Origin: a virus
IMG/VR virus record: IMGVR_UViG_3300050343_000240
Coordinates: 1-58,238 of that record
Direction: 5' to 3' (one strand)
DNA length: 58,238 nt
Every line of letters starts with the position of its first letter. Within the stretch, counting starts at the first letter, position 1. A model generated the notes under the pieces. That model was not told where the DNA came from and searched no databases. It saw only the letters and a program-made list of their open reading frames with translations. Both the position numbers and the translations under genes were made by a program. Shown one piece after another: positions 1 to 58,238 of this stretch.

Positions 1-872
1 TTAGTAATGCATCAAAAACAAGGGCTTTAAATTTTTACAATGGCATTAAAACCAACCCTAAGGCAATACTGGATCAAGTCAATCTTAAAGATTATAGAAT
101 TATTGGAAACGTAGTAGAACTTGCTAATGGAACTTCATATGATTTAAATAATCCTGGAGGTATTTTAGGTTTACTTTCTAGTATATCTCAAGAATATTAT
201 GGTAAAAATGAAAAAACAAATCAAATTTTAGATGCGTTTGATATATTAGTAGATAATGACCCAGATTTTAATTTTAGCAATAAGCCACAAGTTTCTACTG
301 AAAACACTGAGGGCGTTACACCTCTACCACAAAATGAAATTGCTGGCGCTGGATTGTTCGCATCCCAACCTACCACTGAAACACCTAAACCCCCTGAACC
401 CCCTAGATTCCCTGAGAATATAAAAAATCTTTCAACAGAAGATGTTGGAATTGGGGAATTTTTTAGTACTAAGCGATCAGGACTAGAAAAGCGAGTTATA
501 AGGAAGATTGAAAATGTTTATGGTAATGTTTTTTCCGAACAAAATGTTGCTAAAGCAAAATATGATGTTTTTGAAAGAGAAGAAGCTGAAGCAGAAGAAG
601 CTAGAATGCTAGAAGAAAGAGAAAAATTGAACGCAACGCTTAAAGGTATAGCATCTAAAATTAGAAACGCATCTAAAAGAATTTATGAGCCATCAGAGTT
701 GCCAAATTTAAATATTGCAGAAAAAAGAGAATTTGCTGAAATAATAGGAAAGCCCATAGGCGATGCTTCACCTTATGATATTTTAAAGTATCAATATATT
801 AAAGCTGGGGGCAACGCAAAAGACTTAGAGGCGATTGAAGTTAACAACTTTGATTCGTTTGAAAAAAAATAA
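1..872 (+). CDS. Internal virion protein, 3' part of a gene split by the window ends
   Basis: The reading frame is open from base 3 to the stop at 870-872. Bases 1-2 complete the last partial codon of the frame that leaves the right end of the window. Joined to 57266-58238 it gives a 614-residue protein, so no internal TTG start is needed. This part is hydrophilic, with a proline-rich stretch (about 365-405) and then a Glu/Ala/Arg-rich helical stretch likely to form a coiled coil (about 570-640). I recognise no enzymatic motif. Its place between a 245-residue Ala/Gln-rich protein and a 2311-residue giant matches the order of podovirus ejection proteins (T7 gp14-gp15-gp16). The role in forming the DNA-ejection conduit is inferred from gene order. 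Confidence 0.8.
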   Translation, partial: SNASKTRALNFYNGIKTNPKAILDQVNLKDYRIIGNVVELANGTSYDLNNPGGILGLLSSISQEYYGKNEKTNQILDAFDILVDNDPDFNFSNKPQVSTENTEGVTPLPQNEIAGAGLFASQPTTETPKPPEPPRFPENIKNLSTEDVGIGEFFSTKRSGLEKRVIRKIENVYGNVFSEQNVAKAKYDVFEREEAEAEEARMLEEREKLNATLKGIASKIRNASKRIYEPSELPNLNIAEKREFAEIIGKPIGDASPYDILKYQYIKAGGNAKDLEAIEVNNFDSFEKK

Positions 873-898
873 ATAATAACGAAAGTAAATAAATAACG

Positions 899-3800
899 AT
901 GCCTGAGTTTAAATCAAAAAATAAATTTTACGATATTCCAGATCATCTTGTAGATGAATTTAAAATATCTCATCCTGATGCTGAAGAAATAATTTCTGAA
1001 GAGCCGGGAAAGATAAACCCTGCAAATCAAATAGGTGCGAAAAATGCAGGGCAAATAGAAGCACCCAATATGGATTTATTTTCGGAAACATCTTTTTCGG
1101 ATTCACAAGAAAAAGATACCGCTCTTGAAAGAACATTTGGTAAAAACTCTTTAACAGATTTTTTTGGTGATATATATAGATCAGCGCAAAAAGGTTTGCA
1201 ACAAGCAGAATTAGTAGACCCTAGCATAGATTTATTAAGATCAGAGGGAAATAACGATGAAATTATTTCAAAATATATAGCGGCTAATAAAGAATCATTA
1301 GAAAAAGCTGTGCAATCTGACGAAATGCGTAGCTTTAATAAAATATACGAAGAAGAAGGCGGTGGCTGGTGGGGTTTTATAAAAGGTGCAGCAAACAATC
1401 CTAGTGTATTAACTCAAGAATTAGTAAGTTCAATTGCAATGCAAATAGGAGCCCTTCAATCAGATGAGGTTGCTGGTGCTGCTACAACCGGTTTAGTTGC
1501 GGGTGCGGCTGCTGGAGCTCCTTTATTTGGAGTAGGTGCTGTTGCGGGAGGCGTTGCAGGAGCAATGTCCGGAGCAATGGTAGGTTTAGAAACAGGTTTA
1601 ACTTTTTCTGAATTATTAAATGAAGAAATAGGTGAAAATCTTACTGTTGAAAATGTTAAAGCAATATTGCAAAACGAAGAAAAGTTAAGTGAATTAAAAA
1701 ATAAAGCACTTGGCAGAGGATTAACTATTGGAGCTATTGAATTAGCAACTATGGGTCTTGCTAAAGGAGTAGGATCTACGGTAGCTAAAGCTGGTTTTAG
1801 AGGCGCGGTACCTGCTGGTTTAGCCGCTGGTGGAGCTATAGAAATAGCTGGTGGTGGTTTAGGTGAAGTTGCAGGTAGGTTTGTTGCAGGTCAAGAAATG
1901 GACGTTGCTGAAATTGGTTTTGAAGCATTTGCAGGGCTAGGCTCTGCACCTATTACTCTTGGAAAACAAATAACTAATACTGGTAAAAATATAGATAAAA
2001 TAAAAATAAATAAAATTTTAAAAGAAACTGAATATACTGATATTGTAGATTTATTTCTTAATGAAGAAAAAACATCCCAAAAGCAATTAGATATTTCTAA
2101 TTTTAAAAACTCTTTTGATATATTTAAAGAAAAATTAAATGAAAAAGTTAAATCTGGTAAAATAACAAAAGAAGAAGCGAATAAAGCAGGGGTTAATTTT
2201 ACGCAAACACAAGATGCCACTTCTACAGCTAATATAATGGAATTTGATGAGGCTAACAAGCTTTCTCTAATAGATTTACTGAAAGAAAGAGACAATTTAA
2301 GAAATTATATAAAAAAAGTAAACGATAAAGCTTTAACTGAAGCAGAACAAAATAAGGTTAAAGAACTTGAATCTGAAATAAAAAATTTAGCTTCTATTAG
2401 TGCTGGTAAAAAATTAAAACAATCTGTTTCTTTTGCTAAAAAAGCAGGAAAAGCTTTAGGTCTTAAAACTGAAATTTTAAATTCAGAACAAATTAAAGAA
2501 AAATATGGAAATGATCCTGAGTTTAAAGATCTAAAAATTGCCGATGGCTTTATTAGAAATGGATTAATTGTTATAAATACAGATGTAGCTAAAGAAAGAG
2601 GTGCTGTAACAGTTGGAAGTCATGAAATTCTTCATGGAATACTAAACACTGCGTTAAAAGGAAAAGATAGAGAAAAAATAGTAAATAGATTTAAAAAAAT
2701 AATAGGTAAGGAACAGTTAGCTGTAGTTGAAGGAAGATTAAAAGCTGTAGATCCTGACACAAAAAAAAGATTATATGAGGATAAGTACTTAGCTAAAGAA
2801 GGAATAGATGAATATTTTACAGCTTTTTCTGATGCAATAATCAAAAAAGAAATACAGTACAATGAAAATATATTTACCAAATTAGGCGATTTAATTCGCC
2901 CTATATTAAGAAAATATGGTTTTGCAAAAATTAAATTTGAGACCGGCAGAGATGTATATAATTTTTTAAAAGAGTACAATAAATCTGTAAAAGAAGGCCA
3001 GCTTAGCCAAGAAATTATTGATTTAGGAGCGGAAACTTCTCAGACTCAATTATCAGTATCTAAAAAAGCATCTGATAAAGTACAAGACATATACGAAAAA
3101 CAAGGAGCTGGAGGAGCTATAGACATAATTGATCAGTTTGAACCAATTGTAAATAAATTAGTAAATAAATATCGAAATGTACCAGGGTTTGAATATGAGC
3201 TTCTTAAAGACGAAATAGAGACTGGTAAGCGCGGTATTTTAGACATGATAATGGATTACACTCCTGAAAAAGCAAAAGGTGCTCCACTTGCAGGTTATAT
3301 AAATACATTTTTAAATCGTAGAGCTATTGAAGCGGCTAACCGTGTTCTTAAAACTGATTTTGAATTAGATGTTACAGAAGCCAAAGGAGTTACTGATACA
3401 GCAACAGCAGAAGAAATAATCGAAAGAGAAGAAGTTGATCCTGTAAATGAAATAAAAAGTTTACGTAAAGAAATTCAATTATCTGAAGAGCTTGTAACAA
3501 TAGTTAAAGATGCCATAATAAAAACTTTTGGAACTAAGCTACCAAATCCACAAGACCCTAAATTTAGATTAGAATTACAAAAAAGATTTAGAACAGAACT
3601 TAAAAAGCCTATGGCTAAGTTTGTAGGTAAACAAGCTGATTATGAATCTTTTTTACGTGATAACTTTAGGGCCATATATGATAAATTACCTCAGTCTTTA
3701 ATTAATAAAAGATTTAAAGAATTTGCAGAGCCTGTTTTAGATAAAAATGGTAAGCAATTACGTGAACGTACTGCTGAAGGTAACAAAATATTTACAAAAA

Positions 3801-6800
3801 AGAAAATAACACTAGCTGAGTTTATAAAATACTTTTTAGGTTCTGACGTTGGAAGATCTACACAAGGCACTAGAAAAACAGCAATAGTTGAAGCTGTAGC
3901 AGAAGAAATAGCATTTGATGCTACTATGGAAGTTTTGCAAAGTCCTGATGTAATAAATAAATATCAAGATATTGCAGGTATAACTGGCGAAGTATTACCA
4001 GAAAACTTTAAATCATTAATAGCTAAACAAGTTAATAGGGCAGAAGATTTTAAATTTTCTAAAAGCTTGGCTAATGTAGCTAAAGAAGAATATAATTTAG
4101 AATCTCAAGAATTAGCTAAAATACTTGATAAAACAAGTTTAGATAAATTAAGTAATAAATATCCATTAATATCCAATGCTATAATTTATGAAGCAGATCC
4201 TGCTGATATTAAATTTAGTCTTACGACTAAAGCTGATGGTAAATGGATACAAGAGCCATTAGGTCCACCTGCAGAAAGTTCAAAATTATACAAATTTAAA
4301 ATAGGAGAAATAGATTATGAAATAAAAACGTTTAAAGATCCTGATGCTTTTAATTATGATATATTTGAGCAAACAGAAAATATTGAAGATGGAGCTATTG
4401 ACAATGATCCAAAGTCCTGGGCTATGTCTTTTGCAGATGCGGATACAGGCTCTACAGATATAACAGGAGTCGCAGCAGAAGGGCTTACTAATCAATTTAA
4501 AGTATTTGGAACTGTAGCTAATGCAACTATAGATTTAATTAAAAAAGAAAAATTAAATTCTATAACATTTACTGCTAAAGAAGGTAGTAGAAAAAGATTA
4601 TATAACTCTTTAAATAAAAAGTTTGCAAATGAATTAAAGTGGGAAACATATGATTACCAAGCGGATTTAGCAGATGATTCAGAAACAATATTTATAGCTT
4701 ATGACCCCAAAGCTTTTCCAGCTGAAGAACAAATCACAACACCCACGTTAACTAAATTTTCAAAAGGAAAAAATAGTGAATATAATATTTCGGCTAAAGA
4801 ATTGTTATACGATAAAAAATCTTTTAATAAATTTAGAAAACTGTTTTTGATGCAGGGTTCAACTTTTCAAGATGAAGTTGGAGATTATAAAACTCGTTCA
4901 GGGTCTATGCCTCCCTCCCATGTACTTGATCCCACTCGATTTAAAGGCTACAAGTCTGAACTTAGCAATAAAGAAAGACAAGACTTTGATAAAAAAATTG
5001 ATAATTTAAGAATTGAACTTAAAAATATAGAAACAAAAAACAAAACAAGTGTTTTAAATAAAAATGAATCATATTTAGCTCCTGCAAAATTTATTGGTAA
5101 AACATTAAATCAAATTTTAAATAATTTAAAAACCGGAGAAATATTTAGAAGAACAAAAGCATATCAAAGAATTTATAAAACTATGTGGGAAAAGTATTAT
5201 AACATTCTTAATAAAAATCCAGAAATGTATGATTTTTTAGAAATGACTTTAGATACTTCTAATTCAAAATTAGACCATTGGCACAGATTAGGTGCTTTAT
5301 TTTTAGGGTTTGATCAAGGTGCTTTGCCAGTTCAAAGACTAGATAAAAAAGGAAACCCTATGTTTATAAGAAATCGAAACGGAGGGTTTATTTTAGATAG
5401 TAATGGAAATAAAATTCCAGAAATTCGCACATTTGAATATGAGCATGCTGTTCAAAATGATTTACAATGGAATAAATTATTAAAAGCAGCAGCTGAGTTT
5501 GCTAAAAAAAATGATAAAAAAGGATTTATTGATTTTGTTGAGAAATCAATGGAGGATTATGTTTTAGTTGGGTTATCATTTAATGATGCTAGAAAAGTTG
5601 ACAAAGCTGGATTTGCTCGTTTAATGCCAGAAGGATGGAAACGTTGGTGGGATAGATATTTCAATAATAAAGTAGCAAAAATAGACGGCGGAATAAATCC
5701 AAATAATATATCTTTTATAGAATATACTGATACTAAAGCTGGTGTTAAAGGTAATATTGGTCAACAATTTAATATTAATGATTCAGAAGGTAATACTCAA
5801 CTTTCTAGAACATTAAGCCGCCAATATAATGAAGATATACTGCAAGCTACGACAGGTGTAAAATGGTTTGAAAAGTTTTCTCCGGTTGAAGCTCGTATAA
5901 AAGGTAAAGGTAAAGGTAAAAAGTTTTTTATACCCTATTCAGCTGATGATTTTGTTGGTTTGCTATACACAACTTTAGGTAAAGGCGAAGTTGGTAATAA
6001 ACAAATGGAATGGTACCAAAATAATTTGCTTAGACCTTTTTCTCGTGGTATTCAACAATACGAAGCTGCTAAACAAAATGCTTTGCGTGAATGGCAAATA
6101 ATCAAAAAAGAAGCTAAAAAAGATGTTCCTGGAGGTTTAAATAAAAAGAATGCTACAGGCTTAACTAATCAAGATGCAGTACGTATATTTATATGGAACG
6201 AGCAGGGCATGGAAATACCCGGTGCAGGTAATAAGCTTATTAATGACAACTTAGAAGTTGTAAAAAATAATCCTAAGCTACAAGAGTTTGCAGAAAGATT
6301 AATGGCTTTAAATCCAGAAGGTTATCCTGAACCATCTAAAAACTGGGATTCAGGTGATATTACTACAGACATTGTATCATATATTAACGATGTTAAAAGG
6401 TCAGAGTTTTTAACTGAGTTTAAAGAAAATGCTGAAGAAATATTTTCTGATGAAAATAAACAAAAGCTTAGAGCTTTATACGGAGATAATTATATAGAAG
6501 CATTGGATGACATTCTTTTTAGAATGACTACTGGAACTAATAGAAGAAAAGGTGCAAGTAAAGTTGAACAGCAGTTTATGAATTGGACTAACAATTCTGT
6601 TGGTGCGATCATGTTCTTTAACGCTAGATCTGCTGTACTACAAACTTTGTCCGCAGTTAACTTTATAAACTTTAGTGATAATAATCCTATTAATGCTGCA
6701 ATTGCTTTTGCTAATTTTCCACAATATATAAAAGATTTTGTTGCATTATTTAATTCTGATTTTCTTAAACAAAGAAGAACAGGTCTACAAACAGATGTAA

Positions 6801-7834
6801 ATGCGGATGAAATTGCCAGAGCCGCTAAAGGTTCTAAAAATACTGCAAGAGCAATATTAAGCGCTTTACTTAAATTTGGTTTTACACCAACACAAATAGC
6901 AGATAGTTTTGCTATTGCTTCTGGTGGTGCAACTTTTTATCGTAATAGAATAAAGACATACTTAAAAGAAGGGTTAACTCAAAAAGAAGCCGAAGAAAAA
7001 GCATTTACAGACTTTCAAGAAATTGCAGAAGAAACACAGCAATCTGCAAGACCTGATAGAATATCATTGCAACAAGCGAGCTCATTAGGACGTATTGTAT
7101 TAGCTTTTGCCAACACCCCTATGCAATATGCCCGGTTAACTAAAAAAGCTACATTAGATTTAATTAATGGACGCGGAGATTGGAAGACAAATGTTAGTAA
7201 AATTGCTTATTATAGTGTAATACAGAATATTATATTCTCTGCGCTACAACAAGGTTTATTTGCTTTATTATTCGATGATGAAGATGATGATAAAGAAAAA
7301 TCAAGATTGTTTAGAATAGGTAATAGTAGTATTGATACTTTGCTTCGTGGTATAGGTGTTTATGGAGCAGCAGCAGCAACTGTTAAGAATATGATTTTAG
7401 AAATTATAGAACAGTCTGAAAAATCAAGACCTGATTATACTAAACTTGCAATTGAAGCTACATCAATTTCACCACCTATTAATTCTAAATTAAGAAAATT
7501 AGAATCTGCGGGTAAAACATTTACTTATAAGCAATCAAAAGAAAAAGTATTTACTGAAGGATTTAGTTTAGAAAATCCAGCATTTTTAGCTGGAGGTAAA
7601 GTATTATCCGCTGCAACAAACTTACCTGCTGATAGGGTTGTTCAAAAAGCAGATCATATTTATACAGCTATGCAACATGAAACGGAATTATGGCAAGCTA
7701 TAGCATTATCACTCGGCTGGTCTAAATGGGATTTAGGTATGATTAAAAATCAAACTAAAAAATCTAAAACACCATTAAGAAAAGGTAGAAAAAGCCTAAC
7801 AAGAAAAAGCCTAACAAGAAAAACAATTAAATAA
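899..7834 (+). CDS. Giant internal virion protein (2311 aa) with HExxH metallopeptidase motif
   Basis: By position and size this is the gp16-like ejection protein of a podovirus. A Gly/Ala-rich hydrophobic stretch at about residues 190-235 could insert into a membrane. A zinc-peptidase motif HEILH lies at residues 575-579, with a candidate third ligand in an EGIDEYF segment about 60 residues later. Around residues 1100-1280 is a mixed alpha/beta region ending in an SRKRLYNSL segment, like the GNAT-like domains of phage polyvalent proteins; this is tentative. The C-terminal 500 residues are Ala-rich and helical, with an acidic DDEDDDKE patch. The protein ends in a basic tail containing a short tandem repeat (KSLTR). 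No lytic transglycosylase motif was seen. The ATG at 899 follows the upstream stop by 26 bases. Ejection into the host is inferred, not shown. Confidence 0.75.
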   Translation: MPEFKSKNKFYDIPDHLVDEFKISHPDAEEIISEEPGKINPANQIGAKNAGQIEAPNMDLFSETSFSDSQEKDTALERTFGKNSLTDFFGDIYRSAQKGLQQAELVDPSIDLLRSEGNNDEIISKYIAANKESLEKAVQSDEMRSFNKIYEEEGGGWWGFIKGAANNPSVLTQELVSSIAMQIGALQSDEVAGAATTGLVAGAAAGAPLFGVGAVAGGVAGAMSGAMVGLETGLTFSELLNEEIGENLTVENVKAILQNEEKLSELKNKALGRGLTIGAIELATMGLAKGVGSTVAKAGFRGAVPAGLAAGGAIEIAGGGLGEVAGRFVAGQEMDVAEIGFEAFAGLGSAPITLGKQITNTGKNIDKIKINKILKETEYTDIVDLFLNEEKTSQKQLDISNFKNSFDIFKEKLNEKVKSGKITKEEANKAGVNFTQTQDATSTANIMEFDEANKLSLIDLLKERDNLRNYIKKVNDKALTEAEQNKVKELESEIKNLASISAGKKLKQSVSFAKKAGKALGLKTEILNSEQIKEKYGNDPEFKDLKIADGFIRNGLIVINTDVAKERGAVTVGSHEILHGILNTALKGKDREKIVNRFKKIIGKEQLAVVEGRLKAVDPDTKKRLYEDKYLAKEGIDEYFTAFSDAIIKKEIQYNENIFTKLGDLIRPILRKYGFAKIKFETGRDVYNFLKEYNKSVKEGQLSQEIIDLGAETSQTQLSVSKKASDKVQDIYEKQGAGGAIDIIDQFEPIVNKLVNKYRNVPGFEYELLKDEIETGKRGILDMIMDYTPEKAKGAPLAGYINTFLNRRAIEAANRVLKTDFELDVTEAKGVTDTATAEEIIEREEVDPVNEIKSLRKEIQLSEELVTIVKDAIIKTFGTKLPNPQDPKFRLELQKRFRTELKKPMAKFVGKQADYESFLRDNFRAIYDKLPQSLINKRFKEFAEPVLDKNGKQLRERTAEGNKIFTKKKITLAEFIKYFLGSDVGRSTQGTRKTAIVEAVAEEIAFDATMEVLQSPDVINKYQDIAGITGEVLPENFKSLIAKQVNRAEDFKFSKSLANVAKEEYNLESQELAKILDKTSLDKLSNKYPLISNAIIYEADPADIKFSLTTKADGKWIQEPLGPPAESSKLYKFKIGEIDYEIKTFKDPDAFNYDIFEQTENIEDGAIDNDPKSWAMSFADADTGSTDITGVAAEGLTNQFKVFGTVANATIDLIKKEKLNSITFTAKEGSRKRLYNSLNKKFANELKWETYDYQADLADDSETIFIAYDPKAFPAEEQITTPTLTKFSKGKNSEYNISAKELLYDKKSFNKFRKLFLMQGSTFQDEVGDYKTRSGSMPPSHVLDPTRFKGYKSELSNKERQDFDKKIDNLRIELKNIETKNKTSVLNKNESYLAPAKFIGKTLNQILNNLKTGEIFRRTKAYQRIYKTMWEKYYNILNKNPEMYDFLEMTLDTSNSKLDHWHRLGALFLGFDQGALPVQRLDKKGNPMFIRNRNGGFILDSNGNKIPEIRTFEYEHAVQNDLQWNKLLKAAAEFAKKNDKKGFIDFVEKSMEDYVLVGLSFNDARKVDKAGFARLMPEGWKRWWDRYFNNKVAKIDGGINPNNISFIEYTDTKAGVKGNIGQQFNINDSEGNTQLSRTLSRQYNEDILQATTGVKWFEKFSPVEARIKGKGKGKKFFIPYSADDFVGLLYTTLGKGEVGNKQMEWYQNNLLRPFSRGIQQYEAAKQNALREWQIIKKEAKKDVPGGLNKKNATGLTNQDAVRIFIWNEQGMEIPGAGNKLINDNLEVVKNNPKLQEFAERLMALNPEGYPEPSKNWDSGDITTDIVSYINDVKRSEFLTEFKENAEEIFSDENKQKLRALYGDNYIEALDDILFRMTTGTNRRKGASKVEQQFMNWTNNSVGAIMFFNARSAVLQTLSAVNFINFSDNNPINAAIAFANFPQYIKDFVALFNSDFLKQRRTGLQTDVNADEIARAAKGSKNTARAILSALLKFGFTPTQIADSFAIASGGATFYRNRIKTYLKEGLTQKEAEEKAFTDFQEIAEETQQSARPDRISLQQASSLGRIVLAFANTPMQYARLTKKATLDLINGRGDWKTNVSKIAYYSVIQNIIFSALQQGLFALLFDDEDDDKEKSRLFRIGNSSIDTLLRGIGVYGAAAATVKNMILEIIEQSEKSRPDYTKLAIEATSISPPINSKLRKLESAGKTFTYKQSKEKVFTEGFSLENPAFLAGGKVLSAATNLPADRVVQKADHIYTAMQHETELWQAIALSLGWSKWDLGMIKNQTKKSKTPLRKGRKSLTRKSLTRKTIK

Positions 7835-7835
7835 A

Positions 7836-8294
7836 ATGAAAATATCTAATCATATATCTTATCAAGAAGCAATAAGATCTAATACAGCGACACGGAGAGG
7901 TATTGATAATACCCCTGGAAAATACGAAATAACTAATATGGTTGGAGTTGCTGAAAATATTTTTGAACCGTTAAGACAATGGGTGGGTGGCCCGATTAAA
8001 ATTAATAGTATGTTTCGATGCGAAGAATTGAATACTGCTATTGGTGGAAGTTCACGGTCGCAGCATTGTCAAGGACGAGCAATAGATTTAGATGACACGT
8101 TTGGTCATAAAACAAACGCAGAAATGTTTAATTATATTAAAGAAAATTTAAATTTCGATCAGCTTATATGGGAATTTGGTACAGACGATAACCCTAATTG
8201 GGTTCACGTAAGTTATATTTCTAAAGATGAAAATAGAAATAGAATTTTAAAAGCTGAAAAAATTAATGGAAAAACACAATACAGTATAATATAA
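7836..8294 (+). CDS. M15-family D,D-carboxypeptidase/endopeptidase, probable endolysin
   Basis: A 152-residue peptidoglycan peptidase of the M15A type. The zinc ligands can be placed as H77 and D84 in a SQHxxGxAxD motif and H124 in the WVHVS motif. E113 in the WEFG segment is a candidate catalytic base. These enzymes cleave D-Ala-containing peptide cross-links. It starts 2 bases after the internal virion gene and is followed by membrane proteins, so it fits the lysis module at the end of the late transcript. There is no signal peptide, so export would need a holin. The family is clear; the exact bond cleaved cannot be told from sequence. Confidence 0.88.
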   Translation: MKISNHISYQEAIRSNTATRRGIDNTPGKYEITNMVGVAENIFEPLRQWVGGPIKINSMFRCEELNTAIGGSSRSQHCQGRAIDLDDTFGHKTNAEMFNYIKENLNFDQLIWEFGTDDNPNWVHVSYISKDENRNRILKAEKINGKTQYSII

Positions 8295-8310
8295 AAAAAC
8301 AAAATAGTTT

Positions 8311-8718
8311 ATGGGTTTACCAAAGAATGGCGTTGCAAGAGAGATTAGACATTATACAGGAGCTCTTATAATATTCTTTTTTATTGTAGGTATTATAATA
8401 GCTTTAATACAATTCCCAGTACTAGAAACAAATAAAGAAATTGTTATGACCTTAATAGGTATGCTTGCAGCTTCTTTAGCGATGGTTGTTTCAACTATAA
8501 CTGGTAGTAAACCTGATGATGTAAATGAACTAAAAAGCCAAGTACAAAAACGTGATGACAAAATAGATTTACTTGTAAGTCAAAAAGATGAATATGAAAA
8601 AATGATTATCACATTACAAAAAACAATTATTGAAAACCAAGATGCTTTAATGGATAAAATAATATTAAGATCCACTATTGATTACGATTTAAAAAATAAC
8701 CCACCAAAAAATGGCTAA
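8311..8718 (+). CDS. Membrane protein with two TM segments and a coiled coil, lysis module
   Basis: The 135-residue protein has hydrophobic segments at about residues 18-38 and 46-64, followed by a long charged coiled coil. Together with its position just after the M15 peptidase this suggests a holin-like or other lysis-accessory membrane protein. No family was recognised with certainty, and a better 3-TM holin candidate is at 30934-31350. Its end overlaps the start of the next gene by 8 bases. Confidence 0.6.
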   Translation: MGLPKNGVAREIRHYTGALIIFFFIVGIIIALIQFPVLETNKEIVMTLIGMLAASLAMVVSTITGSKPDDVNELKSQVQKRDDKIDLLVSQKDEYEKMIITLQKTIIENQDALMDKIILRSTIDYDLKNNPPKNG

Positions 8719-8995
8719 AAAAATATCTGAAAACACAGAGCTAACATTTGATTTAAAAACAATAGTTATAATAATTAGCTTCGTTGCTACTATAGTTGGC
8801 ATGTATTTTACATTAAAAGACGACATAGAGCTTGCTAAAGAATTACCTAAACCTGAAGTTTCAAGAACGGAATATGATCTTAAAGATCAATTAATACGTG
8901 AAACAATAATGAATACTCAAGAAAAGGTAGAAGAAAATAGTACTAAGCTTGATAAAATTGATGAAAAATTATACGAGATAATAAATAAAAAATAA
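8711..8995 (+). CDS. Single-TM coiled-coil membrane protein, lysis module
   Basis: A 94-residue protein with one transmembrane segment at about residues 16-34 and a charged helical C-terminal half. The start overlaps the preceding membrane protein gene by 8 bases, indicating coupled translation. A topology of one N-terminal TM helix plus a coiled coil is seen in inner-membrane spanins and small holin-accessory proteins, but I cannot assign either. Function remains open. Confidence 0.6.
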   Translation: MAKKISENTELTFDLKTIVIIISFVATIVGMYFTLKDDIELAKELPKPEVSRTEYDLKDQLIRETIMNTQEKVEENSTKLDKIDEKLYEIINKK

Positions 8996-8999
8996 TACA

Positions 9000-9311
9000 A
9001 TGAAAAAGATTGCACTAATATTATTAATGTTTTTATCTTCTTACACATATTCGCAAAAATATACTTTGCTGCAAATAAATTCTGAATGGAATAAAGCTAA
9101 TGATGTTAAATTACCTAATATAAAAGGTGTTGAAAATTTATATGCTTTTTTAGAAGAGCAACCATCTTCAATAAAAAATTCTGTTAAAGCTGTTCCTGTT
9201 GTTATACTTTATAAAAACAACACTCCACTATATCAATGGAATGCAGATATTTCTCTTCGTCTTAAAATAAAAGAAGAAGAAATTATAGAAGTAATAAATA
9301 AAAATAAATAA
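9000..9311 (+). CDS. Secreted thioredoxin-fold-like protein without CXXC
   Basis: A 103-residue protein with a clear N-terminal signal peptide (KK followed by a hydrophobic core, ending at about residue 18 in a SYTYSQ stretch typical of flavobacteria). The remainder resembles a small thioredoxin-like fold. The AVPVVILYKN segment looks like the cis-proline strand, followed by a final strand and helix. No CXXC redox pair is present, so disulfide oxidoreductase activity is unlikely. It is the last gene of the rightward transcript, 5 bases after a lysis-module membrane protein, and is followed directly by a terminator. It may act in the periplasm during lysis or be a host-derived moron gene. Confidence 0.6.
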   Translation: MKKIALILLMFLSSYTYSQKYTLLQINSEWNKANDVKLPNIKGVENLYAFLEEQPSSIKNSVKAVPVVILYKNNTPLYQWNADISLRLKIKEEEIIEVINKNK

Positions 9312-9313
9312 AA

Positions 9314-9351
9314 TAAAAAAGGGTAATCTTAATTGACTACCCTTTAATTTT
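9314..9351. terminator. Bidirectional rho-independent terminator between converging arms
   Basis: An 8-bp perfect stem, AAAGGGTA (9318-9325) with TACCCTTT (9338-9345), is flanked by A-rich sequence on the left and a T-rich run on the right. It can therefore terminate both the rightward late transcript and the leftward nrd transcript, which converge here. Confidence 0.85.
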
Positions 9352-11094
9352 TTATCCATCACAGCTTAAACAATCTGGATCCATTGCTTTTGCAGCAATA
9401 TCACCTCTTAACACTGATTCAGTTCTCATATAGTATAAAGTTTTTATACCTCGCTTCCATGCTTCTAAATGAACTTTATTAATCCATTTAGGATCGGCTA
9501 CTGATGGAAAAGCTAAATTTAAACTTACTGATTGATCTATATAATCTTGACGTAAGCCAGCCTGATTAACCAACTCTAATTGGTTTATTTCTTTAAATGT
9601 TTTAAATACATTTTTAACAGGCTCTCCTTCCTCTTGATTTAATTTTCCAGCGTGGTCATAAAACCATCCATCGAATTCTTTAATTCCTTGAATGGATCCA
9701 CCATCTTCCAGAATCTTATCCCAAGTTTCCTTAACATCAATTCCAATTTTTCTTAATACTTTTTTAAGTTCTTTATTCTTTCTAATAAATGTACCTTTAG
9801 CAGACTGCTCTGTAAAAACATTAGCTGCCCATGGTTCAATACCTGGCGATACATTACCACTTAACTTACTATTAGATACAGTAGGTGCTACAGATCTAAG
9901 ATGTGTATTTCTCATTCCTGTACCAACACACCATAATGGTTCGCCATATACTTCAGCTAAGTTTCTTGAAGCTCTTTCTGTTTCAATTTTTATTTTACTA
10001 AATATTTCACGAGTTTTAAACTGAGCTAATAAACCTTCAAATGCAATACCATTCTGTTGCAACAAAGTATGCCACCCTAAAACACCTAAACCTAAAGCTC
10101 TACCTTTTTCTGCAGATCTTACAGCATTTTCAAACCCTTTCATATTTTTAGCTTTCTGTATAAACTCTTCAAGTACTCCATCTAAAAACCATATAGAATC
10201 ATATACTAAATTAGTATCTTTCCATTCATCATATTTAGCTAAGTTAACAGAAGATAAACAACACACAAAGCTATGTGATTCATCTGTATGCAATGTTATT
10301 TCACTGCATATATTTGTCATATGTACTTTGAGCCCATTTGATTTGTATGCTTTCGGGTTATTCTTGTTTGTATTTCCCTTAAAGAGTATATAAGGCTCTC
10401 CAGTTGCTTTACGTTTTTGAAGTAGTTTTCCCCACTTGCGTCTTGCTTCTTTATCTCCTTGCTCAAGTCTTCGCATAAACTTGTCACCGACCACAGCGCA
10501 CTGGTGTAAGTTAAGTGATTGTCTATTGACATCTCCTTTAGGTTCTCTGATCTCCAACCATTCTTCAAAGTCGGAGTGATCAACATTAATATTAACTGAT
10601 GCAGCTCCTCTCCTGACAGATCCTTGATTAGTGGCAAGTATTGTTGAATCGTAAATCTTGCAAAACGGCACCACTCCATCACTTGTTCCATTACCTGTAA
10701 TTTTAGCTCCGGCAGGACGTATCATATTAATTCCGATACCAACTCCCCCGCCGTGTTTAGCTAGTAACATCATTTCTAAATTCTTCTGTCCAATATCATT
10801 TATACTATCTGCAACATCAATACCAAAACAACTAATAGGTAAACCTCGATCTGTACCTGTATTAGACAACACAGGAGACGCTAAACATAGCCAACCTTTC
10901 CATATGTAATCAAAAAACTTTTCGGCTAATTCTGGCTTATATAAACGCTTCGCAACTGCATTAGCTACTCTCCAATAAGCATCCTTAGGAGTTTCACCTT
11001 GTAATAAGTAACCACCTATTATTGTTTTTTTGTAAACCTCTGTATCACCCCATGCTGGGTAATCTTCACCTTTTATCCATTCACTATTCCACAT
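9352..11094 (-). CDS. nrdA: Ribonucleotide reductase class I, large (alpha) subunit
   Basis: This subunit reduces ribonucleotides to deoxyribonucleotides together with the beta subunit encoded upstream. Visible landmarks are C89 in the LPISCF motif, the N-x-C-x-E active site (N261, C263, E265), and C278 in the VCCLSS segment as the redox partner of C89. The radical-relay pair Y554-Y555 lies in LYYMRT, and the C-terminal shuttle cysteines are C575 and C578. At 580 residues it is much shorter than the roughly 760 residues of cellular NrdA. It begins directly at the catalytic-domain edge, so the N-terminal ATP-cone that mediates dATP feedback inhibition is missing. A stretch at about 10330-10690 uses synonymous codons richer in G/C than its surroundings. 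It is the last gene of the leftward arm, next to the terminator. Confidence 0.97.
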   Translation of the reverse strand: MWNSEWIKGEDYPAWGDTEVYKKTIIGGYLLQGETPKDAYWRVANAVAKRLYKPELAEKFFDYIWKGWLCLASPVLSNTGTDRGLPISCFGIDVADSINDIGQKNLEMMLLAKHGGGVGIGINMIRPAGAKITGNGTSDGVVPFCKIYDSTILATNQGSVRRGAASVNINVDHSDFEEWLEIREPKGDVNRQSLNLHQCAVVGDKFMRRLEQGDKEARRKWGKLLQKRKATGEPYILFKGNTNKNNPKAYKSNGLKVHMTNICSEITLHTDESHSFVCCLSSVNLAKYDEWKDTNLVYDSIWFLDGVLEEFIQKAKNMKGFENAVRSAEKGRALGLGVLGWHTLLQQNGIAFEGLLAQFKTREIFSKIKIETERASRNLAEVYGEPLWCVGTGMRNTHLRSVAPTVSNSKLSGNVSPGIEPWAANVFTEQSAKGTFIRKNKELKKVLRKIGIDVKETWDKILEDGGSIQGIKEFDGWFYDHAGKLNQEEGEPVKNVFKTFKEINQLELVNQAGLRQDYIDQSVSLNLAFPSVADPKWINKVHLEAWKRGIKTLYYMRTESVLRGDIAAKAMDPDCLSCDG

Positions 11095-11293
11095 TCGATT
11101 TCTCTTTTTGTTTATTCAAAAAATCTGTTTTCATACTCTCCAGTGCCTCCTCGTATCCAGGTATTCTCTTCAAGGTCTCTAGCGTCCCAATCGATAGGTC
11201 TTTTAAGTTGTTCATCTCGTGAATCATTTTTTGTGTTACTTGACCCAGTGTTTCTATTTTGTTTCGCATTTCTACGAGTTTGTTTTCTTTCAT
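11084..11293 (-). CDS. Small helical protein between nrdB and nrdA
   Basis: A 69-residue charged, probably all-helical protein with no recognised family. It overlaps the start of nrdA by 11 bases and begins 15 bases after nrdB ends, so it sits within the nrd transcript. A second frame is open over almost the same bases (11112-11315), but its product is Arg/Asn-rich and less protein-like. I therefore chose this frame, which has regular heptad-like spacing of Leu/Ile/Met. Confidence 0.6.
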   Translation of the reverse strand: MKENKLVEMRNKIETLGQVTQKMIHEMNNLKDLSIGTLETLKRIPGYEEALESMKTDFLNKQKEKSNVE

Positions 11294-11308
11294 TTAATTT
11301 ATTTTTCA

Positions 11309-12277
11309 TTACCAAATATCTTCAAAATCTTCTCCCTCATTTGCTTTGGAATAATCAGTCGGGCGAACAGCAAAAAAGTCAGTATGAGTATGCCCCCCGG
11401 TAAGATGATAGAACCAGTCAAGATTTGCTGCTCCTTTTTCGTTAAACGCAAAGTACTGCCCGAGGTCGAAGTAGCCAAGCTCTTGTAGTTTTTCATTAAG
11501 TCTTTTTCTGATAAATTGTTTAAGGTCGTAAGATTTAAGGTTTTCAATGTCTCCTTGCTCGAACATCTTGTCGATATACTTTTCTTCTGCGACAAGCATT
11601 GTTTCTGCTGCTTTAATAACATCTTCTCTGCATTCTTCTAATAGGTTGGGGGTTTCTTCACACATATGTCTGAATAGTTGACAACCCATTTTAGAATGTA
11701 AAGATTCATCGCGTACACTCCACTTCATTTGTTGTCCTATTCCTTTCAATAAATTACGCAATTGAAAAGAATATAAAACTGCAAATGCAGAATATAAACT
11801 AACTCCTTCAGCAAAAGCACTAAAGATTGCTAAAGACTTGCCAATACCAACAGGATCACTACCAGTATAGCTAACAAGATTCTCAAAACGTTCCGCTGTG
11901 GCGGGTTCATGTAAAAATGCTTCAAAATTTTCTAAGCCTAATGTTTCATTTAAATAAGAGTAAGCTACTGCATGAATAGTTTCTTGTGAACCAAACATCA
12001 TAGCCATTTGTTGTATCTCGTGTTTTGGAAACCATGATACAACTTTCTGTGTCCAGTAATCAGATACAGCACATTCTGTTTGAGCAAAGCCTAATAGTAT
12101 ATTTCCTACTAAGTTTTTTTCTGATTCTGTTAATTTTTCATTCCAGTCTTTCACATCACCTGACATAGGTATTTCTGTATGTAACCAAAATGCTTGTGCT
12201 TGTTTCAACCATCCTTCAGTATAGTACTGAGGATATTCAAACGGTTTGTAAGCTACTCTTTCATCAAATAATCCCAT
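11309..12277 (-). CDS. nrdB: Ribonucleotide reductase class I, small (beta) subunit
   Basis: The radical-generating subunit, 322 residues. Counting residues places the dimetal ligands at E68, E99, H102, E157, E191 and H194. E99-x2-H102-x3-Y106 matches the E-x2-H-x3-Y spacing that holds the tyrosyl radical in E. coli NrdB (E115, H118, Y122). The first ligand is Glu (E68, in AQTECAV), exactly 31 residues before E99, where E. coli has Asp84. Y106 is retained. The acidic C terminus, ending EDFEDIW, is the expected alpha-docking tail. It lies upstream of nrdA with one small gene between. Confidence 0.96.
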   Translation of the reverse strand: MGLFDERVAYKPFEYPQYYTEGWLKQAQAFWLHTEIPMSGDVKDWNEKLTESEKNLVGNILLGFAQTECAVSDYWTQKVVSWFPKHEIQQMAMMFGSQETIHAVAYSYLNETLGLENFEAFLHEPATAERFENLVSYTGSDPVGIGKSLAIFSAFAEGVSLYSAFAVLYSFQLRNLLKGIGQQMKWSVRDESLHSKMGCQLFRHMCEETPNLLEECREDVIKAAETMLVAEEKYIDKMFEQGDIENLKSYDLKQFIRKRLNEKLQELGYFDLGQYFAFNEKGAANLDWFYHLTGGHTHTDFFAVRPTDYSKANEGEDFEDIW

Positions 12278-12278
12278 A

Positions 12279-12425
12279 TTAATTTCTATCTATTTCTAAG
12301 CATATATCTACCATAGGCAAATATAATACGTGTTGTACAAAATCTTTCTCATAATAACTTCTTATTCCAAACAATATGCCTGGATAAAGTCCTAAACTAA
12401 GTTCCCAATTTGGTATATTAATCAT
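12279..12425 (-). CDS. Small hypothetical protein upstream of nrdB
   Basis: A 48-residue ORF starting MINIPNWELSLGLYPG and containing hydrophobic stretches. Its start overlaps the stop of the 57-residue ORF upstream (TTATGATTAA), and its stop lies one base before the nrdB start. This packing and the ordinary codon usage support expression. The sequence resembles a short protein family I have seen in other phages beside nucleotide-metabolism genes, but no function is known to me. Confidence 0.65.
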   Translation of the reverse strand: MINIPNWELSLGLYPGILFGIRSYYEKDFVQHVLYLPMVDICLEIDRN

Positions 12426-12591
12426 AACATTTTATATTGTATTTATCATGTATCTCTACTAATTCTTTGTATTTTATAAAGCCTCTATTATTAATAGACC
12501 ACTTAATCCATTTTTCAATCTGTCTTTCTGCATACTTTAACCTCGCTACCTTTTTTGCTTGCTGAGGATTATTTCTATAGTTCTGTCGCAT
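12418..12591 (-). CDS. Small basic hypothetical protein
   Basis: A 57-residue ORF starting MRQNYRNNPQQAKKVARL, rich in Lys, Arg and aromatic residues. It overlaps the end of the endonuclease gene by 46 bases and its stop overlaps the next start by 8 bases, so it fits a translationally coupled chain. No family was recognised. Confidence 0.55.
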   Translation of the reverse strand: MRQNYRNNPQQAKKVARLKYAERQIEKWIKWSINNRGFIKYKELVEIHDKYNIKCYD

Positions 12592-13028
12592 TCTTTTTGA
12601 TTTTGTGGTTTAAATAAAACATAGCCAGGAAATTGTTCTGTCATAAGTCTTTTAAATAACTTCCATCTTATTGGAAACGATTCGTTTGGTCTACCTTTTG
12701 TTTCTATTATAAAATCTTCACCAATAAAATCAGGTGTATACTTTATAGGTAATATTCTTTTACTGCCTCTATTTTTATATTCACCTTTAGAATTAGCTTG
12801 TCTTTCATAGCTTTCGTTTTCAAAATGAAAACCATTTATTAAAACAAATGTTTCTCCCTCGTATTTTGCTTTTATCTTAGCTTTTTTTAAACCCATATAC
12901 ATATATCGTTCTAAGCCAGATGCAAAATTATGTCCATCATAACTAATCTTCTTAGCTCTTACAGGACCCTTCTTCTTACTTCTCTTCTTCCGTAGCATCT
13001 TTAATATAACATTCTTCGATTTCTTCAC
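12546..13028 (-). CDS. PD-(D/E)XK endonuclease, Holliday-junction/endonuclease I-like
   Basis: A 160-residue nuclease. After a Lys/Arg-rich N terminus it shows FASGLERYMY (helix with catalytic Glu), then the PD-(D/E)XK core as YTPDFIGEDF followed by FIIETKG. This layout matches small phage Holliday-junction resolvases and T7 endonuclease I-like enzymes, which resolve branched replication and packaging intermediates. Its 5' end overlaps the preceding gene by 53 bases; the internal Met at codon 11 (12998) is an alternative start that still overlaps. Nuclease class is well supported, substrate preference is inferred. Confidence 0.75.
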   Translation of the reverse strand: MKKSKNVILKMLRKKRSKKKGPVRAKKISYDGHNFASGLERYMYMGLKKAKIKAKYEGETFVLINGFHFENESYERQANSKGEYKNRGSKRILPIKYTPDFIGEDFIIETKGRPNESFPIRWKLFKRLMTEQFPGYVLFKPQNQKECDRTIEIILSKQKR

Positions 13029-13212
13029 GTAATACCATACGTGTTTTCTCTATATAGTTAACAGCATCCATTAATTCTTCTTGTAAATGATTTAGCCAGC
13101 CATCAAGTGTAGTATTATTATCATCGTGCATTGTAACACCATACTTTTTAAAGCCTACATCAGATCTTGAGGTTATTTTATTTACAACCTGTTGTATTAT
13201 TCTATCTCTCAT
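12976..13212 (-). CDS. Conserved small phage protein, MazG-like helical pattern
   Basis: A 78-residue acidic protein. The pattern of an RSDVGFKKYGVT segment, then a WLNHLQEELMDAVNYIEK segment, is found in many phage genomes. It resembles the E-x2-x-D metal-binding helices of all-alpha NTP pyrophosphatases in shortened form. It overlaps the next upstream gene by 4 bases, and that gene carries a fuller MazG-like domain. Function as a nucleotide pyrophosphohydrolase is only a suggestion. Confidence 0.6.
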   Translation of the reverse strand: MRDRIIQQVVNKITSRSDVGFKKYGVTMHDDNNTTLDGWLNHLQEELMDAVNYIEKTRMVLREEIEECYIKDATEEEK

Positions 13213-13985
13213 AACTGATCTTTTACAAATGTTCCATTCTTCATTTTACCAGTTCGAGAAGATATTTCATCATAAGCAGACCGAATGCAACTTTCAATGT
13301 CAACACCTGCAAGATGGGCGAGATTAGTAAGAACAACAACACAATCACCAATAGCATCAACAATATCTGGTTTGCTATCTTTAAGTATTCCTTGGGATAA
13401 TTCTCCTGATTCTTCATATAATTTAATTAATTGAGTTTTAACATCTCCTTTATCATAGATACCACGCTCGTCTGCCCAGTCTCTAATGAGTCCAAATATG
13501 TTTTCTTCTTTGTATGTTGGTTCGACCATAAAAGCTTCATAAAAAGCTTTATTATAAATGAAAGAACGATCTTCATTGTACATTGATTTTTTTGAGTTAG
13601 TGCTTATCCACTTTAAAGTTTCTTCTGTTAATTCAAAATTACCTAAAGATGTTTCCCATTCCATTCCAATAAACTCTATTAAGCTTTCTTTTAAAGAACT
13701 TTTAGGATACGGAAATGTTGTTGTTTGTTCTGTTACGTTTACTTTCATATCTGATTTAAATAAATTTTTATATAATGATCGATCAACTCTATACCCGTAA
13801 GACTTTTGAAGTTCTATTTCTTTCTTAGATATATAATCAATATCATCGGAAAAATCAAGAACTTCATATTCATTAGGCTTATAGCCCTGCACCAGCGTAA
13901 CTCTGTTATTTAAATCACGTGTAACGCCTATTTTTTTACCAGGTATATGGTAAATATAATACTTATTATCTGTAATGCTTTCCAT
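13209..13985 (-). CDS. GIY-YIG-like / MazG-like fusion protein
   Basis: A 258-residue protein with two parts. Residues about 8-75 look like a divergent GIY-YIG nuclease domain: KYYIYHI, then KIGVTRDLNNRV, where the usual YIG is IGVT and the Arg is present. Residues about 165-245 carry a MazG-like pyrophosphohydrolase pattern, with KLYEESGELSQ (E-x2-E) followed by DIVDAIGDCVVVL (E/D-x2-D). The latter would hydrolyse NTPs or dNTPs to monophosphates, fitting the neighbouring thyA and nrd genes. It lies between thyA and the endonuclease with short overlaps. Whether the nuclease part is active is doubtful because its motif is degenerate. Confidence 0.7.
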   Translation of the reverse strand: MESITDNKYYIYHIPGKKIGVTRDLNNRVTLVQGYKPNEYEVLDFSDDIDYISKKEIELQKSYGYRVDRSLYKNLFKSDMKVNVTEQTTTFPYPKSSLKESLIEFIGMEWETSLGNFELTEETLKWISTNSKKSMYNEDRSFIYNKAFYEAFMVEPTYKEENIFGLIRDWADERGIYDKGDVKTQLIKLYEESGELSQGILKDSKPDIVDAIGDCVVVLTNLAHLAGVDIESCIRSAYDEISSRTGKMKNGTFVKDQL

Positions 13986-14112
13986 TGTTTAATTTTATTT
14001 TTTCAATTATTTTTTTACTTCTTTCACTTAAATACTTATACATATAGTTTGACTTTGAAAACCATAGTTCATCAGACTGCAAGTTCTGCTTTGATTCTTG
14101 GGTGTGACTCAT
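13966..14112 (-). CDS. Possible small protein overlapping thyA
   Basis: A 48-codon ORF starting MSHTQESKQN and ending in a Lys-rich helix. It overlaps the end of thyA by 41 bases and the start of the MazG fusion by 20 bases. It fills an otherwise empty 86-base gap and fits the close packing of this arm. No homologue was recognised, so this call rests on position and openness only. Confidence 0.4.
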   Translation of the reverse strand: MSHTQESKQNLQSDELWFSKSNYMYKYLSERSKKIIEKIKLNNGKHYR

Positions 14113-14896
14113 AATTATTTAATTTAAACATATTAATTGATGGTATAAAAATAAAATCATTTGCGCCTTCCTGTAAATTTAATCCAAAAGATAAATCTAA
14201 AGTTGGTAAAGGTTTAAAATCTCTGCTTAGCTGTTCTTTAGCTTGATCAATATGGTTTTTATATAAATGACAATCACCTAGTTGACCTATTAACTGACCA
14301 GCTTTATAACCACTACCTTTAGCTAACATTTCTAAAAGCAATCCATACATTGCTATATCGTATGGTAAGCCTAAGAATACATCAACAGATCTTTGTTGCC
14401 ACATAAGATCCATTACACCATTATTTATATAGACCTGAAAACCATAGTGACAAGGAGGCAATGCCATATCATCGAAATCAGCAGGATTCCAAGCATTAAC
14501 CATAAGTCTTCTCGAAGACGGATTTTTTTTGATGTCATGTAATAAATTGCTAAGCTGATCCACGCCATTGAAATTTCTCCACTGATAACCGTAAACCTTA
14601 CCAAGAGTTCCATCTGTCCTTCCTGAGGCTTCATAGTTGGGAGTCCAATAATTAACCCCATTATTAATAAGGTATTGCAAATCAGTGCGACCCTGCAGTA
14701 TCCACAAAATTTCAGTAAGAGCTGCTTTAAAGCTAACTTTTTTTGTCGTGATAAGTGGGAACCCCGCAGCCATGTCATGCCGTATTGTACGACCAAAAAC
14801 AGCTCTTGTCCCCACACCTGTACGATCTTCTTTATCTTTGCCAGCATAAAAAACACCCGATAATAAACCTCTGTACTCTTCATCTATATTTATCAT
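14072..14896 (-). CDS. thyA: Thymidylate synthase
   Basis: This enzyme converts dUMP to dTMP using methylene-tetrahydrofolate. At 274 residues it has the usual ThyA length. The catalytic cysteine is C149 in the PPCHYGFQ motif, the phosphate-binding SRR motif is at residues 128-130, and RSVDVFLGLPYDIAMYG is the highly conserved nucleotide-binding stretch. It overlaps the upstream 87-residue ORF by 17 bases. Together with NrdAB and the MazG-like protein it supplies dNTPs for replication. Part of the gene (about 14430-14880) uses more G/C-rich codons than its neighbours. Confidence 0.97.
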   Translation of the reverse strand: MINIDEEYRGLLSGVFYAGKDKEDRTGVGTRAVFGRTIRHDMAAGFPLITTKKVSFKAALTEILWILQGRTDLQYLINNGVNYWTPNYEASGRTDGTLGKVYGYQWRNFNGVDQLSNLLHDIKKNPSSRRLMVNAWNPADFDDMALPPCHYGFQVYINNGVMDLMWQQRSVDVFLGLPYDIAMYGLLLEMLAKGSGYKAGQLIGQLGDCHLYKNHIDQAKEQLSRDFKPLPTLDLSFGLNLQEGANDFIFIPSINMFKLNNYESHPRIKAELAV

Positions 14897-15143
14897 AATA
14901 ATATTTCATTATTTTAAAAGTTTCTTCCCATATAATATCAGCAATATATATATTGGGAGTTAAATTAATTTTTTTATAATTAGGCATAAAAGAAATACCT
15001 ATTTTCCATTCCTTTGGGTTTGGCCCTTGTTGTGCAGCTATTGGCGATATTATAATACCATTAGTAGCACAAAAGTTATGCCATTTATATTCATCTTTAG
15101 AAGGTGAATAATGAGGCATCCATACAGTTTCTTTTTTAGCCAT
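14880..15143 (-). CDS. Hypothetical protein between primase-helicase and thyA
   Basis: An 87-residue protein starting MAKKETVWMPHY, with several aromatic residues and a Lys/Tyr-rich C terminus. It starts 1 base after the primase-helicase stop and overlaps thyA by 17 bases, so it belongs to the replication/nucleotide operon. No domain was recognised. Confidence 0.7.
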   Translation of the reverse strand: MAKKETVWMPHYSPSKDEYKWHNFCATNGIIISPIAAQQGPNPKEWKIGISFMPNYKKINLTPNIYIADIIWEETFKIMKYYYDKYR

Positions 15144-16859
15144 TTAATCCCAAGGCATCTTCTCAGTTTCTAATTGAAGAGGTTCGTGTGGTATAAAGCA
15201 TCCTGATCGAGGTTCCCATTTGAAATGTGCCTCCGCTCCGTTTTCACCGAGGTTTTGAAACTTAACTTTAAGAACTTTAGCTTTAACAGTTTTATTATCG
15301 TAGTCTCTATGTACTAGCAGACCATGATAAGAAGCATCATACCACTCACCTCCTCCTTTAATATTATACATTGTTGGTTCCTCTATCTTTCCATTTGCAT
15401 CTTTATACATTTTAGTTGGATGAGCAACTACTATAACTAAAACATCATACTTTTTTGCAAAGCTTTCAATCTTAGTTAAGTATTCCATTGTATACTTATT
15501 CACATCTTCTGTTTTTGAATCTATGTCACGTACTTTGTTAAAAGGATCAATGATTAAACATTTTATTCCTTTACGCTTAACAAGTTCAGCTCCTTTCCTT
15601 AAAACAGATTCTAATGTATATCTGTCCATATCAATGAAGAAAAAATTATCATTAACATGATCAGCAACTTGATTCCATTTATCAGAACCAATTTGATCTT
15701 TGCGCGGCATATCTTGCCACACTTTTCTCATTAATTTATGAGCGTGTAAATAAGTAGGTGCATTTTCTGGCGAAGCAAATGCCGTTTTCCAGCCATAGTT
15801 AGCGTTATATCCGACAACCATTTGGTCGACGAAATCACTTTTTCCGGAAGAAGGAATACCAGTGACAGTAATAAATTGACCCGTGTATGTTGAAAAGATG
15901 TCATCAAAATTTTTAATCCCAATTTGAAATCCTTTTTTAAAGCCATTCTCAACAAAGTCGGTAATTTCTCCTTCAATATCCCTGAACGTAGTAACATTCT
16001 CAAGCGGTACTGGTTTTGCTCCACTAACACACTCTGCCAGTTTTTCTTTTCCATATTTTAATAGGTATTCATTTGCGTCTTTGCAATCGTTAAAATTAAC
16101 AATATAACATATTTCAGCACCTAATCTCCTAACTAGCTCAGCTTGTAATGCTTGCCCAGCTTCATCTGAATCTACACCTATTATAATTTTTTCTTTATCA
16201 GAAAAATAATCGATGCAATTATCTAAATAGTCTAAGTTGTTACTATTTAAAGTTGCACCGTTTGGTACAGATATTACATTATGAATACCAGCTTCATAAA
16301 TAGCCAAAGCGTCCATCTCACCCTCCACAATAACACAATATTCATAACCAATAATATTATTAATATTGTAGAATATTTTTTCGGCACCTTTATATAACTT
16401 AAAATTCTTTCTACCATCTCTGTATTTTACATTGATAAGTTCATTACCTAAAAAATAATTAAAGTGTATAGCATTTTCTACCTTTCCAGTCTGCGGCATA
16501 AACTCAGGGCCCTCAGTTATTTTGAGAGCCCCTAAAGTTTCCTTGGATATACCACGTGATTCAAACCATTCTTCTACTTTGGTTCCAACATTATTTATTA
16601 TTTCAGGTGTTTCAGGTTTAATATAAACTTTATCTGAAGAACCTTTGCGTTGGTACGAATGTAATTGAAATGTTTTATCACAGTTGTGACAAGTACCGAG
16701 ACCCCGTTCCCAATCATAAGAAGCACACTTCTGTTTCTTATTTTCAGGTTTTCTAGTGTGAGAACACACAGGGCATATACCTTGTGATTTCCCAACTGCT
16801 AGATCGTATTGATTGAATGTATCAATCAAAAATCCATTGATCTCTGTGTTATTTACCAT
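15144..16859 (-). CDS. T7 gp4-type primase-helicase
   Basis: A bifunctional replication protein of 571 residues. The N-terminal zinc finger has C29, C32, C57 and C60. A TOPRIM primase domain follows, with the VIVEGEMDAL motif near residue 180 and GVDSDEAG near residue 225. The C-terminal DnaB/RecA-like helicase has its Walker A loop GIPSSGKS at residues 334-341, a Walker B-like LIIDPF near 437, and a VIVVAHPTK motif further on. It would unwind the fork and lay down primers. It lies directly downstream of the SSB gene and a 22-codon ORF. About 15740-16040 has codon usage richer in G/C than the rest of the gene. Confidence 0.95.
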   Translation of the reverse strand: MVNNTEINGFLIDTFNQYDLAVGKSQGICPVCSHTRKPENKKQKCASYDWERGLGTCHNCDKTFQLHSYQRKGSSDKVYIKPETPEIINNVGTKVEEWFESRGISKETLGALKITEGPEFMPQTGKVENAIHFNYFLGNELINVKYRDGRKNFKLYKGAEKIFYNINNIIGYEYCVIVEGEMDALAIYEAGIHNVISVPNGATLNSNNLDYLDNCIDYFSDKEKIIIGVDSDEAGQALQAELVRRLGAEICYIVNFNDCKDANEYLLKYGKEKLAECVSGAKPVPLENVTTFRDIEGEITDFVENGFKKGFQIGIKNFDDIFSTYTGQFITVTGIPSSGKSDFVDQMVVGYNANYGWKTAFASPENAPTYLHAHKLMRKVWQDMPRKDQIGSDKWNQVADHVNDNFFFIDMDRYTLESVLRKGAELVKRKGIKCLIIDPFNKVRDIDSKTEDVNKYTMEYLTKIESFAKKYDVLVIVVAHPTKMYKDANGKIEEPTMYNIKGGGEWYDASYHGLLVHRDYDNKTVKAKVLKVKFQNLGENGAEAHFKWEPRSGCFIPHEPLQLETEKMPWD

Positions 16860-16928
16860 CTAATCTTCTATTAATGTTACATTACCATATTGGTCTTGCT
16901 CTGCATTAACGTAATCTTCTTCTTCCAT
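16860..16928 (-). CDS. Possible 22-residue acidic microprotein
   Basis: A 23-codon ORF (start MEEEDYVNAEQ) fits exactly between the SSB and primase-helicase genes. Its ATG overlaps the SSB stop (TAATG) and its stop TAG is followed immediately by the helicase ATG. It may be a real acidic microprotein or a translational coupling leader. There is no other support. Confidence 0.4.
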   Translation of the reverse strand: MEEEDYVNAEQDQYGNVTLIED

Positions 16929-17248
16929 TAAAACGGTAAATCGTTTTCAGGAGCTGTTGATTGAGCTTGTACAGAAGCTGCTTGGGGTGTTTGACCATCA
17001 CGAGGTGGTGGTGATGGGAATTGTCCATTAGTCCAAACAACTTGAGCATTTCCTAAATAAACTTTTTCAGTCTTCATGTCTCTTTCATCTTTTGATTGAG
17101 AAACAATCACAGGACCTTGATTACCAAATTGATCAATCTCATCATTTACTGTAATAGTAATTGGTAAATACTTTCCTTTCTTACCTTCGATAATTTTATC
17201 TTTAGGTATTGCACTAAGGTTAATACTTGTTTTAATAATTCCAGCCAT
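16928..17248 (-). CDS. Single-stranded DNA-binding protein-like
   Basis: A 106-residue protein with a compact beta-rich N-terminal part (residues 1-75), a flexible Pro/Gln/Ala-rich linker and the C-terminal tip PENDLPF. The acidic, Phe-ending tip is the hallmark used by SSBs to recruit replication partners. The OB fold itself is divergent and not proven by eye. Position next to the primase-helicase and recombination genes supports the assignment. Confidence 0.7.
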   Translation of the reverse strand: MAGIIKTSINLSAIPKDKIIEGKKGKYLPITITVNDEIDQFGNQGPVIVSQSKDERDMKTEKVYLGNAQVVWTNGQFPSPPPRDGQTPQAASVQAQSTAPENDLPF

Positions 17249-17249
17249 T

Positions 17250-17417
17250 TTAATATGTAGCTAATTGGTTAAACATTCTGCGCAACTGATCTTTATTTGC
17301 ACCAGTTGTGCGTCGTAGGTTATCTACTGCTTTTACATGGTTGTGTCCATTGTAAAAATTCATTTCACTTGTTGTAATTCCTGTTACGTTACAAGTTCTT
17401 TTTCTTGTTCTTGCCAT
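17250..17417 (-). CDS. Small basic hypothetical protein
   Basis: A 55-residue protein starting MARTRKRTCNVTG, from the ATG at 17417. The frame stays open 81 bases further upstream, but those codons would overlap the nuclease gene and encode an unlikely hydrophobic leader, so the internal ATG was chosen. It is basic, with a single Cys and a His-Asn-His segment. No family was recognised. It lies one base before the SSB start. Confidence 0.6.
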   Translation of the reverse strand: MARTRKRTCNVTGITTSEMNFYNGHNHVKAVDNLRRTTGANKDQLRRMFNQLATY

Positions 17418-17433
17418 AATAATAAAATTTAAA

Positions 17434-18168
17434 TTAAAGTGTTTGGTTAAAAAAATATTGTGAAGGATCAAAACCTTCAGTCTTGTAAAATAGTTCATAA
17501 GCTTCTGTTGCTTTTCTTACTTTATTTAAACCAGATTCGTAAAACTTATCTGAACAATCGTATATACCAATTTGATGAGTGTTCTTATCTATTGCTATAA
17601 ACAACATATCATATCCAAATATTTTTCTGTAAATATAAGCTTGACTATCGTAATTATAGCGATAAGCTGAAGATTTAAATTTTAAAACATCTCCAGTAGT
17701 CTTCAAATCAATAATTAATTTTTCATTATGATTAACTATATCTGCTTTACCTTTCCAGAAGTTACCTTCTATTTCTTCTATGCCAGGCACTTCATATTCT
17801 ATTTTGCCTGGACCTTCTATAAAATCCTTGACTATGTTATTAGTCATCATTTTATCTCGCATCAATTCAATCTGATCAACTTCGTGTTGTAATAAGCATA
17901 ACTCACCTTCAGAAATTTCTTTATATTTCTTTGTATTTCTAGTAGTAGCTTCAATAACTTTATACTTTTTGAGTTTATCTGGCTCAAGTATTGCAGTATG
18001 AAAATAACCACCGACTAAAAAAGCGGGGATTTGCTTAGACGGTTTTTTAAAGTCTAAGGGATTGTTAATCAATGCGGAAATGTCTGAGTTACTTAAATAT
18101 TTTCTGCCAAATTCACCATAGTATTTAGCATCATCTTTAAGTTCATTAACTATTTCTTGTGATTTCAT
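17434..18168 (-). CDS. RecE/Cas4-like PD-(D/E)XK exonuclease
   Basis: A 244-residue nuclease of the RecE/lambda-exonuclease-like superfamily. Signature parts are GGYFHTAILEPDK (conserved His), the metal-binding core GKADIV then IIDLKTT (D-x-n-D-x-K), and the QAYIYRK helix. It would resect DNA ends to give single strands for the adjacent ERF annealing protein, whose gene it overlaps by 23 bases. Such exonuclease/annealase pairs are the two-component recombination systems of phages (as in RecE/RecT, Red). Cofactor residues are present; polarity is not predictable. Confidence 0.85.
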   Translation of the reverse strand: MKSQEIVNELKDDAKYYGEFGRKYLSNSDISALINNPLDFKKPSKQIPAFLVGGYFHTAILEPDKLKKYKVIEATTRNTKKYKEISEGELCLLQHEVDQIELMRDKMMTNNIVKDFIEGPGKIEYEVPGIEEIEGNFWKGKADIVNHNEKLIIDLKTTGDVLKFKSSAYRYNYDSQAYIYRKIFGYDMLFIAIDKNTHQIGIYDCSDKFYESGLNKVRKATEAYELFYKTEGFDPSQYFFNQTL

Positions 18169-18697
18169 ATGATTTTAATTCAGACATATCTGGTACAGAT
18201 ACATCGTATTTACTTGTAATAGTTGCAACATTACCACCTGACTTGATATATGTTATTGCTTTACTCCAGCTTTCAGAACCTTTTAATAGTTTTGTTTTAG
18301 ATTTTTTACCGTGAGTATTTGTAGCGTCAGCGTCAGCAGTGTCATCAATTAATAACAAGTTACCTAAAGCATACTTCTTACCATAGGATGAAGCAGAACC
18401 AAATTGTTGAGGTACTTGCATACCTTTTTGATTTAAGTCTACACCTACAATAGCAGTAGCTTGTATTTTAGAATCACCATCATGAATGCTAGCAACAGAT
18501 TCAATGATTGGTAATCCTGCAATTTCTTTTAAATTCTCTTCAATTGTAAAATACACTTCGTATTTTTTATTGATAGGTTTTAATGCTTCGAGAATGTCTT
18601 CGGCAGATCTGAAGTTGTACTTACCGAAAGAGTTGTAGCGAGATTTTTTTGCTTTAAACTCTTGTTGTATTAAACTTAATTTTTCTTGAATATTCAT
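18146..18697 (-). CDS. ERF-family single-strand annealing protein
   Basis: A 183-residue recombinase of the ERF superfamily. The family pattern is visible as KYNFRSAEDIL near residue 27 and as FGSASSYGKKYALGNLLLIDD near residues 98-119. Such proteins form rings on ssDNA and anneal complementary strands, giving genome circularisation and recombination. The gene overlaps the exonuclease gene downstream by 23 bases, forming an annealase-nuclease pair. Confidence 0.9.
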   Translation of the reverse strand: MNIQEKLSLIQQEFKAKKSRYNSFGKYNFRSAEDILEALKPINKKYEVYFTIEENLKEIAGLPIIESVASIHDGDSKIQATAIVGVDLNQKGMQVPQQFGSASSYGKKYALGNLLLIDDTADADATNTHGKKSKTKLLKGSESWSKAITYIKSGGNVATITSKYDVSVPDMSELKSYEITRNS

Positions 18698-18727
18698 ATT
18701 ATATATATTACATATTTTAGTGTTAAC

Positions 18728-19471
18728 CTACAGAAAATCAACTACTTGCGAAGGATCTGTAGTCTCAATTAATTTATTAATTGCATCGCGTTTTATTTGA
18801 GAAATTCTAACAAAAGCCGCTGTGCCTTTAATATTTAATTTTTCTGCTATTTGATTAGCTGACATTTTATCACAGTCTAATCCATAGCTCATTCTAAGTA
18901 CATCATATTCTTTTATACTTAGGTTCGCTTCCATTATACTTAAAAGATATTTATTTAAAATATCAATATTGTATTCTTTGGTTTTATCTGGTATTTCATA
19001 TACCATATTGTTTTCAGGTGATTCATTATCTATACTAGCGAAGATACTATTGAAAAACATTTGAACCATTTTTTCTTCTTGACCTGAATTTTTTCTTATT
19101 TCATTTAATTTATGTTCTGGTATTCTTATATTACCTCTATTAATATCTATAGCTCTTCGTATTGCGCCTTTAATACGTTTAGATATAAATGACTTTAAAG
19201 TACGTTCGGGATCAACAGAATCGGTTATCTTATCCCATTCAATGTTATCTACTGCATGTATCAATCCTATTGACCCTTCCTGTATAAAATCATTTATACT
19301 AAGCACACCTGAAGCTTGCTGTGTTGTTGAAAACTTCCGTGCTATAGTTTCTACTAAAGACATGTGCTTAATAATTAAGTCTTGTCTTTTATCACCTGTA
19401 TCTGGCTCTTCTCCATATGAATCTATGTCGTGTCTATACCTAACATAATTCTGTATATTATACTTCTTCAT
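18728..19471 (-). CDS. Phage sigma-70-family RNA polymerase sigma factor
   Basis: A 247-residue sigma-70-type factor. Region 2 is visible as HMSLVETIARKFS, then DFIQEGSIGLIHAVDNIEWDK, then FISKRIKGAIRRAI (residues about 33-110). Region 4 is visible as LSIKEYDVLRMSYGL, then MSANQIAEKLNIKG and RISQIKRDAINKL (about 178-235), with the HTH. It lacks a long region 1.1 and has a divergent region 3. It overlaps the upstream HTH-protein gene by 14 bases. As no phage RNA polymerase is seen, it probably redirects host RNA polymerase, most likely to late promoters; that target is inferred. Confidence 0.85.
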   Translation of the reverse strand: MKKYNIQNYVRYRHDIDSYGEEPDTGDKRQDLIIKHMSLVETIARKFSTTQQASGVLSINDFIQEGSIGLIHAVDNIEWDKITDSVDPERTLKSFISKRIKGAIRRAIDINRGNIRIPEHKLNEIRKNSGQEEKMVQMFFNSIFASIDNESPENNMVYEIPDKTKEYNIDILNKYLLSIMEANLSIKEYDVLRMSYGLDCDKMSANQIAEKLNIKGTAAFVRISQIKRDAINKLIETTDPSQVVDFL

Positions 19472-20075
19472 TTAATAATATTTTTTCCCTCTTAATCTCA
19501 GTCGTTATATTTCTATACACTGTTCTAGTAGAAACTTTCAGTGCTTTAGCTATAGTAGCGATAGTTATTTTACGGTTTGTATCGTGAATATACAACATTG
19601 TTTCATAAATATCGTTAGGCTCAGCCATTTTTTTGCGACCTATAAGTTTACCTACTATGCTAAGCTTCTCTGAAGTGCTTAACCCTGAGTGGTCTTTAAA
19701 TATTATTTTTCTTACTTTATTTTTAGGTGGTTCTTCTAAATCCATTTCAAATACTTCATCAACAGTATTTTTAATTGATGCATCTGTCAATGCTACTGTA
19801 ATGAACCCATTATCTTTATCCCCTATGAATTGTGCTAACTCTAATATATCATCATAAGTTAGTTGAGGATTTAAATACCATAACACAAGCAGATGCCATT
19901 TAAATGATCTGTAAGACGTTATCTTAGCCTTACTTCTGAATAGCTCATAACATTCACGAGTTCCATTCTCATAAAAATTACCCCAACTAAAAATTTCAGA
20001 AGGGGTATCAGTGATAGGATTGCGTCTGTATATGATGCGTCTTCGATTTAAATAATCAAGTTTTCTATGCGACAT
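19458..20075 (-). CDS. HTH DNA-binding protein upstream of the sigma factor
   Basis: A 205-residue protein with a helix-turn-helix near its C terminus (residues about 168-192, in ITIATIAKALKVSTRTVYRNI). The N-terminal two thirds are Tyr/Arg/Trp-rich and unrecognised. It overlaps the sigma gene by 14 bases, so the two are co-expressed. It could be a transcription regulator or replication-initiation protein. Confidence 0.7.
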   Translation of the reverse strand: MSHRKLDYLNRRRIIYRRNPITDTPSEIFSWGNFYENGTRECYELFRSKAKITSYRSFKWHLLVLWYLNPQLTYDDILELAQFIGDKDNGFITVALTDASIKNTVDEVFEMDLEEPPKNKVRKIIFKDHSGLSTSEKLSIVGKLIGRKKMAEPNDIYETMLYIHDTNRKITIATIAKALKVSTRTVYRNITTEIKREKILLNEEV

Positions 20076-20099
20076 TAGCCTGCTACTATAGTTATTTTA

Positions 20100-20201
20100 T
20101 TAGCTATCGTCACACTCTGGTCCGATAACCTCGTAAAGGATTTCTAAATCCTCTAATTCTTGTTTTGTAATATGATCTAACAGATCTTTTGTTTTACCCA
20201 T
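20100..20201 (-). CDS. Small acidic protein
   Basis: A 33-residue ORF starting MGKTKDLLDHITKQ, acidic at its C-terminal half. Its ATG overlaps the stop of the upstream 69-residue gene (TAATG). The composition and coupling suggest a real small gene. No function is known. Confidence 0.55.
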   Translation of the reverse strand: MGKTKDLLDHITKQELEDLEILYEVIGPECDDS

Positions 20202-20410
20202 TATAATAAAACTAATTTTAAATATTTTTGATATTCTTTCATTCTACTACTTATTTCTTGTAGTTCCTTAACCTTTTTATTTAATTCTTTACCTTTTAGT
20301 TCATCAATATTTTTAGCCTTTTGGCTAAGTTTCATGTGTAATGAAAATATATGATACCTAACTGAGGTTACATGTTTCTTTTTTCTTGATACTAATCTGT
20401 CTAAAATCAT
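20201..20410 (-). CDS. Small basic helical protein
   Basis: A 69-residue protein rich in Lys and Leu; a helix from residue 25 onward could form a coiled coil. It is packed with a one-base stop/start overlap to the 33-residue gene downstream. Its family is unknown. The start is uncertain because a 38-codon ORF overlaps its 5' end. Confidence 0.6.
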   Translation of the reverse strand: MILDRLVSRKKKHVTSVRYHIFSLHMKLSQKAKNIDELKGKELNKKVKELQEISSRMKEYQKYLKLVLL

Positions 20411-20474
20411 ATGTTTTTTCTTTTAATTTTATATAATCAGGTTTTTTTAAGTACTTGTATAATTTGTAACTCAT
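20358..20474 (-). CDS. Possible small Lys/Tyr-rich protein
   Basis: A 38-codon ORF starting MSYKLYKYLKKPDY, starting just after the 54-residue gene ends. It overlaps the 5' end of the 69-residue gene by 53 bases in another frame. The N terminus looks protein-like, but the overlap is long, so this call is weak. Confidence 0.35.
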   Translation of the reverse strand: MSYKLYKYLKKPDYIKLKEKTYDFRQISIKKKETCNLS

Positions 20475-20475
20475 T

Positions 20476-20640
20476 TTAATATAATTCAATAAATTCTATA
20501 TCTACTTCTGGTGGATAGTATCTTAATATACCTTCTACCGTTTCATCTTGTGCTTTTTGAGACATCTCTAAATTAATAAGATAATCAAGTTTTTTACCTT
20601 TATACTTAACAATTAGTCGTCCCATACGTAAATTTTGCAT
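20476..20640 (-). CDS. Small hypothetical protein
   Basis: A 54-residue ORF starting MQNLRMGRLIVKYKGK and ending in an acidic, aromatic tail. The start overlaps the stop of the upstream 91-residue gene (TGATG). It was found by reading the gap between two longer genes and has normal codon usage. No family was recognised. Confidence 0.6.
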   Translation of the reverse strand: MQNLRMGRLIVKYKGKKLDYLINLEMSQKAQDETVEGILRYYPPEVDIEFIELY

Positions 20641-20915
20641 CATAGCTTTTGTATTTTAGTTCTGATCATTCTGATCTTATTCTTAATCATATTTGCTTTC
20701 TCATACTCTTCTTCTTTTACATAAGTATCTAAGAGTTCTTCTAGCTTCATTAATTCAATATGCAAATACTCAAGCTCGTCTACATGTTTAGAATTACCGA
20801 ATTCATCACTAATTATATAAGTGTTGTTTTCTTTTTCATAACTTTCTTGTTGCTTCATTAATTTTTCAAATAAAGCTTCAGCAATTTTATTTATATCGTC
20901 TTCGGTTAAACTCAT
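20640..20915 (-). CDS. Small protein with a UVR-motif-like C terminus
   Basis: A 91-residue acidic helical protein. The last 25 residues, starting VKEEEYEKANMIKNKI, resemble the UvrB/UvrC interaction (UVR) motif, a short helical hairpin used for protein contacts. No catalytic domain is present. It is followed by an overlapping small gene. Confidence 0.6.
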   Translation of the reverse strand: MSLTEDDINKIAEALFEKLMKQQESYEKENNTYIISDEFGNSKHVDELEYLHIELMKLEELLDTYVKEEEYEKANMIKNKIRMIRTKIQKL

Positions 20916-20942
20916 GCGGTTCTTATTATATTACTATTTATT

Positions 20943-21125
20943 TTATTTATTTAATAATTCGTAAAGTTCAGATTTCATTTTAATAATAGCTTCGGAAGCT
21001 TGAATGATTTCGTGTATAGCATTCGCTTCGTCATCCGTTATAACACGATTTCTAAAGTTAATAGTCTGTAAACCATGCACAAAATTCCATATTGTAGCTG
21101 CTGTTTCGGAGATGTTATTTAACAT
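20943..21125 (-). CDS. Small helical hypothetical protein
   Basis: A 60-residue protein, predicted helical from its composition, overlapping the end of the KTSC-domain gene by 11 bases. No recognised motif. Confidence 0.6.
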   Translation of the reverse strand: MLNNISETAATIWNFVHGLQTINFRNRVITDDEANAIHEIIQASEAIIKMKSELYELLNK

Positions 21126-21342
21126 GTTTGAATTTATAATTTCTTAATATATACTTATTTATAAATTTACCTATAGAATGAGAGGATCTCATACCTTGAA
21201 ATGTAAATCTAGGTACATCCATATAATCATAACGTTTACCGTTGTTGAATGTTATACTCAACAATTTAGTTTCATAATTATAGTCTGCTCGTTTGATTGC
21301 TTGTGAATCTACTTTAATTGTTTCTTTTTTTAATTTAATCAT
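21115..21342 (-). CDS. KTSC-domain protein
   Basis: A 75-residue protein with the KTSC domain pattern: VDSQAIKRADYNYETKLL, then ITFNNGKRYDYMDVP, ending in a conserved aromatic/Lys segment. The domain occurs alone in phages and next to lysyl-tRNA synthetase in bacteria and may bind nucleic acid; its role is not established. It overlaps the DnaA-like gene by 4 bases. Confidence 0.8.
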   Translation of the reverse strand: MIKLKKETIKVDSQAIKRADYNYETKLLSITFNNGKRYDYMDVPRFTFQGMRSSHSIGKFINKYILRNYKFKHVK

Positions 21343-21737
21343 AATCCTAATTTATTTATTTTGTCTTCTAATTTATATACTTTATCTAATAATTTATCAA
21401 ATGTAAAATCAATATTATCTTTTTTACCGGGTTTAATATATTTTTTATCTAGTTGGCTTGCAATATGATCATAAACATCTTGCATATATGGATCGTATTT
21501 AGCTTCCATATCATATTTATTAAGACCATTAATTACTGTAGCGTGTTCGCGTTTAACGACTCTACCTATCTTAGTTAGGCTTGCATACCTACAATAGTTT
21601 TTAGCTAGTTTAAAGTATATAAAACGGCCTTGATATACGTCTCGTCTTCTACCTTTCTGTGTTAAGTCTTTGATTTTTAATCTTTTTTGAACCATTTCAA
21701 GTACTGATTCAGGTTGTATTATATCTTGTAATTCCAT
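21339..21737 (-). CDS. DnaA domain-IV-like DNA-binding protein
   Basis: A 132-residue protein whose residues about 30-75 match the C-terminal DNA-binding domain of DnaA: a basic helix (RRRDVYQGRFIYFKLAKNY), SLTKIGRVVKREHATVING and a following helix. The REHATVING segment corresponds to the GRDHSTVxxA signature that reads DnaA boxes. No AAA+ domain is present. The C-terminal third is a coiled coil. It could compete with or recruit host DnaA, or mark the phage origin. A leftward promoter-like element lies immediately upstream (21740-21773). Confidence 0.8.
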   Translation of the reverse strand: MELQDIIQPESVLEMVQKRLKIKDLTQKGRRRDVYQGRFIYFKLAKNYCRYASLTKIGRVVKREHATVINGLNKYDMEAKYDPYMQDVYDHIASQLDKKYIKPGKKDNIDFTFDKLLDKVYKLEDKINKLGL

Positions 21738-21739
21738 AT

Positions 21740-21773
21740 TTATTATCTGTTTTTATTCGTGTTTATCTTGTAA
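21740..21773 (-). promoter_or_regulatory. Leftward 34-bp promoter-like element (copy 8)
   Basis: Read leftward it has TTACAA at positions 1-6, ACGA at 14-17 and a GATAAT box at 27-32, like the other copies. It ends 3 bases upstream of the DnaA-like gene start. The last block is the least conserved of the 34-bp set (AGATAATAA). Confidence 0.65.
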
Positions 21774-21966
21774 ATTTATATATTGAATTGTGAGTGAATT
21801 TTGTTTTATGTAATTTTTTACCTGTGAATATTAAATCACGATTTTTACTATAATCACTATCTGTAAATGGCTTACAATGGCCATGCACATCAGTTTCAGC
21901 TTTCCATTTAGCTGCGTTAGCTTTCTTTTTATCTTCCATGTATTGTTTTAATTCTTGTATTGTCAT
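21763..21966 (-). CDS. Small basic hypothetical protein
   Basis: A 67-residue protein rich in Lys and aromatic residues, starting MTIQELKQYMEDKKK. Its ATG overlaps the stop of the upstream 45-residue gene (TAATG). It precedes the DnaA-like gene, and its last codons overlap a promoter-like element. Function unknown. Confidence 0.65.
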   Translation of the reverse strand: MTIQELKQYMEDKKKANAAKWKAETDVHGHCKPFTDSDYSKNRDLIFTGKKLHKTKFTHNSIYKFTR

Positions 21967-22103
21967 TAGTATAAAGGTTTAGTGTATTGCTCGTCAGTTT
22001 TCCAGTGGTTCATAATATGTTCACCAGTTGAATTATCTATATAATACGTGAAAGTACCTATAGTTATATATACTGATTTTTCGGATCGTACGTCTATAAT
22101 CAT
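21966..22103 (-). CDS. Small hypothetical protein
   Basis: A 45-residue ORF starting MIIDVRSEKSVYITIG. It has an ATGA overlap with the gene upstream and a TAATG overlap with the gene downstream. The predicted short beta strands and an HW motif resemble nothing I recognise. Confidence 0.6.
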   Translation of the reverse strand: MIIDVRSEKSVYITIGTFTYYIDNSTGEHIMNHWKTDEQYTKPLY

Positions 22104-22231
22104 GATATTTCTTTTATATAATTTAATGCCGCTTTTTCTGTATTAAAATCTTTATAGCCAGCATATATTTCATTCTTTTTCCAAAGAACTCTGTATTGAT
22201 CGTTAATAGTTAATTTAATTTTTGTTTTCAT
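22100..22231 (-). CDS. Small basic hypothetical protein
   Basis: A 43-residue ORF starting MKTKIKLTINDQYRVLWK. Four-base overlaps (ATGA) link it to both neighbours, good evidence for a translated chain. No family was recognised. Confidence 0.6.
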   Translation of the reverse strand: MKTKIKLTINDQYRVLWKKNEIYAGYKDFNTEKAALNYIKEIS

Positions 22232-22470
22232 GCTGTTAATTCTTTTGCCATATATGTTGTATATGGTGTTTTTGTTTTCATTGGTTCAACTAGTTCGGCT
22301 ATGCGTAGCCATACCTTTAGGTTGCTAATGTCACCCATAACTAGTTTATAAGATAGTTCAGGCCAAGCAACTTGGTGTCTGTTTTTAAATTGAGTACGTA
22401 TACTTAATCTGTAGTGTGCTATTTTAGATATTAGCTTTGCCTCAATTCGATCGTCGATTGGATTTGTCAT
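22228..22470 (-). CDS. Hypothetical early protein
   Basis: An 80-residue protein from the ATG at 22470 (MTNPIDDRIEAKL). An upstream in-frame Met would add 17 unlikely hydrophobic residues from the structured region, so it was rejected. The protein is mostly helical, with a central RHQVAWPELSYKL segment. It ends with an ATGA overlap onto the next gene. Confidence 0.6.
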   Translation of the reverse strand: MTNPIDDRIEAKLISKIAHYRLSIRTQFKNRHQVAWPELSYKLVMGDISNLKVWLRIAELVEPMKTKTPYTTYMAKELTA

Positions 22471-22502
22471 ATTGTTTATTTTAAAGTTATTATTTAATAT
22501 TG

Positions 22503-22734
22503 TACAGGAGAGAAGGAACATTACCCTTGCTTCATCTCGAGATTCTATTTACCCGTCGGCAATCTCCTGTAGATTGTTAGTTAAGCCAAACCGCCCCAGA
22601 GAATGTCTGGTATTTTTTCAAGGCGGCTAGCTCAACATGAAACACACAACTAAGTGCTTTTGATGGTGTCCATTTGAGGTTCTTCAGGTAGCTAATCCCT
22701 ATCCTCGACGAAGCCAACGTGGTAGAGGACCATC
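22503..22734 (-). ncRNA. Candidate structured RNA, no recognised family
   Basis: This 232-base stretch has no convincing gene, is clearly richer in G/C than its surroundings and is full of complementary segments. These include a 9-bp perfect pair (22503-22511 with 22563-22571) and a double-stem hairpin (CCGCC 22591-22595 with GGCGG 22622-22626, enclosing CCAGA/TCTGG at 22596-22610). There is also a closing pair GATGGT/ACCATC (22662-22667 with 22729-22734). A 6-bp hairpin around the first helix could form an alternative fold. It lies within the leftward early transcript between two small genes. It does not show tRNA, tmRNA, RNase P or group I/II intron signatures. The minus strand is assumed from the surrounding genes. 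Confidence 0.5.
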
Positions 22735-22741
22735 ATAAATG

Positions 22742-22888
22742 TTATAACTGTTGGTTCAGTATGTAGTTAATAACTTGACTAGGTGTACCAGTCATTGTAC
22801 GTTCTTCATTGTATAGATCTTTGAACGTTAAGCTATAGAACTTTGGTTTGTGTATAGCAAACTTTGTGTTGTGTTTGTTGCCTGCCAT
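22742..22888 (-). CDS. Small basic hypothetical protein
   Basis: A 48-residue ORF starting MAGNKHNTKFAIHKPKF. Its ATG overlaps the stop of the 76-residue gene upstream (TAATG). Its stop lies about 8 bases before the structured region at 22503-22734. No family was recognised. Confidence 0.6.
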   Translation of the reverse strand: MAGNKHNTKFAIHKPKFYSLTFKDLYNEERTMTGTPSQVINYILNQQL

Positions 22889-23118
22889 TACTTTGTATTT
22901 GTAGTTTCAATTTGTTTTTCGTTTTCAAGCTTTGTTATTACGTCATGAAGCTTAACTGTTATATAGTCAATTATATCTTCTACGTCAAAGCCATCGGCCC
23001 ATACTACAGGTACAAACTTTTCGAGCATGTATCTTGTATCCCAGTCGGCATTAGTTAGTTTTTCAATGCGACTGATTTTGTTTTGTAAGTCTAAGTAATT
23101 TTTTAATTGTGTGTTCAT
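22888..23118 (-). CDS. Small acidic hypothetical protein
   Basis: A 76-residue helical acidic protein starting MNTQLKNYLDLQNK. It is the first gene after the promoter-like element at 23146-23179, with an A/C-rich leader (AACAAACAAACAA) before its ATG. Function unknown. Confidence 0.65.
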   Translation of the reverse strand: MNTQLKNYLDLQNKISRIEKLTNADWDTRYMLEKFVPVVWADGFDVEDIIDYITVKLHDVITKLENEKQIETTNTK

Positions 23119-23145
23119 AATATTTAATTGTTTGTTTGTTCGTTA

Positions 23146-23179
23146 ATAATATCCGTTATGCTTCGTGTTTACTTTGTAA
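23146..23179 (-). promoter_or_regulatory. Leftward 34-bp promoter-like element (copy 7)
   Basis: Same 34-base frame as the other copies: TTACAA at 1-6, ACACGA at 12-17, GGATATTAT at 26-34. It overlaps the 3' end of the 109-residue gene and is followed 27 bases later by the ATG of the 76-residue gene. Confidence 0.7.
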
Positions 23180-23485
23180 TTCTTCATCATTGCATTCAAT
23201 AAAGTTTTCAACTTCATACTCAGGGAAGAACTCATCTACGTCTGAGCAATATACATTTGCATCTTCATCTAATTCTGATATAGTTTCTATTAAAGTATCA
23301 AAATCTGGTTTGTAATAGAATACATCATTCTCCCAATCTATGTTAGATACGTCGTGTGATACTACATAGATTTCATAACCATCTGCAGTTGTTTGCGTGT
23401 AGATATGTAGATCGCAGTATTTTCCGTAGTCTTCTGTAATTTTATCTATGTTTAATATTTTTGTTAGTTGTTCAATGTGTGTCAT
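23156..23485 (-). CDS. Acidic hypothetical early protein
   Basis: A 109-residue, strongly acidic protein (long run of Asp/Glu in the C-terminal half). Acidic small early proteins are often DNA mimics or inhibitors of host enzymes, but no such family is recognised here. It has an ATGA overlap with the gene upstream. Confidence 0.7.
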   Translation of the reverse strand: MTHIEQLTKILNIDKITEDYGKYCDLHIYTQTTADGYEIYVVSHDVSNIDWENDVFYYKPDFDTLIETISELDEDANVYCSDVDEFFPEYEVENFIECNDEELQSKHEA

Positions 23486-23661
23486 TTTGTAATTCTTTTA
23501 ATTAATGTAAATAATATTTGTTGTTTTACTTTTAGTTCTAATTCGTTGAAGTCATCACCATCAAAGTTTTTATTTGTAACCTGCCAGTGTATTGTATTAT
23601 CAATGTGCTCATCAATTTCTTCAACACATTGTTCTGCTAATAATCTAATAATTTTGTTCAT
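23482..23661 (-). CDS. Small acidic hypothetical protein
   Basis: A 59-residue ORF starting MNKIIRLLAEQCVEEIDEH. Four-base ATGA overlaps at both ends tie it to its neighbours. Predicted all-helical; function unknown. Confidence 0.65.
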   Translation of the reverse strand: MNKIIRLLAEQCVEEIDEHIDNTIHWQVTNKNFDGDDFNELELKVKQQILFTLIKRITK

Positions 23662-23858
23662 GCTATTTCAAGATTAAGTTGTTGTGCTACGTAGTTGATA
23701 TGCCTCGACGTCGTTGGACTATGCGATCCGACGCCGGGGACATACCAGTTCACCAAATGAAGCTTGTTATTTTTTACTGTTGCAACGCATGTATCATAAG
23801 AATAAATATCATTGCCAACTTGTTTTAGATTTTGTTTGTATCTGTCAAATGTTTTCAT
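23658..23858 (-). CDS. Conserved small phage protein
   Basis: A 66-residue protein starting MKTFDRYKQNLKQVG, with the segment VNWYVPGVGSHSPTTSRHINY. I recall this pattern from small hypothetical proteins in many phages, where a Ser/Thr/His cluster is conserved, but no function. A diverged promoter-like element precedes it (23885-23925). Confidence 0.7.
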   Translation of the reverse strand: MKTFDRYKQNLKQVGNDIYSYDTCVATVKNNKLHLVNWYVPGVGSHSPTTSRHINYVAQQLNLEIA

Positions 23859-23884
23859 GTGTGTGTTTGTTTGTTGTTTCGTTA

Positions 23885-23925
23885 ATAATATCCGTTTGTC
23901 ACCACTCGTGTTAAGTCTGTTGTAA
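23885..23925 (-). promoter_or_regulatory. Leftward promoter-like element, diverged copy (6)
   Basis: Contains TTACAA, TTAACACGA and GGATATTAT in the same order as the 34-bp elements. The spacing is longer (12 instead of 8 bases between ACGA and GGAT, and three more between TTACAA and ACGA). It is followed by an A/C-rich leader and the ATG at 23858. Confidence 0.5.
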
Positions 23926-23926
23926 T

Positions 23927-24142
23927 TTATCCGATATAATCTAATAGTTTTTTTATCTTCTTTAGATTCTTGTGTGCACTTTGGGCACTCATAAATTGTG
24001 CGTAGTCTGGTCCAACTGCGACTAATTCATTCACTGTTTTTTTAACCATATATAATTTTTCTTTAGTTGTAAATGGTTCATTCAGTATTCCCATTGGGTC
24101 GTTGTTCAATATTTCTTTTAGTATTTCGTCTTTAGTCTTCAT
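23927..24142 (-). CDS. Small helical hypothetical protein
   Basis: A 71-residue protein starting MKTKDEILKEILNNDP, largely helical and Lys-rich. It overlaps the gene upstream by 11 bases. No family was recognised. Confidence 0.65.
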   Translation of the reverse strand: MKTKDEILKEILNNDPMGILNEPFTTKEKLYMVKKTVNELVAVGPDYAQFMSAQSAHKNLKKIKKLLDYIG

Positions 24143-24296
24143 ATAATTTTATATTGTCATCAGGGTGATATTGAAATTTATCTTTTGGTGCTCGAGGTGT
24201 TAATGTGGGTCGCTCCCATTTGTATCCTAGTATTGGGTTAATTCCATAATTCCAGAAGTCCCAAGGCATTTCGTTTTTAGTATCCGTATCTTGCAT
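24132..24296 (-). CDS. Small hypothetical protein
   Basis: A 54-residue ORF starting MQDTDTKNEMPWDFWNY, rich in Trp, Tyr and Pro. It overlaps both neighbours by 11 and 20 bases. The aromatic/proline composition is unlike a random AT-rich frame, supporting a real gene. Confidence 0.6.
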   Translation of the reverse strand: MQDTDTKNEMPWDFWNYGINPILGYKWERPTLTPRAPKDKFQYHPDDNIKLYED

Positions 24297-24474
24297 AATG
24301 TTTGATTGTATTTATACTTGCTTTATTAAATTGTTTAACTCGTTTTCTGTAGTTCGCATCAAGGCAATACTTCTTCATTGCATTCACAGAAGCGATTCCG
24401 TGATCTGTACCGTGTTCTTTTTCGAACTCTTGTATTTGTATTAGCTTAGCGTCTATTTGTTCTTGTGTGATCAT
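24277..24474 (-). CDS. Small basic hypothetical protein
   Basis: A 65-residue protein starting MITQEQIDAKLIQIQEF, helical with a basic C-terminal half. ATGA overlap with the gene upstream. Function unknown. Confidence 0.65.
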   Translation of the reverse strand: MITQEQIDAKLIQIQEFEKEHGTDHGIASVNAMKKYCLDANYRKRVKQFNKASINTIKHYARYGY

Positions 24475-24584
24475 TTTAATGTCATTGTTATTAATTCAAA
24501 TTCTTCGTTTGTGATGATGCCTTCCATCAGTGCACCAAATTCTTTTGAGACGTCACGTCCTGTGTATTTGTTTACTATTGTCAT
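24471..24584 (-). CDS. Small hypothetical protein
   Basis: A 37-residue ORF starting MTIVNKYTGRDVSKEFG. It is joined to both neighbours by four-base ATGA overlaps, the main support for translation. Confidence 0.55.
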   Translation of the reverse strand: MTIVNKYTGRDVSKEFGALMEGIITNEEFELITMTLK

Positions 24585-24754
24585 ATTATATATTGTTTTT
24601 TAATTTCTTTTATTAATTCAACTCGTCTGTCTATTAGCTGTTGGTGTATATTAAGTAGCTTTTCTTGTTGGTCTAGTGATAACTTTAAGTCGTGTAACTT
24701 TAGATCTTGTATCATATCTAGTTTGCCATTTATTTCGTGTAGTTTTGGTATCAT
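24581..24754 (-). CDS. Small coiled-coil protein
   Basis: A 57-residue ORF starting MIPKLHEINGKLDMIQD with heptad-spaced Leu/Ile throughout, so probably a coiled coil. ATGA overlaps at both ends. Confidence 0.6.
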   Translation of the reverse strand: MIPKLHEINGKLDMIQDLKLHDLKLSLDQQEKLLNIHQQLIDRRVELIKEIKKQYII

Positions 24755-24909
24755 AGCTTACTAAATTTTTTGATTAAGCTTAATTCTGTTTCAAATATCC
24801 ATTGTTGTGATATGTTTAGTTGTCCTAAGCGATCTACATCAGCTTTTGTTTTTACATAGTCAACTAAGCTGAAGTAAAGTTTGTCTATTTCTTGTTGTGT
24901 TAATTTCAT
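24751..24909 (-). CDS. Small helical protein
   Basis: A 52-residue ORF starting MKLTQQEIDKLYFSLVD. It is the first gene after the element at 24934-24967, with an A/C-rich leader (AAAAACAAACACAA). It ends with an ATGA overlap. Function unknown. Confidence 0.6.
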   Translation of the reverse strand: MKLTQQEIDKLYFSLVDYVKTKADVDRLGQLNISQQWIFETELSLIKKFSKL

Positions 24910-24933
24910 TTGTGTTTGTTTTTATATTCATTT

Positions 24934-24967
24934 ATATTATCCAATTTACATCGTATTAAGCTTGTAG
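24934..24967 (-). promoter_or_regulatory. Leftward 34-bp promoter-like element (copy 5)
   Basis: CTACAA at 1-6, ATACGA at 12-17 and GGATAATAT at 26-34 in the leftward reading. It overlaps the last codons of the 62-residue gene and lies 24 bases before the ATG at 24909. Confidence 0.7.
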
Positions 24968-25144
24968 TTTAGTATAAGAGTAATATACTTTTGTTGTGTC
25001 TATATTATCCCATAATGCTTTCCTTGCAAATGTTACTCTAGTTGTACTCTTTACAGGTCTAATGTAATTTGCCATAAGTGATTGAGTACGTTGGTTTTGT
25101 CTTGCTATTTTCTTCTTGATCTTGTTGTATGCTTCAGTAGTCAT
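24956..25144 (-). CDS. Small basic hypothetical protein
   Basis: A 62-residue, strongly basic protein starting MTTEAYNKIKKKIARQ. Basic charge and size are compatible with nucleic-acid binding; no family was recognised. A weak promoter-like stretch with a GGTATTATA box lies upstream between 25145 and 25220. Confidence 0.6.
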   Translation of the reverse strand: MTTEAYNKIKKKIARQNQRTQSLMANYIRPVKSTTRVTFARKALWDNIDTTKVYYSYTKLQA

Positions 25145-25220
25145 AGTGTGTATGTTTTATTTGTTAATATTTTTAGTTGATAGGTATAATACCTTGTTTG
25201 TGTGTACGTTAAAAGTTATT

Positions 25221-25370
25221 TTAGCTAATATTTTTAAGTAGTTTATCAATTTTAGTTACAATTTCAAATGCTTTGTGTTGACTTGATTCAGTATGTTGAT
25301 CGTTGTTTGCAAAGTCTTCCATTGCATATCTGATGAGGTGTAACTCTAGTGGTTTGAAATTAGTTTCCAT
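25221..25370 (-). CDS. Small hypothetical protein
   Basis: A 49-residue ORF starting METNFKPLELHLIRYAM, mixed charge, probably helical. It is separated from its neighbours by 76 and 17 bases. No family was recognised. Confidence 0.55.
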   Translation of the reverse strand: METNFKPLELHLIRYAMEDFANNDQHTESSQHKAFEIVTKIDKLLKNIS

Positions 25371-25387
25371 GTTGTTTGTTTTATTTG

Positions 25388-25513
25388 TTATGATAATATA
25401 CTTAGTAGTTCTAGTTTTCTATTTTGAGATTCAGGTGTTGGGTTGAAGTTTGATTCAAATTCTTCAATTAGTTGTAGTTCTTTATATATTTCTTTTAAGT
25501 TTATATTGATCAT
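25388..25513 (-). CDS. Small acidic helical protein
   Basis: A 41-residue ORF starting MININLKEIYKELQLI, with an ATGA overlap to the gene upstream. Function unknown. Confidence 0.55.
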   Translation of the reverse strand: MININLKEIYKELQLIEEFESNFNPTPESQNRKLELLSILS

Positions 25514-25641
25514 AATTCTTCTTTTACTATTTCTATTTGTTCTTTAACTTGTTTTATTCTTTCAATATCTTTTGCATCTTTTACTTGTTCAAGTATTGTT
25601 TCGAGTGCAAGTACTATTAACCATTTATTTAATTTATCCAT
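25510..25641 (-). CDS. Small helical protein
   Basis: A 43-residue ORF starting MDKLNKWLIVLALETIL: an amphipathic N-terminal helix and then a charged coiled coil. It is the first gene after the element at 25666-25699 with the leader ACACACACAC before ATG. Function unknown. Confidence 0.6.
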   Translation of the reverse strand: MDKLNKWLIVLALETILEQVKDAKDIERIKQVKEQIEIVKEEL

Positions 25642-25665
25642 GTGTGTGTGTTTTAATGTTCTTAT

Positions 25666-25699
25666 ATATTATCCAGTTGAGGTCGTGTTAGTCTTGTAA
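25666..25699 (-). promoter_or_regulatory. Leftward 34-bp promoter-like element (copy 4)
   Basis: TTACAA at 1-6, ACACGA at 12-17 and GGATAATAT at 26-34. The block between ACGA and GGAT (CCTCAACT) is identical to copy 3. It is followed 24 bases later by the ATG at 25641. Confidence 0.75.
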
Positions 25700-25831
25700 T
25701 TCTTCAAGTTCTTTATAAACCATTTCCATGATCACTTCTTGTAGTTCGTCATCAGTATATTCATATTGTAGTTCTGAATGTTCTTGTATTAGTTGGTTAT
25801 ATAATTCTTCTATTCGATCTTCTCTATCCAT
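25688..25831 (-). CDS. Small acidic protein
   Basis: A 47-residue, very acidic helical ORF starting MDREDRIEELYNQLIQ, placed between two promoter-like elements so it may be its own transcription unit. Function unknown; acidic early proteins of this size sometimes inhibit host DNA-binding proteins. Confidence 0.6.
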   Translation of the reverse strand: MDREDRIEELYNQLIQEHSELQYEYTDDELQEVIMEMVYKELEELQD

Positions 25832-25854
25832 GTTGTTAGTTTTTATATTCATTT

Positions 25855-25888
25855 ATATTATCCAGTTGAGGTCGTATTTACTTTGTAA
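25855..25888 (-). promoter_or_regulatory. Leftward 34-bp promoter-like element (copy 3)
   Basis: TTACAA at 1-6, ATACGA at 12-17 and GGATAATAT at 26-34. It ends 23 bases before the ATG at 25831, and the leader GAATATAAAAAC is shared with copy 5. Confidence 0.75.
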
Positions 25889-25891
25889 AAA

Positions 25892-26041
25892 TTATTTGTT
25901 TAATTGTTTTTGTACTTCAAGTTCTTTTAAGTATATTTGGTTTAATTTAACTATAACATGTTCAATTGCATATTGATAATTTAAATATTTTTTATTAGAA
26001 ACTTTTATTATTAATTTTTCAAGTTGTTTAGTTGTAGACAT
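25892..26041 (-). CDS. First gene of the leftward arm, small basic protein
   Basis: A 49-residue ORF starting MSTTKQLEKLIIKVSN, Lys-rich and helical. It is the gene nearest the divergent control region and is preceded by promoter-like elements 2 and 1. Probably among the first genes transcribed; function unknown. Confidence 0.6.
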   Translation of the reverse strand: MSTTKQLEKLIIKVSNKKYLNYQYAIEHVIVKLNQIYLKELEVQKQLNK

Positions 26042-26067
26042 TGTGTTATTATTTTTTTGTTACATAT

Positions 26068-26101
26068 ATATTATCCAAATTGGTTCGTGTTTAGTTTGTA
26101 A
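26068..26101 (-). promoter_or_regulatory. Leftward 34-bp promoter-like element (copy 2)
   Basis: TTACAA at 1-6, ACACGA at 12-17 and GGATAATAT at 26-34. It is 26 bases upstream of the first leftward gene. Confidence 0.75.
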
Positions 26102-26106
26102 AATGC

Positions 26107-26124
26107 TATACACGAAAACGTGTA
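26107..26124. other. Perfect hairpin in the control region
   Basis: ATACACG and CGTGTAT form a 7-bp stem around an AAAA loop, between promoter-like elements 1 and 2. The leftward CACGT half repeats part of the conserved element block. It could be an operator or a transcript structure. Confidence 0.5.
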
Positions 26125-26146
26125 TCGCTAAGATCGAAGCCTAACT

Positions 26147-26180
26147 ATATTATCCAATTAGTTTCGTACTAAGTTTGTAA
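26147..26180 (-). promoter_or_regulatory. Leftward 34-bp promoter-like element (copy 1)
   Basis: The copy furthest upstream of the leftward arm: TTACAA at 1-6, GTACGA at 12-17, GGATAATAT at 26-34. In tandem with copy 2, 79 bases apart. Confidence 0.7.
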
Positions 26181-26474
26181 AAAGTAAAAACCTAAAAAGT
26201 TTTACAAAAACAGCCCAAATGGGACCCCCGTGGGGTAAAATAAAAGTGTTTTGTATAAAGCGTTGATTGTCAATATGTTATGTGTAACCCAATAGTTCCC
26301 TATATCTTGTACTATAATTTACCTGAAGAAGTGTGACAATAGGGTGTTAATTTATATATGTAGTAGGCTAACGTCGCACTTTTAATCTTTACATGTTCTG
26401 TGTGATTATATACATGTTAACTTATTTTAAAAAATAATAACATAATAACTAATAGTCATAACTAAACAAACACT
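26181..26474. promoter_or_regulatory. Divergent control region
   Basis: No gene is seen in these 294 bases. Features are two adjacent small inverted repeats, CCCAAATGGG (26215-26224) and ACCCC-CCG-less loop-GGGGT (about 26225-26237), and several AT-rich stretches that could hold the rightward promoter just before the gene at 26475. No copy of the 34-bp element points rightward. As the boundary of the two arms it is a natural candidate for the origin of replication, but no repeat set of iterons was found. Confidence 0.45.
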
Positions 26475-26621
26475 ATGAACCAAGAAACATTATCTGAAAT
26501 AAAAAAAATACATGATGGCATAGATGCGTTAAATGACGCTGTTGTTAAGTTGATTGACACTATAGCTGAGATGAATTTATGTAATAAAGAATGTACTGAT
26601 TGCACTTGCGGTAAAAAGTAA
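26475..26621 (+). CDS. Small Cys-rich-tail protein, first rightward gene
   Basis: A 48-residue ORF starting MNQETLSEIKKIHDG. It has an amphipathic helix followed by a C-terminal cluster of four cysteines (C-N-K-E-C-x2-C-x-C), which could bind a metal ion. It is the first gene of the rightward arm. No family was recognised. Confidence 0.65.
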   Translation: MNQETLSEIKKIHDGIDALNDAVVKLIDTIAEMNLCNKECTDCTCGKK

Positions 26622-26638
26622 GTGATTAATATATAGAC

Positions 26639-26881
26639 ATGGCAAAACAAAAATTATCAAGATTAGCTGCAGCTAGAAAGCGCGCAAGAGACTTAGCCTA
26701 TGCAATGACACCTAGACGTCGTAAAATGAAAGCTGAGAACCAAAGATTACGCCGCGCTGCAAAAAAGAACGGTAAGAATATTAAAAATAAAGATTACGAC
26801 CACACAAAGAAAAAATTTGTATCTGTTAAAGCAAACAGATCAGGGCACGGAAAAGGAACCAAAATAAATAACACAAAATAA
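26639..26881 (+). CDS. Very basic conserved phage protein
   Basis: An 80-residue protein dominated by Arg and Lys, starting MAKQKLSRLAAARKRAR and with a conserved-looking DYDHTKKKFVSVKANRSG segment. I recall similar proteins in marine phage genomes. Nucleic-acid binding is likely from charge, perhaps DNA packaging or translation; no defined function. Confidence 0.75.
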   Translation: MAKQKLSRLAAARKRARDLAYAMTPRRRKMKAENQRLRRAAKKNGKNIKNKDYDHTKKKFVSVKANRSGHGKGTKINNTK

Positions 26882-26888
26882 AAACCAA

Positions 26889-26904
26889 AAGTCTGAGTAG
26901 ACTT
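26889..26904 (+). other. Small hairpin between genes
   Basis: AAGTCT and AGACTT form a 6-bp stem around GAGT, followed by an A-rich stretch rather than a U-tract. It may attenuate or stabilise the transcript; a strong terminator is unlikely. Confidence 0.4.
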
Positions 26905-26944
26905 AAAACTATAACCAATTTTAATAACCAAAATAAAAACCAAA

Positions 26945-27232
26945 ATGACGTATTTTTATTACAAGACCGATACATGGTCACAAGACGAACCAAAAATGCC
27001 ACAACAAACCTTAGACCTCTGGAAAGATTACTCTGAAAAAAAGAATTGGAGAATCACACAGTTGCCTAATGGCTACTACCAAACTGAGTTTAATTTAAAC
27101 GACTCTTGGAAAAGTGTAACTAGAAGAGAAACAATTGAAGCTGCAGAGCGCGCGATTGATTCTTCAGTAGAACACTACAAAAGAAAATTAAAATTAAGCG
27201 ACGGACCAGTTGTAGTTAAAACTTTTAAGTGA
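26945..27232 (+). CDS. Hypothetical protein
   Basis: A 95-residue protein starting MTYFYYKTDTWSQDEP, rich in Trp/Tyr, with a helical REAAERAID-like middle. The A/C-rich leader AATAAAAACCAAA precedes the start. No family recognised; it overlaps the next gene by 4 bases. Confidence 0.7.
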   Translation: MTYFYYKTDTWSQDEPKMPQQTLDLWKDYSEKKNWRITQLPNGYYQTEFNLNDSWKSVTRRETIEAAERAIDSSVEHYKRKLKLSDGPVVVKTFK

Positions 27233-27354
27233 AAAATACTTTTAAGCAAATAAACCAAACATTATTGAAAATAACTGGTATGTTATGGGTGCTATTTACA
27301 GCAGCCGTATATATTATAATGATATTATCAATAATAAAATTACTATTCAAATAA
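27229..27354 (+). CDS. Small single-TM membrane protein (GTG start)
   Basis: A 41-residue ORF starting at a GTG that overlaps the preceding stop (GTGA). A hydrophobic helix covers about residues 16-39. Its four-base overlap and membrane segment support expression. Function unknown. Confidence 0.55.
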   Translation: MKNTFKQINQTLLKITGMLWVLFTAAVYIIMILSIIKLLFK

Positions 27355-27364
27355 ATTTAATTAA

Positions 27365-28924
27365 ATGGAATATAATAACCCGAGTGAGATTGTAAAAAAT
27401 CTTGACTTTGGCAGTAATGCTAAGTCTAAGATATTAAATGGTATTGAAAAGCTATCAGAAGCAGTTAGTTCAACGCTAGGTGCATCTGGAAAATGCGTGA
27501 TATACGAAGATGCTATGGGAAAGCCCGTAGTAACCAAAGATGGAGTGACTGTTGCTAATAGTGTAGTCCTTATTGACCCAGTGGAAAATATAGGCGCAAC
27601 CCTCATTAAAGAGGCAGCACAAAAAACAGTTAAAGAAGCGGGAGACGGTACGACAACCTCTACCGTCCTCGCACACTCTATATTAAAAGAATGTATTGCT
27701 GCAGATAATATAACAGTAAGGCAAATAAAGCAAAGTGTTGAAGCAGCAAAAGAAAAAGTGATCAAATACCTTGATGATTCTAAAATTAAGGTAACAAACA
27801 AGATGCTCGAATCAGTTGCATCGATTTCTGTAAACAATGATGCTGAATTAGGTGGTATAATAGCCAAAGCCTATAAAAAAGTAGGTAAAGATGGTATTGT
27901 ACTCATGGAAGAGTCAGATACAGAACAAACATATGTAGATATAATAGATGGTGTAGAATTTGATTCAGGTTTGAAATCACAACACTTAGTTACAGATACA
28001 GAAAAGAATAAAGCTGAACTTGACAACCCTTGTATATTAATAATTGGCTCACCAGTTGCAAATATACGTAAAATACAAAATGTATTAGAGTATGTTATAA
28101 AATCAAACAAAAGTTTGCTGATTGTAGCTAATTTAGAGCAACAACCGTTATCTGCACTTATAATGAATAAAGTAAAAGGTAACATAAAGGTTAATATAGT
28201 TGATCCGCCTGGCTTTGGACCAACAAAGCAAGACACGTTACAAGATTTAGCTGCAATAACAGGTGCAACAGTAATTTCTGAAGAATTAGGCGATGATTTA
28301 GATTTAATTAACCCTAGTTGCTTAGGTGTAGCGCAAAAAACAGTTACAGATCAAAATGGTACTGTAGTTACTGTAGAAACAATGCCCGAAGATGTTAAAG
28401 AGCGCATTGTAACTGTAAAGAAAAAAATTAAGAATGAAAAGAACGCTTTTATTAAAACAAAGCTAGAACAAAGACTAGCAATGTTATCTGGAGCTGTCGG
28501 AATCATTAAAGTAGGTGCTAATAGTAAAGTAGAGCTAAAAGAGAAAAAAGATCGTGTAGAAGATGCGATACATGCTGTAAAAGCGGCTCTAAGAGAAGGT
28601 ATAGTTCCAGGCGCGGGTATTGCACTGCATAATGCAGCAGATGAATTAAAATCTGATAACAAGGAAGAAATACTATATAAAGCCATAAAAGCACCTTATA
28701 AAACAATACTGGATAACGCTGGCATTACTTATGGTCCATTTATGGATAAAGGTAAAGGAGTAAACGTAGTTACTGGTTTAGGATGTGATCTTGTGAAAGC
28801 AGGTATCATAGATCCTGTACTTGTTACTAAAACGGCACTTATAAATGCAGTGTCAGTTGCACTTACTATAATTTCAGCAGATTGTATAATTTCAAATGTT
28901 AGAGTCAATGAAGGCAGTAAATAA
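27365..28924 (+). CDS. groEL: Phage-encoded GroEL-like chaperonin
   Basis: A 519-residue group I chaperonin subunit. ATPase elements are in place: VTKDGVTVA (Asp52 region of E. coli GroEL), GDGTTT at residues 93-98, and the catalytic Asp at D400 (VEDAIHAV, equivalent to D398). The intermediate and apical domains can be followed along the whole length. The usual C-terminal GGM repeats are absent; the chain ends NEGSK. It is followed by an overlapping GroES-like gene. It probably assists folding of phage structural proteins; whether it assembles as one or two rings cannot be told. Confidence 0.95.
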   Translation: MEYNNPSEIVKNLDFGSNAKSKILNGIEKLSEAVSSTLGASGKCVIYEDAMGKPVVTKDGVTVANSVVLIDPVENIGATLIKEAAQKTVKEAGDGTTTSTVLAHSILKECIAADNITVRQIKQSVEAAKEKVIKYLDDSKIKVTNKMLESVASISVNNDAELGGIIAKAYKKVGKDGIVLMEESDTEQTYVDIIDGVEFDSGLKSQHLVTDTEKNKAELDNPCILIIGSPVANIRKIQNVLEYVIKSNKSLLIVANLEQQPLSALIMNKVKGNIKVNIVDPPGFGPTKQDTLQDLAAITGATVISEELGDDLDLINPSCLGVAQKTVTDQNGTVVTVETMPEDVKERIVTVKKKIKNEKNAFIKTKLEQRLAMLSGAVGIIKVGANSKVELKEKKDRVEDAIHAVKAALREGIVPGAGIALHNAADELKSDNKEEILYKAIKAPYKTILDNAGITYGPFMDKGKGVNVVTGLGCDLVKAGIIDPVLVTKTALINAVSVALTIISADCIISNVRVNEGSK

Positions 28925-29162
28925 TTATATAATCATAACTAAGATTAAAGAAGAGCTTAAAACCGATTTTGGTTTTATAATGCAAGACACGAAAGGTGAA
29001 ATCCGGTATTCAAAAGGAAAAGTAGTTAACTGCGGTGAGAAAACCGAGTGCATAAACCCTGATGACGTAATATACTACGATAAACGTGCAGGTCACGATT
29101 TAATTTATGAGGGTAAAAGTTACACAGTTATAAAACAACAAGATGTAGTTATTGTAGAATGA
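28908..29162 (+). CDS. groES: GroES-like co-chaperonin
   Basis: An 84-residue GroES-fold protein from the ATG at 28908; a Met four codons earlier (28896) is also possible. It has the N-terminal strand NNYIIITKI, a candidate mobile loop (KTDFGFIMQDT), then KGKVVNCG, NPDDVIYYDKRAG (the GD-V-x-Y/F pattern) and the final strand near the C terminus. It overlaps the GroEL gene by 17 bases, so the two are produced together. The mobile loop is shorter and more divergent than in bacteria, so it probably matches its own GroEL. Confidence 0.8.
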   Translation: MKAVNNYIIITKIKEELKTDFGFIMQDTKGEIRYSKGKVVNCGEKTECINPDDVIYYDKRAGHDLIYEGKSYTVIKQQDVVIVE

Positions 29163-29599
29163 GAATAGATGCTGCAGACCTACGCGAGATGCAACTTTTC
29201 CGGTATTATAGGTTAACCCGAAAGTGGGCTTGTAAAACATACGGGCTCACTGACGGGGACCTTGAATTATTAATTTATTTAGATTGCGTTGGGCGATTTA
29301 CGCGTAATGATTATAAAAACGGCACTTACTTAATGAGTTGGGATAAACACCGTTGGGAAAAATTGCGTAAAGAAGATTGGATTGTTGTTTGGAGAAAAAG
29401 AAACCATACAACACAAAAGTATCATATATTTCAAACTTCTAACCGATGCAAACGACTAATAACCAGAATATACAATATATTATTAGGCAAAGAAGATATA
29501 CCTTTTAAGAAAACAAGTGTATTCTATAATAACAAGACATACACTGATAAAGTCTTTAACAAGGCTATTGATGATATGCTAAAAGATAACGAACGCTAA
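29159..29599 (+). CDS. Winged-helix-like hypothetical protein
   Basis: A 146-residue basic protein. Residues about 20-75 (KTYGLTDGDLELLIYLDC, then MSWDKHRWEKLRKEDWIVVWRKR) look like a MarR/DUF winged helix: helix, HTH and wing. It overlaps the GroES-like gene by 4 bases. It may regulate transcription or act at the virion/packaging stage. The fold is only a pattern guess. Confidence 0.6.
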   Translation: MRIDAADLREMQLFRYYRLTRKWACKTYGLTDGDLELLIYLDCVGRFTRNDYKNGTYLMSWDKHRWEKLRKEDWIVVWRKRNHTTQKYHIFQTSNRCKRLITRIYNILLGKEDIPFKKTSVFYNNKTYTDKVFNKAIDDMLKDNER

Positions 29600-29610
29600 A
29601 AACTAAGATT

Positions 29611-29709
29611 ATGCCAAAAGGAATAGGAACTTACGGAACAAAAAGAGGTAGACCACCTGGAAAAGGAACAAAAACAAAAACAAAAAATAAGTCTAAAACC
29701 AAAAAGTAA
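29611..29709 (+). CDS. Tiny basic protein with AT-hook-like motif
   Basis: A 32-residue ORF starting MPKGIGTYGTKRGRPPGKG. The KRGRPPG core resembles an AT-hook, followed by alternating Thr/Lys. Its stop overlaps the next start (TAATG). Minor-groove DNA binding is inferred from the motif alone. Confidence 0.65.
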   Translation: MPKGIGTYGTKRGRPPGKGTKTKTKNKSKTKK

Positions 29710-30008
29710 TGGCTACTAAGCTTGATAAATCGAAAATGGCGTGCAATAAGCCACGCCGTTCTCCTAAAAAAGATAAAAAGAAAGTGGTAAAAGCTTGCTC
29801 TGGTGGTACAGAAAAAATTATTCATTTTGGGCATAGCTCATATGGGCATAATTACAGCGCAGCTGCTAGAAAATCTTTTAAAGCAAGACATAAATGTAGT
29901 ACAGCCAAAGATAAGTTAACTGCCAGGTATTGGTCTTGTAAAAATCTTTGGGGAGGAAAAGGTAAATCTACTAAATCAAATCCTAAAGGAGTAAGAGGTA
30001 AATACTAA
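29709..30008 (+). CDS. Conserved basic phage protein
   Basis: A 99-residue Lys-rich protein. The segment FKARHKCSTAKDKLTARYWSCKNLWGG is a pattern I know from small uncharacterised proteins of marine and Bacteroidota phages. Three Cys and two His could form a metal site. TAATG overlaps at both ends show a coupled gene chain. Function unknown; a minor virion or DNA-condensing role is possible. Confidence 0.8.
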   Translation: MATKLDKSKMACNKPRRSPKKDKKKVVKACSGGTEKIIHFGHSSYGHNYSAAARKSFKARHKCSTAKDKLTARYWSCKNLWGGKGKSTKSNPKGVRGKY

Positions 30009-30115
30009 TGAAAAAATTATCACCAAAACAAATGCGCATTGCTAAGATGGCAAAGCCTTATAATAAAATCACAGGAGCTGATTTTAAAATGTTGAAAAAC
30101 AAAAAAAGAAAGTAA
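30008..30115 (+). CDS. Tiny basic conserved phage protein
   Basis: A 35-residue ORF starting MKKLSPKQMRIAKMAKPYN. TAATG overlaps link it to both neighbours. The KITGADFKMLKNKK end is a pattern seen in other phages. Function unknown. Confidence 0.7.
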   Translation: MKKLSPKQMRIAKMAKPYNKITGADFKMLKNKKRK

Positions 30116-30249
30116 TGGCTAAGGATGCATGCTACCATAAGGTAAAAAAAAGATATCGTGTGTTTCCTTCTGCTTATGCAAGTGGTGCTATAGCTAAATG
30201 CCGAAAAGTCGGTGCAAAAAACTGGGGCCGTGGCGGTAAGAAAAAGTAA
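30115..30249 (+). CDS. Tiny conserved phage protein, FPSAYASGA family
   Basis: A 44-residue ORF starting MAKDACYHKVKKRYRVF. The core FPSAYASGAIAKCRKVGAKNWG is strongly conserved across many phages, with two Cys. Its start overlaps the previous stop. No function is established. Confidence 0.8.
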   Translation: MAKDACYHKVKKRYRVFPSAYASGAIAKCRKVGAKNWGRGGKKK

Positions 30250-30505
30250 AAAAGGTGCAAGCCTAAAAAGATGGTTTAAAGAAGAATGGACTGATGTCCG
30301 TACAGGTAAGCCATGCGGTAGAACCAAGGGAGAAAAGCGAGGTGTGCCGTATTGCCGTCCTAAAAAACGTATATCTTCTGCAACCCCTAAAACTGCTTCA
30401 GAAATGTCAGCTTCTGAAAAAAGAAAAAAAATATCAGAAAAGAAAAGATTAGGTCAACCAGCTGGCAAACCTAAAAGAGTTAAATCTTTAAAAAGAAGAA
30501 AATGA
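30230..30505 (+). CDS. DUF5872-like conserved phage protein (GTG start)
   Basis: About 91 residues. The pattern SLKRWFKEEWTDVRTGKPCGR followed by GVPYCRPKKRIS matches DUF5872-type phage proteins. I chose the GTG at 30230 (VAVRKSKKG) over the one at 30212 because family members start about 14 residues before WFKE. It overlaps the preceding gene by 20 bases. Strongly basic; function unknown. Confidence 0.75.
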   Translation: MAVRKSKKGASLKRWFKEEWTDVRTGKPCGRTKGEKRGVPYCRPKKRISSATPKTASEMSASEKRKKISEKKRLGQPAGKPKRVKSLKRRK

Positions 30506-30657
30506 AATCAAAAGGATTGGGCGATTCAATAGAAAAAATCACAACTAAAACTGGTATTAAAACAATGACTGAAAAAATATCAGAAGGTTTAGGTATTCCA
30601 TGTGGTTGTCAAAAAAGAAAAGATAAATTAAATAAACTATTTCCATATAAAAATTAA
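30502..30657 (+). CDS. Tiny conserved phage protein with IPCGC motif
   Basis: A 51-residue ORF starting MKSKGLGDSIEKITTKT. The GLGIPCGCQKRKDKLNKLFP segment recurs in small proteins of marine and Bacteroidota phages. ATGA overlap with the gene upstream. Function unknown. Confidence 0.75.
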   Translation: MKSKGLGDSIEKITTKTGIKTMTEKISEGLGIPCGCQKRKDKLNKLFPYKN

Positions 30658-30662
30658 ATATT

Positions 30663-30941
30663 ATGATTGCAAGTATTATTATAAACTTTGTTTTATTATT
30701 GGCATTAGTGTACATGATATTCGTACACATTGGTTTTTTTAAAGATGAAGATAAAAATTTTATACCTGATTCTTTAGAGGCTAAAATCAAAAATTTAAAA
30801 GAAGATATTTCTGAAATTAAATCAAGAGTTGGTGAAGAAATAGAAGATGTTAAAGATGCTGTTAAAGAAGTAGGTAATCAATTAGATGATATACCCGCAG
30901 CAATGAAAACAAAAAGAAAAGGTAGAAAGAAAAATGCCTAA
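30663..30941 (+). CDS. Single-TM coiled-coil protein next to the holin
   Basis: A 92-residue protein with an N-terminal TM segment (residues about 2-24), a coiled coil and a basic C terminus. It overlaps the holin gene by 8 bases. The topology suits an accessory membrane protein of lysis. Confidence 0.6.
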   Translation: MIASIIINFVLLLALVYMIFVHIGFFKDEDKNFIPDSLEAKIKNLKEDISEIKSRVGEEIEDVKDAVKEVGNQLDDIPAAMKTKRKGRKKNA

Positions 30942-31350
30942 CAAAAAAAAGTTTAAAGAAACTGGCGTAGGCAAATTTTTATTAGAAAAAATACCAGATG
31001 TAGTTGGCGCTATAGCTGGTGATACACCTGTAGGTTCTGTTATACAGGCTATCATTGGAGGCTCTGATATGAGTGAAAATGATAAGGAAATAGCTCTTGA
31101 AAAACTAAAAGCAGAGCGAGCAGAAATAGACGGCACTACCAAAAGATGGGTTGCTGATGCAACATCAGGTTCTTGGCTAGCTGCTAATGTAAGACCATTA
31201 ATTTTAGTATTCTTAACAGTGTCTTATGTTATTGGTTGGTATATGGGATATTCATTAGATGACATAACAGGATTACTTACTATAGTAATTGGAGGATACT
31301 TTGGATCGCGAGGTGTTGAAAAAGTATTTGGTAATAATAAACATAGATAA
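30934..31350 (+). CDS. Holin, 3-TM type
   Basis: A 138-residue protein. The segment after WVADATSGSWLAANVRPLILV contains two to three hydrophobic helices ending GGYFGSRGVEKVF. This pattern is typical of the three-TM holins of gene-transfer-agent and marine phage type. Holins permeabilise the inner membrane and time lysis. It lies far from the M15 peptidase, on the opposite side of the structural genes; a second candidate membrane protein is at 8311-8718. Confidence 0.75.
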   Translation: MPNKKKFKETGVGKFLLEKIPDVVGAIAGDTPVGSVIQAIIGGSDMSENDKEIALEKLKAERAEIDGTTKRWVADATSGSWLAANVRPLILVFLTVSYVIGWYMGYSLDDITGLLTIVIGGYFGSRGVEKVFGNNKHR

Positions 31351-31709
31351 TGGCTAAGATAAGTACTTATGCAAAAGATACCCTAGTACAAGAAACTGAT
31401 AAATGGATTGGAACGGATGGCCCTACTGGGATAACTAAAAACTTTAGTCCTGACGCTTTACTTGATTATTATGTAGATAATGGAAAGATAGGTGTTGGAG
31501 CTATTGAAGTTGGTGATACTGCAAGTAGACCAACGGCACCTCCAGAACTTTTTGAAGGTTTAACAAGATACAATACAGACACAAAAAAAATAGAAATATA
31601 TAATAGTTTTGGCTGGTATAATATGGGACCAGAATATCGAGCAGGTGCAGATTCAATAATATTAACTTCAGATTCAACAACATATAAAATAAGCGAAAGA
31701 ACACACTAA
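31350..31709 (+). CDS. Tail-fibre-associated protein
   Basis: A 119-residue protein starting MAKISTYAKDTLVQETDKWIG. It resembles the N-terminal adaptor segments of phage tail fibres, with a beta-rich fold and the motif RYNTDTKKIEIYNSFGWY typical of fibre proteins. Its TAATG overlap with the holin and its position just before the large fibre suggest it belongs to the fibre complex. Confidence 0.65.
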   Translation: MAKISTYAKDTLVQETDKWIGTDGPTGITKNFSPDALLDYYVDNGKIGVGAIEVGDTASRPTAPPELFEGLTRYNTDTKKIEIYNSFGWYNMGPEYRAGADSIILTSDSTTYKISERTH

Positions 31710-31710
31710 A

Positions 31711-34700
31711 ATGGCAAAACAAGTAATCAATATAGGCGCAATCGCAAATGACGGAACTGGCGATCCCGTAAGAACTGCGTTTGATAAATCTAATGATAAC
31801 TTTACAGAGTTATATGGTAAACCAGATTTATCTTTATCAGCTAATACTTTAACACTAACAAGAGCAGATGGATCGACAGATACTGTTGATTTATCTATTT
31901 ATTTAGATGAAGATTCTAGATCTATATCGAGTGGTACAGTAAATGAATCAGGTATAGTAACATTTATAAGAGATGACGCCTCAACGTTTACACTTGATTT
32001 GTCAGCTTTATTACTTGTAACTAGTGTAAACAATCAAGTTGGAGCAGTAGTTTTAGATGCTGACGATATTAATGATGCATCCACAACAAATAAATTTACC
32101 ACTGCTGAAGATATTTCTAAATTATCAGGTATTGAAGAAAACGCAGACATAACAGATACGACAAATGTAACTGCGTCTGGTGCTTTAATGGATTCTGAAG
32201 TAACAGACCTTGCTGGTATTAAAGCAATAACCATTTCAACATTACAGCCAAAGCCTTCAGAAGGAGCGTTTGCAAACGGCGATAAAACTAAATTAGATGG
32301 TGTTGAAGAAAATGCAGATGTTACTGATACAAATAACGTAACTGCCGCTGGGGCCTTGATGGATTCAGAAGTAGTTAACTTATCGCAAGTAAAAGCATTT
32401 GATTCTTCAGACTATGCAACCGCAGCTCAGGGAACTTTAGCTGATAGTGCTCAACAGCCGCTAGCGGAGGGTGCATTCGTAGATGGTGATAAAACTAAAT
32501 TGGATAGCATAGAAGCGAATGCGGATGCAACAGATGCAGCTAGCGTAACTGCTGCCGGAGCATTAATGGATTCTGAAGTAACTGATTTAACTGGTATTAA
32601 AGGGGTTACAGTTTCTACTTTGCAAGTAAAACCATCAGAAGGTGCTTTTACGGATGGTGATAAAACAAAGCTAAATAGTATAGAATCAGGTGCTGAAGTT
32701 AATCGTACTGATGGAGCAATTAGAGATATAGTTGGAGGAATGTTAGGTGGTACTGAAACAGGAATTTCAGTAACTTACCAAAATGGCACTGGTGATATTG
32801 ATTTTGTGGTTGAGTCACAAACAGACGAAAACTTCACGACTGCGGATCACTCTAAATTGAATGGTATTGAAGTGGGTGCAGAAGTAAACACTGTTGATTC
32901 AGTTAATACTCAAACAGGTGCAGTTGTACTTGATTCAGATGATATTTCTGAAGGAACAACAAATAGATATGATCAAACAGTCAGTTTGGCAGCAGGTACG
33001 AATATAACAGTTACTGGGACATATCCTTCATTTACAATTGAATCGGCAAATACAAATACACAGTTATCTACCGAAGAAGTTCAGGATATTGTTGGCGCTA
33101 TGTTCACAGGTAATACACAAACAGGCATAACAGTAACATATCAAGACGATGATGGAACCATAGATTTATCTACAAGCATTGGCGATATTACTGAAGTACT
33201 TGTTGGCGGAGGTTTAGTGGGAGGAGGTACTACTGGTTCAGTCACTATTACACACGAAGATACCTCAGGACAGGCATCTGTAAATAATTCTGGCAGAACC
33301 TACATTCAAGGCGTAACTCTTGACGATTATGGGCATGTCACAGGTTTAACCTCTGCAACTGAATCGGTTAGCAACACGGATACTAATTATTTCTTAGATG
33401 GTATTACTAAATCCGGTAATGTTTTAACTTTTAGCGTTAGTGGGGCTACAAACCAAACATATACTTTTGGTTCTAATGCTTTTACGTCTACAGCAATTCC
33501 TACAAACAATAGTGACCTTCCAAATGGTGCTGGTTATGCAACAACAGCAGAAGTAAATACAGCAATAAGCAATGTGATTGATACTGCTCCAGCTAATTTA
33601 GATACTCTTAATGAGTTAGCTGCGGCTTTAGGTGATGATGCAAACTTTGCATCTACAGTAACAACAGCTTTAGCTGGTAAACAAGCTGTAGGAACTTACA
33701 ACACAATAATAGGTACTGATACGGACATTAACACTTCTGGTTCTACCATTGTTGATAATATAAATGTTACGGACGGAGTTATTACTTCAATGGGCACCAG
33801 AGTTTTAACATTAGCGGATCTTGGCTATACAGGGGCTACTAACGCAAATAATTATTCTCACCCAACTTTTAACGGTGATGACTTTTCAATTGATACCGGC
33901 GCTTTAACTGGGGCTACTGTTATTAGTGATTTAGACATTAATATAACTACTAATTCTCAAGGTCATGTAACAGATACAAACGGAACTGTAGCAACTAGAA
34001 ATCTTACATTGGCTAATTTAGGATATACGGGAGCGACTAATGCAAACTATATTACTAATAATAATCAGTTAACAAATGGAGCAGGATATACAACAAACAC
34101 CGGAACCATCACAAGTGTATCCACTTCAGCGGGTTTAGATGGGGCTGCAACAAGTGGTGGAGTAACAATTTCTTTAGATTTATCAGAACTTACTGATATG
34201 ACAGCTGCAGTTAGTACAACTGTAGATGAGTTAATTTTATTGGACAACGGAGCAGAACGAAGAAAACGGTTTAGTGAAATATTTGGTTCTAATGCATATA
34301 ATAGTACCACTATACCCACAAATAATAATCAGCTTACAAACGGAGCTAGCTATTTAACAACTTCAGGAAAAGCTGCTGACTCTAACTTACTGGATGGATT
34401 AGACCTTCATACAGGTAGAAATAATGTGGCAAATAGAGTTGTTAGAACAAATGGTAGTGGATATGCAGAGTTTGGTTGGATTAATACAACATCTGGTAAT
34501 ACTACAAACACAATAACAGATATTTATGTAAACACAAATGATGGATATATAAGAAAAGCTACAGGTGCTCATTTTAGATCTCAAGTAACAGATGCATATT
34601 ACACAAACAATGCTGGTGATATTACTAATGTAACAGCTGGTGGTGGTTTGACTGGCGGTGGAACCTCAGGGTCTGTTACAGTAAGTCACAGTAACACTTC

Positions 34701-35367
34701 GTCACAAGCATCGGTTAACAATTCGGGGCGTACATATATTCAAGATATAAGTTTAGATACTTACGGTCATATTACATCTATAACCTCTGCGACAGAAACA
34801 GTAGTAAATACAGACACAAATACTACATATTCAGCAGATGGAAATTATGGGATGACATTAAGCGGTACTGCATTCAGATTAGAAAATGACCGAAGAAGAA
34901 ATTCAACTTCTACGGATGTTCATACTGGTAATACGCATGATTATACTTTCTATGATGCTTCTCACGGTATTAGATGGTACACAGCGGGTGCAGAAGAAAT
35001 GCGACTTGAAAATGACGGTGATCTACACGTAGACGGGGATGTAATTGCGTTTTCAACTACCGTATCTGATGAAAGATTAAAAGATAATATTATTACTATT
35101 GACAGCGCACTCGATAAAGTTGAAGCTTTAAGAGGTGTGTCATATACGTGGAACGAGGGAAATAGAAAAGGTAAATCTGAAATAGGTGTTATTGCACAGG
35201 AAGTTGAAAAGGTATTTCCCGATATAGTGCATGATAAAAAATTACCTTTTGTAAATGATAAAGAATATAAGACTGTAGATTATGAAAAATTAACAGCAGT
35301 ACTTATCGAAGCCGTTAAAGAATTATCACAAGAAGTAAAAGAATTAAAAAAACAAATAAATGGCTAA
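31711..35367 (+). CDS. Tail fibre with C-terminal S74 intramolecular chaperone
   Basis: A 1218-residue fibre. The N-terminal part carries three copies of a KLxGIEENADxTDTxxV/AAGALMDSEV repeat (about residues 130-330). A Gly/Thr/Asn-rich beta shaft with repeated GGGLTGGGTSGSVTVSHxxTS blocks follows. The last 110 residues are a Peptidase_S74 chaperone domain beginning at SDERLKDN, the self-cleavage site, and ending in a coiled coil. The chaperone trimerises the fibre and is then released. It is the likely receptor-binding protein. The stop overlaps the next start. Confidence 0.9.
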   Translation: MAKQVINIGAIANDGTGDPVRTAFDKSNDNFTELYGKPDLSLSANTLTLTRADGSTDTVDLSIYLDEDSRSISSGTVNESGIVTFIRDDASTFTLDLSALLLVTSVNNQVGAVVLDADDINDASTTNKFTTAEDISKLSGIEENADITDTTNVTASGALMDSEVTDLAGIKAITISTLQPKPSEGAFANGDKTKLDGVEENADVTDTNNVTAAGALMDSEVVNLSQVKAFDSSDYATAAQGTLADSAQQPLAEGAFVDGDKTKLDSIEANADATDAASVTAAGALMDSEVTDLTGIKGVTVSTLQVKPSEGAFTDGDKTKLNSIESGAEVNRTDGAIRDIVGGMLGGTETGISVTYQNGTGDIDFVVESQTDENFTTADHSKLNGIEVGAEVNTVDSVNTQTGAVVLDSDDISEGTTNRYDQTVSLAAGTNITVTGTYPSFTIESANTNTQLSTEEVQDIVGAMFTGNTQTGITVTYQDDDGTIDLSTSIGDITEVLVGGGLVGGGTTGSVTITHEDTSGQASVNNSGRTYIQGVTLDDYGHVTGLTSATESVSNTDTNYFLDGITKSGNVLTFSVSGATNQTYTFGSNAFTSTAIPTNNSDLPNGAGYATTAEVNTAISNVIDTAPANLDTLNELAAALGDDANFASTVTTALAGKQAVGTYNTIIGTDTDINTSGSTIVDNINVTDGVITSMGTRVLTLADLGYTGATNANNYSHPTFNGDDFSIDTGALTGATVISDLDINITTNSQGHVTDTNGTVATRNLTLANLGYTGATNANYITNNNQLTNGAGYTTNTGTITSVSTSAGLDGAATSGGVTISLDLSELTDMTAAVSTTVDELILLDNGAERRKRFSEIFGSNAYNSTTIPTNNNQLTNGASYLTTSGKAADSNLLDGLDLHTGRNNVANRVVRTNGSGYAEFGWINTTSGNTTNTITDIYVNTNDGYIRKATGAHFRSQVTDAYYTNNAGDITNVTAGGGLTGGGTSGSVTVSHSNTSSQASVNNSGRTYIQDISLDTYGHITSITSATETVVNTDTNTTYSADGNYGMTLSGTAFRLENDRRRNSTSTDVHTGNTHDYTFYDASHGIRWYTAGAEEMRLENDGDLHVDGDVIAFSTTVSDERLKDNIITIDSALDKVEALRGVSYTWNEGNRKGKSEIGVIAQEVEKVFPDIVHDKKLPFVNDKEYKTVDYEKLTAVLIEAVKELSQEVKELKKQING

Positions 35368-35908
35368 AGCAAGACAAGAACATATTAGTATTCAAACGTA
35401 TAATTCAGACACGCCTCAAGGATGGGAAGTGTTAAAAGGGTTCGAAAATTACTATATAGATGAAAATGATAAAAAAATATCTATTTCTGAAGGTATTAAT
35501 TTTAACTTATCCCATATACTAAGCGAAGAGGATTGGATTAGATTTGGATTTTACCCATACGTAGAGCCTGAGCATAATACATCTATTGAAAAAGTAGATA
35601 GTATTGAGTTTGATGAAGATAATTTAATATATAATGCAGTAATTGCAAAAAAAGAGTGGTATGAAAGTTTACCTAGCATGAAAACTAGAAAAATTTCTAG
35701 CATTAAAAATTCATATAATCAAATACTATCACAAACAGATTGGATAATTATTAGAAATATAGAATTAGGAGTTGCAACAGATCAGTCTATTTTAGATGAA
35801 AGAGCGGCATTACGAGTGAAGTGTGCTACTCAAGAATCAGAAATAAATGCTCTTACAACAATAGAAGATGTAGTATTATATGAATTACCAGAACCTGAAT
35901 TAGTATAA
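35360..35908 (+). CDS. Tail-fibre assembly / fibre-associated protein
   Basis: A 182-residue protein. The C-terminal segment SQTDWIIIRNIELGVATDQSILDER matches the pattern of tail-fibre assembly chaperones and related fibre proteins (TDW, then ELG, then a helix). It overlaps the fibre gene by 8 bases, so it probably acts on that fibre. Confidence 0.65.
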   Translation: MAKARQEHISIQTYNSDTPQGWEVLKGFENYYIDENDKKISISEGINFNLSHILSEEDWIRFGFYPYVEPEHNTSIEKVDSIEFDEDNLIYNAVIAKKEWYESLPSMKTRKISSIKNSYNQILSQTDWIIIRNIELGVATDQSILDERAALRVKCATQESEINALTTIEDVVLYELPEPELV

Positions 35909-35912
35909 TAAT

Positions 35913-37700
35913 ATGGCATTACAATCAAGTGGACAAATAGATATAAGTGATATTAAAGCTGAGTTAGGCAGCACAAGCGGTTCACTACGCACATTATCAG
36001 CAGCTGCGGGCTTAACATCACCTGATGCTATGAGTGAATTTTATGGTTATTCATCTTTTGTAGAACCAGATGAATATTTGAATATTTCAAACTGGACAGG
36101 AAATGGTGGCACAAAAAGTATTACAGGTAAGATAGGCCAATCAGCGGAATTTAATGGGAGTAGTAGTAGAATAAATTTACCTAATAATCCTATAAACGGA
36201 AAAACAAGTGTTAGTGCAGCTTTTTGGTTAAATTCAGCCAATCCGACCAGAGCAGTTCATCAATATTTACTTAGTTTTGTTAATTCAATTTCGGGGTGGG
36301 AAGGGGTTGGTATAAGACTCACTGGAACTCCTGGTAAAATTGGTATTGTTAGGGCAAAAAGCGGGGCTGTAACAGTTGCGGAAAATAGCAGTTACACTGT
36401 AGTTGCAAATACATGGGTTCACGTAGCGGTAACATGTTCGCAGTCCCAAGCAAAGATTTATATAAATGGTAGTTTAGATTCTACACATTCTGTATCAGGA
36501 TTTACTACTAATAATACAGGCTCGTTTGACATAGGTATGAATCAATACAACGCGTCGACAACTCAAGCTTTTTTTCACGGTGAACTTGATGAAATTTATG
36601 TTTACGGAGATATATTGTCGTCAACAGAAGTTGGGTATATATATAATAATACAACAGCTTCTATACCATCTGACAATTTGTTGGCCTATTATAAATTTAA
36701 TGGTAATGCAGAAGACGAACAAGGTAGCTATGACGGAACACCTACAAACGTAGGTTTTGTAGGTATGAAATTTCAACCTGATTTAGTTTGGATAAAAGGC
36801 CTTGATAATACTTGGGATCATTTAGTATTTGATGTAACTAGGGGCGGAAATAAATATTTAAAAGCAAACGAAACAAGTGCTGAATCAGGCGTAGCAAATT
36901 GGATTAGTTATCCAAGTGGGGGATTTAAGTTAACTAGCGTAGGGGGAGCCGTAAACCAAAACGGAGAAAAATTTGTTAGTTATAATTTTAAGGCGGGAGG
37001 AACTGCTTCCGCTAACAATAATGGGGTAACATCAGGAAGCGTAACTGCGGTGACTTCAACAGTATCTGCTAATGTTGGAGCAGGGTTTTCTATTAATAAA
37101 TTTACTACACCTTCAAGCGGATTTCCATCTTGGGGGCACGGATTATCATCAGCACCCGAACTAATAGCAGTGAAGGCAACAGGTCTAACGCAAAATTGGG
37201 CTGTTTATGCTCCTTCATTATTAGGTCAAAAAGCTGCACAATTCAATACGAGTTCAGCATTTACTGCTTATTCCCCTAATATTATAAGCGTAAATAGTAG
37301 TAAAATTGATTTAGGTCGTTCAGGGTATGGATTAAGTGGTAATTCAGAGTACATCGCCTACTGCTTTCACTCTGTTCCTGGGCTTAGTAAAATAGGAACC
37401 TATGTAGGCAACGGTTCATTAACTGGGCCTACTGTTACAACAGGTTTTAAACCACGTTTTCTTATTTTAAAATCAACTTCTCATACGGGTCATTGGGTCT
37501 TGATGGATGCAGTAAGAGAAGCTGGTCGTAATGACATATTATACGCTTACACACTTTTTAGTATATCTAGCTATGCTTCAATTGATGGTTACCCTGGTAC
37601 CAAATTTATACAACTTAATTCTAATGGTTTTCAACTTAAAACTAATTCTACTTCTTTTAACGGAAATGCAAGAAGCTATATGTATTATGCAGTAGCATAA
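35913..37700 (+). CDS. LamG-domain tail adhesin
   Basis: A 595-residue protein. The N terminus (MALQSSGQIDISDIKAELG and then LRTLSAAAG) is a recurrent phage tail-protein leader. Residues about 70-245 form a LamG/concanavalin-like jellyroll (GQSAEFNGSSSRI, WVHVAVTCS, GELDEIYVYG), often used to bind glycans. The C-terminal half, with FQPDLVWIKG, YNFKAGG and FKPRFLILKS repeats, is a module common in marine phage tail proteins. It is probably a second receptor-binding appendage. Confidence 0.8.
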   Translation: MALQSSGQIDISDIKAELGSTSGSLRTLSAAAGLTSPDAMSEFYGYSSFVEPDEYLNISNWTGNGGTKSITGKIGQSAEFNGSSSRINLPNNPINGKTSVSAAFWLNSANPTRAVHQYLLSFVNSISGWEGVGIRLTGTPGKIGIVRAKSGAVTVAENSSYTVVANTWVHVAVTCSQSQAKIYINGSLDSTHSVSGFTTNNTGSFDIGMNQYNASTTQAFFHGELDEIYVYGDILSSTEVGYIYNNTTASIPSDNLLAYYKFNGNAEDEQGSYDGTPTNVGFVGMKFQPDLVWIKGLDNTWDHLVFDVTRGGNKYLKANETSAESGVANWISYPSGGFKLTSVGGAVNQNGEKFVSYNFKAGGTASANNNGVTSGSVTAVTSTVSANVGAGFSINKFTTPSSGFPSWGHGLSSAPELIAVKATGLTQNWAVYAPSLLGQKAAQFNTSSAFTAYSPNIISVNSSKIDLGRSGYGLSGNSEYIAYCFHSVPGLSKIGTYVGNGSLTGPTVTTGFKPRFLILKSTSHTGHWVLMDAVREAGRNDILYAYTLFSISSYASIDGYPGTKFIQLNSNGFQLKTNSTSFNGNARSYMYYAVA

Positions 37701-37790
37701 AATAATGAAACAATTGAATATATATTTATTCAACGCAATAATTATTAAATTTATGTAATATATATTATAATCTAATTAAATACTTTAAAT
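37701..37790 (+). promoter_or_regulatory. Intergenic gap before the packaging genes
   Basis: A 90-base AT-rich gap between the adhesin and the packaging/head genes. It contains a weak inverted repeat (TTGAATA and TATTCAA near 37714) and the stretch TATATATTATAATC, which could be a late promoter -10 region. No -33/-35 box was identified. Confidence 0.35.
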
Positions 37791-38042
37791 ATGAAAAATC
37801 AAATTAAAACAGAAGAGCTCGCTGAGCTTAAAAAATTATTAACTGCATTAAAAACAATACAAGATCAATTAGGTTTAATTGAAATACAAAAGCACACACT
37901 TTTGCATAAGTATGAATCAGTTAATCAAGAATTAAATAAACTTAAATCTGAATTACAAGAATTTTATGGTAATGTTAATATTAACATAGAAGAAGGTAGT
38001 TACGAAAAAATCAAAGAAGATGAATCTGATACGAAAAATTAG
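37791..38042 (+). CDS. Coiled-coil hypothetical protein
   Basis: An 83-residue, almost entirely coiled-coil protein (heptad Leu/Ile from residue 8 to 60), with an acidic end. It overlaps the next gene by 23 bases and lies at the start of the packaging operon. Function unknown. Confidence 0.65.
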   Translation: MKNQIKTEELAELKKLLTALKTIQDQLGLIEIQKHTLLHKYESVNQELNKLKSELQEFYGNVNINIEEGSYEKIKEDESDTKN

Positions 38043-38241
38043 TATTGGTCGTGACTATAAAAACGACGCTATGCACTATGCTGTAGGACAAGAAGTATAC
38101 GGTGGGCATACTATATGCGACATATTAGAAAAAGAAGAAAACTACGTTGTATACATAGAAAAAAATAAAGAAGTGTTACCATGGAAATCTTTTAATAAGA
38201 ACATGGCTATAAGTGTTGAATTTAATTTGAATTATGAATAG
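38020..38241 (+). CDS. Conserved small phage protein
   Basis: A 73-residue protein starting MNLIRKISIGRDYKNDAM. The pattern DYKNAMHYxVGQ and the ending WKSFNKNMAISVEFN recur in marine phages. Overlaps both neighbours. Function unknown. Confidence 0.75.
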   Translation: MNLIRKISIGRDYKNDAMHYAVGQEVYGGHTICDILEKEENYVVYIEKNKEVLPWKSFNKNMAISVEFNLNYE

Positions 38242-38830
38242 TATTTATTCTTTTATAATAAAACCAAAAGAAAACAGATACAATAATACAAAGAAAATAC
38301 AAAACAAAAACTTAATACTTAATACTTCAATAGAAGACCATAAGTTTGTTAGCAGAAATGCTATTGTTGTGTCGGTACCAAAAGCTTTTAAAACAAATAT
38401 AAAAGTAGGTGATGAAATAATAGTGCATCATAATACGTTTAGAAGATTCTATGATGTACGTGGTAATGAAAAAGATAGTTCAAATTATTTTAGAGATAAT
38501 TTATATTTCTGTTACATAGATCAAATATTTTTATATAAGCAGAATAACGAATGGAAAGCTACAGATGGTTTTTGCTTCGTACAGCCAATTAAAAAACAAA
38601 TTGATACTATCATATCAGAAGATACTGAAGAGCCCTTAAAAGGCTTTATAACGCACTCAGATGGCGTGTATAGCAAAAATACTTTAGTAGGTTTTTCACC
38701 AGAGTCAGAATATGAATTTATTATAGACAAAAAACGTTTATACAGAGTACCAATTAAATCTATTACTATTAAATATGACATCAAAGGAACAGAAGAATCG
38801 TATAATCCAGTCTGGGTACAAAGCAGTTGA
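38234..38830 (+). CDS. Possible GroES-fold protein upstream of terminase
   Basis: A 198-residue protein whose N-terminal half has a chaperonin-10-like pattern: FIIKPKENRY, an intervening loop, NAIVVSVPKA, then IKVGDEIIVHHN. The C-terminal half is beta-rich with FCFVQPI near residue 118. It overlaps the 92-residue gene in front of the terminase by 56 bases. The fold assignment is by eye; it could also be an unrelated beta-barrel protein. Confidence 0.45.
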   Translation: MNSIYSFIIKPKENRYNNTKKIQNKNLILNTSIEDHKFVSRNAIVVSVPKAFKTNIKVGDEIIVHHNTFRRFYDVRGNEKDSSNYFRDNLYFCYIDQIFLYKQNNEWKATDGFCFVQPIKKQIDTIISEDTEEPLKGFITHSDGVYSKNTLVGFSPESEYEFIIDKKRLYRVPIKSITIKYDIKGTEESYNPVWVQSS

Positions 38831-39053
38831 AGAACTTATAAAAGTAGCAGAAGAAGAAATTATTGTTGATGGTGGCGAAGATGAGCTTGCTGCTGATAGA
38901 TTAAAGAATGCTGCCGCTACGAAAAAGCTTGCGATATTCGATGCATTTGAAATATTAAATAGAATAGATGCTGAAAAAGCAATGCTTGAAAACAAACCTG
39001 TTAAAAAAGAAGAAAAGTCATTTGGTGGGTTTGCAGAAAAAAGATCTAAGTAA
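38775..39053 (+). CDS. Possible small terminase subunit
   Basis: A 92-residue helical, acidic protein immediately upstream of the large terminase, whose start overlaps its stop by one base. Position and helical composition fit a small terminase or packaging co-factor, but no HTH is visible. Confidence 0.5.
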   Translation: MTSKEQKNRIIQSGYKAVEELIKVAEEEIIVDGGEDELAADRLKNAAATKKLAIFDAFEILNRIDAEKAMLENKPVKKEEKSFGGFAEKRSK

Positions 39054-41260
39054 TGTACGAGCAAAAGCTATTAAAAATAGTTCAACCTATTAAATTAACC
39101 ACAATAGATAGACTTAATAGAAGTAAGTCGTGGAAATATGGTTATGATAAAGAGCATGATGTTGTTGTTATAAGTAAGACTGGTAAAATTGGTGAAATAT
39201 ATCAATTACAAAATTTAAAAATAGCATTGCCAAAAGCTAACGACGTTCAGAATACTAATAACAAATGGGAACCAATCGAATATCCTAAAGAATTAAAAAG
39301 TATTAAAACTATTTTTGATTGGGAAAAATACTCTGAAGAATTTAAAAACAAATGGTATGCATATATTGATAAAGAATTTACCAGACGCGAAGAAGGATAT
39401 TGGTTCAATAACAAGAATATACCTACTTATGTTACTGGTTCTCACTATATGTACTTGCAGTGGACCAAGATTGATGTTGGGAAGCCAGACTTCAGAGAGG
39501 CTAATAGACTGTTCTTCATTTTTTGGGAAGCATGCAAGGCGGACAAACGTTGTTACGGAATGTGTTATCTTAAAAACCGTAGATCCGGATTTAGTTTCAT
39601 GTCTTCGAGTGAAACCATCAATCAGGCTACAATTACTTCAGACTCACGCTTCGGGATATTGTCCAAATCTGGATCTGATGCTAAGAAGATGTTTACCGAT
39701 AAAGTCGTACCGATATCGCTCAATCTACCGTTCTTCTTTAAGCCAATACAAGACGGAATGGATAGGCCGAAATCGGAGCTCGCGTACAGAGTCCCAGCGT
39801 CCAAGCTTACCAAGAAATCCATTACCTCAACCAGCGAAGAAAAAATTCTCGAAGGGCTCGACACGACAATAGACTGGAAAAATACTGGAGACAACAGTTA
39901 TGATGGTGAGAAACTTAGGTTATTAGTACATGATGAATCTGGTAAATGGGAAAAACCAGATAACATATTAAATAACTGGAGAGTAACGAAAACAACATTA
40001 AGATTAGGTAGCAGGATCATAGGTAAATGTATGATGGGTTCTACCTCAAATGCTTTAGATAAAGGCGGCGAAAATTTTAAAAAATTATATAAAGCATCAG
40101 ATGTCACAAAAAGAAATCGCAATGGCCAGACTAGCTCGGGATTATATAGTTTGTTCATACCTATGGAATGGAACTACGAAGGATACATTGATTCTTTTGG
40201 ATACCCTGTATTCGATACACCAGCAGAACCCGTCATTGGAAATGATAAAGAGTATATTGATATTGGAGTAATTGAGTTTTGGGAAAATGAAGCAGATGGT
40301 TTAAAAAATGATAAAAACGGTTTAAACGAATTCTATAGACAATTTCCTAGAACTGAAGAGCATGCCTTTAGAGATGAAAGTAAAAACAGTATATTTAATT
40401 TAACAAAAATATACGAGCAGATAGATTACAACGATGGTACTTTAGCAACCGGCGCTGTAATTAAAGGTAACTTCCAATGGGAAAACGGTATCAAAGATAC
40501 TAAAGTAATATTCTACCCTAGTAAAGAAGGTAGATTTAATATTTCTTGGGTACCTAGTTTAAATTTACAAAACCGTGTAATAATAAAGAATGGAGCTAAG
40601 CATCCAGGAAATGAACACGTAGGAGCTTTTGGTTGTGACTCATACGATATATCGGGTACAACAGACGGCAATGGTTCTAAAGGTGCTTTGCATGGACTTA
40701 CTAAATTTAGTATGGAAAATGCACCACCTAATACATTTTTTTTAGAATACATAGCTAGACCGCAGACGGCTGAAATATTTTTTGAAGATGTACTTATGTC
40801 TTTAGTATTTTACGGAATGCCTTTACTTGCGGAAAACAATAAACCAAGACTATTATATTATTTAAAAAGAAGAGGTTACAGGGGTTACTCAATGAATAGA
40901 CCAGATAAGTTAATGAATAAATTATCTGTAACTGAAAAAGAAATTGGTGGTATGCCTAACTCGTCAGAGGATATAAAACAAGTTCATGCTGCTGCAATTG
41001 AAACATACATACAAAGTTATGTAGGTTTACAGGAAAATGGTGATTATGGAAATATATATTTTAATGACACCTTAAACGATTGGTCAAAATTTAATATTAA
41101 TAATAGAACGAAGTTTGATGCTTCGATTAGTTCAGGGCTAGCTATTATAGCTTGTAATAAACATTCATACCAACCTAAAATAAATACCACAAAAAAAGTA
41201 TTAGATTTTGGTTTTAAAAAATATGACAACCAAGGTAGTACTTCAAAAATAATAAAATAA
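39053..41260 (+). CDS. terL: Large terminase subunit
   Basis: A 735-residue packaging motor. A P-loop-like segment lies near residue 178 (CYLKNRRSGFSFMSSS), with a deviant KNRRSGFS Walker A of the kind seen in some terminases. The Walker B is LRLLVHDESG, about residues 288-297. The C-terminal nuclease has acidic segments such as GAFGCDSYDISG. The gene would cut and package concatemers into the prohead. A stretch at about 39460-39890, between Walker A and B, uses far more C/G-ending codons than the rest and leaves an overlapping frame open for 185 codons. Confidence 0.88.
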   Translation: MYEQKLLKIVQPIKLTTIDRLNRSKSWKYGYDKEHDVVVISKTGKIGEIYQLQNLKIALPKANDVQNTNNKWEPIEYPKELKSIKTIFDWEKYSEEFKNKWYAYIDKEFTRREEGYWFNNKNIPTYVTGSHYMYLQWTKIDVGKPDFREANRLFFIFWEACKADKRCYGMCYLKNRRSGFSFMSSSETINQATITSDSRFGILSKSGSDAKKMFTDKVVPISLNLPFFFKPIQDGMDRPKSELAYRVPASKLTKKSITSTSEEKILEGLDTTIDWKNTGDNSYDGEKLRLLVHDESGKWEKPDNILNNWRVTKTTLRLGSRIIGKCMMGSTSNALDKGGENFKKLYKASDVTKRNRNGQTSSGLYSLFIPMEWNYEGYIDSFGYPVFDTPAEPVIGNDKEYIDIGVIEFWENEADGLKNDKNGLNEFYRQFPRTEEHAFRDESKNSIFNLTKIYEQIDYNDGTLATGAVIKGNFQWENGIKDTKVIFYPSKEGRFNISWVPSLNLQNRVIIKNGAKHPGNEHVGAFGCDSYDISGTTDGNGSKGALHGLTKFSMENAPPNTFFLEYIARPQTAEIFFEDVLMSLVFYGMPLLAENNKPRLLYYLKRRGYRGYSMNRPDKLMNKLSVTEKEIGGMPNSSEDIKQVHAAAIETYIQSYVGLQENGDYGNIYFNDTLNDWSKFNINNRTKFDASISSGLAIIACNKHSYQPKINTTKKVLDFGFKKYDNQGSTSKIIK

Positions 41261-43678
41261 ATGTTACAAACTCAAACAAAAGGTATATTTCCGAGCCAAG
41301 CGGTTTCAGATGGTGAAAAAAGAAGTGAGGCTTATGGTTTAGAAATAGCTAGAGCAATTGAAAGCGAATGGTTTAAAAGAGACGCAGGTAATATGCGTTA
41401 CTTTGCAAGTCGCGATAATTTTCACAGATTAAGATTGTATGCTAGAGGTGAACAATCTATTCAAAAATATAAAGATGAATTATCTATTAATGGTGATTTG
41501 TCTTATTTAAATTTAGATTGGAAGCCTGTACCGATAATACCTAAGTTTGTAGATATTGTAGTAAATGGTATGGCTGATAGAGCTTATGACATTAAAGCTT
41601 ATTCACAAGATAACGCATCTATAAAGAAAAGAAGTGAATATGTTGAGTCTATGCTTAGAGATATGCAGACTAGAGAAATATCAGATCAGATACAAACTCA
41701 ATTAGGTATTGATGTATATGAAAATGATAAAGAAAAGTTACCTGAAACAGAAGAGGAACTAGAGCTGCACATGCAGCTTGACTATAAGCAATCTGTGGAA
41801 ATAGCTGAAGAAGAAGCTATTAATAATGTTTTTGATCATAATAAATTTGATCTTTTACAAAGAAGATTAAATTACGATGCGGTAACTATTGGTATATCAG
41901 CATGTAAGAATAGTTTTAATACTGCTGATGGAATTAAAATAGATTATGTAGATCCTGCAGATTTGGTTTATTCTTATACTGAATCGCCTTATTTTGATGA
42001 TATATATTATGTAGGTGAAGTTAGAAGAGTTTCTTTTGTTGAACTTAAAAAACAACACCCCGAATTAACAGATGCAGATTTAGAACAAATAGAAGGAAAA
42101 GGTAGTAATGTTATGTTATATAACAGAGCTCATAATGGTCATGACACTTCTGACAATGCTTATGTTTATGTTTTATACTTTGAATATAAAACTTTTAACA
42201 ATCAAGTATATAAAATAAAAGACACAGCTTCTGGAGCTAGTAAAGCAATTAAAAAAGACGATACATTTGATCCACCAAAAGACAACAAAGCTAGGTTTAA
42301 AAAAGTATCTCGCTCAATAGAAGTTATATATGAAGGTGCTAAAATTATAGGCCATAATAAAACATTAAAGTGGCAGCTTGCTGAAAACATGACTAGACCT
42401 AAGTCTGATACCACTAAAGCGCAATTTAGTTATAACATTGTTGCACCTAGAATTTATAAAGGTAATATAGAATCTTTAGTTGGACGTATGACTACGTTTG
42501 CTGATATGATTCAATTAACTCATTTAAAGTTGCAACAAGTATTATCAAGAATGGTACCTGATGGTGTATTCTTAGATGCGGATGGTATTGCTGAAATAGA
42601 TTTAGGCAATGGAACTAATTATAATCCACAGGAAGCACTTAATATGTATTTCCAAACTGGTTCCGTTATTGGTAGATCAATGACACAAGATGGTGACTTT
42701 AATAATGGTAGAGTTCCTATTCAAGAATTACAAACTTCTGGCGCTAATGCAAAAATTTCTAGTTTAATTAATTCTTATAATTATTACTTGCAAATGATTC
42801 GTGATGTAACCGGATTAAATGAAGCACGTGATGGTAGTACACCAGATAAGAATGCTTTAGTAGGTTTACAAAAATTAGCCGCTGCAAATTCAAATACAGC
42901 AACAAGACATATATTACAAGCTGGATTGTATTTAACCTTAAAAACAGCTGAAGCAGTTGCTCTTAGAATTTCCGATGTTTTAGAATATTCAAACACTAGA
43001 AATAATTTTATACAAAGCATTGGAAAATATAATGTTGGCGTTTTAGATGATTTAAAAGAACTGCATTTGCATGACTTTGGTATATTCTTAGATTTAGCGC
43101 CTGATGAAGAAGAAAAACAATTGCTAGAAAATAATATTCAAGTAGCATTATCAAGAGAACAAATATTCTTAGAAGATGCTATTGATATTAGAAATATTAA
43201 AAACTTAAAACTAGCAAATGAGCTATTGAAACTTAGAAGAAAAAAGAAAGCTGCTCAAGATAGACAGATGCAAACCGAAAATATATCATTGCAATCTGAA
43301 TCTAACGCAAAAGCTGCTCAAGCTGCTGCACAAGCTGATGTTCAAAAAGAACAAGCTATATCTCAATCTAAGATACAAATTAAAAGTGCAGAGCACGAAC
43401 TTGAGATACAAAAACTACAACAAGAAGTTCTAGCTAAAAAAGAGCTTATGACATATGAGTTTGAGCTTAATAAGCAGCTTAAAGAACTAGATTTACAAGT
43501 GATTAACAATAAAGAAGAATATAAGGAAGATAGAAAAGATAAAAGAACTAAAATTCAAGCATCTCAACAATCTGAATTAATTGATCAAAGAAGAAATAAT
43601 ACCCCACCTAAAGACTTTGAATCATCTGGCTTTGATACATTAGGTGGATTTGGTCTAGAGCAATTTGAGCCTAGATAG
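41261..43678 (+). CDS. Portal protein
   Basis: An 805-residue protein directly downstream of the terminase, as expected of a portal. The body is alpha/beta with typical portal segments such as RVSFVELKKQHPEL and the long helical stem region. The C terminus (residues about 660-780) is a Gln/Ala-rich coiled coil with a basic tail. It forms the dodecameric DNA gate of the head. The starting ATG follows the terminase stop with no gap. Confidence 0.85.
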   Translation: MLQTQTKGIFPSQAVSDGEKRSEAYGLEIARAIESEWFKRDAGNMRYFASRDNFHRLRLYARGEQSIQKYKDELSINGDLSYLNLDWKPVPIIPKFVDIVVNGMADRAYDIKAYSQDNASIKKRSEYVESMLRDMQTREISDQIQTQLGIDVYENDKEKLPETEEELELHMQLDYKQSVEIAEEEAINNVFDHNKFDLLQRRLNYDAVTIGISACKNSFNTADGIKIDYVDPADLVYSYTESPYFDDIYYVGEVRRVSFVELKKQHPELTDADLEQIEGKGSNVMLYNRAHNGHDTSDNAYVYVLYFEYKTFNNQVYKIKDTASGASKAIKKDDTFDPPKDNKARFKKVSRSIEVIYEGAKIIGHNKTLKWQLAENMTRPKSDTTKAQFSYNIVAPRIYKGNIESLVGRMTTFADMIQLTHLKLQQVLSRMVPDGVFLDADGIAEIDLGNGTNYNPQEALNMYFQTGSVIGRSMTQDGDFNNGRVPIQELQTSGANAKISSLINSYNYYLQMIRDVTGLNEARDGSTPDKNALVGLQKLAAANSNTATRHILQAGLYLTLKTAEAVALRISDVLEYSNTRNNFIQSIGKYNVGVLDDLKELHLHDFGIFLDLAPDEEEKQLLENNIQVALSREQIFLEDAIDIRNIKNLKLANELLKLRRKKKAAQDRQMQTENISLQSESNAKAAQAAAQADVQKEQAISQSKIQIKSAEHELEIQKLQQEVLAKKELMTYEFELNKQLKELDLQVINNKEEYKEDRKDKRTKIQASQQSELIDQRRNNTPPKDFESSGFDTLGGFGLEQFEPR

Positions 43679-43710
43679 CATATTTTTAAACTATTATATA
43701 AAATTTTATT

Positions 43711-44913
43711 ATGGAAGACTACAAAGTTAATTTAGTCGAAGACGAGAACCCTAGTGCTGCAGAAAAAGAAGAAACAGTGTTAGAAAACGCAGGAGTTGAT
43801 ACAAAATCAGATAATACAACACATAAAGTTGATTTATCTAAACCACCTAAAACAGAAGAAAAAGATGCCGTTCAAGAGCAAAGCACAGATGAGGTTCCTG
43901 TTCGCAACGAATCCGAAGTTAGCGAAAAAGTGGAAGAAGAAGTACGGAGTGCCGAAGAGCCTACCGAACAAGAAGAAGAAACGGTCTTAGAATTAATAGA
44001 AGAAGAGACTGAAGAAAATATAGAAGAGCCTGTTAATGAAACTAAAGAACAGGAGCAGGTTGAAGAAACTAAAGAAAATAATATTGAACTACCTGAAAAT
44101 ATACAAAAGGTGGTTGAATTTATGCAAGAAACTGGCGGTAGTTTAGAAGACTACGTAAGGTTAAATGCAGATTATTCAAATGTAGATGATTCTGTATTAT
44201 TAAAAGAGTACTACAAACAAACAAAATCTCATTTAAATAACGATGAGGTTGATTTTTTAATTGAAGATAATTTTTCTTTTGATGAGGAAGTTGATGATGA
44301 CAGAGAAATCAGAAGAAAGAAATTAGCTTATAAAGAAGAAATTGTAAAAGCAAAAAACTTTCTTGAAGGTTTAAAAGGCAAATATTACGAAGAAGTCAAG
44401 TTGAGTTCTAAGTTAGCCCCAGAGCAAAGAGAAGCAATTGAATTTTACAATACTTACAAAGAAGAGCAGTCTAAGCTAACTGCTCAGCAACAAACACAAG
44501 CAAACAATTTTACTGAAAAAACTAATTCTTTTTTTAGCAATGAATTCAAAGGTTTTGATTTCAAAGTTGGAAATAACAAGTATAGATTTAAAGTAAATGA
44601 CGTGACGCAAGTAAAAGAATCTCAAAGCGATATTGCTGGTTTTTTGGGTAGTTACCTAGATGACAAAGGCATGCTAACGGATCCTTCAACTTATCACAAA
44701 GCTTTATTTGCTGCCAAAAATTCTGACAAAATTGCTAATCACTTTTATGAGCAAGGAAAAGCAGATGCTATTAAGCAATTAGAAATGGAATCTAAAAATA
44801 TTAGTATGAATCCAAGGAAAAGCGCTGATGGTTATGTGGACACCGGAGGATTAAAAGTAAGAGCAATTAGCGGAAATAACAGCTCAAAACTAAAAATTAA
44901 AATAAAAAAATAA
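43711..44913 (+). CDS. Acidic scaffold / head assembly protein
   Basis: A 400-residue protein between portal and capsid genes. The first 130 residues are low-complexity and extremely acidic (Glu runs). The middle is helical and the C terminus is basic (KLKIKIKK). This distribution and location fit an internal scaffolding protein. A second gene is encoded within its acidic part in another frame (43865-43990). Confidence 0.75.
   Translation: MEDYKVNLVEDENPSAAEKEETVLENAGVDTKSDNTTHKVDLSKPPKTEEKDAVQEQSTDEVPVRNESEVSEKVEEEVRSAEEPTEQEEETVLELIEEETEENIEEPVNETKEQEQVEETKENNIELPENIQKVVEFMQETGGSLEDYVRLNADYSNVDDSVLLKEYYKQTKSHLNNDEVDFLIEDNFSFDEEVDDDREIRRKKLAYKEEIVKAKNFLEGLKGKYYEEVKLSSKLAPEQREAIEFYNTYKEEQSKLTAQQQTQANNFTEKTNSFFSNEFKGFDFKVGNNKYRFKVNDVTQVKESQSDIAGFLGSYLDDKGMLTDPSTYHKALFAAKNSDKIANHFYEQGKADAIKQLEMESKNISMNPRKSADGYVDTGGLKVRAISGNNSSKLKIKIKK
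43865..43990 (+). CDS. Nested small phage protein, MPFKSKAQ family
   Basis: A 41-residue basic protein starting MPFKSKAQMRFLFATNPK and ending in a Lys/Arg tail, encoded entirely within the scaffold gene in the +1 frame. The MPFKSKAQxRFLxA pattern, followed by PKLAKKW, is a known conserved small phage protein that normally occupies its own gene, so this is very unlikely to be chance. Local base composition is higher in G/C than around it, as expected from double coding. The frame is also open about 69 bases upstream, but family members start at MPF. Function unknown. Confidence 0.75.
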   Translation: MPFKSKAQMRFLFATNPKLAKKWKKKYGVPKSLPNKKKKRS

Positions 44914-44925
44914 AAAAAATTTAAA

Positions 44926-46331
44926 ATGGCAAATGCAAGTTATACTGCAGGAAGCAACTTAATATTAAGTAATGCTACTCCTGTTAAACAAACAACTCCT
45001 GGTAGTTACATAGATTTTACTACTGCAGGAACTGCTGGGTGGGCACAACAATACCTACCTGAGCTTTACGAAGCTGAAATTGAGCGTTATGGTGATCGTT
45101 CACTTTCTGGATTTTTACAAATGGTTGGCGCTGAAATGCCTATGACTTCTGATCAAATTATTTGGTCTGAGCAAGGTCGTCTTCATGTTTCTTATGAAGG
45201 TGTTTCTTCAGCTGCTGATTCAGGAAGTGCTGGTTCACAAGTAAACGTAGTTACTATTCCAGTTGACGCTAACGGAAATAACCATGCAATTAGAGCTAAT
45301 CAAACTGTTGTTGTATCTGACGGTACTACTGTTTTTAAAGCTTTAGTTTCTTCTACAACAGCTACCACTGTAACTCTTCAAAGCTATACTACTGATGGTT
45401 TTGGATTTAGTGGAGCAACTGATGTAGACCTTTTTGTTTACGGTTCTGAATTTAAGAAAGGACAAGCGTCAATGACTGGTGCTGTTGAGCCTGAATTTAT
45501 TTCTCTAACTAATAAGCCTATTATCCTTAAAGATCATTATGAAATTTCTGGATCAGACGCTTCTCAAATTGGTTGGATTGAAGTAACTGGCGAAAGCGGA
45601 CAATCAGGATACTTATGGTACATCAAATCTGAAGGTGATACTCGTCAGCGTTTTGAAGATTATTCAGAAATGGCGCTAGTTGAAGCTGAGAAAAAAGGAA
45701 CAAATGGTGTTGTTGATGTAGACGGTACTGAAGGTTTATTTGCTGCTATCGAAGATCGTGGTCATCAATTTGATGGTTTCGTAGGAGGTACAGCTACTGA
45801 ATCTTTACAAGACTTTGATCTTCTTCTTAAGAAATTAGATAAAGAAGGTGCTATTGAAGAGAACATGCTTTTTGTAAATCGTGATATTGCATTATCAATT
45901 GACGATATGCTAGCAGCTCAAAATTCTTACGGTGCTGGTGGAACTTCTTACGGAGTATTCAACAACAGCGAAGATATGGCACTTAACTTAGGATTTAGTG
46001 GATTTAGAAGAGGTTCTTATGACTTCTACAAAACTGACTGGAAATACTTAAACGATGCGAGCACTCGTGGTCTTATCGGAGGTATTGAAGGAGTACTGAT
46101 TCCAGCTGGAACTTCATCTGTTTACGATCAAATTCTTGGGAAGAACATTAAGCGTCCTTTTTACACGTTCGTTATAGAGCTTCTGAAGCTGATGATAGAA
46201 AAATGAAATCTTGGATCACTGGTTCTGTAGGTGGAGCTGCTACTTCAGGCGATGACAAGATGGAAGTTCACTATTTGACTGAAAGATGTTTAGTTGTACA
46301 AGGTGCTAATAACTTTGTGCTTTTTAACTAA
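44926..46331 (+). CDS. Major capsid protein (frame broken near 46161)
   Basis: An HK97-fold-type major capsid protein, positioned after the scaffold. Frame 0 (44926-46206) gives 426 residues but its last 14 residues are non-typical. At a run of five T (46158-46162), a -1 shift after codon TTT at 46159-46161 continues as LHVRYRASEADDRKMKSW and runs 56 codons to the stop at 46329-46331. That tail, ending QGANNFVLFN, looks like a genuine capsid C terminus. The corrected product has about 468 residues. This is either a programmed frameshift or a one-base omission in the T run. A terminator follows immediately. Confidence 0.85.
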
Positions 46332-46349
46332 TATTTTTTAATGTAGGTT

Positions 46350-46395
46350 TTACCCCTGTTTAATTAACGGGGGTAATTCTTACTTTTATTATTTT
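46350..46395 (+). terminator. Rho-independent terminator after the capsid gene
   Basis: TTACCCC (46350-46356) pairs with GGGGTAA (46370-46376), and the loop contains a short palindrome. A T-rich run of about 20 bases follows. It separates the heavily expressed capsid gene from the connector genes. Confidence 0.85.
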
Positions 46396-46410
46396 TTATT
46401 TTATTATATC

Positions 46411-47148
46411 ATGACAAAGAAAAAAACAGATTGGGCGTTCAAAGACAGGCTATACGTCCTTAAAAAACAAAGAAAGCCTTTGACCTATACAATTAAATCA
46501 AGAAATATATTTTGGTTTGATGATGAAAAAGGTTATGAAAGAGAATTAAAATATACTGTAAATCAACAAACACCTTTTGTTGATGAATTTAAAGGTGAAG
46601 GTAGACTAGAACATATCGTGTTTCAAAACGGTAGTTTACTGGTACCAAAAGAAAAACAAGTTCTTCAAAAGATATTATCTATTTATCATTCAGAAAAAGA
46701 TAAAATTTACGAAGAATATGATGCTGAATTAGAAGCTCAAGATGAATTAGAGATTATTGAGTTTGAAGTAGATGCTCTGTTAATGGCAAGAGAAATGGAT
46801 ATTGAACAGGCTGAAGCTATAATGCGTGTAGAAATAGGCTCTAGGGCTGCAGAGATGACTTCTAAAGAGCTAAAAAGAGATTTATTAATATTTGCTCGTA
46901 ACAATCCTAAGCTATTCATAGAATTAGCTAATGACGAAAATGTTGCTATAAGAAATATTGGTATAAAAGCTACAGAAGCTAATATTATAAAATTATCAGA
47001 AGATCAGCGTACATTTAAATGGGGTACTAACGGAAGAAAGTTAATGACCGTGCCTTTTGATGAAAATCCATATTCAGCTTTAGCTGCTTGGTTTAAAACT
47101 GATGAGGGTATAGAAGTATATAAAGCAATAGAAAAGAAACTAAAATAG
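46411..47148 (+). CDS. Hypothetical head/connector protein
   Basis: A 245-residue, acidic, mostly helical protein located between capsid and connector genes. It starts MTKKKTDWAFKDRLYVLK. The location suggests a head-completion or neck component, but no domain was recognised. A G-U-rich hairpin follows (47164-47188). Confidence 0.65.
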   Translation: MTKKKTDWAFKDRLYVLKKQRKPLTYTIKSRNIFWFDDEKGYERELKYTVNQQTPFVDEFKGEGRLEHIVFQNGSLLVPKEKQVLQKILSIYHSEKDKIYEEYDAELEAQDELEIIEFEVDALLMAREMDIEQAEAIMRVEIGSRAAEMTSKELKRDLLIFARNNPKLFIELANDENVAIRNIGIKATEANIIKLSEDQRTFKWGTNGRKLMTVPFDENPYSALAAWFKTDEGIEVYKAIEKKLK

Positions 47149-47163
47149 TTGCTCTTATAGTGG

Positions 47164-47188
47164 TTAGGCCATCTTAAGGGTGGCTTAA
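47164..47188 (+). other. Hairpin between connector genes
   Basis: TTAGGCCATC (47164-47173) pairs with GGTGGCTTAA (47179-47188) with two G-U wobbles around a TTAAG loop. A poor U-tract follows, so it is a weak terminator or an mRNA stability element. Confidence 0.45.
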
Positions 47189-47212
47189 TTACTATAAATA
47201 ATAAAAACAAAT

Positions 47213-47911
47213 ATGATTAGCATAGATACGGTTTACCAAAAAGTATTATCAATTGTTAATAAAGAGAATAGAGGTTATATAACACCACAGGAATTTAATT
47301 TATTTGCAAATCAATCACAATTAGAAATATTTGAACAGTATTTTTTTGATCTCAATCAATACATGAGACAGAAAGAAAATAATACTGAATATGCTAATTT
47401 ATACAGAATCATTGATGAAAAATTAAGTAGGTTTAAAACAGAAGCTAACTTAACATATTCAACAGATCATTTTAATTTCCCTGCTAATCTTCACAAGCTG
47501 GGAACAGTTATTTATAACTCAGTTGAAGTTGAAAAAGTAGATAAAAAACAACTACTTGAATATCAGCTATCTAAGCTAACTCAACCAACAATTACTTCAC
47601 CTATATATATACAAAACATTGCAAATACTAGTGCAGACTGGTCTATAAGCGTATATCCTACAACAATAACTTCTAATGTTTCTTGTACATACGTTAGAAA
47701 ACCTAATAGTGTTACTTGGGGTTACACTAGTGTAGCAGGTAATGCTTTATATAACGCAAGTGCTTCAACTAATTTTGAAATACATGAATCAGAAGAAACA
47801 GCTTTATTATTAAAAATACTTGCATATGCGGGATTAAATATAAAAGATCCTTCTATAATTCAAGTAGCGGATACAAAAGAAAATAAAAAGATAACTCAAG
47901 AAAAGTCATAA
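47213..47911 (+). CDS. Hypothetical connector/tail protein
   Basis: A 232-residue protein with a helical N-terminal half and a beta-rich C-terminal half. It lies in the connector region, four bases before the next tail gene. A neck or head-to-tail adaptor role is inferred from position only. Confidence 0.6.
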   Translation: MISIDTVYQKVLSIVNKENRGYITPQEFNLFANQSQLEIFEQYFFDLNQYMRQKENNTEYANLYRIIDEKLSRFKTEANLTYSTDHFNFPANLHKLGTVIYNSVEVEKVDKKQLLEYQLSKLTQPTITSPIYIQNIANTSADWSISVYPTTITSNVSCTYVRKPNSVTWGYTSVAGNALYNASASTNFEIHESEETALLLKILAYAGLNIKDPSIIQVADTKENKKITQEKS

Positions 47912-47914
47912 TAG

Positions 47915-49003
47915 ATGGGATTCATAACACAAACAGCAAGACAATATTATACTTTAACACAAAAGTTCACAGGTACTGGTAGTCTATCTGTATTTACTTT
48001 AACTTTTGATCCGTTGCCATCTAGCATAAATAATTTTATAGTATTTATTGATGGTGATGAAATTGATGATAGTAATTATACTTATAATAATTCAACAGGA
48101 GTTATTAATTTTTCTCCTTCAGCACCTCCTGGTTTAGACATAGAAGTAAAAGTTGTTTTAAAAAATCAAAAGCATGGTAGCTATAGATATATATCTTTAG
48201 AAGATATTATAAATAACTTTATGGTTTCTTATGTAGGTGATGATAAAATTATAAGTACAGTAAAAAAACTAGATGTTATATTTCACGCTAAAAGAGCTAT
48301 TCAAGAATTTAGTTATGATATTTCAAGAGTTGAAAAAATACAAGAAATAGAGGTTGGTGATACTTTAACTGTACCATTTCCGCAAGACTACGTCAATTAC
48401 GTTCAATTATCTTGGGTTGATACAAATGGGGTTGAAAGAATAATATATCCTTCTATAAATACTTCAAGACCATCGCAGTCTATTCTACAAGATAACAACG
48501 CTGATTACTTATATGATAATGATGATTCTTTACTTACTGGTACATCGATAACAACTGATAGATTTAAAGGTATTGAAAATACAGATAACACTAGTTTATT
48601 TGATGGAGTACACAATAGTTTATCAGCTAGCGGTTTGGGTCAAAGATATGGCAACAACCCTGAAACTACACAATCTAACGGCTTATTCGTTATAGATGAA
48701 TTAAACGGACAGTTTGGATTCAGTAGTAATTTACAATCCCAAATACTTACTTTAAAATATATATCAGATGGTTTAGGTACTGATGCAGAAATGCAAATAC
48801 ATAAACTAGCTGAGGATGCTATCTATAAGCATATAGCTCACTCCGTGATTGCTTCTAAAGCAAACATGCCTGAATATATAGTGAATAGATTTAAAAGAGA
48901 AAGAAGAGCTGCAATGAGAAATGCTAAGCTTAGACTTTCAAATATGAAGTCATTAGAAATGGCTCAAATAATGCGAGGCAAAAGCAAGCAAATAAAACAC
49001 TAA
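47915..49003 (+). CDS. Tail/connector protein with N-terminal beta domain
   Basis: A 362-residue protein. Residues about 10-85 form a beta-sandwich-like segment (FTGTGSLSVFTLTFDPLPSS, then FIVFIDGDEID, TGVINFSPSAPPG). It lies between an upstream connector and the large gp12-like tail tube protein; a ring/adaptor or tail tubular role is likely. The C terminus is basic and helical. Confidence 0.65.
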   Translation: MGFITQTARQYYTLTQKFTGTGSLSVFTLTFDPLPSSINNFIVFIDGDEIDDSNYTYNNSTGVINFSPSAPPGLDIEVKVVLKNQKHGSYRYISLEDIINNFMVSYVGDDKIISTVKKLDVIFHAKRAIQEFSYDISRVEKIQEIEVGDTLTVPFPQDYVNYVQLSWVDTNGVERIIYPSINTSRPSQSILQDNNADYLYDNDDSLLTGTSITTDRFKGIENTDNTSLFDGVHNSLSASGLGQRYGNNPETTQSNGLFVIDELNGQFGFSSNLQSQILTLKYISDGLGTDAEMQIHKLAEDAIYKHIAHSVIASKANMPEYIVNRFKRERRAAMRNAKLRLSNMKSLEMAQIMRGKSKQIKH

Positions 49004-49007
49004 TTAA

Positions 49008-52000
49008 ATGCCAGAAATTAAAAACAATTTCTTTAAAGGGAAAATGAATAAAGACGCTGATGAGCGTGTTTTACCTCCTGGAGAATATAAAGATGCTTTA
49101 AACATTCAAGTTGGTGTTGCTGAAAACGGTGATGCCGGTAGCTTGCACAATGTATTAAGTAATAATAAAATAAGTAATCTTAATATTTCTGGAGCAAAGT
49201 GTATTGGTAGTGTAGCAGATACACAAGCTGAAAAAATATACTGGTTTATTTATGGTACAACAATTGATGCTATTGCGGAATATGATGAAACAACAGATAC
49301 TGTTTCTCCTGTAATAGTTGATACAACCAAAAATATATTAAAGTTTCCTAATACTCAAATAACTGCTGTAAATGTTATAGAGGGGTATTTAATATGGTCA
49401 GATAATAATTCTGAACCAAAAAATATTGATATAGAATATTTTAAATCTGGTTCTGTTGATTTTGCTACAACAACAACTATAAATGAAGATTATATAAATC
49501 TTACTAGGAGTATAATAGAATCTGATTTAACACTTATAAAAAAGAAACCAGCTTCAGCCCCTACTGTTTCATATAGTATTTACGGGGAAGAAGTTAAATC
49601 TTTTGGAATAAATATTACAGCAACCGTAGATATTACGGGAATAAATATTGGAGACTCCGTCACAATGACAGTTTCTGCTAATCCTAATTTTATTTCAGGA
49701 GAAGAGTTTTTTGTAACCAACACAAATGACATAGGTAGTAGAGGATTTAAGTTTATTTCTATTAGCGGAGGAACTATTACAGCAGAATATGTTTCTGTAT
49801 TCGGGTATCCTTTACAATCTTTTACAGGTACAATAAAAAAAGGAGATATATTATTTAAAGATAAATTTGTAAGATTTGCTTATAGATGGCGTTTTAAAAA
49901 TAACCAAATATCAATTTTTTCTCCATTTACTGAACCAATTTTTGAGCCATATCCTGTTTTTGATCTTAATGATGAAGACGGATATAATACTTCTATGGAA
50001 AATATTATACGCCTTATAGAATTAGACAAAATTGATGTAACACCTACAGATTTGTATACTATTGATATAGTATATAAAGACTCTAGCGAAAATAATTTAT
50101 ATATTTATAAAACATTAAAAAAAGAAGAATTTGAAAATTATTCTACTGGAAATGGAAAAATTAAAATAAATACTGAAAGCTTATATTCTGTTATATCAAA
50201 CAATCAATTATTTAGACAATACGATAATGTTCCTTACAGAGCTAAGGCTTTGGAAATAACTGCAAATAGAGTTTTATTTGCTAACTATAAAGACGGATTA
50301 AATATAGTAACGGATCAAACTGGTAATTATGTAGAGTATAACCCATCGTTTAATATTTCTACCAGTAGGCGGTTAGATCATTTTTCTAAATCTATAAAAA
50401 CAGGAAGAACCTACCAGTTGGGAGTTGTTTTTGAAGATAAATATGGTAGACAAACACCTGTTGTTTCTAATGATTCAGGAGAAAAAAAGATTAATTACAA
50501 TGAAGTTAGATTTTTTTCAGCTACTCCGCCTAGAATTAGTGGTAATGAATTTAAAGTTTCACTATCAGATTTACCTCAAAATACTTTTTTTGACAATAGA
50601 ATAAGTAAATTTAAATATTATATTAAAGAGCAATCTAAAGAGTATTATAATATATTTTTATATAAAGCTTTTGATGATATTGTAAATACAGATTTTTTAT
50701 GGATAGCTATACCTAGTTATGAAATAAACAAAGTGCAAAAAGAAGATATTTTAATTTTAAAGAAAAAAGCAAATACAAATGCTCCTTTGTCTGACGCTTC
50801 ATTAAAATACAAAGTTCAAGAAATTTCAAATGATTTCCCTACAAATCAAATAACATCAACTGAAACTTTTAATGGTTACTTTTTTATAAAAATAAAAAAA
50901 GACTCAAAAGGAATAGCGACTGTTGCTAATTTAAGTGCAGATAATACTTTACCTGGATGGTACGGGGCGGCAGTTTTTGAAACAATTCCATCAGACAATA
51001 TACTTGATTTATATTATGAAACAGAAGATTCATATAATATATCTGAATATAATCAAGAAAAAACATTAAGATGGTTTAATTGTTTTGATTTTGGTAATGG
51101 TGTTGAAAGCGACAGAATAAGAGATGATTTTAATGAAGTAACTATAGATAATCAAGTAAGGGTTTCTACAACTGTTGAAGATGGGTATAAACAAAAGCAT
51201 AATAAATATGGTTTAATATTTTCTAGTGGATTATTTAATTCAAGAAATGGCATTAATAATATAAACCAGTTTAACACAGGAGAAGCTATTACAAAAGATT
51301 TAAATCCAGAACACGGGAGCGTACAAAAGCTGCATAGTAGAAACAACGATATAATTGCTTTATGTGAAGATAAAATTTTAAGAATATTAGCTAATAAAGA
51401 TGCTCTTTTCAATGCTGATGGCAATGTTAACCTAACTTCTACAAATAACGTTTTAGGACAATCAGTGCCTTATGCTGGTGAATATGGAATATCTCAAAAT
51501 CCTGAATCTTTTGCGGATTACGGTTATCAGGTATATTTTACAGATAAAGCTAGAAATGCTGTACTTAGGCTTTCTATGGATGGCTTAAGTGTTATATCTA
51601 ATTATGGTATGGCAGACTTTTTTAGAGATAAGTTTAATTTAGCTACGGCCGAAGAATCTATTTCTTTTAAAGAAGGTATTGATGGTTGGACGTCAAGATT
51701 AAGTTTTGTGCCAGAATCAGGCGTTTCTTTAAATGGGTCTTATTACACCATGAAAGATGGGGAGCTATATAAACAGCATGTAGCTTCTAGCAACTATAAT
51801 AATTTTTATAGCACACAATACAATTCTACTGTTGATTTTATATATAATCAAGAACCTTCTGTAATTAAAAACTTTAAAACATTAAGTTACGAAGGCTCTG
51901 AAAATTGGTATGCTAATACTATAGAGACAGATCAACAATCTGGCAAAGTGGAAAAAATATTATTAAGTGATTTACAATCTCAATATCCTTCTTTAGATAA

Positions 52001-52157
52001 TAATACTTTAATAGAAATACAAAAAAATAATTCTTTTATAAATAAAGAAGGTAAGTGGTTTGCAAATATTAAAGGTGTTGCAAATACAGATAATAATTTA
52101 GATACTAAAGAATTTTCTATACAAGGGTTAGGAAATATAACTAGTTTTACAACATAG
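49008..52157 (+). CDS. Large tail tube/stabilisation protein (T7 gp12-like position)
   Basis: A 1049-residue protein. The N-terminal pattern NFFKGKMNKDADERVLPPGEY and then DALNIQVG is found in tail tubular/stabilisation proteins of podoviruses related to the crAss-like and marine Bacteroidota groups. The body is Asn/Thr/Tyr-rich beta structure. It would form the tail nozzle or tube. Family recall from the N terminus; structure not tested. Confidence 0.75.
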   Translation: MPEIKNNFFKGKMNKDADERVLPPGEYKDALNIQVGVAENGDAGSLHNVLSNNKISNLNISGAKCIGSVADTQAEKIYWFIYGTTIDAIAEYDETTDTVSPVIVDTTKNILKFPNTQITAVNVIEGYLIWSDNNSEPKNIDIEYFKSGSVDFATTTTINEDYINLTRSIIESDLTLIKKKPASAPTVSYSIYGEEVKSFGINITATVDITGINIGDSVTMTVSANPNFISGEEFFVTNTNDIGSRGFKFISISGGTITAEYVSVFGYPLQSFTGTIKKGDILFKDKFVRFAYRWRFKNNQISIFSPFTEPIFEPYPVFDLNDEDGYNTSMENIIRLIELDKIDVTPTDLYTIDIVYKDSSENNLYIYKTLKKEEFENYSTGNGKIKINTESLYSVISNNQLFRQYDNVPYRAKALEITANRVLFANYKDGLNIVTDQTGNYVEYNPSFNISTSRRLDHFSKSIKTGRTYQLGVVFEDKYGRQTPVVSNDSGEKKINYNEVRFFSATPPRISGNEFKVSLSDLPQNTFFDNRISKFKYYIKEQSKEYYNIFLYKAFDDIVNTDFLWIAIPSYEINKVQKEDILILKKKANTNAPLSDASLKYKVQEISNDFPTNQITSTETFNGYFFIKIKKDSKGIATVANLSADNTLPGWYGAAVFETIPSDNILDLYYETEDSYNISEYNQEKTLRWFNCFDFGNGVESDRIRDDFNEVTIDNQVRVSTTVEDGYKQKHNKYGLIFSSGLFNSRNGINNINQFNTGEAITKDLNPEHGSVQKLHSRNNDIIALCEDKILRILANKDALFNADGNVNLTSTNNVLGQSVPYAGEYGISQNPESFADYGYQVYFTDKARNAVLRLSMDGLSVISNYGMADFFRDKFNLATAEESISFKEGIDGWTSRLSFVPESGVSLNGSYYTMKDGELYKQHVASSNYNNFYSTQYNSTVDFIYNQEPSVIKNFKTLSYEGSENWYANTIETDQQSGKVEKILLSDLQSQYPSLDNNTLIEIQKNNSFINKEGKWFANIKGVANTDNNLDTKEFSIQGLGNITSFTT

Positions 52158-52163
52158 TACATA

Positions 52164-53390
52164 ATGAGTATAAACGCAGATAACATAATAGGTACATACG
52201 ATATATATAGTAAACAATATATATTAACTTTTACAGAAAAGCCTACTTTAATTGAATCTACAGATTGTAGTTTTCAAATATCTATTATACCTGAATTTGA
52301 ATGTGCTTATTCAGGTTTAAGTATACCTGATGGTATTGTTGGTGATACTGTTACAGCAACAGTAACAGAGGGCACTATAGGTACTATAACACCTAGTGCT
52401 TATCAACAAGGCTTAACAGATTATTCTGTTCAAATTACAGCTCCAGGTGGTTATACTAATGCTGGTACTATTATATTATGTCCTGCTTCAGCAACCGGAA
52501 CGCCTACATTTGGCTGTAGCGATGCGGCGTTAAGCATTAATAATGGTAATGTAGGAGCTACTGTTACTGGAACAGTATCTTTAGGTACAATTGTAAGTTT
52601 TACACCATCAACATATGTTTCCGGATCAACCCAATACTTTGCAAAAATTACAGTTCCTTCTGGGTATTCTAATACGGGAGACACTGAATTTGGTTGTTCT
52701 GGTTCTGCTACAGGTATAAACCCACCACCACCACCGACTCCACCGACTCCGCCGGCTCCTACTCCCCCGCCAACTCCAGCTCCATGTACCTCTAGGATAA
52801 CTTCTAGTTCTATACCAGCACAAACATTAACTCAAGGCCAAACAGTAACTATTAATCTAAATAGTTATTTTACACAACTTGATGGATTATCTTTAAGTTA
52901 TTCTGTTAATGCAGCACAAGCAATAAACTTTTACGGATTATTATCAAGCGCAACAATAAGCGGAAGTACATTAACTATGGTGGCAAACAATAACAATGTC
53001 TGCTCTCCTACAAGTTCAGTTCAAATAACAGCTGATGATGGTGTATCAGGAAACTGTATAGGAGTAGGAAATATTGGAATTACAGTTACTGGATGTTCAG
53101 GGCCAACTCCACCAACTCCACCAACTCCACCACCCCCAACCCCGCCTACGCCCACGCCGCCTACGCCAACACCACCGGCTCCAACACCTTCCTTGTATTA
53201 TACATTCAATGCATGTGACCCGAGCTTAGCGGCGGTAGATGTTCAATTAGCATCCCAGCCAGCAAATAACGCAAGATATGTAAGATCTTCAGATATGACG
53301 TTTTGGACTTATGATAATAACGCAGGTACTTCTACAGCTACTAACCCTACTGCGAGCCTTAACTTTACATCAAACACAGGATGCCCTTAA
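52164..53390 (+). CDS. Proline-rich repeat appendage protein
   Basis: A 408-residue protein with beta-rich repeat modules separated by two polyproline tracts. The tracts lie at about residues 187-208 and 312-342 and consist of PPT/PT/PA repeats in an AT-rich genome. The modules, e.g. INNGNVGATVTGTVS followed by PSGYSNTGD, occur again in the protein at 55152, as does the Cys-containing C-terminal module beginning LYYTFNACD and ending TGCP. It has no recognised enzyme domain and resembles a surface fibre or adhesin. The downstream hydroxylase and glycosyltransferase make its Pro residues possible modification sites. Its end overlaps the hydroxylase gene by 10 bases. Confidence 0.75.
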   Translation: MSINADNIIGTYDIYSKQYILTFTEKPTLIESTDCSFQISIIPEFECAYSGLSIPDGIVGDTVTATVTEGTIGTITPSAYQQGLTDYSVQITAPGGYTNAGTIILCPASATGTPTFGCSDAALSINNGNVGATVTGTVSLGTIVSFTPSTYVSGSTQYFAKITVPSGYSNTGDTEFGCSGSATGINPPPPPTPPTPPAPTPPPTPAPCTSRITSSSIPAQTLTQGQTVTINLNSYFTQLDGLSLSYSVNAAQAINFYGLLSSATISGSTLTMVANNNNVCSPTSSVQITADDGVSGNCIGVGNIGITVTGCSGPTPPTPPTPPPPTPPTPTPPTPTPPAPTPSLYYTFNACDPSLAAVDVQLASQPANNARYVRSSDMTFWTYDNNAGTSTATNPTASLNFTSNTGCP

Positions 53391-54538
53391 TGAATGAAAT
53401 TAAAAATTTTTTAAATAAAAAAGAATGTGATTATATTATAAGTTTAATTAATAATAACAACTTTAAATCACAAGTAATTGGATCAAAAGGTAAATCTATT
53501 TATGAAAACAGTAGAACTTCATCTACTTCTAATTTATTAATAACAGATGAGGTTGTTATTAGTGTGCATAAAAAAATATCAGATTATTTAAATATACCTA
53601 TAGAAAACGGGGAATCTTTGCAAGGCCAAATGTATAAACCGGGTGAATATTTTAAACCGCATCAAGATGCTTTTTCTGGCAATTCTTATGAAGCCCACGC
53701 AGGAACTGCTGGAAACCGCACGCACACTTTAATGATTTATTTAAATGATGATTTTGAAGGTGGTGAAACAAGATTTACAAATATTAATAAGTCTGTATTA
53801 CCTGAAGTAGGTAAAGCTGTATTTTGGAAAAATATAGACGAAAATAAAAATATAATACCAGAGTCAATGCATGAAGGTTGCGAGGTAACCTCAGGTAAAA
53901 AGTATATAATAACTTCCTGGTGGAGAGAAAATTCTTGGCTTACAAATACTACTGAAACTAATAATTTTGTTGATTCTGAGCTGCCTAAACTCACAGAGAA
54001 AGGTTTTAAAGTAATACCATTACCTGAAAACGAATGGGGTATAATACAAGATGCTTATAAATTAATTAAAGACAAAAATGTAGAAGAAATTTTTGATAAT
54101 AAAAAAGATTTTATTAAAAATGGAAATACTGAATTATTAAGTTTTGATCACGTACCTAATATTAAAAAATTTATTCATAATAAGTTGTTAAAAATTCACG
54201 AAGAATTTGCTGGTAAAAAACTTATACCGTCTTTTATATATGGAATTAGATCTTATCAAAATGGTGCAACATTAGTCCCTCACGTAGATCGCATTGAAAC
54301 TCATCATATATCTTCTATAATTATTATAGATAAAAATTTAAACAGTGAAAATGATTGGCCTTTAGATATTAAAGACCATAATGGAAAGTGGCATAAAGTT
54401 TACGCAAAACCAGGTGATATGATACTTTACGAAGGAGCGGTGTGTGAACATGGTCGTAAAGAAAGCTTTAAAGGTAATTATTTTAGAAATTTATTTGTTC
54501 ATTATAAGTTTTATGACTTTACACTTCCTAGCGCCTAA
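53381..54538 (+). CDS. Two-domain 2-oxoglutarate/Fe(II) hydroxylase, prolyl-4-hydroxylase-like
   Basis: A 385-residue protein with two consecutive 2OG/Fe(II) oxygenase domains. The N-terminal domain carries the iron-binding HxD (H94, D96), the distal His H164, and K174 ten residues after it, as in prolyl-4-hydroxylases where Lys binds 2-oxoglutarate. The C-terminal domain has H301-x-D303 and H357 with Arg about 12 residues later. Both domains retain their iron ligands, so both may be active. The gene overlaps the preceding Pro-rich protein gene by 10 bases and the following glycosyltransferase gene by 26 bases, indicating a functional unit. Substrate (proline in the neighbour) is inferred. 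Confidence 0.85.
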   Translation: MPLMNEIKNFLNKKECDYIISLINNNNFKSQVIGSKGKSIYENSRTSSTSNLLITDEVVISVHKKISDYLNIPIENGESLQGQMYKPGEYFKPHQDAFSGNSYEAHAGTAGNRTHTLMIYLNDDFEGGETRFTNINKSVLPEVGKAVFWKNIDENKNIIPESMHEGCEVTSGKKYIITSWWRENSWLTNTTETNNFVDSELPKLTEKGFKVIPLPENEWGIIQDAYKLIKDKNVEEIFDNKKDFIKNGNTELLSFDHVPNIKKFIHNKLLKIHEEFAGKKLIPSFIYGIRSYQNGATLVPHVDRIETHHISSIIIIDKNLNSENDWPLDIKDHNGKWHKVYAKPGDMILYEGAVCEHGRKESFKGNYFRNLFVHYKFYDFTLPSA

Positions 54539-55133
54539 AAACAAAAATATTTGGCCAGATTTGTGGCATAAATGCTTACTTTCTTGGCAAAAACATTATA
54601 GCGATATAAAAGTTTGGGATGATTATGAAATAGATAATTTTATAAAAAAATATGATACTAACTTTTTCAAAATATTAAACCAATCTCATAAAATATTTAG
54701 GTTAGATTATGTTAGGGGATTAATTCTTGAAAAAATAGGGGGAGCATATATAGATATTGACATAGAATTAATATCTCCATTCATGCATCAAATAGATAAT
54801 AATGAAATATATATAATTGAAGCTTACGCAGATGACGAAGTGTTTCAAAATAGTTTAATGATTTCATCTCAATCAAGTTTTTGGACTGAGTTTTTATATT
54901 ACTGCAGAGAGTCTATATTTAAAAATTTAGAAAGCGTAACAAAATACCCTAATATAAAAGAAAAAATACCAGGTACAATAGTGAGAAAAACTGTGGGCCC
55001 AATAGCTTTATCTAATTTTATAATAAATAATAATAAAGCAGTAAAAAAATTACCTAATAATTTATTTAATAGTTCAAAAAATATTTGTTTTACAAAGCAC
55101 CATAATACTGGTATATGGGGTTTTATAGATTAA
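54513..55133 (+). CDS. DXD glycosyltransferase (Gly_transf_sug / GT32-like)
   Basis: About 206 residues from the ATG at 54513; an upstream Met at 54444 would add a hydrophobic leader. It has the family order of WPDLWHKCLLSWQKHYSD, then RLDYVRGLILEKIGG, and the metal/nucleotide-sugar motif D81-I82-D83 in AYIDIDIE. The WGF end is also family-like. It would transfer a sugar from a nucleotide-sugar donor. It overlaps the hydroxylase gene by 26 bases. A target of hydroxylated proline in the neighbouring fibre is inferred. Confidence 0.85.
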   Translation: MTLHFLAPKNKNIWPDLWHKCLLSWQKHYSDIKVWDDYEIDNFIKKYDTNFFKILNQSHKIFRLDYVRGLILEKIGGAYIDIDIELISPFMHQIDNNEIYIIEAYADDEVFQNSLMISSQSSFWTEFLYYCRESIFKNLESVTKYPNIKEKIPGTIVRKTVGPIALSNFIINNNKAVKKLPNNLFNSSKNICFTKHHNTGIWGFID

Positions 55134-55151
55134 AAGTTAAAAAAAAATAAA

Positions 55152-56147
55152 ATGGCAGTATATAAAATAATTGGAACTTTTGGAAATTCTTTTTCAAATT
55201 CAGATCAAATTAATCTTTTTGTTAATTCTGGTACCATAGTTCCATCTACTACAACCAAGTTTCAACTTGAGCAAGGTATTTTTGTTACTGTTAATAGTGG
55301 TGTTACAATTACTGCATATACTTCAAATGGTACTTGCGCTAATATTTCTGATGCTGTAGACGTGCCTAATACTCCCGTACCAGAACCTACGGAAGAATTT
55401 GATTGTAATACTACAAATCTAAATTTAACTATTAATAACGGAACTGAAGGTGATAATGTTACAGGAACTGCTTATCTACCTGACGGTTCTTTAGGTACAA
55501 TAACAGGTTTTTCTCCTTCTTTTTATAGTACTAGCGTAACTACTTATAGAGCATTTATAACAATACCAAGTGGTTACTCTAACACAGGAGATGGTGAACA
55601 AGTTATTGGCTGTGATGGTACAGCAACGGTTACCCCGATAACATCTTCTCACTTATATTATACATATGAGGCTTGTGATGGCAGCAGCGATGTAGATGTT
55701 TTATTAGAATCTGCTCCATTTTCATCAATAGAAAGAAGAATAGATTACAGTACTTCTAAATATTATACTTATAGCGGAGACGCAGGTACTAGTGCTAATT
55801 CAAATCCTATAAAATCTTTAGATCTAATAAGTGGAACAGGTTGTCCACCTTTACCTACATATTATTATATAGCAGTAAGAGAATGTACTGATTATAATTC
55901 AAACGGAGCTCTTGAGGATAGGGTTGTAAGGTCTCTTACAGACATCACAGGATGGAGTCATGTTTTAATACCAAGGTATTCTGGAGACACAGGAGCTGTA
56001 TATGAAAAATATGGTAGTTTAAATCAATCTTCTTTAGCAACAGCTTATGAAGACGGAACTTTTGATTTGCCTTCAGTAGACTTAGATAATACTGCTTCGT
56101 CCAACGGAATTACAGTAGCATCTTTAGAAAAAACAACGTGCCCCTAA
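55152..56147 (+). CDS. Second appendage protein, paralogue of the Pro-rich one
   Basis: A 331-residue protein sharing with the product at 52164 the NNGTxGDNVTGTA beta module, the PSGYSNTGD segment and the LYYTYEACD to SGTGCP C-terminal module. It lacks the polyproline tracts except a short NTPVPEPTEE stretch. A Cys-rich, beta-rich adhesin-like protein. It starts 18 bases after the glycosyltransferase stop. Confidence 0.7.
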   Translation: MAVYKIIGTFGNSFSNSDQINLFVNSGTIVPSTTTKFQLEQGIFVTVNSGVTITAYTSNGTCANISDAVDVPNTPVPEPTEEFDCNTTNLNLTINNGTEGDNVTGTAYLPDGSLGTITGFSPSFYSTSVTTYRAFITIPSGYSNTGDGEQVIGCDGTATVTPITSSHLYYTYEACDGSSDVDVLLESAPFSSIERRIDYSTSKYYTYSGDAGTSANSNPIKSLDLISGTGCPPLPTYYYIAVRECTDYNSNGALEDRVVRSLTDITGWSHVLIPRYSGDTGAVYEKYGSLNQSSLATAYEDGTFDLPSVDLDNTASSNGITVASLEKTTCP

Positions 56148-56183
56148 AATTAACATAAATAATTAAGACGTAATAATAAATAC

Positions 56184-56501
56184 ATGAGTCAGATCACGTT
56201 AAATATAAACTTTGATAAAAATACTTCATTACAAGTTGGAGATATTATTTATTATGAAACTGCAGGTTCTATTAAAACAATAGGACCTGTAACTACTATT
56301 AATACTTCATCTATAGTTTGTGAAGAAACTGGTGACACCAGTAGTTTAGCAAACAACTCATTTATTTTTTTTGGGAAAGACAACGAAATAAATACATCGG
56401 GTATAATAGGATACTATGCCGAAGTACAAATGAAAAACGAATCAACTTCTGAAGCTGAAATATTTGCAGTTAATTCAGAAATATTTTTAAGTAGTAATTA
56501 A
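56184..56501 (+). CDS. Small beta-rich hypothetical protein
   Basis: A 105-residue beta-rich protein, Thr/Ser/Asn-rich, in the appendage cluster just before the internal virion genes. The content is consistent with a virion component; no domain recognised. Confidence 0.6.
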   Translation: MSQITLNINFDKNTSLQVGDIIYYETAGSIKTIGPVTTINTSSIVCEETGDTSSLANNSFIFFGKDNEINTSGIIGYYAEVQMKNESTSEAEIFAVNSEIFLSSN

Positions 56502-56512
56502 AATATAAAATT

Positions 56513-57250
56513 ATGGCAATATTATTAAACCCTTTACAAGTATCTGGATTAAAAGAAAGCCTAGCAGAATATGATAAAGGAAGCTTTGGTGTAACACCTA
56601 GTTTAGGCTTAGAAGAAAAAGCAGCACTTACAGGTCAAGGATTTGGCGGATTAGCAGGTATTGCAATGGGTATAATTGGATCAAAAGCAAGACAAGATGA
56701 ACAAAAAGCAGCTAAAAAAGCTTATGAACAGTCTTTAGCTGATTATAAAAGTTTTGAATTTGAAAATGCTTATGCAAATATCGAAAACCCTTTTGAAGAT
56801 ATACGAGTATCAACAGAGGCAGCGGAATTTCAAGCTCAACAACAACAACAAGGATTAGCGCAAACATTAGATGCTTTAAGAAGTTCGGGTGGTGGAGCAG
56901 GGGCTGCAGCATTGGCGCAAGCATTATCTCAAGCTCAATCAATGCAAACACAAAGAATTGCAGGTGATATTGCTAGACAAGAAGCGGCTAACGAATCTGC
57001 AAGAGCATCTGCACAATCTCAATTAAATGTACTTGCAGCACAAGGTGCAGAAAAAGTAGAAGGAAGAGAATATGGTAGAACAACAACAATATTAGGAATG
57101 GATCAAAAACGTAAAGAAGCAGCTGATTTAGCTAGACAGCAGGCTACTGCTTCTATAGTAGGTGGTATTTCAGATGTAGTTGGAGCTGGAGTAAGTTTAG
57201 CTACTGGTAATGTTGGTGGCTTATCTAGTCTATTAGGTAAGAAGAATTAA
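56513..57250 (+). CDS. Internal virion protein (gp14-like position)
   Basis: A 245-residue Ala/Gln-rich protein with N- and C-terminal Gly-rich hydrophobic stretches (FGGLAGIAMGIIG; SIVGGISDVVGAGVSLATG) and a long coiled coil between them. This architecture is common to the smallest podovirus ejection proteins (T7 gp14-like). It is followed by the larger internal virion proteins, supporting a shared role in DNA ejection. Confidence 0.75.
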   Translation: MAILLNPLQVSGLKESLAEYDKGSFGVTPSLGLEEKAALTGQGFGGLAGIAMGIIGSKARQDEQKAAKKAYEQSLADYKSFEFENAYANIENPFEDIRVSTEAAEFQAQQQQQGLAQTLDALRSSGGGAGAAALAQALSQAQSMQTQRIAGDIARQEAANESARASAQSQLNVLAAQGAEKVEGREYGRTTTILGMDQKRKEAADLARQQATASIVGGISDVVGAGVSLATGNVGGLSSLLGKKN

Positions 57251-57265
57251 AAATAAAATATAAAA

Positions 57266-58238
57266 ATGGCTTATACTACAGGTATTAATGAAAACTTATT
57301 AGTTAGCGGAGCGGCAGCAGCCGCCCCTAAATTTGCTGGTTATAGTAAAGAAATAGGTAAGTTTAAAGAAAATTTACAAGCTAATGCTAAATTAAGACAA
57401 CAGCAACTTGACGTAGAAAAAAAAGAAAATGATCTTAGATCAGCTGAATATTTATCAATAGATAGTGTAGATACATCGGGTTTAGGTAGCGATGTTCTTG
57501 GCGCTACTACAGAAGCCGCGGTTAATTTAAAAAATAAAGCTTTTGATTTAATAAAAAGAAAAAGCTCAATGGGCGTTACTGAATTTAATATTCAATATGC
57601 TGGATTACTTAAAGAGGTTCAATCTTTAAATGGCATGAATAAAATTAAAAAAGCTTTAGGTACTCAATATATAGAAGCTAAAAAAGACGGCGATGCCGCT
57701 CCTTGGGCTGACCCAGAACAGCAAAGACTTATACAGCTTGTAATAGACCAAGATATAAAAGATAAAAAATGGATTAATAAAGATGGTAAAATGTTTTTGT
57801 CCGTTACAAAAGATGGTAAAACAGATGAAATAAATTTAGCTGATCTTAAACCTATCGAAACTTCGGATCCTAGCAGTTATTTAAAATTAGAAGATGCTGC
57901 TAGAAAAAGACTTAAAACTATGTCTTTAAATTCTGGCTCTTTAACAGAAGATAGAATTAGGCAGGTTGCTGAAAAAAGCGTATTAGGACTTTCTGATACA
58001 GAGGCTAAAAACGCAGCTTTATATTATGTTTTAACAGATGTAAATACAGGAACAAAAAGATCTTTAGAAGAGCAAAGAGCGTATTTTAGACCAAAAGATG
58101 GTCAAACTAAAGAGGAAAGAATGTTTGAAATTAGAAAAGATATTGCCAATACTCTTTACAATAGAGAGTTAATACTTTATGGTAATGACTTAAATAAATT
58201 AAAACAGCCTAAACAAACTTCTACAGCAGGCTCTGGTA
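57266..58238 (+). CDS. Internal virion protein, 5' part of the gene split by the window ends
   Basis: The frame opens at the ATG at 57266 and remains open to the last base. The final base plus bases 1-2 form an Ile codon, continuing in the frame that stops at 872 (total 614 residues). This part starts MAYTTGINENLLVSGAA, is helical and rich in Lys/Gln/Asn, and carries no recognised motif. It lies between the gp14-like and gp16-like internal virion genes. Confidence 0.8.
   Translation, partial: MAYTTGINENLLVSGAAAAAPKFAGYSKEIGKFKENLQANAKLRQQQLDVEKKENDLRSAEYLSIDSVDTSGLGSDVLGATTEAAVNLKNKAFDLIKRKSSMGVTEFNIQYAGLLKEVQSLNGMNKIKKALGTQYIEAKKDGDAAPWADPEQQRLIQLVIDQDIKDKKWINKDGKMFLSVTKDGKTDEINLADLKPIETSDPSSYLKLEDAARKRLKTMSLNSGSLTEDRIRQVAEKSVLGLSDTEAKNAALYYVLTDVNTGTKRSLEEQRAYFRPKDGQTKEERMFEIRKDIANTLYNRELILYGNDLNKLKQPKQTSTAGSG

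Follow-up and report, generated by a model that had tools for sequence, protein, structure and literature searches.

A predicted phage-encoded hydroxyproline O-glycosylation cassette beside a crAss-like tail muzzle gene

We analysed a viral DNA of 58,238 nucleotides (the window, which is the whole stretch studied, from IMG/VR record IMGVR_UViG_3300050343_000240) and we consider it probable that one of its gene cassettes encodes a system for O-glycosylation of hydroxyproline (Hyp) in the tail appendage of the phage itself, the chemistry being predicted. The genes follow each other in the order muzzle, proline-rich appendage protein, two-domain oxygenase, GT32-type glycosyltransferase and tract-free paralogue of the appendage protein (Table 1). 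This confirms the reading frames first noticed, with two start codons corrected below. In related phages, the prolyl-4-hydroxylase (P4H) gene lies almost always by a gene with a proline tract, usually followed by sugar-attaching enzymes, which makes self-modification of tail appendages probable.

Results

Table 1. Position of the cassette features in the window
Feature	Position	Strand	Length	Characteristics
crAss-like tail muzzle protein	49008..52157	+	1049 aa	crAss_MUZ_C domain; PF25729, E 2.3e-11; phrog_14478, E 1.3e-113
Proline-rich appendage (fibre-like) protein	52164..53390	+	408 aa	Ig-like repeats, Cys module, two PPT tracts
PPT tract 1	52722..52784	+		PPPPPTPPTPPAPTPPPTPAP; appendage protein residues 187-207
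PPT tract 2	53103..53192	+		PTPPTPPTPPPPTPPTPTPPTPTPPAPTPS; appendage protein residues 314-343
Two-domain 2OG/Fe(II) oxygenase, P4H type	53390..54538	+	382 aa	PF13640, E 1.6e-19
N-terminal P4H catalytic domain (predicted)	53390..53926	+		H94xD96...H164...K174 (numbering from 53381)
C-terminal second 2OG-type domain	53984..54511	+		H301xD303...H357; phrog_2954, E 2.8e-24; weak 2OG-FeII_Oxy_4
GT32-type DXD glycosyltransferase (P0003)	54513..55133	+	206 aa	PF04488, E 4.3e-6
Appendage-protein paralogue	55152..56147	+	331 aa	Without proline tract
c1-family protein	56184..56501	+	105 aa	phrog_18548; downstream end of cassette

Judged by family matches of its muzzle (PF25729) and of its terminase, portal and other structural genes, the window phage is crAss-like (Crassvirales); its PHROG matches to phage families include phrog_6681, 6547 and 13704. 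The muzzle has relatives in Cellulophaga and Flavobacterium phages and is about 38% identical to the proline-tailed muzzle homologues of related phages. At the downstream end, the c1 cluster has proline tracts in 52 of its 67 members, and crAss_MUZ_C was present in the members tested (L048 and L079). A search of NCBIfam gave no names.

The appendage protein, for which we obtained no family match in Pfam or PHROG, is the presumed substrate of the cassette enzymes. It had first been described as an appendage protein, or fibre, with two PT/PPT tracts; both tracts were recovered, and the fibre is better called an appendage that adjoins, or in relatives is fused to, the crAss-like tail muzzle. Such a tract occurs in only one of the 69 window ORFs, the one touching the oxygenase gene, and in 11 of 1036 phage genes taken as background (about 1%); on these counts a chance origin was rejected. 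When the composition of the appendage protein was shuffled, a tract arose in 45 of 2000 trials. The homologue in L001, the closest sister of the window phage, keeps both tracts next to different domains. The protein encoded after the glycosyltransferase is a true paralogue, as the preliminary description had it, matching two modules of the appendage protein (53% and 44% identity, E 1e-15), and is devoid of the tract.

For the oxygenase, ATG 53390 is the most likely start rather than the ORF-tool start 53381, homologues beginning at the equivalent of 53390. The tight gene overlaps reported earlier are real: the oxygenase ATG overlaps the appendage stop by one base (TAATG), and the oxygenase and glycosyltransferase genes share 26 nt. 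We observed that the HxD...H iron ligands of both domains, already seen intact in the window, are invariant in 81/81 sequences, as is K174, ten residues after the distal His of the N-terminal domain. This lysine aligns with that of the B. anthracis and algal P4H, at the position of the basic 2OG anchor (Lys, collagen/algal type); R369, the candidate basic anchor of the C-terminal domain, is kept in only 73 of the 81. Profile matches in the PDB were 3ITQ/5IAX (about 1e-36), 2JIG, 7ZSC and 5C5T. The AlphaFold model that had been proposed (pLDDT 88.9) gave a P4H fold for the N-terminal domain, and its best Foldseek match in the PDB was 3GZE (E 1e-15), an algal P4H with bound (Ser-Pro)5. By profile and predicted fold, the N-terminal domain is thus a prolyl-4-hydroxylase, its catalysis being predicted. 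The C-terminal domain is beta-strand-rich in the model, and the "ferrochelatase" label of its phrog_2954 match is probably a misannotation. The double oxygenase was not found in bacterial genomes.

The preliminary description had proposed a search for co-occurrence in other phages. Among IMG/VR loci with at least 300 bp upstream of the oxygenase gene, a proline-tract gene was present at position -1 or -2 in 72 of 73, and after clustering at 90% identity in 35 of 36 clusters. Hydroxylases beside tract-free fibres, which would have spoken against the proposal, are thus not what relatives carry: a proline-rich substrate is encoded with the P4H in the window and in its relatives. The same core is found in tape-measure (long-tailed) phages with different proline-tract tail proteins. 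Proline makes up 48% of tract residues and the spacers that separate the prolines differ (T, V, S, A, Q), so that proline is the constant of the tracts. In one locus, L070, a P4H and an HPAT-like gene were present and no tract was found. For the muzzle set, a 2x2 table gave a Fisher value of 4e-7, resting on few independent events, and a phylogeny-corrected test on the muzzle tree, which holds too few of them, was not significant. The reverse rule, that a proline tract implies a P4H, was rejected, an oxygenase match being present in 1 of 80 PTPT loci.

P0003 starts at ATG 54513 and not at GTG 54444, most homologues beginning at this Met. It combines a Gly_transf_sug domain (PF04488, 27.8 bits for a cut-off of 23), a DXD motif and a GT-A fold, as expected for a GT32-type enzyme; the D-I-D motif noticed initially corresponds to D81-x-D83, both Asp being invariant in 14 sequences. 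Its AlphaFold model (pLDDT 90.8) matched Och1 best in Foldseek (9N3S, E 1.8e-7). We found 26 homologues, at most 66% identical, adjoining the same oxygenase; P0003 and P0004 had no match in isolated phages or in a single-sequence IMG/VR scan. The window glycosyltransferase belongs to GT32 only, and to neither of two Hyp-associated families, GT60 and GT95/HPAT; GT32 is not known to us as a family that transfers sugar to Hyp.

At the same place, relatives encode enzymes that belong to, or resemble, both Hyp-associated families. Within five genes downstream of the oxygenase, and inside the tail gene run, a glycosyltransferase is encoded in 63 of 66 loci; an HPAT-family gene (PF23452) lies beside the P4H in 28 of the 66 and a GT60 gene (PF11397) near it in 16. 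The HPAT-family matches are distant (20-31 bits) and exceed the Pfam cut-off in 5 of 7 proteins scanned; this family had no PDB match by sequence and was not found in isolated phages. Genes for O-FucT, carbamoyltransferase, NDP-sugar epimerase and aminotransferase are also found near the P4H. Along the P4H tree we counted at least 13 switches of glycosyltransferase class, with the tract retained. GT95 HPATs arabinosylate Hyp (PMC8012813), and the GT60 enzyme Gnt1 glycosylates the Hyp of Skp1 after PhyA (PMC6939170; PMC8724618).

Discussion

We propose that the oxygenase, whose gene overlaps that of its substrate and is expressed straight after it, would 4-hydroxylate prolines of the PPT tracts, which would link small domains of the protein beside the tail muzzle, using host 2-oxoglutarate, O2 and Fe(II); this step is strongly suggested. 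Then a cytosolic, nucleotide-sugar-dependent glycosyltransferase (GT32-type in the window, HPAT-like, GT60 or O-FucT elsewhere) would put a sugar on Hyp or extend one, a step for which the case is firmer for the family than for the window. More speculatively, the tail tip may thereby gain a stalk of glycosylated polyproline II, stiff and extended in the manner of an extensin. The earlier proposal that the phage hydroxylates and glycosylates its own fibre is partly supported, by the tract linkage and by the glycosyltransferases of relatives that belong to or resemble Hyp-acting families; glycosylation remains the less certain half, because the window enzyme is GT32-type and L001 lacks a recognisable glycosyltransferase.

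An unlikely alternative is that Thr and Ser of the tracts are glycosylated in mucin fashion, independently of hydroxylation, while the P4H works alongside on these tracts. Between tract prolines, T is the most frequent residue, and two relatives, L213 and L220, combine PT tracts with a GT60-like gene but lack the P4H, so that this glycosyltransferase may use Thr. Moreover, the polypeptide GlcNAcT of T. cruzi is a GT60 enzyme, and GT95 has a relative in GT96, a family of Ser-galactosyltransferases (PMC6939170, PMC8012813). However, the P4H also accompanies Ser/Thr-poor tracts, as at L027/L038 with (PV)n, L055 with (PA)n and L075 with (PQ)n, loci that carry glycosyltransferases too.

Still less likely, the P4H would only stiffen polyproline linkers by hydroxylation and the glycosyltransferases would act elsewhere, for example on host surface glycans. 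This would fit the variable glycosyltransferase class and the sister phage L001/L006 as well as L057, where the tract protein and P4H come without a recognised glycosyltransferase, but not the finding that in 63/66 loci these enzymes are encoded among the tail genes, nor the presence of Hyp-associated families among them.

That the P4H modifies a host protein such as EF-Tu, lying by the appendage gene for operon convenience, is very unlikely: its close relatives include the B. anthracis P4H, for which the title of PDB entry 5V7Y speaks of EF-Tu modification, but its adjacency to tract genes is near-absolute across different phage types and its top structural match is the algal enzyme with bound (Ser-Pro)5. 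A general auxiliary metabolic role (2-oxoglutarate consumption or altered host metabolism), which has been suggested for the 2OG oxygenases of cyanophages (PMC9602691), recalls the abundance of such enzymes in marine phages, including P-RSM4 with several and no alternating proline tracts, but is most improbable since it leaves the tract and glycosyltransferase linkage of the two-domain family unexplained.

We lean slightly towards extending the hydroxyproline reading to a widespread phage self-modification, in which P4H and interchangeable Hyp glycosyltransferases (HPAT-like, GT60, GT32, O-FucT) would build extensin-like glycosylated polyproline tail stalks; this would be the first case of glycosylated Hyp among bacteria and their viruses, and might represent a source, independent or ancestral, of the pathways seen in plants and protists. 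As the glycosyltransferase is an exchangeable module, the glycan coat could vary among phages. If true, Hyp glycosylation extends beyond eukaryotes, phage tails bear variable glycans with possible effects on adsorption, on resistance to proteases or on recognition, and a small group of genes becomes available for making Hyp glycoproteins in bacteria. The question becomes directly testable with this locus, which has a specific candidate substrate beside the P4H and encodes a further step downstream.

Hyp glycosylation chemistry is best known from plant cell walls. We know of no description of prolyl hydroxylation and glycosylation of tail proteins in bacterial viruses, and none of such a phage system was found in the open-access literature; the initial description knew of no established three-part example in a phage. 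Mycobacteriophages also encode glycosyltransferases that act on virion proteins, with no prolyl hydroxylation step known to us. In cyanophage S-SCSM1, a relative of the oxygenase C-terminal domain overlaps an O-FucT homologous to that of the cassettes (E 5e-70) and two virion proteins have (PX)n tracts; in contrast, its genes are scattered, it has 24 oxygenases and the tracts are not adjacent. Chlorella virus PBCV-1, a eukaryotic virus unlike the window phage, encodes a P4H (vCPH, 5C5T) homologous to that of the window, and we know of no adjacent substrate and glycosyltransferase cassette there. One amino-acid analysis cited for PBCV-1 virions gave no hydroxyproline (PMC7019647, ref 162), a result that, as far as this single citation goes, counts against the phage Hyp reading, a viral P4H being present. 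The protist Skp1 pathway (PhyA P4H and Gnt1 GT60) shares a cytosolic P4H with a GT60-type enzyme, as in the 16 loci above, but in Skp1 a single Pro is modified, in the service of O2 sensing, whereas the presumed phage target is whole tracts of a virion protein. With the plant and algal extensin pathway (P4H and HPAT/GT95), the likeness lies in the P4H fold, in alternating or contiguous proline tracts and in the HPAT-family gene that 28/66 phage loci have next to the P4H; the phage version would differ in being cytosolic and phage-encoded, with a tail protein as substrate and, in the window, a GT32-type enzyme.

Layout of the cassette

IMG/VR lists the window as a virus record; its terminase, portal and further structural genes fall in phage families by family matches. 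A domain search detected crAss_MUZ_C on its muzzle protein and, since isolates with related muzzles infect Flavobacteriia, e.g. Cellulophaga and Flavobacterium, its host is likely a member of the Bacteroidota. The gene layout of the preliminary description stood but two starts were revised, those of the oxygenase (TAATG coupling) and the glycosyltransferase. The window also encodes a GroEL-type chaperonin (phrog_5725, E 1.3e-127). The muzzle is whole in the window and in relative L001; in L046, L028, L048 and L079, crAss_MUZ_C sits on the gene after the cassette rather than on the muzzle body, and thus the hydroxylase and glycosyltransferase genes lie between the halves of a split muzzle.

Coordinates of the cassette genes and of other loci observed
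Source	Feature	Position	Strand
Window	Muzzle	49008-52157	+
Window	Proline-rich appendage protein	52164-53390	+
Window	Two-domain oxygenase	53390-54538	+
Window	Oxygenase C-domain (PHROG_2954)	53984-54511	+
Window	GT32-type glycosyltransferase	54513-55133	+
Window	Tract-free appendage paralogue	55152-56147	+
Window	Region with whole muzzle	49008-56501	
Window	GroEL-type chaperonin	27365-28924	
L213	PT-tract muzzle phage locus	9784-11690	
L220	PT-tract muzzle phage locus	10197-12115	
P-RSM4	Split oxygenase domains	36340-37460	
S-SCSM1 (MK867354)	(PX)n tract virion proteins (L298, L299)	23462-31273; 170258-173017	
S-T4 (MH412654)	Pair of observed loci	9316-10476; 30200-32365	-; -

The oxygenase is associated with proline-rich tracts

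The oxygenase alignment, scanned against IMG/VR, retrieved 240 relatives, from which the best 80 were kept; the sample therefore covers the part of the family nearest to the query alignment rather than its more distant branches. A simple ORF rule defined the genes, and a single threshold (a 16-aa window with at least 50% Pro) defined tract status; as locus counts are not independent, cluster counts and trees are also given. Among these best 80 of 240, a tract lies in gene -1 in 69 and in gene -1 or -2 in 72 of the 73 loci with at least 300 bp upstream, window included (L070, with no tract at either position, is the sole exception), and a glycosyltransferase lies at most five genes downstream in 63 of the 66 loci whose downstream sequence reaches 2.5 kb or more. 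Oxygenase and tract agree in 35/36 clusters at 90% identity. The background tract frequency is 1/92 for other genes of the same loci and 11/1036 for genes of other phage loci. The non-Pro tract residues differ among loci (T, V, S, A, G, Q).

In most loci, a muzzle homologue extended at its C-terminus by Pro-rich sequence, or a protein encoded right after it, carries the tract. In L027 and L075 the tract protein is of a different kind and follows a tape-measure gene; the oxygenase-tract pair has therefore moved between phage morphotypes. In a set of loci chosen by muzzle rather than oxygenase, all 9 with the oxygenase had tracts, and no tract was present in 35 of the 39 without it; on the muzzle tree the association comes down to about four changes, which is not enough for a corrected test. 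Across viral contigs in general, PTPT tracts are rarely near this oxygenase; tracts are therefore not sufficient.

Two isolated cyanophages were also observed. S-SCSM1 encodes 24 2OG oxygenases and an O-FucT, and has (PX)n tracts in two annotated virion proteins, one tract being ~110 aa of P[R/Q/N]. S-T4 encodes a Pro-tract protein, annotated as a putative muramidase, as well as a distant two-domain oxygenase.

The oxygenase resembles prolyl 4-hydroxylases

A profile of 26 oxygenase sequences, run against solved structures, gave prolyl 4-hydroxylases (P4H) as top matches (B. anthracis, about 1e-36; Chlamydomonas, 2e-25), with human C-P4H-II and the PBCV-1 enzyme also among the first. The AlphaFold model (pLDDT 88.9) best matches an algal P4H with bound (Ser-Pro)5, an alternating X-Pro peptide; its pTM is low (0.53), leaving the arrangement of the two domains unsure. 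The iron ligands, previously described as intact, and the Lys are invariant across 81 sequences. All 81 also keep the C-domain HxD...H, and a possible 2OG anchor, R369, is present in only 73. PHROGs and cyanophage records call the C-domain family 'ferrochelatase'; it resembles a 2OG oxygenase domain. P-RSM4 encodes the N-type and C-type domains in two overlapping genes.

Glycosyltransferases of several classes

Among the 66 loci, HPAT-like (28), GT32 (21), GT60 (16) and O-FucT (12) enzymes were found, and at least 13 class changes are needed on the oxygenase tree. A 276-aa family, suspected from motif order to be HPAT-related, matched Pfam PF23452 in 4 of 12 members; of 7 proteins scanned in a second round, 5 exceeded the 23.9-bit cut-off (best 31.2), and the HPAT model had no match in control genomes (0/14). 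On sequence feel and position alone, c9 and c12, two unnamed families, resemble glycosyltransferases; they occur only alongside HPAT-like genes and leave the 63/66 count unaffected. The GT60 model PF11397 matched relatives with E down to 1.6e-36, and L066 has GT60 and GT32 fused in one protein. The window GT32, with a predicted GT-A fold and Och1 as nearest structure, has 26 homologues beside the same oxygenase (identity up to 66%). No recognised glycosyltransferase was found at the loci of L001/L006 (a sister phage) and L057.

We also observed that GT32 loci (L010, L016, L030, L048, window) tend to PP-rich (PPT) tracts, whereas those of GT60 loci (L058, L066, L073) strictly alternate; PP per Pro ranges from 0.36 to 0.50 in the former, one GT32 exception apart, and from 0 to 0.03 in the latter, uncorrected for phylogeny. 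Acceptor preference of GT32 versus GT60 is a possible explanation.

Threonine or hydroxyproline as acceptor

Gnt1, a GT60 enzyme, acts specifically on hydroxylated Skp1 (PMC6939170), and GT95 HPATs use Hyp as acceptor (PMC8012813); both families have relatives using Thr or Ser. L213 and L220 have PT tracts and a GT60-like gene with no oxygenase, which favours Thr as acceptor at least for their enzyme; these phages also have an FkbM-like methyltransferase. The (PV)n, (PA)n and (PQ)n tracts adjoining the P4H favour Pro/Hyp.

Comparison with known systems

No report of a combined P4H-tract-glycosyltransferase system in phages was found in the open-access literature searched. The chemical steps are individually known from eukaryotes, and PBCV-1 provides a known viral P4H. 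On that basis we file the cassette as a variant of hydroxyproline O-glycosylation, as a candidate rather than a proven member.
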